Assembly: GCA_037893245.1 (NCBI GenBank)
Contig: JBAIAA010000258.1
Span: forward strand, 1,116,001 to 1,180,000
Length of the DNA: 64,000 nt
From: Crossaster papposus
Taxonomy: Eukaryota > Echinodermata > Asteroidea > Velatida > Solasteridae
Reading direction: 5' to 3'
How positions within the stretch are numbered: position 1 is the first letter of the stretch; each line of letters begins with the position of its first letter. The position numbers and the translations under genes were made by a program. Under the pieces are notes generated by a model, which worked only from the letters and a program-made list of their open reading frames with translations, made no database searches and was not told the origin of the DNA. Shown one piece after another: positions 1 to 64,000 of this stretch.

Positions 1-1067
1 ATCTCCTTCTTGTAGTTGGAACGTTAGGGAGACCTCGAAATGTCTCCCTAATGACACTGGTCTCCTTAATACTGTAAAACTTACGCAAATTGGTCTCCTA
101 AAGGGTACTTATTCCAAGATATTTATTATTATTATTATTTTTATTATAATTATATTCATGCCATAAAGAACGATACCACAATAAAGGTAGGCATTGTGAA
201 AATAAAATAAAAAAAATTGAAAAATGAAACATTAACATTGCACATTATATACACTTTAAAAAAGAAGTGTCAAAATCTGCTGAGTAAATGTGTTTGGTAC
301 AAAAGTTGAGTACTTTCTTACCCAATTATGGGTTAAGTGACGATCTGACCAGTACCTTTCAAAAAGTAATTTTGACCTTTTGATTGAGCAACCGAAAATA
401 TTAAAGTTGTAAGCAACGTTAATGTAAGAAAAAAACATTTGCCTAGCTATTAGGTCAAGTTGACCTTGCAGCGTATAACAACATAGGCATTATGCCCTTA
501 AATAGGTACATATTGCCTAGAAATGGGTACATTTGCCAACCTGTTGCCTTCTCGAAATGACGTCAACATTCAAGATGGCGGACCGTGGAGTTGCGAACGT
601 GCTGCGAATAATGGGATTCGAAATCGCCGATTCCTCGGTTTGAAGGTGATTATTTACTTTTTACAATGTACTGATCAATAAAATACGTTATTGTGAAAAC
701 GTGAGCTATGTTCTGCATTTGAAGTAGTTATATTTGTGGTAAAATAGGGTTGATGATTGGATTGCAGTGTCACGTTGTGAACAACGCATACATGTCATGT
801 TGTAACTTTGAATGAAACTTGAAAGTGTTCAAACCGCAGCAATTTGGCCTGAACGTCTTCACTTCCTATCAACAGAGTATCAAGCTGGCGTGGGTTTGAG
901 GGAGGGGGGGGGGGGGGGGGGGGGGGGGGTGGACTGGTAATTAAATACGGTGAAACGTCGACAATCCCCCGGTCAGTTGAAACATGGAGCTATATAAACA
1001 CATAGCTCCATGGTATATTGCATGTATAAACTAAGGATAGTATTTCCTTTTTATTTTTCTTTCGCAG
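1..1067. other. Non-coding stretch with possible promoter-like segment
   Basis: This stretch is mostly AT-rich and I see no coding region. At 565-645 the sequence turns GC/CpG-rich and contains CAAGATGGCGG, a YY1-like/start-codon context often found at first exons. The reading frame from the ATG at 574 closes after about 22 codons, just before a possible donor (AAG|GTGATT). It could be a 5' UTR exon of a plus-strand gene, but this is inference. Confidence 0.25.
904..929. repeat. Poly(G) tract
   Basis: This is an uninterrupted run of about 26 G. It is a homopolymer whose true length is likely uncertain in the assembly. Confidence 0.9.
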
Positions 1068-1069
1068 AA

Positions 1070-1132
1070 ATGACTCTGACACCGGGTATTCCAATCACTG
1101 ATGGTGACACCATAACAGATTTGATTTCGAAG
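1070..1132 (+). CDS. Candidate coding exon (unidentified)
   Basis: A pyrimidine-rich tract ending in TTTCTTTCGCAG is followed by AAATG and 21 open codons (starting MTLTPGIPITDGD), then AAG|GTTGGA, an acceptable donor. The exon would begin with the start codon and end in phase 0. It lies 0.5 kb downstream of the CpG-rich ATGGCGG segment near 574, which could be its 5' UTR exon. No downstream exon was recognised on the plus strand and the product is unknown. The element-rich surroundings make a chance open frame possible. Confidence 0.2.
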
Positions 1133-1248
1133 GTTGGATACAGGATTTAATTCAATAATTAATAACAAATCATCACTAGCATTCAGTTGCTGTTGTAGAG
1201 GAAGAACAGTTAATTTGTTATGTATAATATTCTGTATAGTATTATAGG

Positions 1249-1515
1249 GTGTCGTGGCCGAGTGGATAAGAACACAGAACTCAAGCTCTGGTGTTTCTGT
1301 TCACCAGAGTGTGGGTTCGAGTCCCGGTCGTGACACTTGTGTCCCTGAGCAAGACACTTAACTATAATTGCTTCTCTCCACCCAGGGGTAAAATGGGTAC
1401 CTGTGAGGGTAGAGGTGGTTATTGTGATTGATTTAGCCTAGTAGCGCATATATTGCAGCACAGGCTGTATACTCCCCAGGGAGCTGAGATGGTTTAAGGA
1501 TTGAAAATGGCCCAG
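1249..1515 (+). mobile_element. SINE, tRNA-Leu-derived head and body (5' part)
   Basis: Positions 1249-1336 resemble a class-II tRNA. There is an acceptor stem GTGTCGT/GTGACAC, an A box (TGGCCGAGTGG), a CTCAAG anticodon region as in tRNA-Leu(CAA), a long variable arm and a B box (GGGTTCGAGTCCC). The anticodon loop has 8 nt and the D and T stems carry mismatches, so this is a SINE head, not a working tRNA. The body contains a GAGCAAGACACTTAA ... CACCCAGGGGTAAA core shared with the SINE at 52453. The copy is interrupted at 1515 by a foldback element and its 3' tail resumes at 5066. Confidence 0.75.
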
Positions 1516-1769
1516 TAGTCCAGGCAAAATACATAATTTTGTTTTGTTGACCTCAAACAAATTGCAACAAATTGTTTTTCACCACAGTGCACTTCTATAA
1601 GGTCCCTAGAATGACATACTAAAAATCGACAAAAATCCAAGTGGTGGAAATATGTCTAATTTGCATAAATCGTTAATCCCTGCCATGTAATATTTTGTAT
1701 TCCCATATTTGGGTATATATTTTATTTTTATTTTTTGAAAAGTTTATTTTGGTGATTCTACTTACATAT

Positions 1770-2056
1770 TGTAACGCCCGTGCCGGTTGGGCGGTAGAGG
1801 GCGCTGGAGCGATTCCACGGTGGTGGGATCGCCCTGGTGGCTCCTGCTGGTGCGCCCCGGAAACCCGCCTTTGGATTGCGCAAGCGCCGAACCAGTTCTA
1901 ACCAGTTCTGGGGCCGCGTGATTGCGTGAGCCTGAAGTCCATGTTTTGGTCGGCAAGAGGTCACAATAAACCAGAGAGAATCACCGGAAATACAGAATAC
2001 TTGCGTCAAGAGTCCTTCCTGTGTGTGGTGTAGAACCCAGGCAAATCTACGTTACA
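1770..2056 (+). repeat. 5' LTR (287 bp)
   Basis: It runs TGTAACGCCC...CTACGTTACA with TG/CA ends, and matches 3772-4058 at nearly every position. It contains an AATAAACC signal near 1966. Confidence 0.9.
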
Positions 2057-2057
2057 T

Positions 2058-2070
2058 TGGTGGCAGCGGT
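2058..2070 (+). other. Primer-binding site (tRNA-Leu type)
   Basis: TGGTGGCAGCGGT begins one base after the 5' LTR. It is complementary to the CCA-tailed 3' end of a tRNA-Leu of the AAG/TAG type (...CCGCTGCCACCA), the normal reverse-transcription primer arrangement. Confidence 0.75.
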
Positions 2071-2554
2071 CGGCATGCAGGAGGACTAAGAAAAGACCAG
2101 GTGAAGTGTTCATGTTTTCAGAAAAACACGATAGCACGGCAGCCAACTCGCCCCACGGCGGGAGGGCCGCCCAGGGCCGTGGACGACGGCGCAGCCGGCG
2201 GGTCGTTTCACTCGGAGCGTCCGCGGGTTGTGTTCGTCGACGCAGAGGGGACGAGGAATCGTTTGGAGACAGGTCACCAGAACAGCGCTCTCTCGGGGAG
2301 CAACGGGGCAGAACTGCTCCGCACACAGTGCAATGGAGCAGATCCGTCAACGTTGCCCACGCTCTCTAAGCCAGTCGGAGCCGCAGGGACAGTCACAAGG
2401 GACAGTCGCAAGAGGAGTCGGGGGGGGCCCGGCCCATGCTGTGAACGGCGGCGCGGCAGACGTTTTGTTCCACTCGGAACGATTCCGAGCCGGGTCCGTC
2501 GGCGCAGCGGGGGCGGGGCCTCGCCGGGACGCCCACGCTCTCTGAGCCAGTCGT

Positions 2555-2866
2555 AGTCGCAAGAGGCAGTCACAGTCGCGGCCACAGGAGCCAGTCGCAG
2601 TCGCAGTCGCAGTCGCAAGTTGCAGTCGCAGGAGCCAGGCGCAGTCGCAGTCGGAGGAACCACAGTCGCAGTCGCAAGAGCCAGTCGCAGTCGCAGGCAC
2701 CAGATACAGGAGCCAGTCGCAGTCGCAGGAGCCAGTCGCTGTCGCGGGAGCCAGCCGCAGTCGCAGTCGCAGGAACCACAGTCGCAGTCGCAAGAGCCAG
2801 CCGCAGTCGAAGGCACCAGTCGCAGTCAGAGGAGCCAGTCGCAGTCACAGTCGCAGTCAAGTCTTA
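2555..2866 (+). repeat. Hexamer-based (CAGTCG)n array
   Basis: This is an imperfect hexamer repeat with interspersed AGGAGC and CAAGAG variants, lying inside the LTR element interior. The related array in the second copy is at 8345-8560. Confidence 0.85.
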
Positions 2867-2875
2867 ACATTAGAG

Positions 2876-3575
2876 GGGTGTGCCGGGGCCAGGGGTGTGC
2901 CGGGGCCAGGGGTGTGCCGGGGCCAGGGGTGTGCCGGGGCCAGGGGTGTGCCGGGGCCAGGGGTGTGCCGGGGCCAGGGGTGTGCCGGGGCCAGGGGTGT
3001 GCCGGGGCCAGGGGTGTGCCGGGGCCAGGGGTGTGCCGGGGCCAGGGGTGTGCCGGGGCCAGGGGTGTGCCGGGGCCAGGGGTGTGCCGGGGCCAGGGGT
3101 GTGCCGGGGCCAGGGGTGTGCCGGGGCCAGGGGTGTGCCGGGGCCAGGGGTGTGCCGGGGCCAGGGGTGTGCCGGGGCCAGGGGTGTGCCGGGGCCAGGG
3201 GTGTGCCGGGGCCAGGGGTGTGCCGGGGCCAGGGGTGTGCCGGGGCCAGGGGTGTGCCGGGGCCAGGGGTGTGCCGGGGCCAGGGGTGTGCCGGGGCCAG
3301 GGGTGTGCCGGGGCCAGGGGTGTGCCGGGGCCAGGGGTGTGCCGGGGCCAGGGGTGTGCCGGGGCCAGGGGTGTGCCGGGGCCAGGGGTGTGCCGGGGCC
3401 AGGGGTGTGCCGGGGCCAGGGGTGTGCCGGGGCCAGGGGTGTGCCGGGGCCAGGGGTGTGCCGGGGCCAGGGGTGTGCCGGGGCCAGGGGTGTGCCGGGG
3501 CCAGGGGTGTGCCGGGGCCAGGGGTGTGCCGGGGCCAGGGGTGTGCCGGGGCCAGGGGTGTGCCGGGGCCAGGGG
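2876..3575 (+). repeat. 17-bp minisatellite, about 41 units
   Basis: The unit GGGTGTGCCGGGGCCAG is repeated almost without variation. It is GC-rich and unstable in number: the truncated sister copy at 8047-8335 has far fewer units. Because 17 is not a multiple of 3, the array stays open in several frames and gives false ORFs. Confidence 0.95.
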
Positions 3576-3587
3576 CTTACCCCAAAA

Positions 3588-3675
3588 ATTGTTGTAATGT
3601 AAATTGTTGTAATGTAAATTGTTGTAATGTAAATTGTTGTAAGGTAAATTTTTGTAATGTAAATTGTTGTGTAAT
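3588..3675 (+). repeat. 15-bp tandem repeat
   Basis: About five to six copies of TAAATTGTTGTAATG occur between the 17-bp array and the 3' part of the LTR element. Two to three copies are seen at 7995-8037 in the second copy. Confidence 0.85.
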
Positions 3676-3771
3676 TGTTGGCGTTATGCGTTTTCCAGGG
3701 CGGTTGGCCGGGGTGCGGCAGCAGCGCCCATGGTCTTGTTTGGGGGCAAACAAGGTCTTCGTGGGGGGCTG

Positions 3772-4058
3772 TGTAACGCCCGTGCCGGTTGGGCGGTAGA
3801 GGGCGCTGGAGCGATTCCACGGTGGTGGGATCGCCCTGGTGGCTCCTGCTGGTGCGCCCCGGAAACCCGCCTTTGGATTGCGCAAGCGCCGAACCAGTTC
3901 TAACCAGTTCTGGGGCCGCGTGATTGCGTGAGCCTGAAGTCCATGTTTTGGTCGGCAAGAGGTCACAATAAACCAGAGAGAATCACCGGAAATACAGAAT
4001 ACTTGCGTCAAGAGTCCTTCCTGTGTGTGGTGTAGAACCCAGAGAAATCTACGTTACA
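3772..4058 (+). repeat. 3' LTR (287 bp)
   Basis: It is the same sequence as 1770-2056 apart from two adjacent bases near the end (GC versus AG). It is preceded by the polypurine tract GTGGGGGG at 3761-3768. Confidence 0.9.
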
Positions 4059-5065
4059 ATATACTTACTTGAATAACATTTGCTAAAGCATGTAAGTGAC
4101 TGAATAATTATGAGAACATAGTAATTATCCAAAATGACAACTTCGTGACCCTATAAATGTGCGCACATTATATTACACTGTCTCCAGATATCATCATGTA
4201 GTCAGTATTGGTGAGCTTCAAATTCACCAAGTTGCTTACTGGCACAGTTATCATATTAAAACCTTATAGAAAATCATATGAACAATGATAACATTGTGAT
4301 ATTTAGCCCAGCAAACAAAAACTTGGAAAAAATGATGTGTCCCTAAATTGGGCTAACAAGTAGGTGAAGGGTTGACTAAGGTGAGAGACTTGAACAAGTT
4401 CAAGGGAACCCCCCAAATTTAAGATTTTTGTTGCTTACAATAATCATATCTACGTTAAAATGTATTTTGGTGATTTCCTTGAACTTGTTCAAGTATTCCA
4501 TGTTAGGCAACCCTTTAACTACTTTTTAGCCCAATTTATAGACACACCATTTTCCCCCATTTTTTGTTTTCTGGGCTAAATATCACAATGTTATTATTGT
4601 TCATATGATTTTTCATAAGGTTTTAATATGATAACTGTGCCAGTAAGCAACTTGGTGAATTTGAAGCTCACCAATACTGACTACTGGATGATATCTGGAG
4701 AAAGTGTAATGTGCGCACATTTATAGGGTCACAAAGTTGTCATTTTGGATAATTACTATGTTTTCATAATTATTCAGTCACTTAAATGCTTTTGCAAATG
4801 TTATTCAAGTAAGGATATGTAAGTAGAATCACCAAAATAAACTTTTCAAAAAATAAAAATAAAATATATACCCAAATATGGGAATACAAAATATTACATG
4901 GCAGGGATTAACGATTTATGCAAATTAGACATATTTCCACCACTTGGATTTTTGTCGATTTTTAGTATGTCATTCTAGGGACCTTATAGAAGTGCACTGT
5001 GTTGTGGTGAAAAACAATTTGTTGCAATTTGTTTGAGGTCAAAACATATTTTTCCTGGACTACAG

Positions 5066-5150
5066 TGACCAGGTGTAATAATTTGTTCAGCGCCTTGATC
5101 TAGTGTCTAGGATATGTGCGCTTTATAAGAACTTTGTATTATTATTATGA
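5066..5150 (+). mobile_element. SINE 3' tail (continuation of 1249-1515)
   Basis: TGACCAGGTGTAATAATTTG continues the SINE body that stopped at 1515. It is followed by a CAGCGCCTTGATC...GCGCTTTATAAGAAC tail and a TATTATTATTATG 3' end, as in many LINE-mobilised SINEs. Confidence 0.65.
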
Positions 5151-5513
5151 TTACAATATGCAATGTTCTAGCTGTGTTGCACACAAGCTTGCAAATTGTT
5201 TTTGTAGAATTTTGCATCTGTTTTATGGGAAGTTAAATCTCATTTTGTGGCCATGGTAAATTGAATCAACACACAACATAAAACAAAATAAAATGTGTCA
5301 ATATACACAAAATAGGTTCAAGTATGATTCACACAACAGCTGTTGTTTTGATGTTTCATTTCCCTCAATTGGTTGTAATGTTGTAAGAGTTTGCTATTCT
5401 ATTCAATTAATTGGATTAACTCTAGGTTAACAATATTTAAACATAAACACTATTAGGTTATTTGCTTTGATGATTGTTTGAGTGGTGGTGAGTGTTAGGA
5501 TTATGCCTTTAAA
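5151..5513. other. AT-rich stretch, nothing recognised
   Basis: No open frame, RNA gene or repeat structure is apparent here. Confidence 0.6.
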
Positions 5514-5514
5514 A

Positions 5515-5778
5515 GCATGACATTTGGTGTGTCATGAAAAATATATTTGGCCTTAGGACCACCACAGATTTAAACATCTATTTAAACTTAGACATATCTT
5601 GGCGACGTGGACCTCCACAGATTGTCCTTTGAATACAAGCAATAACAAGCAACATTTTCAAATTGGCTGCCATTGCTTGTTATTCTACCTATATTTTTTC
5701 AAAGGACAAATTTGTGATGGCCCTAGAGCCAAATATATTTCCAATGACGTACTCTGATTGTGTGCCAAATGTCATGAT
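5515..5778. mobile_element. TIR element (MITE), about 260 bp
   Basis: GCATGACATTTGG... and, further in, AAATATATTTGGC on the left are mirrored by GCCAAATATATTT...CCAAATGTCATG on the right. The arms include CCACAGATTT/AAATTTGTGATGG. The interior is AT-rich and non-coding. Confidence 0.65.
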
Positions 5779-5849
5779 TGTACCATAAAAGGCACAATTC
5801 CCCTAAATATTTCCCTATCTGCCCCACTATAGACTTTATACATATTATA

Positions 5850-6075
5850 AAAAAACGAAATAGAACAAGACAAGACAAACAACAAAACAAGACACGAGAC
5901 AATGCCCACAAGTCAGGATACAAAAGCACACTAAACCAAAAAAAAAAAAAAGGACAAGACAATTGCACAACATGGGGCAAAACATAAAACAAGAAAATAT
6001 ACTGCAAGACAAAACAAACCAGGACAAACACAAAGACAACAAAAAACAACACGTAATTAAACAACAAACAAACAA
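5850..6075. repeat. A-rich low-complexity (ACAAGACAA-like)
   Basis: This is an irregular A/CAAGACAAAA-type sequence with a poly(A) of about 13. The minus-strand hydrophobic frames across it are compositional artefacts. Confidence 0.7.
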
Positions 6076-6262
6076 TGAAAAATGGAGAACAAAATATAAA
6101 TTACATGAACAAATGTAATAGTGCTGAAAACATTTTGTTCACCTGTAAAAAAAAACCTGTCAAAACCATTACCAAATGCTGTCAAATGGCCAGCTCGTTG
6201 ATCTTTGGACACATAGCGCAATTTATTATAACCCTTTGCAATATACTCCTGACTACCAAACA

Positions 6263-6600
6263 CTAGGCTTCTTTGCTTTTATGTTCCACTTCGTTCGCCT
6301 TATCGATAGGTCCGACAGGATCGGAAGTCGGAGTTCCGCTATCTTTCTGTTCCGACTTCCAAATTTTGAAATAGTACCTAAGGTGTCTAAAATCTTGTTT
6401 TTTTGTTCCAAAAAGAAAGGTCTCAGTCTTGCCCAAATGCAGAGAGAGCTTATTATCAATAAGCCATTGACTGCATAATTCTAATTCCATGCTAAGAGAT
6501 TTAGCAATATCACTGGGATCCTTGCCGGAAACCAGGAGAACGCTGTCCGCATAAAGGAGTAGTTTACATTGAACACTGATCATTGTCATATCATTGATAT
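6263..6600 (-). pseudogene. LINE reverse-transcriptase remnant
   Basis: The minus strand encodes CKLLLYADSVLLVSGKDP followed by IDNKLSLHLGKTETFLFGTK. This is the catalytic-motif-C to motif-D region of non-LTR reverse transcriptases of the Jockey/CR1/L2 type. The expected Tyr-Ala-Asp-Asp has lost one Asp (YADS), so the enzyme is dead. Upstream RT motifs are cut off at 6600, where an LTR sequence begins. Downstream the frame decays. The exact LINE clade cannot be assigned. Confidence 0.75.
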
Positions 6601-7605
6601 TGTAACGTCTCACTTGGGTAGAGGCGTTATCAAAATAAGAGTCAAGATACAGCATCTTACACACACTATACTACTGGTTTATTCAGAAGTATTTACATCA
6701 CAATAGAGGGCGCACTATATACAAGATCTAGTTTGTGCCTTACATGTTATCTGAGTATTGAGAGAGTGAAGCTCTGTGGCTAGAGCATACAGCTCATGCT
6801 GGGAACGAAGCTCTGTGTATGAGCTCAGCTCGGATAATAATCTACTCCGCCATTTCCACGCCCTTTATATAGGCTTTTGGGTGCGCGTCTTAACCAATGA
6901 GAGCATTGGATTCTGGTAGTTATGAATAATGCATACGTGTACAAAGTCAATGGGGATGTTCCTATGGAGGATTTGTACACGTTCTGACTTAGACATTCTT
7001 GCAGGAGAAAGTCCGAGAGTTGTGGTGAGCGGGTGAAGTAGGATTATACTCGTGGGTGCGTTACGGGGAGTAATCCTCGAGGAAAGGGAAAGGGGTAACT
7101 TTCTCGGTACATAGGGTTATGCACAAGACTTAGTATCTAGACTAGATGAGAACCTACACACAGTTCTATGGAGTAAACTCTTGCGTGGGGAGGGTAACTT
7201 GACCTCTGGTGTAACGTGACAGTACAGTGTGGTTTAGCGGCTCCCAGTCGCTATGTATAGGGTCAGATACACGGGAAGGTTTAGCGGTCCACACTCGCTA
7301 ATGTGAAGGGTCAGTTTGGGTCGAATACAGGGGTAAGGTATATGAGGGGAATTCACATCGACTGCGGGGAAAGTATGAGGGAAAACGACTAAGTCATAAC
7401 TCGCTGTGAACGAGGTCATAGCACACAGTACATGCTGGATGCATTGCGCGCTATACAACAGCGTACCGTATACACGCGTACCGTACCAGTAGTGGTGCGT
7501 GATAACTTCGCGCTGTGTGAGGGCACACATATCGCTGCAAGAACGCTGCGCGTTGGTTGGGAAAGAAATAAAGACCGCTCGCTGTATGCGTGAACGCAAC
7601 ACTAT
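6601..7605 (-). mobile_element. LTR fragment or solo LTR (minus strand), right end undefined
   Basis: On the minus strand the segment ends ...GAGACGTTACA at 6601, immediately next to the LINE remnant. It carries an AATAAACCAG polyadenylation signal near 6672-6681. A TATA box (CCTATATAAAGGG) lies near 6862-6874, with a CCAAT-type ATTGG nearby. This is the layout of an LTR promoter. I could not place its start, and no internal coding region or second LTR is seen. It abuts the truncated element at 7606. Confidence 0.45.
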
Positions 7606-7893
7606 TGTAACGAAAAGCGTTCTCTGGGGTCGACACACACACACAGGAAGGAAACTCCGACAGGTATTCTGTGGTTTCGGTGATTCTTAAGCCGTTTAAT
7701 TACACTTCTCCGCCGGTCAAAACACTGACATGAAGCTAACCGCTATCACGCGGCACTGGAACCGGTCAGAACCGGTTCGGCGTATGCGCTCACAAGTACG
7801 GGGTTGCCCGGGCGTACCGTCAGGGAGCATCAGGCGATTTCACCATGGAATCGCTCTAGTGCCCTCTATCGACCAACCAGCACAAACGTTACA
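7606..7893 (-). repeat. LTR of the truncated copy
   Basis: On the minus strand it runs TGTAACGTTTGTGCTGGTTG...CGTTACA. The blocks GAGGGC, GAGCGATTCCA and GAACCGGTTCTGACCGG correspond to the LTR at 1770, with many substitutions. Confidence 0.8.
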
Positions 7894-8046
7894 CAGCCCC
7901 CCACGAAGACCTTGTTTGCCCCCAAACAAGACGGTGGGCTCTGCCGCCGCACACCCAGGAGACCCGCACCGGAAAGCGCACAACGCCAACAATTATACAA
8001 CAATTTACATTACAACAATTTACATTACAACAATTATTGGGGTAAG

Positions 8047-8335
8047 CCCCACACCCCTGGCCCCGGCACACCCCTGGCCCCGGCACACCCCTGGCCCCGG
8101 CACACCCCTGGCCCCGGCACACCCCTGGCCCCGGCACACCCCTGGCCCCGGCACACCCCTGGCCCCGGCACACCCCTGGCCCCGGCACACCCCTGGCCCC
8201 GGCACACCCCTGGCCCCGGCAGCGGCCCCGGACAAAATATGGGGAAGGGCGCGCTCTCTCCGAATCGAAGTGGACGCACCGGCGTCCCCCAACACTTGGC
8301 GCATGTCCCGGCACACCCCTGGCCCCGGCACACCC
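8047..8335 (-). repeat. 17-bp minisatellite, interrupted
   Basis: About ten copies (plus-strand CACCCCTGGCCCCGGCA) are followed by 85 bp of unrelated sequence and two more units. It is the same repeat as at 2876-3575. Confidence 0.9.
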
Positions 8336-8649
8336 CTGTAATGTTAAGACTTGACTGCGACTGTGACTGCAACTGGCTCCTCTGACTGCGACTGGTGCCT
8401 GCAACTGCGACTGGTGCCTGCGACTGCGAATGTGGTTCCTGCGACTGCGACTGGCTCCTGCAACTGCGACTTGCTCCTGCGACTGCGACTGGCTCCTGTG
8501 GCCGCGACTGTGACTGCCTCTTGTGACTGCGACTGACCGTGACTGGCACCTGTGACTGGCTTAGGGAGCGTGGGCGTCCCGGTGAGGCCCCGCCCCTGCT
8601 GCGCCGACGAGCCCGGCTTTAGTTGGGTTCTGTATAAATAATGTTTTAG

Positions 8650-9028
8650 TTCACAACAAGTATTGTTATCGGCAGATATAACATCGACATTGCTGCTCTA
8701 AGCGAGACCTGTTTACCTGGAAATGACTCCCTCGCCGAAGTGGGTGAAGGTTACACCTTTTTGGGGCAGGGTCTACCAGAGGAATCCAATCGTATTCACG
8801 GTGTAGGCCTTGCTATCCAAACTAAACTCCTTCGCAGTCTTCCTGAGGCCCCAGTTGGCATTAGCGAACGACTGATGACCCTCAGTATTCCCTTGATGTC
8901 TAAAAGAAGCGCTACCATAATCAACGCCTATGCTCCGACTCTCAAAGCTGCAGAAGATGTGAAGAACGCCTTTTGTGAGCTTCTGGACCGGACTCTGCGA
9001 GCTGTCTCAAATTTTGCAGTCTGGGGCG
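8650..9028 (+). pseudogene. LINE endonuclease-domain fragment
   Basis: The translation contains RYNIDIAALSET, then RIHGVGLAIQTKLL, ISERLMTLSIPL and IINAYAPTL. These are the conserved blocks of the APE-type endonuclease of non-LTR retrotransposons, with the catalytic Glu in LSET. The start is missing (a TAG lies just upstream) and the domain is cut before its C-terminal Gly-Asp-Phe-Asn and His motifs by the element beginning near 9040. It is probably the 5'-most surviving piece of the LINE that continues at 10448. Confidence 0.8.
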
Positions 9029-9039
9029 GCATGATAGGA

Positions 9040-10292
9040 ACTCACGGCACTATTATATGCAAATTAACTGAAGATACTTGAACGCCTTGGATCAATGGTT
9101 AAGTTGAGGTTTTGGGGGCGGTGCTCATTATGCTAATAGTTAAGCTGACCTTTATAGTCGTTTTCTTATTGGTCGATCGTTGCGTAGAAACTGCATAATT
9201 TGAGCTAGCGGTAAAAGGTCATAGCTACAGCTCGCAAGTGTTTACGAACACCGCCATCGTTGACATAATATTTTATCGGAGAAAGTTGAGTGATTTTTAC
9301 GAAGGCTTGTAGGAATTAAAGATTTGAACTGATCTTGCTTGATTGGTGAGGGTCGCTAGTTTTGCTGGGTATTTTCTTGAATGTTGACAATGTTATGGTC
9401 AAAACTAGTTGTGTTTAGCTGCTTAGTTTTGAGTTTTCAACCGCGGCGACTGGAGAAGGCCGCGACTTTATTGAAACGTGTCGAACTCGGCCCTACATTA
9501 TATTGCACACATCTAATCCAGCTGATCTGAAAAACGTGCCTCGGGATCGGTAAAACGCGGAACTCTGATAATTAAATGCCTTGCCGGTGGAATTTTGCCA
9601 AGGAAATAATTAGTTCAGTTATTGAGGATATAAGACACTTGTCCCTGTTTAAATTACGATATTGCGATCATTTTTAAGGTTGGTTCTGCAGCCGTAAACA
9701 TGCCCCCTCCCCACAGCGTTGGACCATGCTTGGACAATGTGGCGATAACGCACAGAACAGCATGCCTGGGTATAATGCCGATTATGCGGCGATAAGAAAC
9801 TGACCAAACACGCTGAAAAACGCTGAGTACCTGGCCGTACGTGCGAGCTCCGAGCAAAATGGGGCTGCCTGAAAAATGACGGATTTCCCATAACCTGTCG
9901 GCAAATTCACAAAAACATCGTGACCACTAAGAAAGGATTCTAAGGCCTTTCGCTGCTCGGGTCTAAAATCTTCGAGGGAGAATATTTTCGCTGCAGAATT
10001 CAAACAACATGACAGATCTTCGGACGACGGACGACGCTGAATATCCGCCATTTTGTCTTAAATGTCATGCTGCAAATAAGTAACTGCATCAAATTTGACG
10101 ACGTCGGGATTCAACCGCGTTGTGATTGGACACTCCACATCTTAGCCCGCCTAGACTTATCTGTATTCGCATACAAGGTCATGCGCTAGAAATGTGGCGC
10201 AAAATATAGGAAAAACATAAGATTTCAAAAACCGTCGATCTAAGGCGAAAAAGTAGCTTCAGCTAATTTGCATAAATAGTGGCCGTATGAGG
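9040..10292. mobile_element. TIR element carrying a RecQ-like helicase fragment
   Basis: The left end (ACTCACGGCACTATT, then ATGCAAATTAACTGAAG) is mirrored on the right (CTTCAGCTAATTTGCATAAA, then TAGTGGCC). The imperfect inverted repeat extends about 60 bp. The element sits inside a LINE, between the endonuclease and linker segments. Its only recognisable coding sequence is a helicase N-terminus at 9782-10051. A helicase-encoding DNA transposon such as Academ is one possible source, by family knowledge only. Target duplications were not resolved. Confidence 0.6.
9782..10051 (-). pseudogene. RecQ-like SF2 helicase, N-terminal fragment
   Basis: The frame begins MADIQRRPSSEDL and reaches FRPEQRKALESFLSGHDVF, then NLPTGYGKSVIFQAAP. 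These are the RecQ-family motif 0 (F-R-P-x-Q) and the Walker A motif I (TGYGKS). After motif I the similarity stops and the frame ends about 25 codons later, so motifs Ia-VI, including the DEAH box, are absent. It may be a captured first exon or a relic of a transposon-encoded helicase. A similar but distinct fragment lies at 28781-28975. Confidence 0.7.
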
Positions 10293-10447
10293 TCGCTGTT
10301 TGCGCTGTATCGTTGCACGGGGAGCGCGAGCGCATTATGCGGGGCGCGCGTGGCGTGTATTTCTGGACGGATAACGACAGACGGATAACGACGAACGCGC
10401 CTTGATGACCAAGGCTATGGGGAAAGCAACAAATTAACCGCAGATAT

Positions 10448-10860
10448 TGCCAGAATCCAGACAAGCTGTTCGAGCTCCATGCAGCTCTTGATGCAGCTTT
10501 AAACGACATCTCTGACCGTGTCGCTGACCATCCTTGCGAGTTTCTAACACAAGAGTGGGAAAATATCTCTTCGAGCATGCATGCTACCACCATATCGGTA
10601 TTTAGGCACTCGTCACGTCGACAATGTCACTGATATACATGAGCTACTTCAGAGGACAAACAAGGATCATGCTGCTGTGGTTAATACCCCTTCATCGTCC
10701 ATCCTTCGTACCAAATATGCCCAATTACGACCCGAGGCTCAGTCGTCCCTACGGCGGATGCAGAATGACTGGTGGAGCAAAAAGGCGGCTGAGACTCAAG
10801 GTTTTGCCGATGCCAATGATTTTCATAATTTGTATGACTCTATCAAAACAATCTATGGCC
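10448..10860 (+). pseudogene. LINE linker segment between endonuclease and RT
   Basis: Two frames joined by a frameshift near 10615 encode QNPDKLFELHAALDAALND, then DIHELLQRTNKDHAAV and LRRMQNDWWSKKAAETQ. The latter is typical of the endonuclease-RT linker (trp-trp-lys-lys-lys region) of LINEs often annotated as endonuclease-reverse transcriptases in marine invertebrates. It stops at 10860 at a Mutator-type insertion and continues at 11277. Confidence 0.7.
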
Positions 10861-11276
10861 TAGCCTTTTGTCAAGGCCTTCGTGGCTGCGATCCCAAGCG
10901 ACTGGAACGAGAGACCACGCCGCGAGTGGAGTGGCGAAGCCACGAGGGCCTTTTCCAACTTGTTTGCGTTTTTTATGAATTATTCATAGAGTATGAAACG
11001 TGCATTATTCATAACTTGTATGCAAACAAGTAAAGTGCTGAACGATTAACCAATCACAATTTGTTAATGTATGCTGACCCGCTGACCACCGTCGCTTCTG
11101 ATTGGTTTGGACTTTTGCTACCGTTTGGGTAGCAAACATCGAGATTATAAAGAAACACATAAGAAACCGCAAACAAGTTGAAAAAGGCCCTCTCGGATCT
11201 AAATCTCCGGTTCCAGTCGCTTGGGATCGCGACTCTGCGAAGCTGTCCAAGCCACGAAGGCCTTGACAAAATGCTA
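10861..11276. mobile_element. Mutator-type non-autonomous TIR element (416 bp)
   Basis: The termini TAGCCTTTTGTCAAGGCCTT...AAGGCCTTGACAAAATGCTA form a 27-bp TIR with one mismatch, continuing into GCGATCCCAAGCGACTGGAAC and its complement. It is flanked by a perfect 9-bp duplication, TCTATGGCC (10852-10860, 11277-11285). A 9-bp duplication is the Mutator/MULE hallmark. It has no coding capacity. Excision rejoins the LINE frame around the Ile-Tyr-Gly codons. Confidence 0.85.
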
Positions 11277-12526
11277 TCTATGGCCCTGCTCGTATTACGT
11301 GTACCCCCTTGCGTTCTGCTGATGGTACCACCCTCATCATAGATCGTCAGGGTCTTCTTTCACGCTGGACTGAGCATTTCAGCGAGCTGTTGAATCGTGT
11401 CAACCCTGCTGATCCCAGCATTATAGACAGCCTACCTACTTTGCCACATATTCAAGATCTTGACCGGATACCGACATTCCCGGAAGTTCATAAGGCGTGT
11501 CTCAACTTAAAAAAAAACCAAGGCTGCTGGGCCTGATGGCCTACCAGGGGAGCTGTTTAAGTACGGTGGACATGCTGTCCAAAACAGTCTGCTACAGGAA
11601 AAATGCAGAGAACAACACAAAGACCTGTATCTAGCTTTCATTGATCTTGCAAAAGCATTCGACACGGTGAATCGTGACATCTTGTGTAATATTCTTGCCA
11701 AGTGCGGTTGTCCGTCCAAATTTACTGCTGTCTTGAAAAGAGTTCCACACCGGAATGTCAGCCCGTGTCATTGCAGGTGGTTTGGTCTTCGACCCTTTTC
11801 CTGTCAACGTAGGAGTAAAGCAGGGCTGATGTGTCTTGGCTCCAGTGATGTCAAATCTCTACCTTGCTGCAGTTGCTTTCCCGTCACAGTCTCAACATTA
11901 TTGATGGAGTGCCTATTCGGTACAGGTTGGATGGTAGCATATTCAACCTTCGTAGACTGCAGGCAAGGACCAAGACCAGCACTGATGCCGTACTGGACCT
12001 TCAGTATGCCGATGATGCCACATTCCAATCCCATACAGCAACTGCTCTACAGCACACTATATCAGTCATGACCGACACGTATAGCCGCGCAGGTCTGGTT
12101 GTTAATGCCCGTGAAACCGAAGTCCTCCTTCAGATGACTGGACATAACAACCCAACACCAGATGTCACATTCAGCACTGGCAATGAAGATCTGCAGCAGG
12201 TTGACCAGTTTGTTTATCTCAGGAGTATTGTCTCATCATCTTGCACCATCGACGATGAAATCAACGACAGAATCCGGCGGGCCACTGGAGTTTTTGGTAG
12301 GCTTTCAAGCCGTGTTTTCATGAACAGAGACCACAACACAAAAACAAAGGTTGCTGTATATGTCGCCATCTGTATCTCCATCCTGCTGTATGGCCGTGAG
12401 GCCTGGACCCTGTACATAGTTCACATACGCAGCCTTGAGACATTTCACATTCGATCATTGCAACGCATCCTTGGTATCACTTGGGCTGATCGCATCCCTC
12501 ATATTCTGGTATTACAGTCTTCCAAC
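11277..12526 (+). pseudogene. LINE reverse-transcriptase domain (degenerate)
   Basis: It encodes LLSRWTEHFSELLNRVNP, then the A-G-P-D-G-L-P segment (11530), RT motif A as AFIDLAKAFDTVNRDIL (about 11634-11685), motif C with an intact YADD (12005-12016) and the thumb segments LVVNARETEVLLQ and QRILGITWADRIPH. About 60 residues between motifs 1 and A are missing and at least two frameshifts are present (near 11525 and 11860). The frame stops at 12526 because a solo LTR is inserted. It resumes in frame at 13290. Confidence 0.85.
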
Positions 12527-12726
12527 TGTGACAGTTAAAAAGATACCCCCCCTTTTAAATTTAGTTTATTCCTTAATTATGGTACATTACGTGCAACTCT
12601 GTATCCGTACCTGTTGTATCCATCCGCCATTCACCTTTATTATGTAAATTTATATAAATTTACCTTTATTATGTAAATCTTACCTGACTTCACTGGCTCC
12701 ACTGGCGCCCTCACAAGCCCTTACAC

Positions 12727-12797
12727 TCACATTCACATTTGAAATGCTAGATGATCAACATCGTTGTATATCTGCTCTCTTCTCTACATTTATTACA
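12727..12797 (+). repeat. 70-bp direct duplication, copy 1
   Basis: The segment running from TTCACATTTGAAATGCTAGA to TACATTTATTACAG recurs at 13147-13216 with about three changes. It lies within the solo LTR-like insertion. Confidence 0.85.
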
Positions 12798-13146
12798 GGT
12801 AAATACATCACTTCATTTATTCACATTATCTTAATCAACTAGAGTTCGTTTTATTAGTATTATTACATCCTCAGATTCGCAGTATCCTCTAAGGTTTATA
12901 GTAACAGTGTATTTTCATTAATTAATTGAGTCCAAGGAGTGGCAGCAAGATGGCGGCCGATACTTACCTTTTGGCGGGAACGCCACATCGTTTGAATTAA
13001 TATATTGCTAACGTGTTTATTCATAATGGTTTTTGATGCTATAACTGTCTGATTGGATTAACTTCTCTTTTGATAATTATTGCATTTTGTTAAGTTCTAG
13101 TTGTGTCTCATTTATGTAAATTACTTAAAGATTATTGACACACTGA

Positions 13147-13216
13147 CATTCACGTTTGAAATGCTAGAGGATCAACATCGTTGTAATATCTGCTCTCTTC
13201 TCTACATTTATTACAG
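13147..13216 (+). repeat. 70-bp direct duplication, copy 2
   Basis: This is the near-identical partner of 12727-12797, ending in the same TACATTTATTACAG. Confidence 0.85.
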
Positions 13217-13289
13217 AATAAACCAATGGTAAACGAAAGCTGTTCTTCCTCGTCCCTATTTCGACTCCGACTTGCCGGTGTCGCACAAC

Positions 13290-13721
13290 TGTCAGAGCAA
13301 TGATGCAATGATCATCCAACGTCAGCTGCGATGGATCGGTCATGCCATCAGAATGCCTGAAAACCGCCTCCCTAGAAAGCTGCTATATGGAGAGCTCCCT
13401 GAGGGACAACGCCAAGTGGGTGGCCAAAAGAATCGATTCAAGGATCACCTTCATGCTATCCTGAAGCAGTGTGACATTCCTCCGGGGAAGCTGGAAACGC
13501 TTGTAGCCAACCGTAGTCTGTGGCGTGCCAGGTGTCATCAGGCCGTCGATGTCTTCGAGACCAAGCGTACGCAGGCTAGGGAGGTGCGCAGGTTTCGGAG
13601 GCACGAGCTGCAGCAGCGCCCCCCTCCTGGGGACGGTATTCCGTGCAAGGTCTGTGGAAGACGTTGTGCCTCAGAATTTGGCCTACGTAGTCACATGCGG
13701 GTACATCCTAATCAGCAATGA
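13290..13721 (+). pseudogene. LINE C-terminus with C2H2-type zinc finger
   Basis: The frame runs through IIQRQLRWIGHAIRMPENRL, LLYGELPEGQRQVGGQK and RFKDHL to CKVCGRRCASEFGLRSHMRV and the stop at 13719-13721. The pattern C-x2-C-x12-H-x3-4-H is a single C2H2 finger, found at the C-terminus of some LINE ORF2 proteins. This part of the frame is intact, so decay of the LINE has been uneven. It joins the RT portion across the solo LTR. Confidence 0.85.
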
Positions 13722-13777
13722 CTAATCAACAATGACTTCCAGTGAAGATTGTGAGGACGTCTTCGTCGTTTCGACGG

Positions 13778-13815
<38 letters not shown>

Positions 13816-13944
13816 ATGAAAACAAAGGAATTGCTACAGTAGGTATGCGAGGTAAATGTGTATGTAAACACCGGCTATCGTGGAGTAGGGACAATTGGGT
13901 TAGGGCATAAACAAATCGTGTACAAAACCTATGTGAGGCCTTCC
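13632..13944 (+). repeat. Tandem duplication, unit 1 (LINE 3' end plus flank)
   Basis: The unit starts GACGGTATTCCGTGCAAGG, covers the zinc finger, stop, short 3' UTR and the TAC microsatellite, then 130 bp beyond the LINE, ending GTGAGGCCTTCC. Unit 2 follows without a gap. Confidence 0.85.
13778..13816 (+). repeat. (TAC)n microsatellite at LINE 3' end
   Basis: About a dozen TAC triplets close the LINE 3' UTR. The duplicated copy at 14094-14105 has only about four. Confidence 0.9.
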
Positions 13945-14223
13945 GACGGTATTCCGTGCAAGGTCTGTGGAAGACGTTGTGCCTCAGAATTTGGCCTACG
14001 TTGTCACATGCGGGTACATCCTAATCAGCAATGACTAATCAACAATGACTTCCAGTGAAGATTTGTGAGGACGTCTTCGTCGTTTCGACGGAATACTACT
14101 ACTACATGAAAACCAAGGAATGGCTACAGTGGGTATGCAAGGTAAATGTGTATGTAAACACCGGCTATCGTGGAGTAGGGACAGGGCATAAACAAATCGT
14201 GTACAAAACATGTGAGGCCTTCC
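13945..14223 (+). repeat. Tandem duplication, unit 2
   Basis: It repeats 13632-13944 with a shorter TAC run and an 8-bp loss near 14180. The duplication includes sequence outside the LINE, so it arose after LINE insertion by a local event, not by retrotransposition. An 84-codon frame (14055-14309) across it has no recognised homology. Confidence 0.85.
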
Positions 14224-14683
14224 GAAAAAAGTACAAACTAAAAAGGGACAATAGAGGTCCACGATTGCCGGTGTTTACGTATTATGGGTGTGTTGGTAGA
14301 GGTAGTTGAAGTAAACTCGTATTAACTCGTGGTATTTTGCCACAACCGGACCATCTTTATTCTCGTCAACTTCAAGGCAAGCGCAAACATTTACATTTTC
14401 AAAATTTAAAAATCGAGTGATAAAAAAAGACGGTTGACCTATTCTTAGTTTACATGTAGGCCTATGCCTTCCTATTGGACCAAGTTGGTGACAAGACCTA
14501 TTGGAAAGCGCACGTCTATCACAAAGTGTGACGTCGTTATGTCTTGGTTCTACTGTTAATTTATGCTGGTTTGGTGCCCTATAAATTCAAGATTTGTTAT
14601 TCAAATAAAAGCCTGCAAATTACTTGGCTACAGTCGGCAGTATTACATGTGTAAATAGTTACAATAGAAAAGAACATGATGCA
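14224..14683. other. Unassigned non-coding stretch
   Basis: I see no gene or structured repeat here. Confidence 0.5.
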
Positions 14684-14902
14684 AGTTTGCATTCATGGCG
14701 GACACGGTGCTTAGCCGGATGTGATTGTAACAAAAGATTTCCAAAATCACATCCAAATTGACATCCTCGGTCCAAATTCACATCTTGGGTTAATAAGTGG
14801 ATGTGAATCCAGTGGATGTGAATTTGGCGCATTTGAATGTGATTTTGGAATTTGTTGTTGAAATCTCATCCTGCTAAGGACCGTGTCCGCTTGGAATGCA
14901 AA
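14684..14902. mobile_element. Palindromic MITE
   Basis: TTTGCATTCATGGCGGACAC...GTGTCCGCTTGGAATGCAAA encloses arms of about 95 bp (GGTGCTTAGC/GCTAAGGACC, TCCAAAATCACAT/ATGTGATTTTGGA) and a short spacer around 14790. No coding sequence is present. Confidence 0.8.
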
Positions 14903-15210
14903 ATCACATCATGCTCCCTAACCCTTCCACACGCAACAAAGTGCAGCAGGTGGACCTTTCGCACTGAGCAAGGTTGACACTTTAACAAATGATGCGTGTG
15001 AAAAGCAACTCGCAGAATACCCCTTATAGGGGTTAGGGTTTTAAGCTGCTTCCATATGTATTGTGTAAGTACTGCAAACAGCAACCAAGAAATTTGGACA
15101 ACCAAAACTGTGTAATCACATTTCAGCATGACATTTACCAAAAAATATACATAATGTAAATGGCATCAGGCACATATATTTAGTGTTTAACCAACATGCT
15201 ATCAATTTTC

Positions 15211-15665
15211 AAGGTCGTATACACCATTGGCAATTGCTCGAATTATAACGAACAGAGGGGGGTTGTATTGTTGAACGTATTGTTTAACTGACCTGTCTAC
15301 AATGTTAGAATCATGGATGCTAAGAAAAAGGCAAGGCACTTGTTCTTGTTAGCTTTTTTGAAATTATTTTAATGTCCTACATGTATACCTACAAATCTAC
15401 ACGCCCGAATTGGTTCAAACTTTGCATATAGATAGTCGAAAATGTTATAGATGAAAATTGAAGTGACATCATGACGTCATCGTGTGATTTGTTTGTTGAT
15501 TTTTCAATTTTTTTCACCTCTAAAAACAAAATTGTGTTAGATTTGTTAGGTCATCGGTAAAGGCACAACAAATCGAAAAATTTGTGACGTCATCAAAATC
15601 TGATTTTCTGAAAAATGAATTTGGTAGTAAACTTTTGGACGTCTGCAAATGGTGTACACGACCTT
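15211..15665. mobile_element. TIR element, AAGGT-GT-ACACCATT family
   Basis: The left end AAGGTCGTATACACCATTGG and right end AATGGTGTACACGACCTT are inverted. A TA follows on the right. The terminal sequence matches the element at 17161-17560. The interior includes TGACGTCATC motifs in both orientations and no coding frame. Confidence 0.7.
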
Positions 15666-15718
15666 TAAACGCTACATTATAATGCACGTTGCACCATTGT
15701 GTTCGCTATTTAAATACA

Positions 15719-15785
15719 CCCCCACCCCCCCCCCCCCCCCCCCGAAAAAAACGAGAAAAAAACCCCGAAAAAACCCCAAAACACC
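15719..15785. repeat. Poly(C)/A-rich low complexity
   Basis: A run of about 22 C is followed by CGAAAAAAAC-type sequence. Confidence 0.85.
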
Positions 15786-17158
15786 AAAGAAAACAAACTA
15801 ACAGGCTTCCTTTAAGTTTTTAAAGTTGTCAAAAAATGTATCTATTTTAAGACGGCTCTTTTTGCCCCAACACAATTCTTCAATGCTCGTCTCCTTTCAA
15901 GTGGTGAAAGACAGGTTTATAAGACACAATTACATGTATTAGATAGATATAATGTATCGATATTGATTAAACTTACAAATAACAATGTGCAATTTTACCC
16001 AGGTCAACAAAAGTAGGTTAGTAAACAAAAGTAGTTTAGACTCCTACAATGCGTTACATCTGTAACATACCGTTTAAGCCAAGCTCACAGTGCACACGTG
16101 GGTGACAACAGTCAGGGTGATCAATATAAGGGCAATTTGAATAAAGGCTAAATCGTGTGCAAGAAAACACATGATAGAAATTTGCAAATCCGAATCACTC
16201 GACTCTGGCTTAAAATTACACACATACAATGTTAAGCGGTTGCATGCACTTCTAACAGATTTGTGTACAATTTGAAGGCGTAACCATAGTAATTTGGACA
16301 CTGACATACATGTGGTTGCACAGACACGGCTTTGATTGGTAAAAAAAAATGGGGCGGGGCTTAATGGATCGATCTATTATTCTATCACAGGTTGAGAGGA
16401 AGATGTTTCCAACGTTTCCATTTTTTTTTTAACTTAAATACATTCTTGAGCCATGCACTAGCAAGTACTCAGGATTACCAATTAAAAGTCTTTGTCAAAG
16501 TAAACATTAATTAAACAAAGTCTTCCAAGCAAACAAAAATCCGCCAAAGAAACCCACAAAAACTATACAATCAAATGAAAGACAGTGGACTATTAAAAAA
16601 CTATCAAATGTTATGGTAATTCAGGAAGTTACAGAGAAGTTCAAGTTAACAATTTAAACAAGTTTGTTCATGATCCTAACCTCAATGAAATATCAGAAGT
16701 TGTGATTAAAGTTGGGGTGTAAGATAGTCCAACACCCTCCCATGAATAAAAGCAAAAAAGTAGCACATGCCAGCTAACCCATACAAAATGGGTTTAAAAT
16801 TATTCCTTTAAAGTAATATTTTTGTATAGCCCTTAAAATTTATTTAGTATTTGACATCGGAATGTTCAAATTATTGTTTTCTTTAAACAAATTATAAATA
16901 CAAATGTCCTGTGTCGGTGACAAATGCTAATATTACAGGCTTGGATGTTTCAAATTAACCATTCTACATGTACTTGTATTCAAATGTACAAAAAACAAGG
17001 CTGTGCATTTGCTATACATAAAACTCTTTGACATTCTTTTAAACATTTTGATAATTGTGACACTGAGCTAAAAAGGACATACATGTAAACATTATCTCCA
17101 GGTGCACCAATTAAAATTACGTTTTCACTTACTTTGACTTGTTACATTTATTTTAACT
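15786..17158. other. AT-rich stretch without recognised genes
   Basis: No supported coding sequence is present. The segment near 16255-16300 shares ATTTGAAGGCGTAACCATAG and TAATTTGGACAC with the small elements at 18030 and 42648, so it is probably a degenerate member of that family. Confidence 0.45.
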
Positions 17159-17160
17159 TA

Positions 17161-17560
17161 AAGGTAGTAGGCCTATACACCATTTGCTTTTGCTGTAGTT
17201 TTCGAAAATGGATGGATTTAATAGGGGATTCAAATTTCACAGTAAATATTGTGATGCCGACCTGTTTAAAGGTTTGTGTTTCTTGCTGTCTGCTTCTTTG
17301 ATTTTCTTTAGACAAATTTAATAACTATGGGGCAGTGTTTGAACATAGCCAGGTTTTTACAATTGCCGGCCGGCAATCGTTAACAAATAATAAGAACAAT
17401 TCAACCTCAACAATTCAACTTCTTGAAAACTACATCGCATCATGTGCCGCGATTTCACAGAATGTTCGAGAATGTTATTCACTTGCAGTCAAGTAAGATA
17501 TTTCTTAATAATTCAGTAGTTTGTTTTATGTTAGAAAATGGTGTAGGCCTATACTACCTT
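17161..17560 (+). mobile_element. TIR element (400 bp), TA target, AAGGTAGTA family
   Basis: AAGGTAGTAGGCCTATACAC on the left and GTGTAGGCCTATACTACCTT on the right are inverted and flanked by TA on both sides (17159-17160, 17561-17562). An internal signature (AATATTGTGATGCCGACCTG) recurs at 57720 and 60830, and inverted at 49300 and 54265. The TA duplication fits Tc1/mariner-like mobilisation. Confidence 0.75.
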
Positions 17561-18029
17561 TAGGCTTTCAACAGCTTTTAACCAGAATGTTTTCTCCACC
17601 CTTCTGAGAGATTTTACTTGCACCACCAAATTTGGGTCAAACAAAACTTTACATGCAACAGTTCAAATTTGCCAAATTGGTCACGTAAATGAACAAATGT
17701 TGCTACCATTATGGTTTAAAATCTTCATCCATGTATAATTTAAAAGTGGAAGCCTTATTTCCTACTGTGATTGTGAACACAAAATAAATGCATTTTTGTC
17801 GTTATATACATGTAGTACCATATCACACACACATTGGCAAAATATCTGGAGGAACCAAAGCACAACAAACAACCTGCACCATGGCAACATGGAATCAAGC
17901 TATTAAAAACTTGTTCGGCTACCAACAGAGCAGTACAGAATAAATTAAATTTGCAATACAATTTATGTTTAACCCAGTTTACAAACGAGTTTCTTAATTT
18001 GGCATACATATAGCTGCACCAAATTTAAT

Positions 18030-18160
18030 TGGCTAAAGCAGTTGTCTGAATTGCTCGGCTGCAAATTGAAAAAAAGTAAAGTCTATGGTAGCGGCTGCAG
18101 CCGCTCTACATAGATTCGTGTGTAATTTTAAGCCGTATAGCCAAGTAATTTGGACACAGG
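18030..18160. mobile_element. Small hairpin MITE (GTGTGTAATTT...AGCCAA family)
   Basis: The centre GTAGCGGCTGCAGCCGCT is a perfect dyad, flanked by TCTATG/CATAGA. It is followed by GTGTGTAATTTTAAGCCGTA and TAGCCAAG. The related copies at 34035 and 42648 carry the same outer words. Confidence 0.55.
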
Positions 18161-18434
18161 CTTAGGCTGACAGAAACAAACAAGTATACAGGAAGTGACT
18201 TCAGCCGTTTCCATAAACACATGTATAATTTGCTAGCTGTTACCAAGTGAATTCGAATGCAGGCTATTGTCTAAAAGTCAGCAGACATTTCTTTTATTTA
18301 AAAGTTACCGCTCGATAGTTTGATTTTTTTTTTAATATGGAGGTTCAAAAGTCCAAGGATCAAGCTTGTGGATTCCCGGACCTTTACCACCCTATGGAGA
18401 CATGAATACAATAAAGGCTTTGGGGTATGCTTAA

Positions 18435-18806
18435 AAGGATAGTATACCTTTTGCAACTATCCAAAAGTAACCAACTAAATTTGTGTTCAAAACTTACTTG
18501 ATGTAAAGATATTCAGGACTCTAAACTCCTTGTAAAATTATTCCTTCTGGCATGCTGTCATTTTAAAGAAAACAATGAAAGTTGTCCAAAATGCATCTCG
18601 GAGATGCACTTTTAGAAATGTCCATTGGTATTTGGTTCAAAATCTAAATCTTACAATGTTATTTTCTCGGAACATACAGCATTCACAGAGATAAAAACTT
18701 CACCAGGATAGTTGTCAAGCACTTTTTTTATATAGAATTTGATAATTTTTGCTGCTTCAAACGATAAAAATGCACAACTGACAAATGGTATACTATATAC
18801 TATAAA
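18435..18806. mobile_element. TIR element related to the AAGGTAGTA family
   Basis: GGATAGTATACCTTTTGC on the left and CAAATGGTATACTATATAC on the right are inverted. The inner segment CTAAACTCCTTGTAAAATTA ... CTTCTGGCATGCT recurs at 61420-61520. Confidence 0.6.
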
Positions 18807-19765
18807 TAGTACAGAGACAACGGGGAGAATATAATACCATGTCTCCACAGGAATGCAAACATTAGAAGGTATTGACTTTCACATTAAATGCTCAGATTAT
18901 TAAACGAACCGTATTATGTTTTCTAACTAATGAAACCCCAGGTACCGGTATAGGAAATCAGACCTTTGGATTTATAAACCTCCGGACTAACGAGCGGGCG
19001 CCAATTCAAATTATAATTCATCAAATTAATTTTAAATGAAAAAGAAAATGGGGAAAAAAGAGGAATACAAACCTCAAGAACACTACCAAAATAAAAACAA
19101 TATACTACAATACACCAGGTTCAATCAATGGAAACAAAAAGAGTATTCCTCTACTGAGACCCATATATAACAATTCACTATTTACCATTAATTTAGCAAC
19201 TGTTGCACTTTATTTTTTGCATTTACATGCAGTATACCCAGAACGATAACAACTATATAGTATTTACAATACCATATTTTTGTACGATAAAACTTAAACA
19301 CCTGTATGTATTGTATTGTGGGTTTCCGTAAATATAGTTAAACATTTGTTTTGCTAAACCTCATGTTGCTGTAGTGCACAAAGTGGAATTGTCAATGATG
19401 CAATGTGTTTTAAAGCAAAGTGTGTTTGAACAACATTGTATTTATTAATTTAACATGCAACTGTAAATAGTGCCAGTGTTATATACTAAAATTTTATCTA
19501 AACCAATTTCAGTTGTTTGTATAATTATGCAAATACCAAATAGGTTACTGTGAACCTTTATTTATCAAGAAACTCATTAGAAAGAATGTTGTTTTAATTA
19601 TGGTTTCAATAGGTACAGTTCGGACAGGAGCAAAAATTGTATGTTGGTGAATAAAATTGTAAAATGCAAATATTTCCATGACAATTTTTAATCAGGTTTT
19701 TAGTGAAAATACAGTGAATGCTAGGTAATGTGTGTGTGTGTGCATGCATGTACTAAATGACACTC
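18807..19765. other. AT-rich stretch without recognised genes
   Basis: There is only a short (TG)n run at 19730-19743. No coding evidence. Confidence 0.5.
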
Positions 19766-19895
19766 TTAACCAGTTTTTTACAGGGAATATTGGTTTTTTT
19801 CACAAACCTTGCTTGTGACGTGTTTATCCGTCATCCGTTTTGCAATTCCAGAAATAGTTTGCATGTATGCACATCATCCGGCGCGAACTGGTTAA
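19766..19895 (+). mobile_element. TTAA-target MITE (CCAGTTCGCGCCGG family), short copy
   Basis: It is flanked by TTAA. The right end CCGGCGCGAACTGG is intact and the left end is reduced to CCAGTTTTTT. The inner GTGACGTGTTTATCCGTCAT matches the copies at 26536 and 42315. Confidence 0.75.
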
Positions 19896-21129
19896 ATCTG
19901 TGTTCTCATTGGACTTTTGGGGTTAATGTATCACTAATTGTATGTAGAATGAACAAAATCCAATAGGAATGCGCGGTAGACTAATGTCCCGGTCAACTTA
20001 CCGTGACAGTGATATACATGTAAAACTACCTGCCTGAAAGTGGTCCTGAGCAGGGTCTGTGGTGGCTGACCCGGGTCAGCCCCGAGTATGACGTCAGAGT
20101 TAAACGAACGACACGGGGCTAACCCATGTCAACCTGGGTGAGCTAAAAATGAACTTATCCTATAAAGACCAAATGCAAAGAAAGATGACGTTGACTGACA
20201 TTTATATCAAAATCTATTCATTTGGGCTTTGCCAAGTCAATATTCAAACACTGTCGGGGAAAACGAAAATTCAGAACATTACAGAAATATTTCATTTTCA
20301 ATTTTTCTACTGGGGAGCCAATTGTCATAAACCTCTCACCATGCACAGGCACTTGTATACCGATTTTATACAAAGAGCAACATACAAACAAACTTAGCAG
20401 ATTGTACACATAGATCCATGTATTAAAAGACATTTACAGCCAGGTTTTAGAAAAAGTAGAATCCTTAAACATTCTTACTCTAGTGACAGATTTGTCCAGT
20501 GTGAAATTTTTTTTGTATCAAAAATGGTTTCCAAATCTTCACCATACAATAAAAGACAGCTTCAAAAAAGTGTGAAAGATTAAACAAGCATATTTTTACA
20601 GCCATAATTTAAGGTGTTTTAAAAAAATGGTGTTATAAAAAAAGTTTCTCAATATTTCCATTCAATTTTCAAGCAAGGCAAGAACCATGTGCTTTGGGGA
20701 TAAATACACAATACGGTAGGAAACTAACAGGACCCAATTTCATGGTACCGCTATAAAGCACAGTTCTGCTAACTGAGCCTTTGTCTATTTCATAGAGACC
20801 GTAAGCAGTAAGCATCGCAAAAAAAATGCTTATAACCACAGAGGAAAAAGTTGCTCAAATGGTTACATAACAATATATATCTATGTGCACATGCATAAAC
20901 TGTCACCAAATTTAATCCACGCCCCTAAATAGTGCTTATAGGCTTGGCGATATTTTCAGTTGTATTCCTGGGGGACCCCGTATTCCTTTCCTTAACACCA
21001 AGTTTACTTGACATATTGAGCATAGTGTTTAAAAATACGTGGTAAGGAAAGGGTTATAGAGGGTCATGACATTTTGCACAGGTTTTCAGTGTAGTGAATT
21101 TATTGTAGTGCAGTGAATTTATTGAGGAT
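19896..21129. other. Non-coding stretch downstream of the TTYH stop
   Basis: No coding sequence is supported. Part of it could be 3' UTR of the minus-strand TTYH gene that stops at 21523, but I cannot fix a polyadenylation site. CTTTCCTTAACACCA near 20978 and TGGTAAGGAAAGG near 21040 form a short inverted pair. Confidence 0.4.
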
Positions 21130-21130
21130 A

Positions 21131-21296
21131 CAGTCGAACCCTGATAATAAAAGCACTGTTAATCGATTATTTGCTTATAACAAGGAACAAATATAGGTCC
21201 TGTCTTTGTTTTCCCATTACAGATAATACAAGGTAATTGTTAAAACAACGTAATTTGTAAAGTCCAAAGGAACTTGTTATAAAAGGTGTTTGACTG
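21131..21296. mobile_element. TA-target MITE (CAGTCGAACC/GGTGTTTGACTG)
   Basis: CAGTCGAACCCTGATAATAA on the left and TTATAAAAGGTGTTTGACTG on the right are inverted, each flanked by TA. It is 166 bp. The termini resemble those of the element at 55105-57182, pointing to one Tc1/mariner-like family. Confidence 0.7.
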
Positions 21297-21522
21297 TACT
21301 TACAGTGTAATATGACATTTAGGCAAGATGGACAGAACTGCTGCATGTGAGAAGCACAGATGCCTTAGGGATTAACAGGGAAGTCGAAGTAACATTTCTT
21401 GTCTTTTAGAGGAAGACAAAATTAAGTGACTTTTGGAACTACAATTGTATAATTGTGGCGTGCATATCCAACAAGACTGCCCAGCTGAGTCGAGTCGTTT
21501 GCCGATGTCGGGGGCTCTGTTT

Positions 21523-21564
21523 CTAGTGACGTCGTTGACGGTCGCGGCTCATTGCAAGGGTATA
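21523..21564 (-). CDS. TTYH: TTYH terminal exon
   Basis: The acceptor TGAACTATTATTCAG is followed in phase 0 by Y-T-L-A-M-S-R-D-R-Q-R-R-H and TAG (21523-21525). Joined to the previous exon it gives S-P-P-P-S-Y-T-L, corresponding to the proline-rich end of vertebrate TTYH2/3 tails (S-P-P-P-T-Y-S). The exon continues as 3' UTR. The frame is only 13 codons, so identification rests on phase and the preceding exon. Confidence 0.7.
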   Translation of the reverse strand, partial: YTLAMSRDRQRRH

Positions 21565-24500
21565 CTGAATAATAGTTCAGAACAAAAAACAAACATTTTA
21601 AAATACAAAACAGCAAATGGAAAATATGTAAACGTTACTAGCAATGCATTATATATGTATTAAAATTTTGTGAACATTTACTCAACGTGATGAAACTGTT
21701 AGCACAAGGCAATCTTCCACGAATTTGATGCCACAAAGCATTCTTTGCAAAAAATCAACTTGATCGTATACGTTTATTTATACTGTCTGTAAATCATTTG
21801 TTTTTGATTAAGTGGATAAATATGATGATGACATGTGGACAGCATGTGAATGACATGTGGACATCATGTGAATGGCATGTGGACACCATGTGAATAGCAT
21901 GTGGACATGTGAATGGCATCATGTGGACACCATTAATGCATGGGAACATCATCATCTGGACCATGCGTGTGCATGTACTTACAGATGGGGGAGGGGAATC
22001 AAAGCCATCACGGCCGACTGGTGGTTGGTTGGATGAGGATGTGTGCGCTGCTGCTGCCCCCGTGGATGCAGGTGCACCCCAGCCACTAGGCCCTGGCTCG
22101 TAGCTAACCACACAAGGCAAAGAGGAACATAGAAAAATACAAAATGAAGATGTTGATGATGTGGTGAACCCTACAATGTAATAATGAATACGTCAGAACT
22201 GGGGAACTAGATTTTTTCAAAAAATTGAGTTATTTATATTTCTGGATTCTGCAGAACCAATGCTCTCCAATGGTTTTGAAACATCTTATGAAATGTTTTT
22301 CCCAAAGTTGATTATTAAAACAGCGAACCAAATGTCATTGATTTTCTTGATAAAAAAAATAATGAGTACTAATCATTGTGGGACAGACTGTAATTCATGT
22401 GATTTGGTGTGGAAACCTCTTTTCTGCAAACCACAGCAAACATGATCAACAATAGCAAGAGAGATTTGAATGAATTGACACAAAAAACATGCATTTGGGA
22501 AAACCAAGGAGCACTTGCCAGAAGCATTGTCAGAAAACTTTGAACATTTTTTAGTCAGCATTTTTTTCTTACCACTACAACTTACCATACTTTTAAACCC
22601 TAAATGATTCAAGTTAAAGCTTATCCCCCCCCCCCAAAAAAAAAAAAAAAATACAAAATAAATAGTGAACATTAACAATTTGCCCGCTTTTTAGGCGTAC
22701 ATTAATACCAGTACATACATTATCCCTAACTCCCTAGACCATTTTGTCAAGGAACCATCCTCAATCCTGCAAAATCCTCCAGTTAACCACCATGTAAATT
22801 AAAATTTAATTCATCCTCAATCCTCTGAAATCATCCATCATTTCTTGAATTTGTTCAGTAAAGAGGTGGTAGCCTCAATCCTCCAAAATCCTCCACCTAT
22901 CGCAGTAATGGGTTGAGGCAGTGCTGATGACATTCAGAAGCAGTGCGTATGATATCAAGCAAAATGCAGGGTTCTATTATGGTACAGTCAATAACGAACT
23001 TGACACAATTCAACCTTCAAAAACAATTGACATTTTGTTTTGAATTTTCTAACATTCATCCTCAATTCTCCAAAATCCTCCAAAATTGCAAGGAGGCTTT
23101 TGGAGGATATAGGGTTATGGTTGCACACCAGTAAATCAGTTGAAAATTTAAATTCTCTCTAAATTCTCCGCAACATGTACATGTATGTATTAGAGCATTT
23201 TGTGGGCCATGAACTTGTGGGTGTGTAAACAAAAGAGGGAAGCCATGCCAGAGTTGTAGATCGAGTCATTTACAAGTCAATTCAGAAGCACCAAGCGGAA
23301 CAATAACAAAGGAATGCTTTTGTCAAAGTTCCTTTAAATTATGTTTCAGTTCATTTAGTGGATTGCTTGTGTGTTTGCGATTTGGCCGATTAACCCTGCG
23401 ACGTGCCACCACGCTTTTTTTCGAAGTCACTTCGCCGTAAAAACAAATTTGATTTTTCATCATTTGTTTGAAAAAAAAATATCGCAATTTTCATGTATTC
23501 TTAGTTCAAAGCATGCCGAATAGCATGGTAAGTGCCGCTTGAACCCTGGTTGAACCGGTGACAAAGCTTTTTGCAAAGGAAAGTGCTGCCTCACGAGTAT
23601 CTCATTACTTTGTGTACATAAAGGGGCTATTCAAGTCTGGGTTTACCAGACCTACACAAGCAATTAATCACGCTATTGTTGCCTTGCCACATTCAACAAC
23701 ACCAGCTGGGATTGAATATATTCAGACACTATGGAAAAGTACTGTGTTGATATAAAGCCATAAAATCGAACAGTATTGGGGTTATACACGAAATACAACC
23801 GACTTTGAAAAAAAGTACGGACGTGCGTTCGTGTGAAAACAAAAGGGCCGCACGTCGCAAGGTTAAATAATAATAATAATAATTAAATAGCTTGTGAGTT
23901 GACAAAAGACTGAATGACTTGTGATTGACTTATGATCAACTTGAGATCGACTCGATTACAACTCTGAGCCGTGCACAAGACTGCCAGCTTGTATTACTGT
24001 GAAATTCTGAGAACATTTTTAGCCCTAAATTTCAAAGTGAACAAAGAAATTGGCAAGGCGGAACCCGAACCTGCGACCTCCAAAATACCCAACTGAGCTA
24101 TCTTGCCCTATGTTGGCGGTCTCCCAAATTGTCAGTATCTCTGTTCGGTGGCTGTGTGGCCAAGGATCTTGTCGAATTTAACGATACAACCTGGGAAGCG
24201 AATCTTGGGGATCACTCAATGAGAATAAGACTTTATATCCTATAATACACAATTAAACCACAAGGGAAACTGACAAAGTAAATGTGCATAAATTTCAAAG
24301 TGAACAAAGAAATTGGCGAGGCGAACTCGAACCTGCGACCTCCGGAATACTGGACCGGTGCTCTACCCACTGAGCTATCTTGCCCTATGTTGGCAGTTTC
24401 CCAGGTTGTATCGTAAAATTGGACGAGATCTCTGGCCACACGGCATTCTGGTATTTATGACTTCAATTTGAGAGACCGCCGACATAGGGCAAGATAGCTC

Positions 24501-27500
24501 AGTTGGTCATGTTTTACTAGTGTGCAACCTTTAAAGCGTGCAGCATGAGGCTGTGAAGCAAACTATTTTGCCATGCGGTGTATGAATAATATCATGCAGG
24601 TGGAGTATATGTTGATTCAATATTGAGTTTTTCTCTTTACTGACATACATGTATTCTTATAAAGACTGTATTCTCAGTGTTATCATAAGTAATTGTAAGA
24701 AGAAATAAAATCACTCAGGAAACCCATGACATGCTACCAGAGGGGTGGGGAAAATGGGGTGGGGGGAATGAGGTGGGGAAAATGAGGTGGGGAAAATGGG
24801 GTGGGGAAAATGGGGTTTGGAAAATGGGGTGGGGAAAATGAGGTGGGGGGAATGGGGTGGGGGGAATGAGGTATGGGGTGGGGGGATTGGGGTGGGGGGA
24901 ATGGGGTGGGGGGATTGGGGTTGGGGGAATGGGGTTGGGGGAATGGGGTTGGGGGAATGGGGTTGGGGGAATGGGGTTGGGGGAATGGGGTTGGGGGAAT
25001 GGGGTTGGGGGAATGGGGTTGGGGGAATGGGGTTGGGGGAATGGGGTTGGGGGAATGGGGTTGGGGGAATGGGGTTGGGGGAATGGGGTTGGGGGAATGG
25101 GGTTGGGGGAATGGGGTTGGGGGAATGGGGTTGGGGGAATGGGGTTGGGGGAATGGGGTTGGGGGAATGGGGTTGGGGGAATGGGGTTGGGGGAATGGGG
25201 TTGGGGGAATGGGGGTGGGGTGGGGTAAATGAGGTTGGGAAATGAGGTGGGGGAGGAATATAGGATGGGGAGGAATATGGGGGGGGAGGGAATATGGGGG
25301 GGGGATATGGGGGGGGGGGGAATATGGGGGGGGGATATGGGGGGGGGAAGGAATGGGGTGGAAGATGAGGAGGTAGGGGTGAGTACGTCAATAATCACTA
25401 TGAATTTAGAACACGACCGTTGATCGAAAGCAGCACATTCTGATTAACATAACCAACTACAATACTTGGAAGTAAACAGAATGATCAAGGGTAGCTGTGC
25501 TTCTGACAAAGCACGCGAGTGGTCTATCACGGCAGTGCATGGGCCGGGCGCATACAGTACAGTGTGGTCTATACAAAGTGATGATCGCACATTGCATACA
25601 GCACAGCCTTGCATTCAAGGCTAGACTTGCGAGGACTTGCAGGGACTTGAATACAACTCTGCCTGCTACTTAGTGCTGACTACTACTAGTGCAGACATCT
25701 TACCACTCGACCACCAAGCTAGCCAGGGTTGGCTAGCTAGTAAGCAGATCGTGGGTTCGAGTCCCACCCGAGTAATAGTTTTTCTTACAATCCCTCAAGA
25801 CTACATGTACATTGAGTATACAGTGTTTATATAAATACGTCGGCAAATGATATAACTCAATATTGAAGCACAGAGTGCAGCTACCATAAGTAGTTTTAAA
25901 TATATTTTGTTAAAAAAGAAAGAAAATGATTTCGATTGCAAGGCTAATATTACGATTTAGTGATAGAGGAGTGCATTGGAATTGGGTACCAAAGTACCCG
26001 ACTGTTGATGTCAGGAACCAGTTCCAGATTATAGAATCAGATACCTGTAACCAACTTTACAAAAACTTCTTAGACAATGGAAGACACTGAAAGATTTTTA
26101 AAAACTTCCATTCCACAATAATCACATCTCAACAACCTCAAAATGTCTTTTGACCACTGCAAACAAACAAAAATCGCGAACTGAATGTAGTATCCTGACG
26201 CTACTTCAGCGGTTATGTACAAAGTCTATGGGGAGTACCGGTATATAACCTTTTTTAAGGTATTTCCTAACAAAATTGGAAATGTTTCTCAGTCCCAGAT
26301 TCATGTCTTTTCAACATTTTTGCTGTTCCATCTAGCATGCCTAGTCAATCCTTATTTGCTTAAGACGGAGGACTGATTCGGCAAGACTCTGGAACGCTTG
26401 TCTGAACTGGTTTTCTGTCTCCTGACGATGGATACAGTTTATACCATCCAAAATATTGAGGTTTTCCTTGTTTCTTCACAGAACCTCGCCAACGAACTTT
26501 TTTACTAATAAATTCATAATAGTGCATGCATGCACTTAAACAGTTCGCGCCGGGATTATTGTAACATTCACCGAGCCTAGGGGCGGGATTATTTTTAACG
26601 AAACTCGATCCGAGGCGGGTTCAGGCCGATGGTACCGGGAAGCACACCCATGCATTTCCGGATTTGCTTGCTGCCGACAGACATTTCCGGCCTTGTTCGT
26701 GACATGTTTATGCGTCATTCATATTTTAATCTCGAAACAACTTTGCGTGTATATACCGGTACGTCCTCCGGCGCGAACTGGTTAATAGGCCATCAGCCTG
26801 GGGGGTTGGTCGATATCGAATTATGGGAATAATGCTCATGGCAATTTTTGGCCTGGTATGCTACCCTTGTAGTTGGAAAATACATGTATGTGATAGCATT
26901 GTAGCAGTGGCAGATTTGTCAGTGTTATCAACTGTTTTATTATTAAAAACAAATAGCCGCCAAAATGCTTGTTACCACATATAATTAATCCGGTAACAAG
27001 AATATTGGCGGCCATTTTGAAAACAAAATTGAAAAAAGTGATAACATCTAAAAAGCTGCCACTGTTCACGCTGCAATGCTATCACTCTTTTACCAAATCT
27101 AGGTGTGCATACTGGTACCTTGCCAAAAATCACTATGAGCTTTACTCCTCTTTTCAATCATTTGATACCGGTTGACTGTAATTAGGTCTGGCGGCAAAAA
27201 ACGAAAGTTTTCATTGTCAATTTCTCTCAATATGTCCAGGATTTGTCACTTTTCTCTTTTGAAATTTCCAATGGACTGCTACTATGCGCATGAGTGCCTA
27301 ATAATGAATTTAGGTGAACTCGCAAAAGCGATTTATCACATGGTGTACAAGTGAGCAGTTGAAAGGAAAGAGTATAAATATATTAATTTTAATAGTTGTT
27401 AACCCTAAAGCTGCTAAATGCAACAGAATTCCACCAATGGTAAAAAGTTGTTGCAAGTTGTTGCATTTAGCAGGCAATGCATTTCTCCTGGTATCATGCG

Positions 27501-30500
27501 TTTAGTTAAACCAAGCAGGCTTGCTGGTCGGTATACCAACAAAACCCTAATAATGCAACAGAATCCACTGTTGGATGTTGTCGCATATATCAGGGTTCTA
27601 TCAGCTGTGTTGCATTCTGTTGCATTTGGCAGGGTGCTCACAGACTACCCTGTTGGGGTTAGTGTTAATTTAAGACAGAAAGGAGAATTGTGTGCAGCCT
27701 CAAAGCTAGAGTAGTGCTGGAAAGAAAAACAGCCGCTTTTTTGTAAAACTCAAACTGCACTTTCTCCTTAGAACATAACCTCTAATAAATCTATTAAGCA
27801 GATGTGCATTATTAATAAGCGAATTAGTCGGGTGCCAGGTGCATTAGAGAGGAGCAGGTGATGCGGCCATTATATATATATATATATATGGGCCAAAGAG
27901 CAGAGGGAGGGTTAGGGAGACCCGACTTACCCTTCCCGCTGAAGAAAATTGAAAAGGTTCGGCCCCTCGTTGGGTTTGGGAGATTGTGTTCTGAAAAGTT
28001 GCAAAGTTTGAAGCAGGATTTGCATGTTTGGTTGTTTGTTGTTTTTTTTTTTTTTTTTTTAGTTTTGAAATGAATTGGACATCCTAGAAACAAAAAAGAT
28101 TGTTTGCTGTTAAAGCCTACTACATGTAGATTAGTACTTGCCAAGTTATATGATACCCATCAGGAGAAACCAAAGAAGCCTTTGCCAAGTTGGGTATCAA
28201 TGCGCAGTTGGGGTTTAATAAATTCAAGAAATTTTCTACATTAAAAAGAAGTTTCGTTGATAGAAAAGAGAATTTTAGCTTGAGCTATATATTTTTTTTA
28301 ATTTTTTTTTTTTGGGGGGGACGGTCGAGCTACTTTTGAGCAATCACAAGCCATTGGAAGTCCATCACAAGTCCATCAACATTTACCAGTCTATTATTGT
28401 CAGCTCACAAGCTATTCAACTAAACTGTAACCAAGGCATTTGTATCTGTTTTGGGTTGTCCAGCGATTGCATTGTTACGGGCCGCTCAGTCTTTACTCAA
28501 GGCGCATGTACCGGTACATGTAGCTACCGTACCTGGACGCATGACGCGCCCTGAAAATGATGCTCGAAAAAAGACCAGCTAAGGGCGAAGCCCCGAGCGC
28601 CTTGACTATATCGTGCAGAGCACTTTAAATGTTTTTCTTTACATTTATCTACCGATTTGGTAGTGAAAATTCATGCATAATGCATGCAGTGTTGTCAATA
28701 GTGATCAATGAAAACGTAGAATGATGAACAGCCGATAATTATGACGACACATGCGCTCACAATTTAAGCAAACCAAGATGGTGACTTGCAGTGGCGGCGA
28801 TATCGATAAAACTTTGTTCCAGAACAGCTTTCCAGATTTAGCTGCGAGTAAACTCAAATTTCAGGTAAATTTAAACACCAACGTCACATGATCCAAACTG
28901 TGTTGAACAGTAGGAACCTTTTTGTAAATCTGCCCACGGGTTTCGGCAAAAGCATGTTTTTTCAAGCTGTTTCACTGTAACTTTGGCAGCAAGGGAGTAT
29001 ACTGACGAGGGTGTCATTCGGCTTTGAGGGTTGTCATATCTCCGCTTTTTGAAAACCTTGGAATACCGGTTGTATACATGTAATACATGGGTGATATAAA
29101 TCGTGCTACTTGAATGAATACATTATTAGCTTCATGAGATAGTAAGGGGGCTTGGGGCTTCGTCCCTCGTATATCGCTGGTCTTTTTTCGCGCAGCATTT
29201 TTTTGGATCGTCATGGGTAGCCATGTGCGTCTTGGCTAGGCTCTCCATAGTTTTAGTCAAGTTGGTTGAACAATTTCTTGGTATTTTGCAATAAGCCAGT
29301 TCGGTATTCCAACTGCGCATGTGTGCACAACAAAATTTGACAAAATTTTCTTGGGATAAACACAAAAGATACAGTACAGTGCACTTCAAAGTTAACCTTA
29401 GAATAGAAAAAAAATCACACTTGTTCACAATAGTTTTACACAAGTGAAAAATCGTTTTCAAACATTTTCACACATGGAAAACCATCTTCACACTTTTCCC
29501 TACAATTTTCACACCTTTTCACAAAATATCCTATTCCCATTTGCAGTGTGAGGAATTCCTTTCACACTTTTTCATACCTTTACACACTATTTCTTACAAG
29601 CCGGGAAATAATTTTCGCACCTTTTCACACATGGGATACCGTTTTCACAAAATGTCCCATTCTGATTTTTACAGTGTTTTGCACACATACGATGAAATGT
29701 TTTCATCAAAAGACAAATCACATTAAAAACGCAGAGTTGGAATACCAAACTGGCTTAATGATGCCATGTCAATCAACCCAGTTTTGTGCATTCACGGCGG
29801 TGCATTGCAGTTATTGCCGTCTTTATTCGGGTCACGTTTTCTGCACATTGTCGTTTGTACCCCAAAACTTCCATCATAAAGTAAAAAACAAAATCAAAAC
29901 CCTGCCTTCACTCCACTAAACTCCTTATAACGAGTTTGATAAGTCCATTTTATACCTATTTTGTTCTCAATATAAGAAAGGGCCGAACTACACGATCCAG
30001 TAGGCCTCGCCTGATATTAGCAACTGCCTAGTAGCATGACGCGTGCCTGGCCAATCACTTCCACGGTACATTACAACCTAGTGCAATTACACACAAGTAG
30101 ATCGGTAACGCCTTTAGCTGATACATGTAGGAAAAGGCTACAATTTACCTTTCCCTTCATTAAGGGGCCGTCCAAAGTTGTCAACATTTTAATGGTCGTA
30201 CAAAGCGTACGACAGGGGGGAGGGGGGTCGGAGGCCGCGTACGACTTTAAATAGTGAATAAAATGTTGATTTTGTACCGTACAATCAGCAAAGGAAAATT
30301 ATATAATTTGAGGTTTGGTTTTTTAAATCAGAAGCGATACAAAGTCCGCTGTTCCAAAAGGATTGCTTCGGCAGGTATACCTTGTTTACAGCTATTGTGC
30401 AACTCCGAGAAAAAAACCCTGATGCGTCCCTGGCGTAGCTGGCGAGGATGGGATACTTTTGACGCCGCCCGAAATCCCGCCCTACACGCCGCAGCGGCCG

Positions 30501-33500
30501 AGTTCGTATAGCGCAACGTTAACCATGAGGTGTACACGTACGTGCGCGCATGGACGAATCCCGCAAGTGTGCGTATGGGTGTACATGCATACCCTGAATA
30601 TAGAGCGCGAATGTGCCAAGCGTGAATGAATAAACCTTTGACGCGACTGTACTGCGAATCGTTCCCACAGCTGTGCATGGACATGGTGCACGCCATGCCC
30701 CACCGCGCTCTACCGGTGTTTGGAGTTTGTACACTCGGGACGAGGTTGTCACTGCCAATGATCATGGCGTCGCACTTGTTGCAGTCCAGAGACCAGCCAT
30801 GCTTTTATACAGCAAGTACATGTATGTGTACATTGTTTTTGACAAAATTAAATGTTCATCTGATTTTGTTTTTAACTTGCATTGATCATCAGCAACATGA
30901 ATAACATTGCTAATAGTAATACTCAGTGCAGCACACATGTAAAATGATGATAAAACATGTGCATCAACATTGAAAAAATAAAATGTTGAAAAGTACTACT
31001 TTGGGGGGAGGGAGGGGGTCTTGAAAAGTAGTACGCTCTGTACGACCTTAAAAATGTTGACAACTTTGGACGGCCCCTAACAGTACTGGGAGTCGGATTT
31101 ACAATTAACATAACACCACTTAAACATGACTATGATCAAAACCAGGCTGGTATTATTGGAAATGGGACCTACAAGTGGAACAAAAGTTATATCAACAAAA
31201 AGTGTGTATGGAAATGTATAGACTACGCTGAATTTAATAAATTTTGTCGGACCCCCAAAACATGCGCTGTGATTGGCCAATTTTTCGAGGGGTGTGGCTT
31301 ACTGGATCGGTCGATTGTCATTCATCCACTGTTACTTGTAAAATGGACTTGTGATTTACTTGCGACTGTGCCTCGAGTACACCATCAAGATTTGAAGCAA
31401 TTTTGAGTGGTTAATAACCCTCCACCAAAGATTGCCGAAGATCAATAAGCAGATGTTATCAGAGTTGCAATCGAGTCCCTGCAATTTTTTTCACAAGTCC
31501 AGACACAAGTAAATTGGATGAACGGACATGCGACAGACATTCAATGAACGTGCGACAGACGTGTGACGGACGTGTGACGGACGTGTGACGGACGTGTGAC
31601 GGACGTGTGACGAACGTGTGGCGGACGTGTGGCGGACGTGTGGCGGACGTGTGGCGGACGTGTGGCGGACGTGTGACGGACGTGTGACGGACGTGTGACG
31701 GACGTGTGACGGACGTGTGACGGACGTGTGACGGACGTGTGACGGACGTGTGACGGACGTGTGACGGACGTGTGACGGACGTGTGACGGACGTGTGACGG
31801 ACGTGTGACGGACGTGTGACGGACGTGTGACGGACGTGTGACGGACGTGTGACGGACGTGTGACGGACGTGTGACGGACGTGTGACGGACGTGTGACGGA
31901 CGTGTGACGGACGTGTGACGGACGTGTGACGGACGTGTGACGGACGTGTGACGGACGTGTGACGGACGTGTGACGGACGTGTGACGGACGTGTGACGGAC
32001 GTGTGACGGACGTGTGACGGACGTGTGACGGACGTGTGACGGACGTGTGACGGACGTGTGACGGACGTGTGACGGACGTGTGACGGACGTGTGACGGACA
32101 AATGACAGACAAATGACAGACAAATGACGGACAAATGACAGACAAATGACAGACATATGACAGACATATGACAGACATATGACAGACATATGACAGACAT
32201 ATGACAGACATATGACAGACTTGCGACGGACTTGCGATGGACTTGCGATGGACTTGTAGAGACTCGAACACAACTCTCGCTATTACATTTAGCACATGGG
32301 GGAAAACAACCTGACAACAGCCCAGTACCTGTGGCCATGAATGGAGCTGGCCAGGGAAACAGGCCTGGCCCGTGGGTCGGACGGCAGGACCGCGGGTGGG
32401 TTGTCTTGCCTTCTAGGCGGTGGTTCTACGTTCCTACGGTAACGCTCCAAGGTGGCGGTGTTGTCATTGGGTGGCAAGAAGGGATCTTCTTGGTCGACCG
32501 CGTACGGTAATTTCCTGCGAAAGCAACAAAAAATATATCGGTACAGTCAATGTTATTTGTGACCAGCGGCCGATTTCACAAAATGCTAAGTAGTCAGAAA
32601 GATTGGTGCCCAATATGATAGAATTGTTCACTCGATGATAAAAGCCTTGAATTTGGCATACATTAATAGGAAAGATATCTGGCTATAGGGCGCGATAGAA
32701 GTATTGACTTATAATATAGCTAGCCCAGGGGGGGGGGGGGCGGGGGGCGGAGTGGGGGGGCGGAGGGGGGCCCAACAAAGTGCGCCGCCAACGTTAAAAT
32801 GTATCTCATTCATTCTTCCACGCTCATGAGCCACACATCTCACACAGTAAATACGTATAGATCGCTACCGTGAAGCGCACCATTGAAACACGTACAAATT
32901 TGCTCCGTGTATCGCTCCCCGAATTTAGTGATTCATACAACGTCCGCAAAGCCAGGTACACATGCACGATCTACAAAGAATTTTTTTGGGGAGATGTCAT
33001 TTTCTGACATTTTCGTTTAAAAACAACACGATAAAACGCAAGGGGTTCACAGGCAGATTTTTTAAAAAATTCAGTATATCACACTGCTACATCATTTTTT
33101 AACGTATCCATGGAAAAAAATTAGTGGGTTCGAAGCACGATTTTTCACAATTTATCGATTTTTATTGCCCTTTTTAGGGGAGGTATTTGTCAACGTCGTT
33201 TGAGTATCTGTGCACAATCTCTCTACGTGCATCAACGGTACGTCAACGTAATTTTTTTTCAACTGTTTTTTTTAATTTTCAATACAATTTTTGTCATTGG
33301 ATGATAAAAATTTAGGTAAATAACAACATTGTACAACTACAAAAGACAAGATGTTAAGATTGGATGCCAAAAACTCTTAATTTTTCGCGTGAGAAAATTG
33401 TTCCCCCTATTTTGAGAATGGACGGTACCACAGCGTTTCGCAATCACAGCCTCGAAGGGCCCCCCATCCGCCCCCCCCTGAGGTAGCCAAAATAATACGC

Positions 33501-36500
33501 AATGGCAGCCATTTTGAAAATGTTGAAAAGTGTTTGTTATTCTACTTATATTTTTTCAGCAAAAACGGAAGACGGATAAACACGTCTCGAGCAACTCGGA
33601 GCAAGAAAGGAAATATCTGTCAGTGAACGGCTCGCAGCAAGGCTGGGTGTGGTTACCCACAATTGCCGGCCTGAACACGCTTTGGATCAATGTTCGTGAA
33701 CAAAACAAAATAACACGCCTGGGTCCGGTCAATGTTAAAATACTGAAAATAATGAAAATTTCACCCGGAACATTTCCTCGGTACAAATGAATTTTCCTAC
33801 CGACAACTTGAATTGTTCAAAAGTGTGAAAAAACCGTTTGGGACACCATAGCAACACACACAAACAAGAGACGAGATACCCACCTTTTGGGCAATCTGCT
33901 AACGAGATTGAAGGTTGCAACGATCGTGACGGTGAACAGAAGACCAACTAACACGCCACTGAGCAACATGACAGTCAGGCCGATTCTAGAAATAGAGAGA
34001 AGCAAACAAATATTGTCTTTTAGCCGTTTGCCGGGAATTCCTAGACTGTGGCTTGTAATTACAAACGGGTCTATAGAAGTCACTGAAGCCACTTCTCATA
34101 GACCCGTGTGTTAATGCTAGCCATAAGCCAAGCGGTTGACATGCGACCATACTTGTCTTACATGTACATTATCTAAAGCCAGAGGCCAACTTCATGGAGC
34201 TGCTAAGCACAACAATTTGCTTAGCACAAAAGTTTGCTTAGCACAAAAAACACCTTGCTCAGTAACATTTTGAAAATGGTATCAGAACATTTCGTGGAAA
34301 GACTTGATAAATTACCCTTTACTGTTTTGGATTCTATGCCAAAGCAATATCGTACCAAATTACACCTGTCATTACACGTGTACATAATTAATACTCTAAT
34401 GCAATCTGGTAATTTTCCACAACAATGTAAATCTGCAATTGTTAGACCGCTTCTTAAGAAACAGGGTCTTGATCGTAATGGCGTGTTTTACATAACGACC
34501 GAGGATCCCCTATTGTGTTTCCCTTTGTTCCTGTTCTGTAACTTAACGCAAATGCCTTATCATACACTTTAATGACATAGGGCAAAATTCAACAAAAGAC
34601 GAACGCCCGAGAACTGCAAGGATCTCTTGTTCGTCTATTGTGCTTCCGGGAGGGGGGTATGTACATAGTACACGTTCTGTGCTCACAACACCTATGCTTG
34701 CTCTGTATGCATCTTAGTGCTTGTTTCCTTTTGCGATCGAGGATCGAAAAACAAAAGAAAACAAAGGGAACAAAAGATCCTCGAAGGACGGTTTCTTTGT
34801 CCTCGATCGGCAAGATAAGCGCAAAGCAATGGGGTTAGGTTTCAGTAAAGGAATAAAGGAAAACACAATAGGGAATCCTCGGTCGTAATGGCAATTCACG
34901 AACTATAGCTCTTGGAATTTATTAACATACGACAGTGTGTAAACACTATTATGGAAAATCTATTTAATTAGATAATTTTATTTTATAGCGTTATGGGACA
35001 ACAAATATAGAAAAGTAGAAAATAATAAGAATTTCACGAAGAAAAAAAAAAACGAAAAGTAAGAATACATGTACTTGAAAAGACTGATGTAAGAACCTGG
35101 GAACAGATCTACGCTGAGCAAATTAAAGATTTACTGAATAGTTTATCAACTTTCAATACCAGGTATCGACTACCACCCGAAATAAACCCTGTTATATTAA
35201 TTTAATTATACCTCATTCATTACAATTCAGTTGCTCAGGAAAATGCTGATTACGTGTGCTGCCATCTTTTCATGTGTAGAGCTTGGGCAATGGTTGCGCA
35301 TGCGTACTACCCCCGTGTGATAGTTCCACGATTGCATCGTAAAGCACATGCGCATATACTTTACGGTGTGCGTAAAAAAACATGCTTGGCAAACAGCAAG
35401 TACATGTATAGCGGCTGGTGAATGGACCAGTGAGAATTTGGCTCTCGATCATAAATACAGTATGTACCGGTATGAGGTACATGTACAGTAATAACGGTTT
35501 GCACAAATTATGAAGCCTTGGCAAATAGTCTTTTCACCAGGCTAACACCGACTTACACCGAATCGTAGCAGACCGAGTACAGAGATGTCACATAGTCTTT
35601 ATGCAGCCCTGACGACTGGCAGTCCAGGTTGCCCGATAGCTTCAACACTGAGCTGGTGACAGAGTCTAATGTGGTCTTGGCTTCTGCAATTGTAGGCTAA
35701 ACAAATGTTTGATGGTTAGAAGAGGAACAATTTCTGAATAAACGCGATCGATGGAACGCTTCTGGTCCACTGTTTGTTGACCCCACTTACCGGTACAAGG
35801 TCTGACTTGATGGGTCGTTTAACCAGTTCGCGCCGGAGGACGTATACACGCAAAGTTTACCCCAGATTCAAAACAGATGACACATATAAACAAGACACGA
35901 GCAAGGCCAGAAATTTCTGTCAGCAGCGGAAATGCGTTGGTGTGCTTCCCGGTACCATCGGCCTGAACCCGCCTCGGACCGAGTTTTGTTAAAATAATCC
36001 GTAAATTATGATTGGGAAAAGTGAAATAAGGCCAAGTAAAATAAATATCAGTTGATCAACCCCGCCTGCATCCTTTTTTGAAGCCACATTCTTCTTTTTT
36101 TTTTGGTTTTTAGCTTTTGCTTTTTATTTCGAATGACTTTTAAACTAGAATGCTTCGTCAAGATACGCGTACCAAACTGGCTAAATATGGTATAGTGTGC
36201 AAATTGGAATCATCAATTTGATTCCGAATGACATTTGAACTGGAAACAGCAATTTTATCCCGAATGACCTTTGAACTACACTGCTTCATCAAGATACAGT
36301 GCATTTCATAAGTTAGGTTACATATCGAGCCGCTCGAAAGGCTCGATTATCGAGCCGCTCGATCAAAATTGCATCGAGCCGTGACCGAGCGGAGATCGAG
36401 TGGACATCGAGCAATGATCGAGCGAACATCGAGCAAAGATCGAGCAAGAATCAAGCGCGAATCGAGCGGAAATCGAGCGCGAATCGAGCAGAGATCGAGT

Positions 36501-39500
36501 GGAGATCCAACACGCAATGCTTCGAGTGGAATTTAAAGTGTATTTGAGAATCGACATTATCTCAAGTTATATCAGTCGCATCATATCGAGCGTGAATATG
36601 GGAATAGAGCGGATATTTATCTAATGCACATCAAGCGGAGATCGAGCACGCATCGAGCGGAAATCGAGTGCGGATCGAGCGGAAATCGAGCGCGGATCGA
36701 GCGGAGATCGAGCGCGCATCGAGCAGAGATCGAGCGCGGATCGAGCAGAGTTAGAGCGCGGATCGAGCGCGCATCGAGCAGAGTTTGAGCGCGCATCAAG
36801 CGACGTTCGAGCGGAGATCGAGTGGAGATCGAGTATGCACTCAGTCGACATCGAGCGGCTCTCGAGCGGCTCGATATGTAACCTAACTTATGAAATGTAC
36901 TGTACGTGTACCAAACTGGCTAAATATGGTATAGTGTGCAACATCTCAGTCCAAATTGTATTTCTTACTCCTGCGATGTCGTAGAATCCCTTGGCTAGAG
37001 ATGCTATACTGTCCAAGGTGGTTCCCGCTAAGGCTAGGTTGGTATTTGCTGACGACAAATCCTAAAGAGAAAAAAACAAATATACAACATTGGCTAACAT
37101 TAAAAATTAAAACTACCAAATTATTAAAGTACCGGTACTTTACTGGACTGTTGGTGAATGACAGTCTAAAAACATCCTTTGAAATTATAGCACCTGCAGC
37201 CGATTTCACGAAACTGTGCGTAACTTACGCCTTAACTGGATGTGGCGCAAGACTTACGCCATAACTTTAATGCGTAGCTGCGCCATAAGTTAAAATCGAT
37301 TTCACGAAACTCGACTTAGCTACGCAACATCCTATTTTCACTAAAAACTTTTATATTTGTAGGACGAGGGTGACCTCAAGTTCTAACAACGACTGTTTGC
37401 AGTTTGTTGCACAAATATACATAAAACAGACGTTACAATTATACGTGTTTACGCGGATTTGTGTTGGAGGCCGCCATTTTTTGGGGGCTGTGTTAATTGT
37501 AGCGTGAATACCGATTTTAATTAAAGCCGTTTTTTTCTCAATGAAAAACCCATAGTACGATCGCGCCTTGTCTTGACCTATAATGGGAAATTGAAGCAGC
37601 AACTTGAACAAAGATAGGATAGGGATTGTCATCAGTCACGTAAGGTTTGTCACTTGATCATATTGTCGATCGTTGCGTCGATCGAGTCGAGCCAAGGATG
37701 ATGAGCGGCCGGCGGTGTTCGTCTCCTAACGATGATTTAGCGGGTAATTATATAAGTAAATCTGGTAAAAACAGTGAGCACAACATGGCAACTTGAATGT
37801 TTGTGATCGATGTTGAGCGTTATACCGAATACAATGATAGAACTAGTAAAGAAAACAAATGTGGCAGTGGCACTAACTGGGGGGTGGGGGGAGGGCAGAA
37901 CTAAATATTTTAACTGAATTTGTGAGAGAAAAATTAACACGGTTGTTTGGCAACAATTATAAAACTTAAAAGGGAAAAGGTCATAGATGAATATAGAAAG
38001 GTAAAAAAGCTGTGTTGGCAGAGTGCTGTGACAGCGGATGTCAACAAAAGATTGGTTTAAAGCGAGAAAGAGGTGGGGCCTGGGGGAAGGGGGAGCTTGC
38101 TGCAAAAGCTAGAAAATAAAAATGGCCGGGATTGAGAAAAGAGTGGTAGCTAGTAATTCATTGGTATAAGGCATAATAATATTAGGCATAATAATCTGTG
38201 CTCTTTTTTTCCTTCCGTGTTAATCGAGCTGAATACAACTAGGAAATAATTCCATAGGGACCTAGGCATTATTAGGCCTAACGTTACGGACATCATCACC
38301 CTGATTTGTGCACAAACCAGGCTAGCATGGCTAGGGATGAGACTGGTCTGAAAAAAAGTCTGTAGTGTTTTCTTGTTCCTAGGCCCTAGTACTAGTAGGG
38401 TTTTTTGCTTAGATATTTTTTAAGCAACATTTTACGATTGTGTTTATTGCAGCTTTCTTTCAAATTGAGGATTGCGATAAAGATAATGCTGCTGATGATG
38501 ATGATGACGACAACGCTGATCACGACCCATCAGAAAGATTTACTAACTAAACTGGAAGCCTCCATTGCCTCTACATCATCAAGGCCAGACCTGTCAACAC
38601 AGACTGCAACCCCGAGTGGTGTAGAACATGTACAACCTAAAGAATTATCAATAACAAATAGGAAAATGTATGAATTGGACAAATTTACTTCTGGAAATTG
38701 AGAAGAAAAGGCTATGGTTGCAAAGGAACATTTAAAAGTGTCGCAGTATCTTAATGCTAATTTGCAGATGGTCATTGCTATTGCCTGTCAGCAGCGTGCC
38801 ATCATTTTGGTGCCAGCTGAAGATAATGCTTAACGTCTTAACTTCTCATTTCCAGATGTTCTTTATTCCCTGTCATAATTTTCCCTATTTATTGGGGCCA
38901 TTAAAAGTAATCAACGTTTACAAAATGTTGACTCTAAAATGTAGGGGAATTGTCTCCTATGGAGCGTCAAAAGTGGACAACCGTATTTTCCGATTTTCTC
39001 AGAGCTAGTATAATTTTAGGTTTTCAGAAATTGCGACACTGGTTAAAAAAAACCTGGATTTTATGCTAGCAGAAATTTGGATTTTACTATCTGTGTCGCA
39101 GTTTCTGAAAACTTAAAATGTTTGTTCTACATGTACTAGCTTTTGACGCTCCATAGTCTCCACCAGTTCGCGCCGGGATTATTTTAACATCACCGAGCCG
39201 ACGCGCGGAATTATTTTTAACGAAACTCGATCCGAGGTGGGTTCAGCCCGATGGTACCGGAAAGCACACCCACGCATTTCCGGCCTTGCTCCCTGCTGAC
39301 AGACATTTGTGTTTGTATATGTCATCCGGCGCGAACTGGTTAAAAGTCTAACTTAAAAACATTGATATTTTGAATGCCCCTTTATACTTGACATTGAAAT
39401 TAGTCTTGGTTTCAAGATTACGTAAGCGGAGTGATCTTACAAAACCCAGTCAGCCACCCCACTATGAAATTTTGGTTGCAAGACGTCCTAATCGTGGTAT

Positions 39501-42500
39501 GCAGCGTGCGTAGGCTGCCGATGCGGGCGCCCTTTAACATACGCTACAGACCACGCCATGACGTTCAAATAGGATGTCTTGGCTAACTGACAATCGCTCA
39601 AAAATTTATGAGCAGAATTGTGATGCATTTTCATGCGCGTGTGACGTTGCGTGCATAATTACGTGACGTAACAGAAACTTGACCAATGAGTATGATTATG
39701 CATGTTACGTCAACGCGATTATACACACAATGTCACGTCACACGCGCATGCAAATTCTGCTGGGAATTTTTGTTAAGTGATTATGTCCATTAGCGAAGAC
39801 GTTCAATTTAAAGGTCATGGCGTTTATTAAGAGGGCGCCCGCATAGGCGGTCTACGCGCACTGCATACTGAGATTAGGACGTTTTGCAACCAAGACTACC
39901 CACTGTGTAGCAGAATAATGTAAAAATATACTGTAAAAATGGAGAATGCACCCGAGTTCCTGCATTTAGAGGCCAAAAATCAACTTAAGACAAAGCCAGG
40001 GAAAGGCATATTGTTTGTATATCCAATGAGAAGTCAAGTTTATAAAATTGCCATGATAATACAAACAAGTCTTGTTTATATTTATTTATATTTATTATCT
40101 TTCTTTATTATAATTTCTTTCTTGGAACAATTTGTGTGTATACAATGTACATGTAGAATTTATTTATAAATAAAAAACGGAAGCCTTGTTCCTAGACTTG
40201 CATTGGTTTCTCAATTTGTCATGTTTTGTAGTGTTTTATATAACCTATAAACTGGGTACAAAAACTACAAAAACAATCCTTTGGTTCTGGATTTGATTTT
40301 AACAGGTGGGTTGCTTATCTAACAATACATTTGGAGAACGCACTCCTTACAAACCACATTCCCTTTCATTCCCGAGTACATTATGTATTTTGTTCGACCA
40401 ATATAAGCCTACATTCATCTTTTAGGGGTGCATGAGGGCGCTGTTTAACTTTTGAGACGAAAAAGTGCGCCGGAGATTTGTTAAAGTGAGATTTAAACGA
40501 GGGTCACGGTGGTTTTTTTTGCACGCGACATTTACTAACGTTAACGGAAAATGAGAAACTATCCTTGTAGGACGCTCCAAAGTCCAAACATGTCGTAAAT
40601 CTTTAACGATTTGGAAAATACCCTTCTGAGAAGAGCGATACCGTCCTCTGATTTCGTCGTCTTCGTGATGATATATAGGGGATTTATTCGGTCACGGAAC
40701 AATCTTTCACGGCGAAGCGCTCTTCGGTGTTCACGTTGAACGCCATGTTTACGACACATAGCCAAGACTTACGCCACCTAAAGTCATGGCGTAAGTTACG
40801 CCACATCTTATGGCGTAACTCGGTGAGTTACGACATATCCCGATAATGCGTAACTTTCGTGAAATCCGTCCTAAAGTTATAGCGCAACTTGCGCAATAAG
40901 TTATGGCGTAAGTCCACTTACGCCATAAAGTAAAGTTTCGTGAAATCGGCTGCTGGTGTGCCATAATTTTTAAATGCTATTTTTATATCAATTTCCTTCA
41001 AAAATTTCTTTTTTCAAATACTACTCCCAATTTACCATATTTTGTTAGCAATCGATATGAACGGGTATAGGCCAAAAAAAAAAGTTCCCTCCTTGACCTT
41101 TAATAATTGCTCTGCTTCATCTTAAGTGGAGTCAGGGAACCAGACTACAAGAACTTGGAGACTACAAGAAATGATTTCTTTTCCTTGATTTTCAAGTATC
41201 TACAAACACAAACACAGTTTCAACTGGCGTTTTTCACGTAAAACAGATTGCACCCAACTGTATCATGTATTGTGTAAACGTTCCACTTATTAATACGCAC
41301 AAAATACATGTACTTCCAAAAAACTCCCAGAATGGCATAGCAGGAGTGAGAGGTACAAACTTGTACATGTATTACCACAGGATTACATGTATTACCACAT
41401 TACCACAGGGCCTGTGGTAATGTCCCAAAAAAACAAAGGAATCTGTGTGGTAATATCCTGTGGTATACGGTCCTGTGGTAATACCACAGAACATTTTTGT
41501 AAGGAGAGATAAGGGGTAGGCATACACAGGGTTGTGGGACACAACATCTGACCGCGTTGTAGGGACATTTCCGTGTCCCTATAACATTTTGTGTCTCCAG
41601 TAAATGGGTCTAGAGGTAGAATTGGGTTAGGGTATAATAATGAAAGAAGACGGAGAAGACGACAAATTAGGGTGATGTTGAAAAGTTTAGGTCAAAAGAA
41701 TTTTCAGAGTTTGGGTTTAGAGAGATTTTCCTTAAGCACACGACCCCTATGGAAGGTCCCCATAACGTTATGTACTAAAAGACGTAAACAACTAAATACT
41801 GGTTCTAGAACCGCGGCGGTTACACATACTTACCTTGCCAAAAGGACTTGTTGTTTTGCCGCAAATCATGTAGTAATCTAGAAAAACTGCAGACAGAACA
41901 AGAAAAAATAAAAACAGTGTGACATCAACTGTTATATAAGCGGTACAAGCATAGAGCTACGGTACATCTATATTACTACATGTAGAGCGCTAATTCCTCA
42001 TTCTTACATGCAGAGACACTTTCAAGACGTCTGGCGCGCAAACATTTTTGAAATCGTGGGGTATTTGTAGAACATAATGAAATTAAAATTCTAAGCTTTG
42101 AAAGTGTACTCAAAATGTATTAACGTGCAAGTACATGTACAACACGCAAACAACTTAAGTGCGTCTTGATGGTTAAAAATCATTGTCACAGCAAAAATCA
42201 TCTGCAGCGATACGCGTTATTTGCGCAGAGCAAAATGAAATGCTCATTTACATGTACTTTATATTGTGCAACTCGGTTTTGGGCGAATCAGCTTTAAAAA
42301 AAGCACCTGTGTTGACCAGTACGCGCCAGGATTATTTTAACATCCCCGAGCCGAGGGACAGAATTATTTTTTACGAAACTCGACCCGAGGCGGGTTCAGG
42401 TCGATGGTACCGGGAAGCACACCAACACTCCTGTGGCTTTCTCGGTGCCGACAGACACAGCCTTGCTCGTGACGTGTTTATGTGTCATCTGTTTTGAATC

Positions 42501-43451
42501 TGGGGAAAACTTTCCGTGTATATGTATACGTCCTCCGGCGCGAACTGGTTACAAATACAAATGTGGATACAAATAGCCAAACAATATTTTTCCATCCATA
42601 GGTTTTTAGCATAAACATTGAAACAGTAGAAAAGTAAAAAAACTTGAAACTTGGCTATGACTTGAAATTGCACACTTGCCAATGGTAAGCTGTCTGCAGC
42701 TGCTGTGGCAATGGTAAGCTGGCCGCAGCCGCTGTGCCAATGGTAAGCTGGCCGCAGCGGCTTTACCATTGATACGTGTGTAGTTTCAAGTCGTAGCCAA
42801 GTATAAATTAGGACATGGCCGTCAATCACTATATATGTGTACATACCATCTGACACGTCAGCTGCCAGTTTGGCTTCTTTCTTTAGAAATGTATTTGGAT
42901 CAGCACAGAAATCACTGATGCCCTGTCAAGATAAAGATAAATTACTATACCTCGTACATATTCATGATCTAGAGTGGAATTCTCACTGGTCCATCAGGAG
43001 CCAGCTGCTGTTTTTGCTTTTTACCAAGCACACATAATTCATGGTAAGTACCATACGCATAATAATGTGCAACAGTCTTTTACGCATGCACTTCGCAAAG
43101 CAATCATGAAACTGTCGCATGGGTGTAGTACGCACGCGCAAACGTCGGTCTACATGGCTCTATGAGTTTCATAAGTTCAGTGAATTGTAATGCAAACTGA
43201 ATACATCTATGAGGTACATGTACCGTATATTGAAACAAATATAACATGGTTTATTTTGGGTTGATATTAGCTCCCTGAGGCATTGACAAAACTGAGAGAG
43301 TTAATATTCACTATCCACCCTGTACACATGTACACTGTACATGTACATGTACCGTACTTATGGAGAACTTAAACTTACCAAAGCAACAAACATTTCAGCA
43401 CCAGCCAAGCACCAGACTATCACCATGCCAGTTACACACAATATGGATGAG
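21523..43451 (-). CDS. TTYH: Tweety homolog (TTYH) gene, 3' part in nine coding segments
   Basis: The exons joined on the minus strand encode about 250 residues with consistent phases. The order is a hydrophobic helix (VTGMVIVWCLAGAEMFVAL), G-I-S-D-F-C, Y-Y-M-I-C, a helical extracellular stretch, C-x5-HKDY-x7-C, a second hydrophobic helix (MLLSGVLVGLLFTVTIVATF), a Leu-Pro-Lys junction, an acidic tail V-D-Q-E-D-P-F and a proline-rich C-terminus ending SPPPSYTL...RRH. This order is diagnostic of tweety proteins: five-pass plasma-membrane proteins first described as large-conductance chloride channels, whose cryo-EM structures show no obvious pore. The N-terminal half (first three helices) is not in the window or was missed. 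Introns reach 10 kb and are full of transposons. Confidence 0.88.
21831..21935. repeat. Degenerate CATGTGGACA/CATGTGAATG repeat
   Basis: CATGTGGACA and CATGTGAATG alternate about four times with a period of roughly 20-22 bp. It lies in the last TTYH intron. Confidence 0.7.
21983..22103 (-). CDS. TTYH: TTYH penultimate exon (proline/serine-rich tail)
   Basis: It lies between an acceptor (TGTGTGGTTAG) and a strong donor (CCATCT|GTAAGTACATG). One base completes a Ser codon from the upstream exon. Then come YEPGPSGWGAPASTG, a short alanine run, HTSSSNQPPVGRDGFDSPPPS, ending in phase 0. It is a low-complexity cytoplasmic tail, fitting the TTYH C-terminus. It sits about 10 kb from the preceding exon, across a transposon-filled intron. 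Confidence 0.72.
22759..23085 (+). repeat. Dispersed CCTCAATCCTCCAAAATCCTCCA words
   Basis: At least four imperfect copies of a word of about 24 bp (CATCCTCAATCCT...AAATCCTCCA) occur near 22759, 22813, 22874 and 23057, with unrelated spacers. The origin is not recognised. It could be a degenerate repeat-rich element. Confidence 0.6.
23247..23968. mobile_element. TIR element, AGAGTTG-ATCGAGTC family (about 720 bp)
   Basis: CAGAGTTGTAGATCGAGTC on the left is inverted as GACTCGATTACAACTCTGAG on the right. The right subterminal region contains ACTTGTGATTGACTTATGAT, a roughly 11-bp-spaced GACTT motif as in the arrays at 25602 and 31456. There is no coding frame of note. Confidence 0.6.
24052..24108 (-). 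repeat. tRNA-derived sequence (deleted copy)
   Basis: The minus strand reads GGGCAAGATAGCTCAGTTGG...GGAGGTCGCAGGTTCGGG, with A and B boxes but no anticodon arm. It is flanked by the same AATTTCAAAGTGAACAAAGA as the copy at 24315. Confidence 0.6.
24315..24385 (-). repeat. tRNA-like sequence / SINE head (Thr-AGT-like)
   Basis: On the minus strand GGGCAAGATAGCTCAGTGGG...GGTTCGAGTTCGCC folds as a 71-nt cloverleaf-like sequence, with CCGG...CCGG as anticodon stem and a loop reading AGT. The acceptor pairing is imperfect, and the same unit recurs nearby (24052, 24487), so I treat it as a repeat-borne tRNA derivative, not a functional gene. The flanks (TTGTATCGTAAAATTGGACG and its inverted match near 24160-24195) show it lies in a larger inverted-repeat unit. 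Confidence 0.55.
24487..24515 (+). repeat. tRNA-like 5' half
   Basis: GGGCAAGATAGCTCAGTTGG is the 5' half of the unit at 24315, in the opposite orientation and truncated at the anticodon arm. Confidence 0.6.
24744..25370. repeat. G-rich minisatellite, 14-bp unit GGGGTTGGGGGAAT
   Basis: More than 20 near-perfect units occupy 24903-25215. They are flanked by variant units (GGGGAAAATGGGGT, GGGGGGATATGG) on both sides. Strand asymmetry is extreme: the plus strand has almost no C. Every unit has several G runs, so G-quadruplex formation is likely. All frames stay open, giving false glycine- or proline-rich ORFs. It lies in a TTYH intron, on the non-template strand's complement. Confidence 0.95.
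25602..25668 (+). repeat. Terminal fragment of AGAGTTG family with 11-bp periodicity
   Basis: GACTTGCGAGGACTTGCAGG, GACTTGAATACAACTCTG repeats GACTTG at about 11-bp spacing and ends in the same terminus as the elements at 23247 and 31456. Confidence 0.55.
25669..25785. repeat. Head-to-head tRNA-like halves
   Basis: On the minus strand 25683-25730 reads GGCTAGCTTGGTGGTCGAGT GGTAAGATGTCTG, a tRNA 5' half. On the plus strand 25726-25775 reads GGCTAGCTAGTAAGCAGATC and GTGGGTTCGAGTCCCACCCG, a tRNA 3' half with B box. The two meet at GCTAGC, which suggests an inversion inside a tRNA-derived SINE head. Confidence 0.5.
26536..26785 (+). mobile_element. TTAA-target MITE (CCAGTTCGCGCCGG family), full copy
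   Basis: The TIRs ACAGTTCGCGCCGG and CCGGCGCGAACTGG are flanked by TTAA (26536-26539, 26782-26785); the copy is 250 bp. TTAA targets are used by piggyBac and Kolobok transposases; which one mobilises this family cannot be told from termini alone. Copies occur at 19766, 35818, 39163 and 42315, with a decayed one near 33540. Confidence 0.8.
26889..27095. mobile_element. Palindromic MITE (207 bp)
   Basis: TGTGATAGCATTGTAGCAGT, GGCAGATTT ... on the left is the inverse of AGCTGCCACTGTTC...GCAATGCTATCAC on the right. The arms include GCCGCCAAAATGCTTGTTACC/GGTAACAAGAATATTGGCGGC. The two arms account for nearly the whole element. Confidence 0.75.
27403..27637. mobile_element. Small TIR element with repeated TGCAACAGAAT
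   Basis: TGCTAAATGCAACAGAATTC on the left and GCATTCTGTTGCATTTGGCA on the right are inverted. The same TGCAACAGAAT word recurs internally at 27556, giving subterminal repeats. Confidence 0.6.
27871..27891. repeat. (TA)n microsatellite
   Basis: Ten TA dinucleotides. Confidence 0.9.
28540..29216. mobile_element. TIR element carrying a second RecQ-like helicase fragment
   Basis: CATGACGCGCCCTGAAAATG, ATGCTCGAAAAAAGACCAGC on the left is inverted as GCTGGTCTTTTTTCGCGCAG, CATTTTTTTGGATCGTCATG on the right. The inner arm GGGCGAAGCCCC matches GGGGCTTCGTCCC. The TIR differs from that of the helicase-bearing element at 9040. The element lies in the long TTYH intron. The helicase fragment at 28781-28975 is its only coding trace. 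Confidence 0.65.
28781..28975 (+). pseudogene. RecQ-like helicase N-terminal fragment (second copy)
   Basis: An ATG frame (MVTCSGGDIDKTLFQ) runs to AAATTTCAG|GTAAAT, a plausible donor. After a frameshift or short intron the sequence encodes LFVNLPTGFGKSMFFQA, the Walker A segment, then stops. The Walker A region matches the 9782-10051 fragment (FVNLPTG-Y/F-GKS), while the N-termini differ. Motifs Ia-VI are missing. It is a decayed fragment of a related helicase gene. Confidence 0.6.
29294..29755. mobile_element. TIR element (AGCCAGTTCGGTATTCCAAC), TA target
   Basis: AGCCAGTTCGGTATTCCAAC on the left and GTTGGAATACCAAACTGGCT on the right are inverted, each flanked by TA. The interior is dominated by TTTTCACAC-type words. 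ACATGGRAAACC...CACAAAATRTCCYATTC occurs twice (29466-29547, 29616-29677). Confidence 0.7.
30160..31080. mobile_element. TIR element with GGGGCCGTCCAAAGTTGTCA termini (920 bp)
   Basis: GGGGCCGTCCAAAGTTGTCA then ACATTTTAATGGTCGTACAA on the left is inverted at 31022-31079 (TGTACGACCTTAAAAATGTT, TGACAACTTTGGACGGCCCC). The TIR is about 50 bp. G-rich subterminal blocks follow on both sides. No transposase is visible, and the open frames are small and overlapping. Confidence 0.75.
31456..32282. mobile_element. TIR element filled with an 11-bp minisatellite
   Basis: CAGAGTTGCAATCGAGTCCC, TGCAA on the left is inverted as TTGTAGAGACTCGAACACAA, CTCTCG on the right. TA is present on both outer sides. 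Between them nearly everything is an 11-bp-period array (31550-32250). The right end stands 47 bp from the donor of the TTYH exon 32329-32514. The family also includes 23247 and 25602. Confidence 0.65.
31550..32250. repeat. 11-bp minisatellite in homogeneous variant blocks
   Basis: In order there are about 5 units of GACGTGTGGCG, about 40 of GACGTGTGACG, about 6 of GACAAATGACA, about 6 of GACATATGACA, then three to four of GACTTGCGATG. All keep the 11-bp period. Long R/S/H/T-rich minus-strand frames across it are artefacts, since 11 is not a multiple of 3. Confidence 0.95.
32329..32514 (-). CDS. TTYH: TTYH exon, start of cytoplasmic tail
   Basis: After TTGCTTTCGCAG the exon encodes KLPYAVDQEDPFLPPNDN, TATLERYRRNVEPPPRR, QDNPPAVLPSDPRARPVS and LASSIHGH, ending CACAG|GTACTG in phase 2. 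The acidic D-Q-E-D-P-F segment right after the last helix is the conserved start of the TTYH tail. Phase 2 joins the next exon's C-TAC to give Ser-Tyr. Alternatively, read-through reaches a stop at 32289-32291; the matching phase of 21983-22103 favours splicing. Confidence 0.8.
32722..33487. mobile_element. TIR element with G-rich ends
   Basis: CTAGCCCAGGGGGG...GCGGAGGGGGGCCC on the left is inverted as GGGCCCCCCATCCGCCCCCC, CCTGAGGTAGCC on the right. The interior is AT-rich with no coding frame. It is located in the TTYH intron. Confidence 0.55.
33540..33745 (-). mobile_element. Decayed copy of the TTAA MITE family
   Basis: GATAAACACGTCTCGAGCAA, GAAATATCTGTCAG and GCCGGCCTGAACACGCTTTG follow, in order, the interior of the copy at 35818. 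The ends are eroded. An 86-codon plus-strand open frame across it is therefore not an exon. Confidence 0.5.
33884..33985 (-). CDS. TTYH: TTYH exon, last transmembrane helix
   Basis: The acceptor CTCTCTATTTCTAG and donor CCAAAAG|GTGGGT bound 102 bp encoding IGLTVMLLSGVLVGLLFTVT then IVATFNLVSRLPK. This is a hydrophobic helix followed by Leu-Pro, as in the fifth helix and L-P-R junction of TTYH proteins. It starts with one base completing the codon left by 35557 and ends in phase 2, as the next exon needs. It is a strong exon call from splice sites, phase and position. Confidence 0.85.
34035..34132. mobile_element. Small hairpin MITE (GTGGCTTGTAATTACA family)
   Basis: GTGGCTTGTAATTACAAACG, GGTCTATAGAAGT on the left and ACTTCTCATAGACCCG, TGTGTTAATGCTAGCCATAA on the right form a hairpin. 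It is related to 18030 and 42648. Confidence 0.65.
34170..34260. mobile_element. Partial element with GCTTAGCACAA repeats
   Basis: GGCCAACTTCATGGAGCTGC, TAAGCAC matches the left end of the element at 58815. It is followed by three TTGCTTAGCACAA words and CTTGCTCAGTAA. The right end is missing. Confidence 0.55.
34372..34482 (+). pseudogene. LINE RT fragment
   Basis: It encodes IINTLMQSGNFPQQCKSAIV then RPLLKKQGLDRN. This is the N-terminal RT segment (I-x-N-x-S-L-x-x-G-x-F-P ... V-x-P-L-L-K-K) of CR1/L2-type LINEs. The fragment ends at the element beginning near 34490; continuation beyond 34892 is not convincing. Confidence 0.6.
34490..34892. mobile_element. TIR element (ACGACCGAGGATCCCCTATT)
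   Basis: ACGACCGAGGATCCCCTATT, GTGTTTCCC on the left is inverted as AATAGGGAATCCTCGGTCGT on the right (arms of about 45 bp). CGTAATGGC occurs on both sides (34473-34481, 34884-34892), close to but not exactly at the termini. It interrupts the LINE fragment. Confidence 0.65.
35557..35696 (-). CDS. TTYH: TTYH exon with conserved Cys-HKDY-Cys segment
   Basis: It is bounded by ATTTGTTTAG and GATTCGGT|GTAAGT. It encodes PTIAEAKTTLDSVTSSVLKL, then SGNLDCQSSGLHKDYVTSLY and SVCYDS. The C-x5-H-K-D-Y-x7-C spacing matches the extracellular loop before the fifth helix in TTYH proteins, where cysteines form a disulfide. An internal alternative acceptor (ATTGCAG) would break the phase, so the upstream one is chosen. 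Phase 0 in, phase 2 out. Confidence 0.85.
35818..35998 (-). mobile_element. TTAA MITE family copy, truncated
   Basis: TTAACCAGTTCGCGCCGGAG starts the copy. The interior GGTACCATCGGCCTGAACCC matches 26536 in reverse. The far terminus is missing after GTTAAAATAATCC. Confidence 0.7.
36154..36296. repeat. Flanking direct repeat (ACCAAACTGGCTAAATATGG)
   Basis: CTTCGTCAAGATACGCGTAC, CAAACTGGCTAAATATGG... is present at 36154-36205. It appears again, split by the next element, at 36284-36296 and 36903-36945. The repeat gives the empty-site sequence for that element. Confidence 0.7.
36297..36902. mobile_element. TA-target TIR element filled with 11-bp ATCGAG repeats (606 bp)
   Basis: CAGTGCATTTCATAAGTTAG...CTAACTTATGAAATGTACTG forms a TIR of about 40 bp with one mismatch, running into ATATCGAGCCGCTCGA. 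TA flanks both sides, and the neighbouring copy of the target shows the uninterrupted site. Two array blocks (36366-36530, 36630-36845) repeat ATCGAG every 11 bp with variable spacer bases, separated by about 100 bp. TIR start and TA target resemble Tc1/mariner. Confidence 0.85.
36969..37061 (-). CDS. TTYH: TTYH exon (extracellular helical segment)
   Basis: The acceptor TTTTTCTCTTTAG and donor GCAGGA|GTAAGA bound 93 bp, exactly 31 codons in phase 0. They encode DLSSANTNLALAGTTLDSIA then SLAKGFYDIAG. The sequence is alpha-helical and polar, as expected for the extracellular region after the N-P-F-type segment of TTYH. It lies 135 bp from the Harbinger relic. Confidence 0.8.
38405..38833 (+). 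pseudogene. Possible second (Myb-like accessory) Harbinger protein, C-terminal fragment
   Basis: After a TTTATTGCAG acceptor-like site the plus frame gives KDLLTKLEASIASTSSRPDL, then ITNRKMYELDKFTSGN, a stop, and EEKAMVAKEHLKVSQYLNAN ending PAEDNA. The adjacent frame has an acidic run (D-K-D-N-A-A-D-D-D-D-D-D). It lies inside the Harbinger relic, opposite to the transposase, where such elements encode a DNA-binding partner. Sequence identity to that family is not demonstrable by eye. Confidence 0.35.
39163..39343 (+). mobile_element. TTAA MITE family copy, nested
   Basis: CCAGTTCGCGCCGGGATTAT on the left and CCGGCGCGAACTGGTTAA on the right. The left TTAA is lost. The copy has an internal deletion relative to 26536. 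Confidence 0.75.
39463..39897. mobile_element. Mutator-like MITE related to 50307
   Basis: TTGGTTGCAAGACGTCCTAA, TGCAGCGTGCGTAGGC and GCGGGCGCCCT on the left are inverted on the right (GGGCGCCCGC, GATTAGGACG, TTGCAACCAAGACTA). A second inverted layer (CACGCGCATG/CATGCGCGTG) sits inside. The termini match the element at 50307, which has a 9-bp target duplication. Confidence 0.65.
40500..40750 (-). pseudogene. PIF/Harbinger transposase, N-terminal fragment
   Basis: The minus strand begins near the right terminus of the relic and encodes RRERLFRDRINPL. After a frameshift it encodes DDEIRGRYRSSQKGIFQIV then KDLRHVWTLERPTRIVSHFP. This is the R-x-F-R-x-R-x-N-P-L ... D-E-x-x-x-R-Y-R ... I-x-x-I-V ... 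R-x-T block that opens Harbinger (DDE_Tnp_4-type) transposases. The catalytic DDE core is missing, so the element is dead. Confidence 0.7.
41365..41490. repeat. Interleaved TACCACAGG/CCTGTGGTA hairpins
   Basis: TATTACCACAGG, ATTACCACATTACCACAGGG, CCTGTGGTAATGTCC, GTGTGGTAATATCCTGTGGT and CCTGTGGTAATACCACAG follow one another in both orientations, allowing several alternative hairpins. It lies in a TTYH intron. Confidence 0.7.
41834..41877 (-). CDS. TTYH: TTYH exon (Tyr-Tyr-x-x-Cys)
   Basis: The exon lies between TGCAGTTTTTCTAG and GGCAAG|GTAAGT. Its first two bases complete an Asp codon, then YYMICGKTTSPFGK, ending in phase 0. In TTYH proteins a Y-Y-L-x-C ... N/S-P-F segment follows the S-D-F-C region by about 25 residues; spacing and order match. 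At 44 bp it is too short to stand alone, and the call depends on its neighbours. Confidence 0.82.
42315..42550 (+). mobile_element. TTAA MITE family copy
   Basis: It runs CCAGTACGCGCCAGGATTAT...CCGGCGCGAACTGGTTA, with both TTAA sites mutated by one base. The interior matches 26536 over its length. Confidence 0.75.
42648..42820. mobile_element. Small MITE with internal tandem repeat
   Basis: TTGGCTATGACTTGAAATTG, CACAC on the left and GTGTGTAGTTTCAAGTCGTA, GCCAAG on the right are inverted. AATGGTAAGCTG...GCAGC..CTGTG is repeated three times inside. It is the same family as 18030 and 34035. Confidence 0.7.
42847..42922 (-). CDS. TTYH: TTYH exon (Gly-x-Ser-Asp-Phe-Cys)
   Basis: Bounded by TCTTTATCTTGACAG and TCAGATG|GTATGT, 76 bp encode GISDFCADPNTFLKKEAKLA then ADVSD plus one base. 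The G-x-S-D-F-C segment directly after a transmembrane helix, followed by an acidic linker to Y-Y-x-x-C, is the most characteristic stretch of tweety homologs. Phase 0 in, phase 1 out; both neighbours agree. Confidence 0.88.
43379..43451 (-). CDS. TTYH: TTYH exon, transmembrane helix
   Basis: The acceptor TTTGTATTCAACAG and near-perfect donor TTTG|GTAAGT bound 73 bp encoding SSILCVTGMVIVWCLAGAEM, FVAL. It is a hydrophobic helix leading directly into G-I-S-D-F-C of the next exon, as in the fourth helix of TTYH. The first base completes a codon begun upstream, so at least one more exon exists at higher coordinates. None was found between here and 64000 with a matching phase. Confidence 0.85.
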
Positions 43452-44131
43452 CTGTTGAATACAAAAAAAACACACGTTTAAAAGTGGGAATTGGTACCAG
43501 ACAGGAAGATAAGTAAATATAAAGAAGAGAGCAACAAAGAACCAAAAATGTTGTAATCGTAATAAAAGTCAAATGTTACAAAAGTACTGTACACATTATT
43601 GCCTGCCAATTGTAAAACCAACATAAAACCAAACATTTGGTCTACAGATTCTAAAATAAGAAAGTACTCGTACAGTGCATAAGTGCGTGTACGAACATTT
43701 CGTACGTATTGTGGACCTACGAAAAATTGACGTCCACAGGATGCGAGAAAAGGTTACTGATTGTGGACTTGCACGTACCGGTATGTCCACAGTCAGTTTT
43801 ACCCTTTCTAAAGGTTAAAATGGGTTAGGAATGTAGAACACATAAGAGGCCCAGAATCAAAATTTGGGTTTCAAAAGATTCCTACAAGCGAGAAAAATGT
43901 GCATTTAGCCAATGTTTTCTTAACTAACGGGAAAAAAGACATGATAAAGTATGGTATGTACAAATGTACATGTACATGAAGACAAGTTAATGTCCACAGT
44001 ACGTATAGAAGGTAAAGTAGTGTGTCTACAAACAAGTTAAATAAATTTTGTAAAACAGTTATTGCAAAGTCAAGAACAATCTACTTTGTTTGTACATAGT
44101 GTTTCTAAATTCAGTACCCTGTGGAGACCTT
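43452..44131. other. Intronic stretch, nothing recognised
   Basis: TTYH intron sequence rich in GTACATGTAC-type words. No coding or structured repeat is evident. Confidence 0.5.
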
Positions 44132-44711
44132 CAACCGATTTCACGAAACCTTACGCAATTGCATAAGCCCCCTTGCGCCACAACTTATTGCGTAAGCTGC
44201 GCTACTTTTGTTTGCTGCGCAACATTTCGCTTACGACAGTTTCACGAAAGTTTGACAGTGCGCAAGTCCGCGGCTTACGCAACAAATTATGGCGTACATG
44301 TAGCTTGCACAGGGGCAGTTTCACGGGAAAGGTTGCAAAATGAAAAATAGGTAATCGATGCTTTATTTCACAAGAAGACTTTGTGGGAATTTGCTGGTTT
44401 TTGTCCTACAAGGACCTCTATGTTGTAGGAGTCTCCAAAAATAATTTCACAGTTTTACGTATTACGATTCTCAAATTATAAGCTCACATGAGTGCTAAAA
44501 CACAAGATTTGGAGTCTCATTCACATTTTCTTGGAACTGCAATTGATGAGAAATAAAAATTAAATGCCACAGGAACCACCCAGACTTGCAAGGACATAGA
44601 AGTATGTCCCCAAAATCTGTACACCAGATTTCATTAGGCTGGGCCAACTCATTTGTTTGTTATGCTATTTTGAGTTAGACGTTGATTTGTTCGTTAAAGG
44701 TTTTTTCCAAA

Positions 44712-44728
44712 TGTCCTTTCCTGAACAT
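44712..44728 (+). repeat. Box copy 1 (TGTCCTTTCCTGAACAT)
   Basis: Exact box, preceded by TTGTTCGTTAAAGG 17-31 bases upstream. Confidence 0.85.
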
Positions 44729-44889
44729 GATATTTTTTCTAGAATGAAAAGAAAGGAAACACAACTTATTGCCTGTCAAAATGATGCTACATACTCCAGT
44801 AATAAAATATAAAAATATTGGAATTGGGAAATCACAAGTAAATTTGATAAAGCAGCAGTCGCATATGCCACGCAAATGTTCGTTAAAAA

Positions 44890-44906
44890 TGTCCTTTCCT
44901 GAACAT
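44890..44906 (+). repeat. Box copy 2
   Basis: Exact box, preceded by ATGTTCGTTAAAAA. Confidence 0.85.
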
Positions 44907-45052
44907 GGCCTCCCCTTTTTTACATGAAGTCAGGGATAAAACTTGTTTGACATAAACATGTACCTAGAGGTAGACTTACTTGATTTAACAGACTATACAA
45001 AGATTCAGACTCGAACCCTGCTTGCTGTTGTGACATTGTCGTTAAACTGCAT

Positions 45053-45069
45053 TGTCCTTTCCTGAACAT
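45053..45069 (+). repeat. Box copy 3
   Basis: Exact box, preceded by CATTGTCGTTAAACTGCAT. Confidence 0.85.
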
Positions 45070-45404
45070 ATAGTTTAACGGAGTACTTGCAAAAGCCATT
45101 GTTGCTTAAATTTGATGAAGTATATGCTTATATTGTCTGTAGAGTTTATGTTTTAAAATTAAAACCAACTATGGCCAGAAAGTGTTAGTGTTTTGTTCTT
45201 AAAGGTCATTTACTCACTCGTGTTTACACACAGTATGAGTACACATGTGCATATACATTTATCTTTACAAGTCACACTTAAATCCAATATTTGTCAGGAA
45301 TTGGCTGATCTACAGTTCCATATCATCACTTTCACAAAATACATGCATTAGTTTGAGTCAATTTAATTATAATTTACTGTTTTAGTCTAGTTCTGTGTAT
45401 TCAA

Positions 45405-45421
45405 GTGTTCAGGAAAGGACA
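45405..45421 (-). repeat. Box copy 4 (inverted)
   Basis: Reverse complement TGTCCTTTCCTGAACAC. On that strand it is preceded by CAACTCGTTAAA and an A run, so the GTTAAA lead is kept in the inverted orientation. Confidence 0.85.
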
Positions 45422-45604
45422 CTTTTTTTTAACGAGTTGAGCAACATCTGTTAGACACTCTTTTAACAGTTCTTTCTGTGTGTCCAGCCATTTGATTAGT
45501 TTTACCTATATATCAGAGCTTTGTGACACACACGGTTAGTTTGCGAGGGTTGCTATTTTCTGTTAAAGTACATATAGGACCATGTTGAACATTGTTAAAA
45601 TGTG

Positions 45605-45621
45605 TGTCCTTTCCTGAACAT
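45605..45621 (+). repeat. Box copy 5
   Basis: Exact box, preceded by CATTGTTAAAATGTG. Confidence 0.85.
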
Positions 45622-45767
45622 AAATGAAAATGATATATGTATTTAACCAAAAACTTCTGAAGTAATTTTATCAGAATTTTGTGTAAAACAGTAAATTGGT
45701 CAAGATTGGTATTCTTTTATTGAAATTGTCACTGAAAAACTTGTATATTGATCATTGTTAAAAATTG

Positions 45768-45784
45768 TGTCCTTTCCTGAACAT
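45768..45784 (+). repeat. Box copy 6
   Basis: Exact box, preceded by CATTGTTAAAAATTG. Confidence 0.85.
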
Positions 45785-46131
45785 GTTTTAAACATTTAAC
45801 AAGGAACAAGTACAGATACACATGAACCTTCCTCCGTGTATACAAGTGTACAAACACTTCAAACTGTTTTGGGCGTGATGTGCCTATTCCTTAGACCCCA
45901 TTTTGTAGAAAGCACCATGCTAACTGAATAAAGTTCACTGGATAATAGTTTAATTATCTAAGCATTTCTTGTTGGGGCATACACTGTACGTGTATCAATG
46001 TCTCAATTTAAAGTTATTTTCACCAGCAATGATTATTAATCATTTACAGTGATGGACATTACTTTAGTTTACTTTATTGTCATGTAGGAAATGCACGGTG
46101 CTATGCTACATGTAGAACTTGTTAAATATTG

Positions 46132-46148
46132 TGTCCTTTCCTGAACGT
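46132..46148 (+). repeat. Box copy 7
   Basis: One change at the end (GAACGT), preceded by CTTGTTAAATATTG. Confidence 0.85.
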
Positions 46149-46527
46149 AAATACACAGCAGTTAGTTGCAGCATTAACAAGGTACAAACTGATCTGCCTC
46201 ACAAATGTATTTACATGTACATGTACCTCCCAACTCTAAACAAAAAAACACACCTAAATAACACTTTTACAAATAAATAAGTTACTCTTAAACATGCTTT
46301 ACCTACATGTAGTATGTTGGTGTACATAGTAACACATCATGCACGCTGTACATGTTTATCAAACATATTTTATCAGTTTTATTTAAGTTTCTTAACAAAC
46401 TATGTTCATGTCATTACATTGCTACTCTATTGCCACTCTTTATTACTAGTTTTAGGGTTATTTTTCTTGTAAAGTTCATTCTCATAAGATCAAATTTTAG
46501 ACCGAATGTAGTATTTGTTAAAATTGT

Positions 46528-46544
46528 TGTCCTTTCCTGAACAC
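46528..46544 (+). repeat. Box copy 8
   Basis: One change at the end (GAACAC), preceded by TTTGTTAAAATTGT. Confidence 0.85.
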
Positions 46545-47530
46545 AATGAACCCTTTTCATAGCCATGATAAAGACCATGGTAACTCTATAACGCAGCACA
46601 CTATCAATGCAATTTCTTTGCCAATTGTTCTACCATGCATACAGCCCTTGGACAAAAGTGCAAATAATCAGCAGGCTCATGGTTTCCTGTAAAACAGAAA
46701 TGAAAGTTTGTGTTTCAAGGAAAACAAGTTATAAAACTGAATTTTCCGTCAATATATGAAATTACATGTCTTTTTCGTAGCCTAGAGTGCATTAATATTC
46801 AAGACATGACTACTGTAATGACTTTCAATCATTTTAAAGCAACTCCAAGCATGTTTGAGATGTGGAATTAGCAGTTTATGATACCTACCTCCATTTCACC
46901 AATTCTATAGTCTGCAAAGTGTAAAGTGTCTTAAAATTAAAACGAAAAAATGTTTCAGCTTTGCCATTCACATTTTCTAGTACCTTTATGTATGTACTTT
47001 CAACAAATAACCATGTTTTAGCGATACAACAAGTTTCATTTTTGACCCCCCGTGAGACTTTTTTGCAACCTTTCCCGTGAAACTGCCCACAGTCAATTTA
47101 GGTGGCGTAAGATATGGCGTCGCGACTGAAAATGACCTATTTTACCAGCAAATCGTAATTGACGTGGAGCCCGTCATTGCTCAATTTATTAAGCTTGATA
47201 AAAGACACTCACAGTTTCATGATTGAAGTAAAAGAATCACTATTTTACCCGTGACAGAATTGTTAATGTTGCCACACAATTTCGCAGAAAGTCGGACAAA
47301 ACTATTTTCAAAATGGTGGGCGAAGGTGATACAACGACGATTTTGTGAAAGAACACAATAATACGCAAACAGTCGTCGTAAATGCTGTTTAAAACGTTGC
47401 GCAGCTACGCCAAGTTTTGTGAAATGCTCCGTAAGGAAATGGAGCAGCTATGCAACATTTTTGTTGCGTAAGCCTTACGCCACTTTTGAAAATGGTGCAA
47501 GCTACGCACTTTTCGTGAAATCGGCTGCAG

Positions 47531-48441
47531 AGGCCTTATTCACAAAACTTAGGGGAAAACTTAAGTCAGACCTAAATCTAAGCACCCTGCTAACTTAAGT
47601 GGTGCGCTTAATTTGGTATTTACACAAGATCTAAGCACCCCACCTATCTTAGTGCTTCACTTAACTTAAGTGTTTAAAGCAGTCACTGTTGCTCATGCAA
47701 AAAACATGTCATAAACGTTCATACGCAACAATAATTTGAACTTTCTGCCCGGTTTATCATGCACGTACACACGCACACAGCTAACGACGCAGTTTTCAAG
47801 CTCAAGTTAGTGCACCAAAATACATGTACCGATAGTCTGCGTCACGCGCGCGTCAAACGAGTTCGTCATGCACCTTTTAGATGTTTGAAACAAATTGTGA
47901 TGGTGATTTATCCGCATTCTTTCAAACATTGCATGTTATATTTGGCAGTCACGTGTATTGCATGTCATTGATTAACGTTAACGTAATATGTCATCAATCG
48001 CAATCATTCCGCCCGCCTAAAATTCAACAAATCGATCAAAAAAAATCGTTAGAATGTCAACGAACTACAATTCTAGAGCTGTCACACATTAACTTCAGCT
48101 TGGCTTCCTTTTACAATAATTTTATACTGATGAGAAATCCCATAGGCCCTAGAATTTCAAATTTTGTCCCCAAAATGACAGAAAAAGCCGCCATGACACC
48201 TAAGCGCCCCGCTTAATTGAGTTAAGCGCCCCGCTTAATTGAGTTAAGCGCCCCGCTTAAACGAGTCAAGACTAGTCAGACCACACTTAGATTTAAGAGT
48301 CGAAAATAAGTGGGGTACTTAGCAAAAACATTTTGTGAATACCGCTAAGTCATTCAGATTTGTCTAAGTCGATCGGGTATTTAAGTGGGATGCTTATTTT
48401 TTGGGGGACTTAAGTCGTTTTGTGAATACGGATTACGGCCC
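47531..48441. mobile_element. TIR element (GGCC...TATTCACAAAAC), with 23-bp tandem repeat
   Basis: GCCTTATTCACAAAACTTAG on the left and TTTTGTGAATACGG...GGCC on the right are inverted. CTTAAGT/ACTTAAG words crowd both ends. At 48198-48260 a 23-bp unit (AAGCGCCCCGCTTAATTGAG TT) is repeated three times. The left end is four bases from the end of the previous element, so the two are back to back. Confidence 0.65.
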
Positions 48442-49023
48442 CTGAACAAAATGGGGCAATGACAGTCAAAAGGTCTCTATTTCTAAAGGTGATTAGTTCT
48501 CCACGAGAAATTTCACAAAAAAGAATTTTTGATTTTACCATTTTGTACATGTACAATAGAACAAAGATACATGTAAGTCTCCACAATGATATTAATTTGT
48601 GAATCTGTGTTAATGAAAATGTAGGTTTTGGGGGGTGTTTTTTTCAGTTATAAAATCAAAATATTATTGTTTAGCACGGATGCATTCTTAAATAAAATAT
48701 TAATTTGATACAGTGTGTAGCTGAATTATTCTGAAATTTAAAACTTCCAAGGAACAGTACACAAATGTATTAATTAAGTGAAATTCATTAATTTGATTGA
48801 TCTTGCTAAATAAAGTTTGGATCAAATTTTCCTATGCAGTCATCATACTTTGTTTCCTTTTGTTAATTTAAAAAAAAAAGTTACGTACGGTACTTGAAAA
48901 TACACATTTAAAAACAAATGATAAAACATGGTCTTCAAACGAACGTTTTTTTGTGTTAGAGAAAGCTAACGTTTTCAGAAAGAATATTGCATCTTGAATA
49001 TTTCCATAAAAGTGTTATCTTAA
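48442..49023. other. AT-rich stretch, nothing recognised
   Basis: Non-coding. CTCCACGAGAAATTTCAC and ACCATTTTGTAC resemble a segment near 59750-59950, suggesting an old dispersed repeat. Confidence 0.45.
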
Positions 49024-49398
49024 ATGTAGGATACACCATTTGCAGATATCAAAATATTTGATTACTATTATTAAGAAATATTTTACTTATTTAAAAGTAA
49101 ATATATATTGTAGGCATCCAGCAAAACGATTCCTCTAAATATCCTGTATTTTTAATTTTATAAAAAAAAAGGCACGCTCGCCAGCAGCGATTGCGAAAAA
49201 AAACCAAGAGCAACATGAGAACAACTGCCCGACGCCGGTTGAAAACGAACTCCGTTTTTCTGGATTTTCTCAGTATCCATGATTGTAAAACTTCAGACAG
49301 GTCAGTTAAACAATATTTACTATAAAATCCAACCTCCCAAATCTACCCTTTCATGATAATTTAAGCAAATTCCAATGGTGTATCCTATCATTAATGAT
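49024..49398 (-). mobile_element. AAGGTAGTA-family TIR element, inverted copy
   Basis: AATGTAGGATACACCATTTG on the left and CAATGGTGTATCCTAT on the right are inverted. The internal CAGGTCAGTTAAACAATATT is the reverse complement of the signature at 17240. Confidence 0.65.
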
Positions 49399-50025
49399 AG
49401 TCAGTCATTGTAAAAATGTTAAAAAGGTTACACGTACATGTCTGACTAAAAAACATTCCCAATTTTGTAAGAAAAATTACTTTGCAAATGTTCTTGACTC
49501 TCCATAGACTTTGCACACAACCACTGAAGTAGAATCTAGATATTACTTAATACATTCTCGACACATTTTCTCTGGTTCAAATTACTAACATGACTCATTG
49601 ATGTCTTCCGGTACATCAAATATTTTACATACATGTACGGTACTTGTAATATAAAACTATGGACTAAAAGTTATTTTAAGGTTAAAAACTGACATCTTTT
49701 ATTTTCGCAATACAAAACCCAAACCTTTAAATTGCCCTTTTTTTCCCCAGTCGATAAATGCCAACATTTTAAACAATGAAATGTTGAATTAAAGTGCAAC
49801 AAATAATATTTTTGACCTCTGCTTAGTTTTGTCTCATTTTGTCAGAACGTCTTTCAAATTAGAGCTGCGACTTTTAGAGAATAAATCTGGTACGAAACTT
49901 GTTATGATTTGACGTCACAGCATTGTTATTACGTACATGCTCATGTAAGCAAAGGAGGTTTGCGGGTGTTTGTTTGTCTGTCTGTCTGTCTGAAGTTTTT
50001 TTTTACCAAACTTGTGTTGGGTATA

Positions 50026-51016
50026 CCGTAATTTCCTGCGGTAAAGACGCGGCTTATCTGACTTTCTAGACCACAAAAACATCGCCGCGCCTTATCTTTC
50101 AGTGCGCCGTATACGATGTCGCTTGAGTTCAAAGTGATGGTCTTTGTGTGAAGAATTCTTTGAACGCCACAATCTTACTCAATAATGCGGTCAACCAATT
50201 AGCCCAACTCTCCGGACATTGTGACCGTGTTTCCATTAACAATGCCTTGATGTGTTGATCCCCCTACGACCGTACATGTATGTGATTTAGCACTCGGCAG
50301 CGTGCGTAGTCTTGTTTGCAAGACGTTTTTCGCGATGCGGGGCGCCCTCTAACGTACGCCGTAGACCACGCGCTAATTACCGCATCGGCGGCCTACGCGC
50401 GCTGCATATACCGCGATTAAGATCGTCTTGCAAACAAGACTACAGCGTGCGCTGCATGACGCGTACAGTACAACAGCGATAAAAAGCTGGCCCGTACTAT
50501 GTGGCCTTTTTCTAAACGTTTTTTCGTCTACGTTCCGGCTTCATGCAATTCACCATCCGAACTACACACACGGAGCATTCTCAACGACTGGAAAAAAAGA
50601 CTAGGGGGTGTCGCAATTAGGGATACCATGCACGCGATCGCTGCATGTGATGTACATGTGCATGCAGTTTATACTGCAGTGATACATGATATCATAGAGC
50701 AATGATATGTATCGGCAAACCTCGTGTGATATTGTGACTAGTACTGGTTTGAAGTTTTCATACATTGTTTGCGTGCCAGATAAACTCAAGTACTCAGCAA
50801 ATTCTTGCTTGGAATAGTGGGATCCTTCTAAGGCAACAAAATGACCCCTTTGTGGCGATGTACCTACACCGGGTGGCGCCTGGTGTTCTTCTGGGTGCGT
50901 TCAAGCATGCGCCTTATTCGGCAGTGCGCTTTATCTGTTGACGTTTGAAATTTTTTTGGGTGATTTTAGGGACCTGCGCCTTAACCGCCGTGCGGCTTTA
51001 CCGCAGGAAATTACGG
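50026..51016. mobile_element. TA-target TIR element (CCGTAATTTCCTGCGGTAAA), copy 1
   Basis: CCGTAATTTCCTGCGGTAAA... and ...CTTTACCGCAGGAAATTACGG are inverted and flanked by TA on both sides. Subterminal GCGCCTTA/TAAGGCGC words repeat several times, as transposase-binding sites do. It has no transposase. A 136-bp Mutator-type MITE is nested at 50307. The opposite-oriented copy is at 55764. Confidence 0.8.
50307..50442. mobile_element. Mutator-type MITE (136 bp), 9-bp target duplication
   Basis: TAGTCTTGTTTGCAAGACG on the left and CGTCTTGCAAACAAGACTA on the right, flanked by a perfect CAGCGTGCG (50298-50306, 50443-50451). The inner arms GGCGCCC...CGTAGACC/GGCCTACG continue the palindrome. Confidence 0.85.
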
Positions 51017-51018
51017 TA

Positions 51019-52452
51019 GATACTTTATGGGTCAAGGATAATTCCATTTTCAGATTTCAGATTTTTTTGATTGATCTGGATCACTCTGAATGATTTGTTT
51101 GAACCCTATTATAGTTAGAAAGCACAAATATGCGTAAATGTCCAGAGTCCAGACTTTTGCTTGTGTTCCTATGGGGAACACAACTTTACTACATTGTACC
51201 GGTATGTACAAACTCTATACACAAAAAGACACAGTCTGTGCATTTTTGTGCTGCTGAACAGCTGACCCAAAAAGTGACTTCCTCATACATGTACAGGTAG
51301 GAGGGATAATGCTAAGAGATAGGGAGTTTTTGCATTTGGGGGACATTTACAAATTTAGGGCGCTGTACTTGACGACAAGTAACCAGTAACGTTGGGGTGA
51401 ATTTATTTGAGGTTGGGTAGAGGTCTTCCCTCTATTCAAGTTACTTTTTCTTTCTTTTTTCGTCACTGCCAGATATGTATCAGCATACACACACTGCATG
51501 CAGTGACTGTAAGATATTGATTGTGTTTGCCTAGTGAAGTTGTACAGGGTGCTTTTATGCCAGGCAGCCAACATGGTCAAGGTTAACAACATCACAGGGT
51601 GATGAGTCACCATGCTACAGTATTTTGTCTGTGACCTTCAAAGTTGCCAAAAGCTGAAACTACATATTGAGGAAAGAATGGAAAATATTGCAAAGAAAAC
51701 GTCAAACATGCTGTCAGAATGACTAGTCTTTTTTCGTTGCTGTTGTGTATTTGGTATGCCATCATCTGCTGTGAAAAACAAATTCAAATTTAGGCAAACC
51801 AGAGGGTCACCGGCGCGCATTTATCCCAGGAAAGTAACCTACTGAATAATTTCGAGGGGTTCTGGCAAAACGAGATGGAACTGGGCAGTGGCTGAAATGA
51901 GGGTTCTCGAGCATTAGAAAAGAGGATAAAATTATCCTTACAATGCTGTTTGTTTTATTTCAATCGGACAATCCATTAATAAGTTATGACATTTATCAAC
52001 ATGTCGGGAAAGAAAAAATGTTGTGAGAAAAAGGCCGTTGAAGTTTCGAGTTTTGTACGCGATATAGAAAAATGTCAAGGGATTTTTTTTAAAAACACTG
52101 TTATTCCACAACAAAATATAAATCTATACATGAACATGTACCGGTAGTAGGTACATGTATAACAAAGATTACAAATATCAATAAATCTGAATTTTTTTTT
52201 TTTAAATCACCCGTTATTTGTTATTTTGCAGTTTTCTCCAGTATGCCCTGTGCCCAGTTCCACTAATTTTTCCAGCACGCCTCACAATTATCAAAAAGCC
52301 TGGATTAACCCTTTTAGTGCCAAGGTCGTACATACCAGTAGTACGATCGATCTCATTTACTCTTTTGCCAGTTTCAATTCAACTGTAGTACTGGTACATG
52401 TATCTGAAATATTTGTACTATAAAGGGAGAACAGTTCAATCATAACTGATGG
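51019..52452. other. AT-rich stretch, nothing recognised
   Basis: Short frames on the minus strand (51347-51820) show no domain and no matching splice phase for TTYH. CAG at 52231 followed by an open segment is considered too weak to call. Confidence 0.45.
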
Positions 52453-52800
52453 GACGCTGTGGTCTAGTGGTTACGGTGTTTAACTCCTGTACGATGGTAC
52501 AGTACGTGGGTCTGAACCATAGCAGGAAACATGGTGCTTGTGTTCTTTGGCAAGACACTTTGCTACAATTGCCTCTCTCCACCCAGGAGTATTATACATG
52601 GGTACATGTACCGGTACATGTACTGTACATGTACAGGAAGGTACCGAGTAGAGACCACATGCGCTGATCTTGAGCTGCTGCAGAAATAATCTTGTTTCTG
52701 GTAAACAGGGATAATAATTGTAAAGTGCTTTGAAACACCACATTCCGGGCTTACAATGTACATGTATAAGCACCAACGATTATTATTATTATCCTGGTAA
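52453..52800 (+). mobile_element. SINE (tRNA-derived head), second copy
   Basis: The head GGGACGCTGTGGTCTAGTGG...GTGGGTCTGAACC has A- and B-box-like motifs. The body GGCAAGACACTTTGCTACAA, TTGCCTCTCTCCACCCAGGA matches the core at 1345-1385. The tail has GATAATAATTGTAAAGTGCT and ends in ATTATTATTATTATCC. The head differs from the tRNA-Leu type at 1249, suggesting head swapping or divergence within one family. Confidence 0.7.
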
Positions 52801-52877
52801 AAAAGAGACATGGCGTCCCTTGTTACATCGAAGTGCTGAATTTGTCATGAAATGTCAAATTTCTGTTCAAATTCTAA

Positions 52878-53436
52878 AGCCCTGTTCGCACTGGACTTAC
52901 ATTGTATTATGATAAAACATACCTAGACGATGGGTACTTTTCCCATTTTAAGTCCAGTGCGGACAGCCTAGGACAATTTCCTCTCAGGTACTTCTCCCGA
53001 GTCCAGTGGGTACTTCTACCGGCCAACTGCTGTCCGGGAAAACTTCCCAGGTAACTTTTCTCTAGACGATAAGTCCAGTGTGAACAGCGCGAGTCGGTAA
53101 AAGCGTCTCAGGAAAACGTTAATCCGTCCCTCCAGTGCAAGGTCATGCTACACAAGACACCGCGCATGCGCTCTTTGCATTGTTTACGTGCGGGCACGCT
53201 GATGCATCGGGGGAAAAAACGCGCGCGCACAAATGGGTACACCGGGGTCAATGCAGAAAGGTCATGCAAAGCGCCCTCACAAGTCATTATAATGACAGCT
53301 CGGCTACTTCTCCCACGGTCTCGGTAACATTTTCACGTGTCGAAAGTCCAAGTCCAGTGGTAACATTTGACCATTTTTTATTTTACCATCGTCTCAGTAA
53401 AACCTTCCCAAAAAAAAGTCCAGTGCGAACACGGCT
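52878..53436. mobile_element. TIR element (AGCCCTGTTCGCACTGGACT), TAA target
   Basis: AGCCCTGTTCGCACTGGACT on the left and AAGTCCAGTGCGAACACGGC on the right are inverted and flanked by TAA on both sides (52875-52877, 53437-53439). AGTCCAGTG words recur five or more times inside. The 3-bp TWA-type target fits PIF/Harbinger. Confidence 0.8.
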
Positions 53437-53439
53437 TAA

Positions 53440-54137
53440 GACAATTATCAATATCAGCAGGTTTGTAGCTAGACATTTTTGGGTGCCAGCTGTTTTCAGG
53501 CTGGAAGTTTTGAGCCATCGTACGGTAGTATCGGCCTATTTTCTCTGTCAAAACTTTGCAATCGTCATGTAATGCAGCACAATTTGTGCAGGCTGGCAAG
53601 CTTCATTTTCATCCCAAGTGCCGGCCGGTGATTGGGAATGCTGGCTAGCACCGGCCTGCACTAACCAGCGTACAGTAGCTACAACCCTGAATATTAGGCA
53701 ATATCAGGCATGAAAATGTACACCGGTAACTACTAATGTACAAGTAGCAAAATGTCACACTTTGTGACATGTACGGTACATGTACCCTCATGGAATGCAA
53801 AAAAAAAAAAACTATACATGTCCTGGTACCGGTACACATAAATGTAACTCTGGTTGCCTAAAGCTGATATGAGGACGTCAATCTGTTACAGTGTCGCCTA
53901 TCACTCGGTGGTGAACGACTAGAACCCAACCGGTGCATTTTTCACGTGTCCGCACCGACTTCCTGCGCAGACAAGCTGAGCGTCATTTTGACGCAAAATA
54001 CGTCACAGACATGCATCACGTACCGTACATTACTCATAAAACGGTTGCTATATTTAGCCAAGGAGACCAACCTGTAAAAGTACAGTCGCACGTAAATGTA
54101 TGGTTGCACATGCCGTTTGCTTCAGTCAGATTTTGAA
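53440..54137. other. Mixed non-coding stretch
   Basis: Short GTACATGTAC and CCGGTACA palindromes and a poly(A) near 53800. No gene is recognised. Confidence 0.45.
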
Positions 54138-54350
54138 TTGTTAAGAACGCGAAAAAAACCACAAGAAAAACTGCCCATCGCTGGTTGAAAATGAACACCA
54201 TTTTTCTTTTTCATTTTTCTTGGCATCCATCATCATGGTTGTAAAACTTTGAACAGGTCAGTTAAACGATATTTACTATAAAATACGACTCCCAAAATCA
54301 ACCCGTTCCTGATAATTCAAGCAATTATCGATGGTATATTCTACCTTTAA
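54138..54350 (-). mobile_element. AAGGTAGTA-family element, partial inverted copy
   Basis: AACAGGTCAGTTAAACGATA, TTTACTATAAAATACG and the terminus CGATGGTATATTCTACCTTT align with 49024-49398. The other end is truncated. Confidence 0.6.
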
Positions 54351-54419
54351 CTAACTGTGCATTCAAAGTTGGTGCTTAAATTTTACACTTTATGATCGAT
54401 ATTGAAAATTTAACCAGCA

Positions 54420-54482
54420 TGAACCAGTCACCTCCGGATTGCCGTTTCGGTGCTCTACCAACTGAGCTAGCCAGCACTGTTG
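54420..54482 (-). repeat. tRNA-like sequence / SINE head
   Basis: The minus strand reads GTGCTGGCTAGCTCAGTTGG then TAGAGCACCGAAACGGCAAT, CCGGAGGTGACTGGTTCATG. The A box is good and the B box degenerate. Flanks resemble those of the units near 24052-24385. Confidence 0.5.
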
Positions 54483-55763
54483 GTTAAACCCCTCAATATC
54501 TTTGTTTAGGGGACCGCTAGTCAGATGCCACAATTGCGTGAGGCCAGGAATTACGTCCAAAGTCCAATACTAGCAACATTAGCAATGTTGCATTGACCTA
54601 GGAAATAGCAAATGGTGTTCACTCAAAGAGGATACCGCCCTTTGACATTTACAGTTTATATTTTATTGGGCTATTTTCGTTGGCGTGATTTCATCTCTAT
54701 AGTATTGTTTGTTTATTTGTTTATTTTGTATTATTATTTATTGGGTAGCCTATTCTTCAAAATCCACTGTTTTGTTATAGGGCCCAGGAAAAAGACAATA
54801 ACTAAGAAATTACAGTTACAAAAAACTCTACTAGTAGTTCACTGTAATTCATCACACTGTGAACATATTACAGACCTCTCCTAATAAACATTTTTTTTAA
54901 AACTCAATTTAAAGAAATACTGCAAGAACAAGTGCAAGAACTTCTTTTGAACTTGCATGTACATGTACAGTACATGTACATGTATGGACAATACACATGT
55001 TGATAACACTTCAAAATCCATCCGCATGTTTTGTTAGAATCTGTTAGAATGGGTACTAGACTCTTAAACTGATTGTCCTTTGCATTGGGTTACATACATA
55101 CATGCAGTCAAACCTGCTTTTGCGGCCACCTTGATACAGCGGCCACCTGGCTTCACTGGCCACCTTTGCTTGGTCCCAGTTTGATTCTTGCATAAACATA
55201 CCTAACCACGTCTTGCTAATGCGGCCACTGTGTAACGCGGCCAGCGGCCAACCTTTAATAGCCCACAGCAAATAAAATGTGTACAATTGCATTGCCTAAA
55301 AACCTGTGTACTCCAACCTTCAAAATGAAGTGCGCCCTCTGTTGACTTCACAATTTCCCCTGTTGTTTGGTTCCTGGACTTCATACTCGTGTTTTATACA
55401 AACGGTACCGAGCGCACAGACTAAAATAGTTTTTGTCGTCGCGACACATGTAAACGTACGTGTTCGTTTTAGTTTTATTTCATCATTTTGAAGTATGAAT
55501 TGCCTATCCATGTGCCTTGAGATTAAAATAAATAAATACAATTGGAAAGAAATAATATTTACAGCATATAATGTAAGTTTCTTCTTGCCATTCTTGTGCC
55601 TTGAGATTAAAATAAATAAATACAATTGGACACAAAATAAACACAAATTCTGTTTCAGAAAAATTATGTTTCAGATTGATACATGATATAGTTGTGTTGT
55701 TCATATGGTGGGCACACGTAATGTACGTACATTCATTCATTATGCGAGCACATGTGTCATGTA

Positions 55764-57073
55764 CCGTAATTTCCTGCGGTAAAGCCGCACGGCAGTTAAG
55801 GCGCAGGTCCCTAAAATCACCCAAAAAAAATTCAAACGCCAACAGATAAGGCGCACTGCCGAATAAGGCGCATGCTTGAACGCACCCAAAAGAACACCAG
55901 GCGCCACCCGGTGTAGGTACATCGCCAGAAAGGGGTCATTTTGTTGCCTTAGAACGATCCCATTATTCCAAGCATGAATTAAACCGTAACCCCATGGGCT
56001 GGTCCCATGAAGAAAAAAACCCAAAGTACCTTTATCCATCGAGCCAACGCTGTGCATGATTGGGGTCATTTTGTTGCCTTAGAACGATCCCACTATTCCA
56101 AGCATGAATTAAACCGTAACCCAATGGGCTGGTCCCATGAAGAAAAAATCCAAAGTACCTTTAATTATCCATCGAGCCAAAGCTAGCTGTGCGTGATTTA
56201 TCCAATAACAAGCTAGCCGTTTATTTGTTCCGCGGCCCGCCGTCCGTATATATCTGGGCTTATTGAGGGCGCCCTTAATTATCGCCAGATTCGTATAGGG
56301 GAACGATTATGGCGAAATAAATCAATTCGCTCGAGAAATACATTGACAAACGCCTTTTAAATAAATTAAATAACTGCCAGGCGAGGGTTAGTGTAAGTAA
56401 ATACAATGTATCTTTGTTGGAGATAAGCGGGCCGGGACAACATTTATTGAGAAGCAGTTTGTGTTGAGAGAACGTCAACACCCAATGGTAATGAAGATTT
56501 TTTTAACTGGACTTCAGGGTTGGATAACGATTTTGTCACTGGGGAAGTAGTGAGCGGTGCTGAGGGCTTTGATGTTGGTCTTTTCAAGAAACTTGGTCGG
56601 CTCATCACTCAGTCACCCTGAATAATAAGATAATATTACGTTAAATTCTTATAATACTTTCTCAAACAAACATCTAAAATGAAGATATAATTCGGAATGA
56701 AAGAAAACGGCCAGAAAGAAAAAGGGGGTCGACACATTGCGGCATTGTTGGAATAAAAGCACGGTCGTGGGGGGGGGGGGGGGGGGGGGGAATCAACACA
56801 TCGTGGCATTGTTGGAGGGTAAGCACATTCATAGGGGATCAACACATCAAGGCATTGTTAGAATGGAAACACGGTCACAATGTCCGAAGAGTTGAGCTAA
56901 TTGGTTGACCGCATTATTGAGTAAGATTACGGCGTTCAAAGAATTCTTCACACAAAGACCGTCACTTTGAAATCAAGCGACATCATATAAGGCGCACCAA
57001 AAGATAAGGCGCGGCGATGTTTTTGTGGTCTAGAAAGTCAGATAAGCCGCGGCTTTACCGCAGGAAATTACGG
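55764..57073. mobile_element. TA-target TIR element (CCGTAATTTCCTGCGGTAAA), copy 2, inverted
   Basis: It has the same termini and ATAAGGCGC subterminal words as 50026-51016, in opposite orientation, flanked by TA. It is about 320 bp longer, mainly because a segment of about 125 bp is tandemly duplicated (55935-56050, 56063-56180) and a CACATC/TGGCATTGTT unit is repeated three times with a poly(G) (56735-56870). No transposase is seen. Confidence 0.8.
55935..56180 (+). repeat. 125-bp tandem duplication
   Basis: GGGGTCATTTTGTTGCCTTA through CAAAGTACCTTT occurs twice in tandem with few differences. The undecorated single copy is in 50026-51016 (50800-50850, inverted). Confidence 0.8.
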
Positions 57074-57634
57074 TACATGTATACTGTATGTGTACATGTG
57101 TACGTCTTGCTATAGTGGCCACTTGCATATAGTGGCCACGAAAACCGGCACCGTCGATGGCCGCTATATCAAGGTTTGACTGTACCTGTACCAACAGAAT
57201 CAGAGTCCAACAGTTTAAGTGAAGAGTTTTTACCGTATATGTACATTATGTATAGGTGTTGGAATTTGAAGGGAAGGGTACGGTTCTAGTAAATTACCGG
57301 TACACCGGTTTGGGGTTAAGGTAATTTAACATGTATAAAAGGTACTGCCTAATCAGCTGAAACTACATGTACATGTACTGCATGAACAATAGTCAGCATT
57401 TCCCTGGAGAGTGCAAATAATTATCAAATCACAATTCAGTGATAAAAAAAAGTTTAGACCTTTAATCACACAGGCCCGACTTCGAAAACCACTTGTCCCA
57501 CTCCCACCACATGAATTCTAATGGACGTCTACAGACATGCTGACACGGCTTTGCAACATCTGCTCTGAGCACAATGAGGCATTTCTAATTAAATAACGAC
57601 AGAGTTCCTTTTACTTTAAAGTTACCGGTACATG

Positions 57635-57915
57635 TCCCGTAGTATACATTTTACGTGTACACCATTTGGTTTTGCTGCAATTTTCGAAAAATAAATGGGT
57701 TAGGAGATTTTTTTGTTATAGTAAATATTGAGATGCTGACCTGTTTTAAAGTTTTGTATTAAAAAAAACAATAACAAAAAATGTTCTTCTTGTAGTCTGA
57801 TTCATTGACTTCCTTCAGACGATACAGAGTAATTTATAGACGTCACTTACAGTCAAGTTAAGGTATTTTATAATAATTATAATGTAGTATAGTTTTTTAT
57901 TTTTGCAAATGGTGT
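57635..57915 (+). mobile_element. AAGGTAGTA-family TIR element, decayed copy
   Basis: GTGTACACCATTTGGTTTTG on the left and TTTTGCAAATGGTGTATTAA on the right. The internal AATATTGAGATGCTGACCTG matches 17240. Confidence 0.6.
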
Positions 57916-57959
57916 ATTAAATTCCGTTAAGCTTTGTGTCGTGTCCTCTGCTTTTCTCT

Positions 57960-57980
57960 CCCCCCCCCCCCCCCCCCCCC
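57960..57980. repeat. Poly(C) tract
   Basis: A run of about 20 C. Confidence 0.85.
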
Positions 57981-58377
57981 TCCTTCCACGCTTACATTCT
58001 GACAACCACAGCCGGATTATGGGCAGTATGACTGGGACTCTAACCACATCCGCTTACTTACACTTCACCCAAAAGGTTTAGTAAGCCCTGGTTGAGTAAT
58101 CCTGCAGTTCAGGGGTGGATAAAGTGATTCAAATAATTTCAATTCATCTTAGGCTAGTTTTATTACACCACTCGAAGCATTAAATCTGTATACTGTCATT
58201 TCACGTTTCATATCTGTCAACCAACTGTGTCATTCAGGATTCCTGATAAAGCAACCAAAAACTCATTATTTCCCGCCAGTAACCAATTTTCCCAGCAACT
58301 GCAAATCAGGCTACAAAACAACCCTTCATAAACACATCAACCAAATTAAATCCAAATATTTTTCTTTCGCAGACATA

Positions 58378-58512
58378 ATGTCTCCATCAACTCCTGCGCG
58401 TAATCAGCACACATCCATCTCTCCACTGGGACCCAATTCCCAAGTAACCGTATCATCTTCCATCATCAGTGAATTTTTTTTCACACCCCAACCTGACAGA
58501 GTACCAAATGGC
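58378..58512 (+). CDS. Candidate terminal exon (unidentified)
   Basis: A strong acceptor-like tract (AATATTTTTCTTTCGCAG) is followed by ACATA and an ATG frame of 45 codons: MSPSTPARNQHTSISPLGPN then SQVTVSSSIISEF...PDRVPNG and stop. Codon content looks gene-like, but there is no recognised homology. It could also be repeat sequence, as the adjoining region belongs to a GCTAAGCA-rich element. On the plus strand it would be inside or upstream of the minus-strand TTYH locus. Confidence 0.2.
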
Positions 58513-58814
58513 TAGCTCTGGGTTTGCTGGCTTCAGACCAGGGGCAAATTACAGGTACACATGTATGACAGGGAGCTGCTCCTTTGCACCAAAAAAAACT
58601 GCTCAGCATGAAAAGTCTTACTTAGCAAAACTACATGTAGCTACTACCGGTAGGTTACAAATGTTCAGGTTTTGATAGATCGTTTGTGACTGGTATTCAG
58701 TTGAATTTTGCTTAGCATGAAAGGCACATGGAGATTTGGATGGTAAACTGTTTTACTGAGCAAGACTTGTGCTAAGCAAATGTTTGTGGTTGTATTTACA
58801 TGTTTTATAAAATT

Positions 58815-59325
58815 TGCTCCTGGCGACAATTTCATGGAGCTGCTAAGCACCCAAAACGGCTAAACACAAAAGGTATTGCTCAGTAAAAACAGGTTACCAG
58901 CCCAAACTTCATTTCAATTTCCATGCTAAGCTAAAACCAGCTGCATACCAGTAACAAACAACATACAGTACATCAAAGAATTTGCAATCAAAAGAATTTT
59001 CATGCTAAGCAAATGAAAAAAAAATTCATTGAGTTGCTCAGCACGAACAAAATTGCTTAGCAATATATTGTTTGTAATTGTATTCAGCTGGTTTTTGCTT
59101 TATTAATATAAAAAGAATGAGGATCGAGGTTTGTTTTTACTAAGCAAGATTGTTTGTGCAAAGCAAATTTCTGTTCTAAACAAATGTCTGGGATAAGTAA
59201 ATTTATGTGCTAAGCACAATTGGAGATTTGGGGATTTGGCTGGTAACCCGTTTTTACAGAGCGAGACTTTTTTGTGCTAAGCACATTTTTGTGCTTAGCA
59301 GCTTTATAAAATTGGCTGCTGAGCT
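58815..59325. mobile_element. TIR element rich in TGCTAAGCA words
   Basis: GGCGACAATTTCATGGAGCT, GCTAAGCAC on the left and GTGCTTAGCAGCTTTATAAA, ATTGGCTGC on the right are inverted. More than eight GCTAAGCA/TGCTTAGC words are spread inside. The adjoining 58520-58814 holds a half copy; another partial copy is at 34170. Confidence 0.65.
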
Positions 59326-60779
59326 GAATCCATCAATTATTCATAATAGTAATGAAAACATGCTACTATAGCCTAGCAAAAGAGATATTGGATGGTGCTT
59401 TCAGGCTAATCATCAATTACTTTTTCAAATCCCCTTCTCCAGTGTATTCTCTCTCTGTTTAATAAAAAAAGAAACCATTCCCCTGGGTCGTACTTATATG
59501 TGGCAGGGTAGGGATGTGTTGGCTTCCCTACTGTATGAGTAATCTGCCCCACGGCACTATTTCATGAGCCAAAATTGACAAACATGTACCTTGTACAGTA
59601 CATGGTACCGGTACATCTAACACGTAAATGTTCAAACCTCTGAAACTTTGTACACATGGTGCGAAATACGGTACCCTCTGGAGACATGAACACAATGTGT
59701 ACAATGGAGACAAAACATCTCCGGAGGGTAAATTTCTATAGATGAATAGGTCTCCACTGGGAATTTCACGAATTCAATTTTTGGATTTTACTTAAATTAC
59801 TCAAAAACTAGGATTAGGATGTGGGTTAGGGTTAGTGTTTGGGTTAGGGTATAATGGAGGGTATATTGGGTCGAAATTTTAACCCAGGAAAAAAATTATG
59901 GTTAAAATGGGAGCATTTTGAAAAACGTGCTCGACTTTCTAACCATTTTGTACACGAGAACAAAGCCATGTCTCCACAGTGATACAAAAATGCGAATGCA
60001 TGTACCGGTATGTACATGTACTGTATGTATGTACAGAGGAAAATACATTGTACACATACCGGTACTGTATGTACGGTGCACTGTGGAGACGTGAACACAA
60101 TAGGGACAATGGGAATGAATACGTCCACACATGTACCGGTAGATATGTACATGGCTCAAATTACCTAAAAACTAGGGTGAGGATGCGCAAAGGCGCCACT
60201 ATATTTTTAGTATTAAACAAAAGTGCCTTGATCATAAAATAACAGTATGTGTAATCCAGCACATTTTCAACGGGCACTGCACTATATTTGTACATTTAGT
60301 CAGGTACCGGTACATGTACATAAATTTACATGTACCGATAGAATTTAATTTGTACGCATACATGTCACGTCAATAGGCTCGCAATGATAGCAACTCTAAC
60401 AAAATAAACAGGTAATCGGCCTATGTACATGTATGTACAGTACATGAATGGAGAAATTTGGCATTCACGACACAAAATGTGCCTTTTCTATTAAACAAAG
60501 GTGCATCATATTCATTTGTTGCCGTCTCCTGACAATGGGCATACAATGTAGCATGTTTTGTATGACTCAAATTTGTCAGTTTCTTTTTTCCCTTAATTAT
60601 TTTTTATTTGCAAAAATCATATTTGAATTGTGCTCTAAATCAGAATTTTTATAACTAATACACCCACAAAATAGATTGCACAAAAGTGCTCATGTCAATT
60701 CATAGAGTAACAATCCGATTTGGATATTAAGTACACGTCTGTAAATTGGAGAAAGTCAATCATTATATCTTTTTTGTGT
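59326..60779. other. Non-coding stretch, GTACATGTAC-rich
   Basis: No gene. GGAGACATGAACACAAT (59678) and GGAGACGTGAACACAATAGG (60085) are direct repeats about 400 bp apart. A few GGGTTAGGG words near 59822-59852 look telomere-like but are too short and degenerate. Confidence 0.45.
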
Positions 60780-60824
60780 GTAATGTTGTTGCAAAAGGTT
60801 AGGGGGTTCATAATTTACAGTACA

Positions 60825-61312
60825 TTCTGTAAATATTGAGATGCTGACCTGTTTTTAAAGGTTTGTGTTCATAGATGACGGGAAAACCAAGAAAATTAAT
60901 GCTGTTTTTGTAGTCTGATTTCTTGACTTCCTTCAGACGAAACAGAGCAATTTTAGACGTCGGGGAATTATCAGGTTAGAAAAACCAGACTACCGTAGTT
61001 GGCTGGCACCCGTTCATACATACATACATTAAATAAATTAGGGGCAGTGTTTGAAAATAGTTGAGTGTTTCCAATGATTGGTCGGCAATCATCATTGGAA
61101 ATTGATACAAACTTCCAATAATGGACGGCTTTTTTTTTAAACCACAGCACACTTGAGACTGTTATTCACTCACATTGAAGTGAGGTATTTGATAATAATT
61201 TGGTAGTTTGGTTAAACCCAACTCTCTAGGGTGTGTGCAAATTCCTATTGGAAATTGGAGGATTCAGGACTGTTGGTTCTTGTTCACAAATGGTGTATAC
61301 TACATGTACCTC
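60825..61312 (+). mobile_element. AAGGTAGTA-family element, partial copy
   Basis: AATATTGAGATGCTGACCTG at 60830 and the right end ACAAATGGTGTATACTACAT near 61285 match 17161-17560. The left terminus is eroded. A piece related to 18510-18600 follows at 61420. Confidence 0.55.
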
Positions 61313-61758
61313 TAAGGCTAAAGTTTGAAGTTATCCACAAAGTAACCCACCAAAATACTGTTAAAAAAAGCTTTCATGTTCTTCTAGAGATACATGTGCA
61401 CAATATGTATTATTGATACTAAACTCCCTGTGAAATTAATTCTTCTGGCATGCTTAACATTTTGAAGAAAATAATAGAAGATTTACAAAGATGCACCTCA
61501 GAAACCTTTTTTAAATTTTATTTCTATTAGCGAAGGATGCACGCAATATATTGAAGGACACATGTACCGGTAAATGCACGATTACCGTAGCTCTTTGTAC
61601 AGATCAGTATGATGCAAATGCAAATTAAATTAACGAGGAAAAATGCTCAAGATTCATGATTACAAGAGGAAACCAAACTACGTCTCCTAAAATTGGATGA
61701 TCTACCGGTACATGTAATTACCCTTCCTTAATGGTTAGGAATCACGCTGATTAGTAAT

Positions 61759-62084
61759 TCAGCACTTCTCTGACCACAACAAAAAATTCCCCAGGGTCTT
61801 CGTGAACTGAAAGCCGGACCAACAGTCAGCATTTTTCATCAGATGCTGAGGGCAGAATGTACATAAAATCCTACAGTAGGTGTGCCGACCGCCGCAATTT
61901 CTGCATGTCCCTTGAGCAAATACAAGTACGGTAGATGATGTTTCCAATTTCTTGTTTTGTTTTCTTGCTGCCAGCATTTTAAGCAATTGGGATCTACATT
62001 TGTACAAGAGCGGACAAGTTTTTTGCTTCTAATTTCCCAACAGAGCAATTGTTTGGTAGTACGGTATTTTTTTCCGTATAACAC
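61759..62084 (-). pseudogene. Cysteine-rich fragment, possibly piggyBac-type transposase C-terminus
   Basis: The minus frame encodes LLKMLAARKQNKKLETSS then GTCRNCGGRHTYCRILCTFC and an A-D-C-W-x-x-F ending. The C-x2-C-x6-C-x3-C-x2-C ... C-W spacing recalls the cysteine-rich zinc-binding tail of piggyBac-like transposases (C-x2-C ... T-x-Y-x-C-x2-C ... C-F-x-x-Y/F-H). No catalytic core is seen upstream. It could be an unrelated zinc-binding remnant. Confidence 0.35.
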
Positions 62085-62274
62085 CTGAATAAATCCTCCT
62101 CATCTGATTGGTAGATTGTTGATCACGTGCATTAAATTATTTGTTCCATCGCACGGCACGGCCTCACCGCGACAACAAATTGTCCTATTCAATGGTTGTA
62201 TTCAACGGTGAATAGAACTGACCAATCTCTGACCAATCAGATGGCCAGGATTTATTTAGGTGTTGTATAAAATG
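62085..62274. mobile_element. Palindromic MITE
   Basis: GTATAACACCTGAATAAATC, CTCCTCATCTGATTGG on the left and CCAATCAGATGGCCAGGATT, TATTTAGGTGTTGTATAA on the right are inverted arms of about 50 bp around a GC-richer centre. Confidence 0.75.
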
Positions 62275-62604
62275 TTTCACATTTGTGCGATGGTAAGAAA
62301 AATGTCATTCGGTGACAAATGGAATGTTTCATTCTACTCGGCTTTGCGGCAGCATTCCATCTGTCACCTCATAAAATTACATGTACTCTTACAATGTACC
62401 CACCGCACTCACAAGCATTCAGTATAATATTCGCGGAGTCTTTTGTTCCATGATTGTCATACCGGTACATTCATTAACGGGGTACATTCTGCCCTGAAAT
62501 CCTGAATTTTTATATTTTGGATTGATACGAACCCTTTTTCAAAGGTCTGGGTGAAAGGAAACTACGGTAACTTAACTGTGTCGCATAAACGTACATACAG
62601 TTAT

Positions 62605-62905
62605 GATCGAAATTATGATCACCATACGCGTATGCATTTACGCGTATCACGCTACGCGTATGATGCGCCAATAAAATGTTTCGGCTAAGCTTGTAAAATC
62701 TGCTAAGGCATGTCTCCGCGTAAGCCTCCGCGTAGGCCAACGCGTAAGCCTACGCGTAAGTCTCCGCGTAAGCCAACGCGTAAGCCTCCGCGTAAGCTAA
62801 CGCGTAAGCCTACGCGTATATGCGATGTTTCGGGAATTTACGTGATTACGCGTTAATGTGCGAGAAGTAGCATTCGCGAAAATACGCGTATCAATAGCGT
62901 ACGCC
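62605..62905. repeat. 11-bp array of CGCGTAAGCCT type
   Basis: CGCGTAAGCCT/CGCGTAAGTCT/CGCGTAAGCCA units with an 11-bp period span 62718-62818. They are flanked by looser ACGCGTAT words from 62625 to 62902. GATGTTTCGG...CAATAAAATGTTTCGG recurs on both sides of the array. Clear TIRs were not found. Confidence 0.8.
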
Positions 62906-63033
62906 CGTCTACGTATCTCTTTCTCCAACGCAAGTTTTTCCAACTCTGTCCAAAGAGTTTTATATATTTTATAATCCGTTACTCCCCACACCCCAAAAAG
63001 AACAAAACGGAGTCGGGTTTTAAGCCTTACCTG

Positions 63034-63071
63034 CATCACGCTGTCCTTATTTATTTGCAACGATCGTCCTG
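63034..63071 (-). CDS. Candidate short exon, possible upstream TTYH exon
   Basis: The acceptor TTACAACTTACAG and donor GATGCAG|GTAAGG bound 38 bp. The only open frame is R-S-L-Q-I-N-K-D-S-V-M-Q, ending in phase 0. It is on the TTYH strand and upstream of it, but the next known exon (43379-43451) needs a two-base carry-over. A further exon would therefore be required between them. No TTYH signature is present in so short a peptide. Confidence 0.22.
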
Positions 63072-64000
63072 TAAGTTGTAACCCGAATTGGTAGTCAAAG
63101 CGCCCCTTGTTTTCTTGATCAAATACAAAATTGTATTAAAATGAAGTATCGCGATGTATTTCCTAATCGAGACGATCTTGCAACAACAAAGAGCTGTTTC
63201 AAAACATAGAGCGTCACAGACTGTAACCGCAAGATGACACAAAGAGACCCACATCAAAGCTTTAGGGTTCAGGCGGTCTCACACAGACACTACAGAAAAC
63301 TACAATAGCGTTACATTAGGCGAACACGAAGGCCAAGAGCCAGTTTCATTGTATCGGGTCGGGTACCCGTAACCGAATTTATAAATTTCGACGCAATGTC
63401 CGAGACATCAGCTCAAAGTGAATTACCGACCATTCCAAAACTCCATTTTTTTTCCAGTTCGAATTTAGTTTTGTTTTGACTATCTTTGATGCATCTCCAG
63501 AAGCCCAGAAGCAAGCCCAATGTGTGTTTTTATAAAGTTTCTCGTAGCCAGAAAATGATCTTCTTTTATGCACCACAGATGGCGGAATAAAGTAAACAAA
63601 CATTCAAAGTGATTGGAGTTGTAATTGTACTTACACTAACCCTTGCCTGACAGATACAGCATTTATTTAAAAGGCGTTGGTCGGTGTATTCCTCGACCCA
63701 ATTTATATTTATCAGTCTTAGACCAACCGATGGTCATTAAATTGGGTAATATAGTTTGCCGTACTGATTTACAAAATGTATTAAGATGTACAAATAAAAA
63801 GATGTTAAAAAACCCTGAGCCTGTTTATTTACGAGAACCTAGTCCTACAAATAAATAATTCCTAAGGCTAATTATGTAATTTGCCTTGTTTTTATAGAAA
63901 ACAAGAGAAAGGGAACTTAAAGACTCGTTTGAATAAACTCCCAAAAAAATTCCAAACAGTTTTCAGGGGTAAATAATAATACGATTATATTCCAAGTAGG
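63072..64000. other. Unassigned stretch to window end
   Basis: No supported gene. A 71-codon plus frame (63643-63858) has no recognised domain and lies in AT-rich sequence. Confidence 0.45.

Follow-up and report, generated by a model that had tools for sequence, protein, structure and literature searches.

An internal array of conserved 17-bp boxes with a GTTAAA lead as candidate protein-binding sites in a non-autonomous terminal-inverted-repeat transposon

What are eight copies of a short word, spread at irregular distances through a single mobile element, and what might have kept their letters alike while the sequence between them diverged? The question arises at positions 44712–46544 of a 64-kb window, i.e., the whole stretch of DNA that was analyzed here. 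The answer proposed below is that the array lies in a DNA transposon of its own and that its boxes may be bound by a protein, for which a transposase supplied in trans is tentatively our first candidate.

The box and its lead

The 17-mer TGTCCTTTCCTGAACAT is present in eight copies in the window, seven on the plus strand and one on the minus strand, each with at most one mismatch and all within 44712–46544 (Table 1). With dinucleotide shuffling the expectation at up to three mismatches was 0.21 copies; the largest count in any shuffle was 2, and none of 100 shuffles reached eight. Allowing three mismatches brought up no further copy in the 64-kb window. All of the copies agree in the first 15 bases of the box. 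Five copies, all on the plus strand, are exact, and each of the other three carries a one-base change that falls within the last two positions. When the 15-nt core was counted on both strands of the window, there were eight matches with no mismatch, none with one or two, two with three, and 20 with four. The distances from the start of one box to the start of the next are 178, 163, 352, 200, 163, 364 and 396 bp.

Every box is preceded, on its own strand and within 20 nt, by the word GTTAAA (8/8). The site can thus be written as bipartite, GTTAAA-n(2–13; 5–6 in six copies)-TGTCCTTTCCTGAAC, with eight such sites in the element. GTTAAA has a frequency per 20-mer of 0.0087 in the window and of 0.038 in the element, the latter value including the leads themselves; assuming independence, eight leads in eight copies would arise by chance with a probability of ~3e-17 at the window rate or ~4e-12 at the element rate. 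Both strands of the element together contain 14 GTTAAA words, of which eight are the leads. With the copies stacked without gaps over the span -80 to +80 nt, only the 15 positions of the box and one T (at -10, within the lead or next to it) exceed the 0.1% level; -50, -12, -11 and box position 16 pass at 1% only. When 60 upstream nt, the box and 40 downstream nt are aligned with gaps, GTTAAA falls into register in all eight copies; alignment of the last 40 upstream nt alone leaves it out of register in several. The lead has the form TCGTTAAA in copies 1–4 and TTGTTAAA in copies 5–8, so that the array splits into two groups. The sequence-only reading that first drew attention to the locus had placed all eight boxes correctly, with their orientations. 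Its description of five exact plus copies, with differences only in the final bases of the last two and of the inverted one, agrees with the present counts, as do its statements that each box has a GTTAAA lead in its own orientation and that the box is absent from the rest of the window.

The window was scanned for other arrays of this kind, using 11-mers with at least four copies, at least 60 nt apart and within 4 kb. This filter left 14 words, and no other such array was found among them: the words belong to tandem repeats, to the present box, to a subterminal word of an older element family (37–41 kb), and to a palindrome-like ATGTACCGGTA(CAT) word. The last of these, ATGTACCGGTA, is another dispersed short word, with 14 occurrences in the window (both strands), seven of them spaced over 59606–62460. 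Among viral contigs the lead-plus-box pattern had no match, and among prokaryotic contigs two stretches had a single match each, which fits chance (~1.4 expected). The 16-mer box matched once in each of five stretches of the viral contigs, which also fits chance, and the terminal inverted repeat (TIR) of the element had no match there. Because these collections are viral and prokaryotic, the scans have no bearing on the source genome. The letters of the box, of its reverse and of the TIR gave no match in the texts of the papers searched.

Table 1. Coordinates, within the window, of the boxes, their leads, and the boundaries of the two nested elements
Feature	Positions	Strand	Remark
Box copy 1	44712..44728	+	exact
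Box copy 2	44890..44906	+	exact
Box copy 3	45053..45069	+	exact
Box copy 4	45405..45421	-	inverted, last base C
Box copy 5	45605..45621	+	exact
Box copy 6	45768..45784	+	exact
Box copy 7	46132..46148	+	position 16 G (A-to-G)
Box copy 8	46528..46544	+	last base C
Lead copy 1, GTTAAA	44693..44698	+	13 nt before box
Lead copy 2, GTTAAA	44882..44887	+	2 nt before box
Lead copy 3, GTTAAA	45041..45046	+	6 nt before box
Lead copy 4, GTTAAA	45428..45433	-	6 nt before box on minus strand
Lead copy 5, GTTAAA	45594..45599	+	5 nt before box
Lead copy 6, GTTAAA	45757..45762	+	5 nt before box
Lead copy 7, GTTAAA	46121..46126	+	5 nt before box
Lead copy 8, GTTAAA	46517..46522	+	5 nt before box
Left TIR, 28 bp, GGGCAGTTTCACGGGAAAGGTTGCAAAA	44313..44340	+	28/28 complementary to 47061-47088
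Right TIR, 28 bp	47061..47088	-	complementary to left arm
ACAG left direct repeat, likely target site duplication	44309..44312		TTGC-ACAG/GGGCAG ... CTGCCC/ACAG-TCAA (slash, element edge)
ACAG right direct repeat	47089..47092		directly outside right TIR
Older TIR element, left remainder	44129..44308		homologous to right end of 37191-40958, reverse orientation
Older TIR element, right remainder	47093..47530		outer part homologous to 37194-37328, reverse orientation

The host element and its insertion site

The array sits in an element of 2,776 bp (44313–47088) that is bounded by 28-bp perfect TIRs (28/28 complementary). The direct repeat at its edges is the 4-bp ACAG; it lengthens to 5 bp, CACAG, when the final C of the right TIR is assigned to the flank. 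One copy of the element is present in the window. No open reading frame of at least 100 amino acids (ATG, GTG or TTG start) overlaps 44313–47088, a Pfam search of the element in six frames, with X at stops, found no family at E ≤0.1, and no direct terminal repeat is listed at 43900–47900. The box-bearing element is best read as a non-autonomous DNA transposon of the TIR (cut-and-paste) type.

On both sides the element is flanked by the remainders of an older TIR element, the ends of which, at ~44132 (44129) and 47530, match those of 37191–40958 in reverse orientation. With the box-bearing element taken out and the two flanks joined, the alignment to 37191–40958 crossed the junction with a score of 135, compared with 110 for the left flank alone and with a mean of 113.5 (sd 4.5; best 134) for 440 control joins. 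At only ~65–70% likeness, 37191–40958 is related to the empty site but does not represent that site itself. Since the joined flanks align across the junction to this relative, the array is assigned to a 2,776-bp transposon of its own that is nested in an older one.

The window as a whole is rich in transposons. The second element of the older family, 37191–40958, lies in reverse orientation and carries ATTTCACGAAA twice per end (37203, 37299, 40855 and 40936), with GGCGTAAGTTACGCC-like words near these; a dispersed repeat at 39162–39308 and several inverted-repeat stretches are apparently nested inside it. Adjoining the older element is what appears to be a further TIR element (47531–48430), in which TTCACAAAA lies close to either end (plus strand at 47539, minus strand at 48418) and 22-bp tandem units occupy 48201–48260. 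A reverse transcriptase remnant is located at 6266–6670 (Pfam RVT_1, E value 0.00032, under the curated cut-off). Of 532 open reading frames left after filtering, ten were compared with Pfam; the matches, one to a reverse transcriptase and others to zinc fingers, were weak and fell below the cut-offs.

Spacers and spacing

The seven spacers and the two ends, with the leads trimmed, were compared pairwise in both orientations. The 72 comparisons have a median z of -0.12; the top value, 5.0, is between the sequence before copy 5 and that before copy 6, and is followed by 2.9 and 2.2. Among the 28 pairs of 120-nt upstream flanks beyond the lead, the mean z is 0.46 and five pairs reach 2.2–2.9, four of which involve copy 5, while the 28 pairs of downstream flanks have a mean z of 0.04 and a maximum of 1.9. 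Over the 40 nt ending with the box, and with the box included, copies 6, 7 and 8 match copy 5 at 90, 70 and 70%. Tandem Repeats Finder reported no array at 44712–46544. Thus, the whole array does not align as a tandem repeat that has decayed, and there is residual likeness upstream of some copies, mainly of copy 5.

The sequence-only reading had held that the boxes are inside a TIR element and that they look like an array of protein-binding or recombination sites, not a simple tandem repeat. The perfect TIRs on either side of the array bear out the first statement, and the spacer comparisons, with their one exception, support the view that this is no simple tandem repeat: the spacers could not be aligned as a single decayed tandem repeat with a divergence like that of the box, and the upstream likeness extends to five of the 28 pairs. 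The weak TTAACAAGG-ACAA match that it reported after copies 6 and 7 was also found, at differing distances from the box. Because neutral decay of a duplicated unit is not expected to leave a core untouched, an invariant 15-base core amid unalignable filler would point to constraint on the word or to its separate acquisition.

The distances between boxes are close to multiples of 183 bp. The coherence is 0.82; 33 of 5000 random layouts do at least as well, and so do 71 of 3000 when a minimum spacing of 160 is imposed, periods of 120–259 being scanned in each layout. The period rests on seven distances and was sought after the spacing had been seen, and it is regarded as suggestive. Five positions of the implied lattice are empty, three inside the array and one on each side, and no decayed box is recognizable at any of them. 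The best core matches there have 7–8 mismatches, as in most random 60-nt windows.

Tandem arrays of other kinds occur in the window. A 17-bp satellite, AGGGGTGTGCCGGGGCC, occupies 2874–3575 (41.3 copies, 100% matches), and ten copies of its reverse complement lie at 8050–8221; a larger inverted duplication (2488–4061 vs. 7603–8618) surrounds both satellite arrays. An 11-bp array, ACGTGTGACGG, extends over 31548–32099 (~50 copies, 98% matches). At 4048–4827, 780 bp form an inverted palindrome, with 87% identity between the stretch and its reverse complement.

Candidate functions of the boxes

Taken together, the features of the locus are best read as a TIR transposon of the non-autonomous kind whose interior carries an array of putative protein-binding sites. 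That the array is protein-binding is plausible from its sequence: the two-part form and the presence of both orientations favor protein binding over base pairing, whereas the exact identity favors base pairing. As to the protein, it is conceivable, and in our view the first choice, that the boxes are secondary binding sites for a transposase acting in trans, since the array is in a TIR transposon, the box resembles the terminus of that transposon, and Galileo and the P element offer known cases of internal or secondary sites for a transposase. The array is confined between the 28-bp TIRs and their ACAG flanks, the core and lead are present in eight of eight copies and in both orientations (7 to 1), and the spacers are largely unalignable. 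Under this proposal, the DNA-binding domain of a transposase supplied in trans would recognize the GTTAAA and box sites, and the interior sites would concentrate the transposase on the element. The bound transposase would then help to bring the element ends together, and the boxes would be kept while the filler between them drifts. We infer each of these steps, i.e., that a protein binds, that this protein would be a transposase, and that its binding would aid transposition.

The likeness between box and terminus is seen when the box is reversed. The reversed box TTCAGGAAAGG (TTCA-G-GAAAGG) resembles the TIR core TTCACGGGAAAGG (TTCA-CGG-GAAAGG). Under three scoring schemes, the score of this match, which was found post hoc and needs a 2-nt gap, was reached by 0.3–1.6% of random 28-mers from the window, by 1.0–2.5% of shuffled TIRs and by 0.7–1.9% of shuffled boxes. 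The pattern TTCA-N(1-3)-GAAAGG has 10 matches in the window, namely both TIRs and the eight boxes; having been drawn from the comparison, it illustrates the likeness rather than tests it. If the lead is included with the box, the fraction of random 28-mers reaching the score against the TIR is 0.005 for copy 1, 0.03 (0.034) for copy 3, and 0.05–0.10 for the other six, so that it is under 5% only in copies 1 and 3 of the eight. The older family provides a second comparison. In its two members (37191–40958 and 44129–47530) the word TTTCACGAAA occurs seven times, at the ends and just inside them. The box matches eight of the nine letters of TTCACGAAA (0.7% of random 16-mers and 0.14% of shuffled boxes do as well) and eight of ten in the 10-mer TTTCACGAAA (1.3% and 0.7%, respectively). 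The 20 window matches to TTCANGAAA comprise the seven TTTCACGAAA words of the older family, the eight boxes, and five elsewhere. These likenesses weakly suggest that the boxes may be relatives of a terminal recognition word.

Some features of the array fit a transposase less well. Most known transposase sites are located at the ends of an element or close to them. Here the boxes extend across the interior, the array starting 371 nt inward of the left TIR and stopping 516 nt short of the right one. The variable spacing of the lead (2–13 nt) fits poorly with one rigid protein, and exact identity over 15 bases is stricter than would be expected of protein sites. Among the literature matches listed, no title or abstract opening describes an interior array of transposase sites.

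Known elements provide partial parallels. Galileo, a member of the P-element superfamily in Drosophila, has multiple THAP-domain binding sites in its long TIRs, three in number (BS1–BS3), and multiple sites are proposed to add binding specificity and to compensate for element length (PMC3688188). The likeness is that several copies of a short transposase-binding word would be present in one element, binding being putative in the present case. The differences are that Galileo has very long TIRs with tandem repeats, holds its sites within the TIR and employs a THAP transposase, while the element described here has 28-bp TIRs, eight interior sites, no transposase, and a 4-bp direct repeat. In the P element, 10-bp transposase sites are located 9 and 21 bp inside the TIRs and the target duplication is 8 bp (PMC7776569). 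Perfect TIRs of ~30 bp and internal sites are common to both, but the sites of the P element are close to the TIRs, whereas the eight boxes are found throughout the interior. The length of the likely target site duplication does not fit membership in the P-element superfamily, being 8 bp in the P element and 4 bp (ACAG) or 5 bp (CACAG) here. Tetris, a foldback element of Drosophila virilis, has a non-coding middle domain, and its authors suggest that its internal repeats evolved like the binding-site repeats of Galileo (PMC4079207). A middle domain without coding capacity and the presence of internal repeats are shared with the present element; the Tetris repeats, though, are ~220-bp tandem units inside the TIRs, whereas all of the present copies have in common only the 15-bp word and its lead.

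A more ambitious version of the transposase proposal has little probability in our estimate. It holds that a TIR transposon might have evolved an internal, nucleosome-spaced bipartite array (GTTAAA and a constant 15-mer that stems from the terminus of the element), along which one protein would gather in many molecules over the whole length of the element, providing end-pairing or chromatin capture beyond the ends, a mode that the accounts cited here do not describe. An interior array kept letter for letter amid diverged filler would be a natural experiment on the needs of a DNA-binding protein, and it could tell whether long non-autonomous elements offset their length by adding sites.

It is possible, although we consider it rather doubtful, that a DNA-binding protein of the host, e.g., a zinc-finger protein, recognizes the boxes and that with them the element carries an enhancer, an insulator or a silencing platform. 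Were this so, the element would spread a ready-made regulatory or silencing platform through the genome. Exact words, a second short word nearby, both orientations and unalignable filler are all part of the anatomy expected of such sites, and distances near multiples of 183 bp would suit sites phased by nucleosomes. The gypsy element is an LTR retrotransposon, and the present one is a TIR element with a different word. Su(Hw) binds gypsy sequences, and 12 clustered gypsy Su(Hw) sites function as an insulator in a reporter (PMC9917439). It is a precedent for a mobile element that carries sites of one zinc-finger protein and thereby acts on chromatin, which is putative for the element described here. 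The LTR location of a gypsy-type insulator does not fit the present array, the element having TIRs and no direct terminal repeat listed at 43900–47900. Against a host protein, the resemblance between box and TIR core would have to be coincidental, the period was sought after seeing the only seven distances, and the five lattice positions checked are without a recognizable diverged box.

That the array is what remains of a tandem repeat of ~180 bp, in which the box was kept by selection and the rest of the unit diverged, appears unlikely. It would account for distances near one or two times 183 bp, for the upstream likeness, above all between copies 5 and 6, and for the agreement of copies 6–8 with copy 5 over the 40 nt ending with the box. 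The downstream flanks are unalike, however, the spacers as a whole show no such relationship, and the cores at the empty lattice positions are as distant as those in most random windows. As a statement of origin, it is compatible with both of the binding-site readings. The CENP-B box, also of 17 bp, is an example of a box in satellite DNA.

We likewise consider it improbable that the boxes, in an RNA transcribed from the element, are targeted by small RNAs (microRNA or piRNA); that RNA would then be a sponge or a silencing target. An exact word of 15 nt suits base pairing better than most protein sites, and the A-to-G change at position 16 of copy 7 sits at the edge of the word. A retrotransposon that acts as a microRNA sponge has been reported in rice (PMC5599236). 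The GTTAAA lead, present in eight of eight copies, is not needed for pairing, and one of the eight copies is inverted. Small-RNA precursors find no support either, as neither strand of the box regions has an unusual fold (16 folds, i.e., eight copies on both strands; z -1.01 to 1.20). A microRNA precursor cluster was rejected, there being no stable hairpin per copy in the 16 folds and no Rfam match at gathering score over the element. At a lax threshold, Rfam gave four weak matches in 44100–47600, all below gathering scores. On the antisense strand, a stem of 5 bp (TGTTC/GGACA, including one T-G pair) with the loop AGGAAA can form in the box. Its bases vary in copy 7 alone, where the outer pair is lost, and the stem extends by a further pair in only three of the eight copies (1, 2 and 4); thus, there is no covariation support for it.

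Finally, we give hardly any credence to the boxes being promoter elements of small non-coding RNA genes, with box and lead kept and the downstream, transcribed part free to vary as in snRNA proximal elements and the upstream motif of nematode 21U-RNAs; seven of eight boxes do share one orientation, but from beyond box position 16 to +80 no column, TATA-like or otherwise, clears even the 1% level, and no Rfam family reaches gathering score in the element. The splice and branch sites of the minor spliceosome (5' splice site/branch site), REST/RE1 half sites, heat-shock or STAT-type TTCnnGAA sites and the CENP-B box (17 bp, with other letters) presumably explain neither the lead nor the 15-base identity. 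Elsewhere in the window, a tRNA-like match at 24314–24384 on the minus strand scores 32 bits against an Rfam threshold of 29; it lies within repeated DNA (24026–24506) and is possibly a tRNA-derived SINE.
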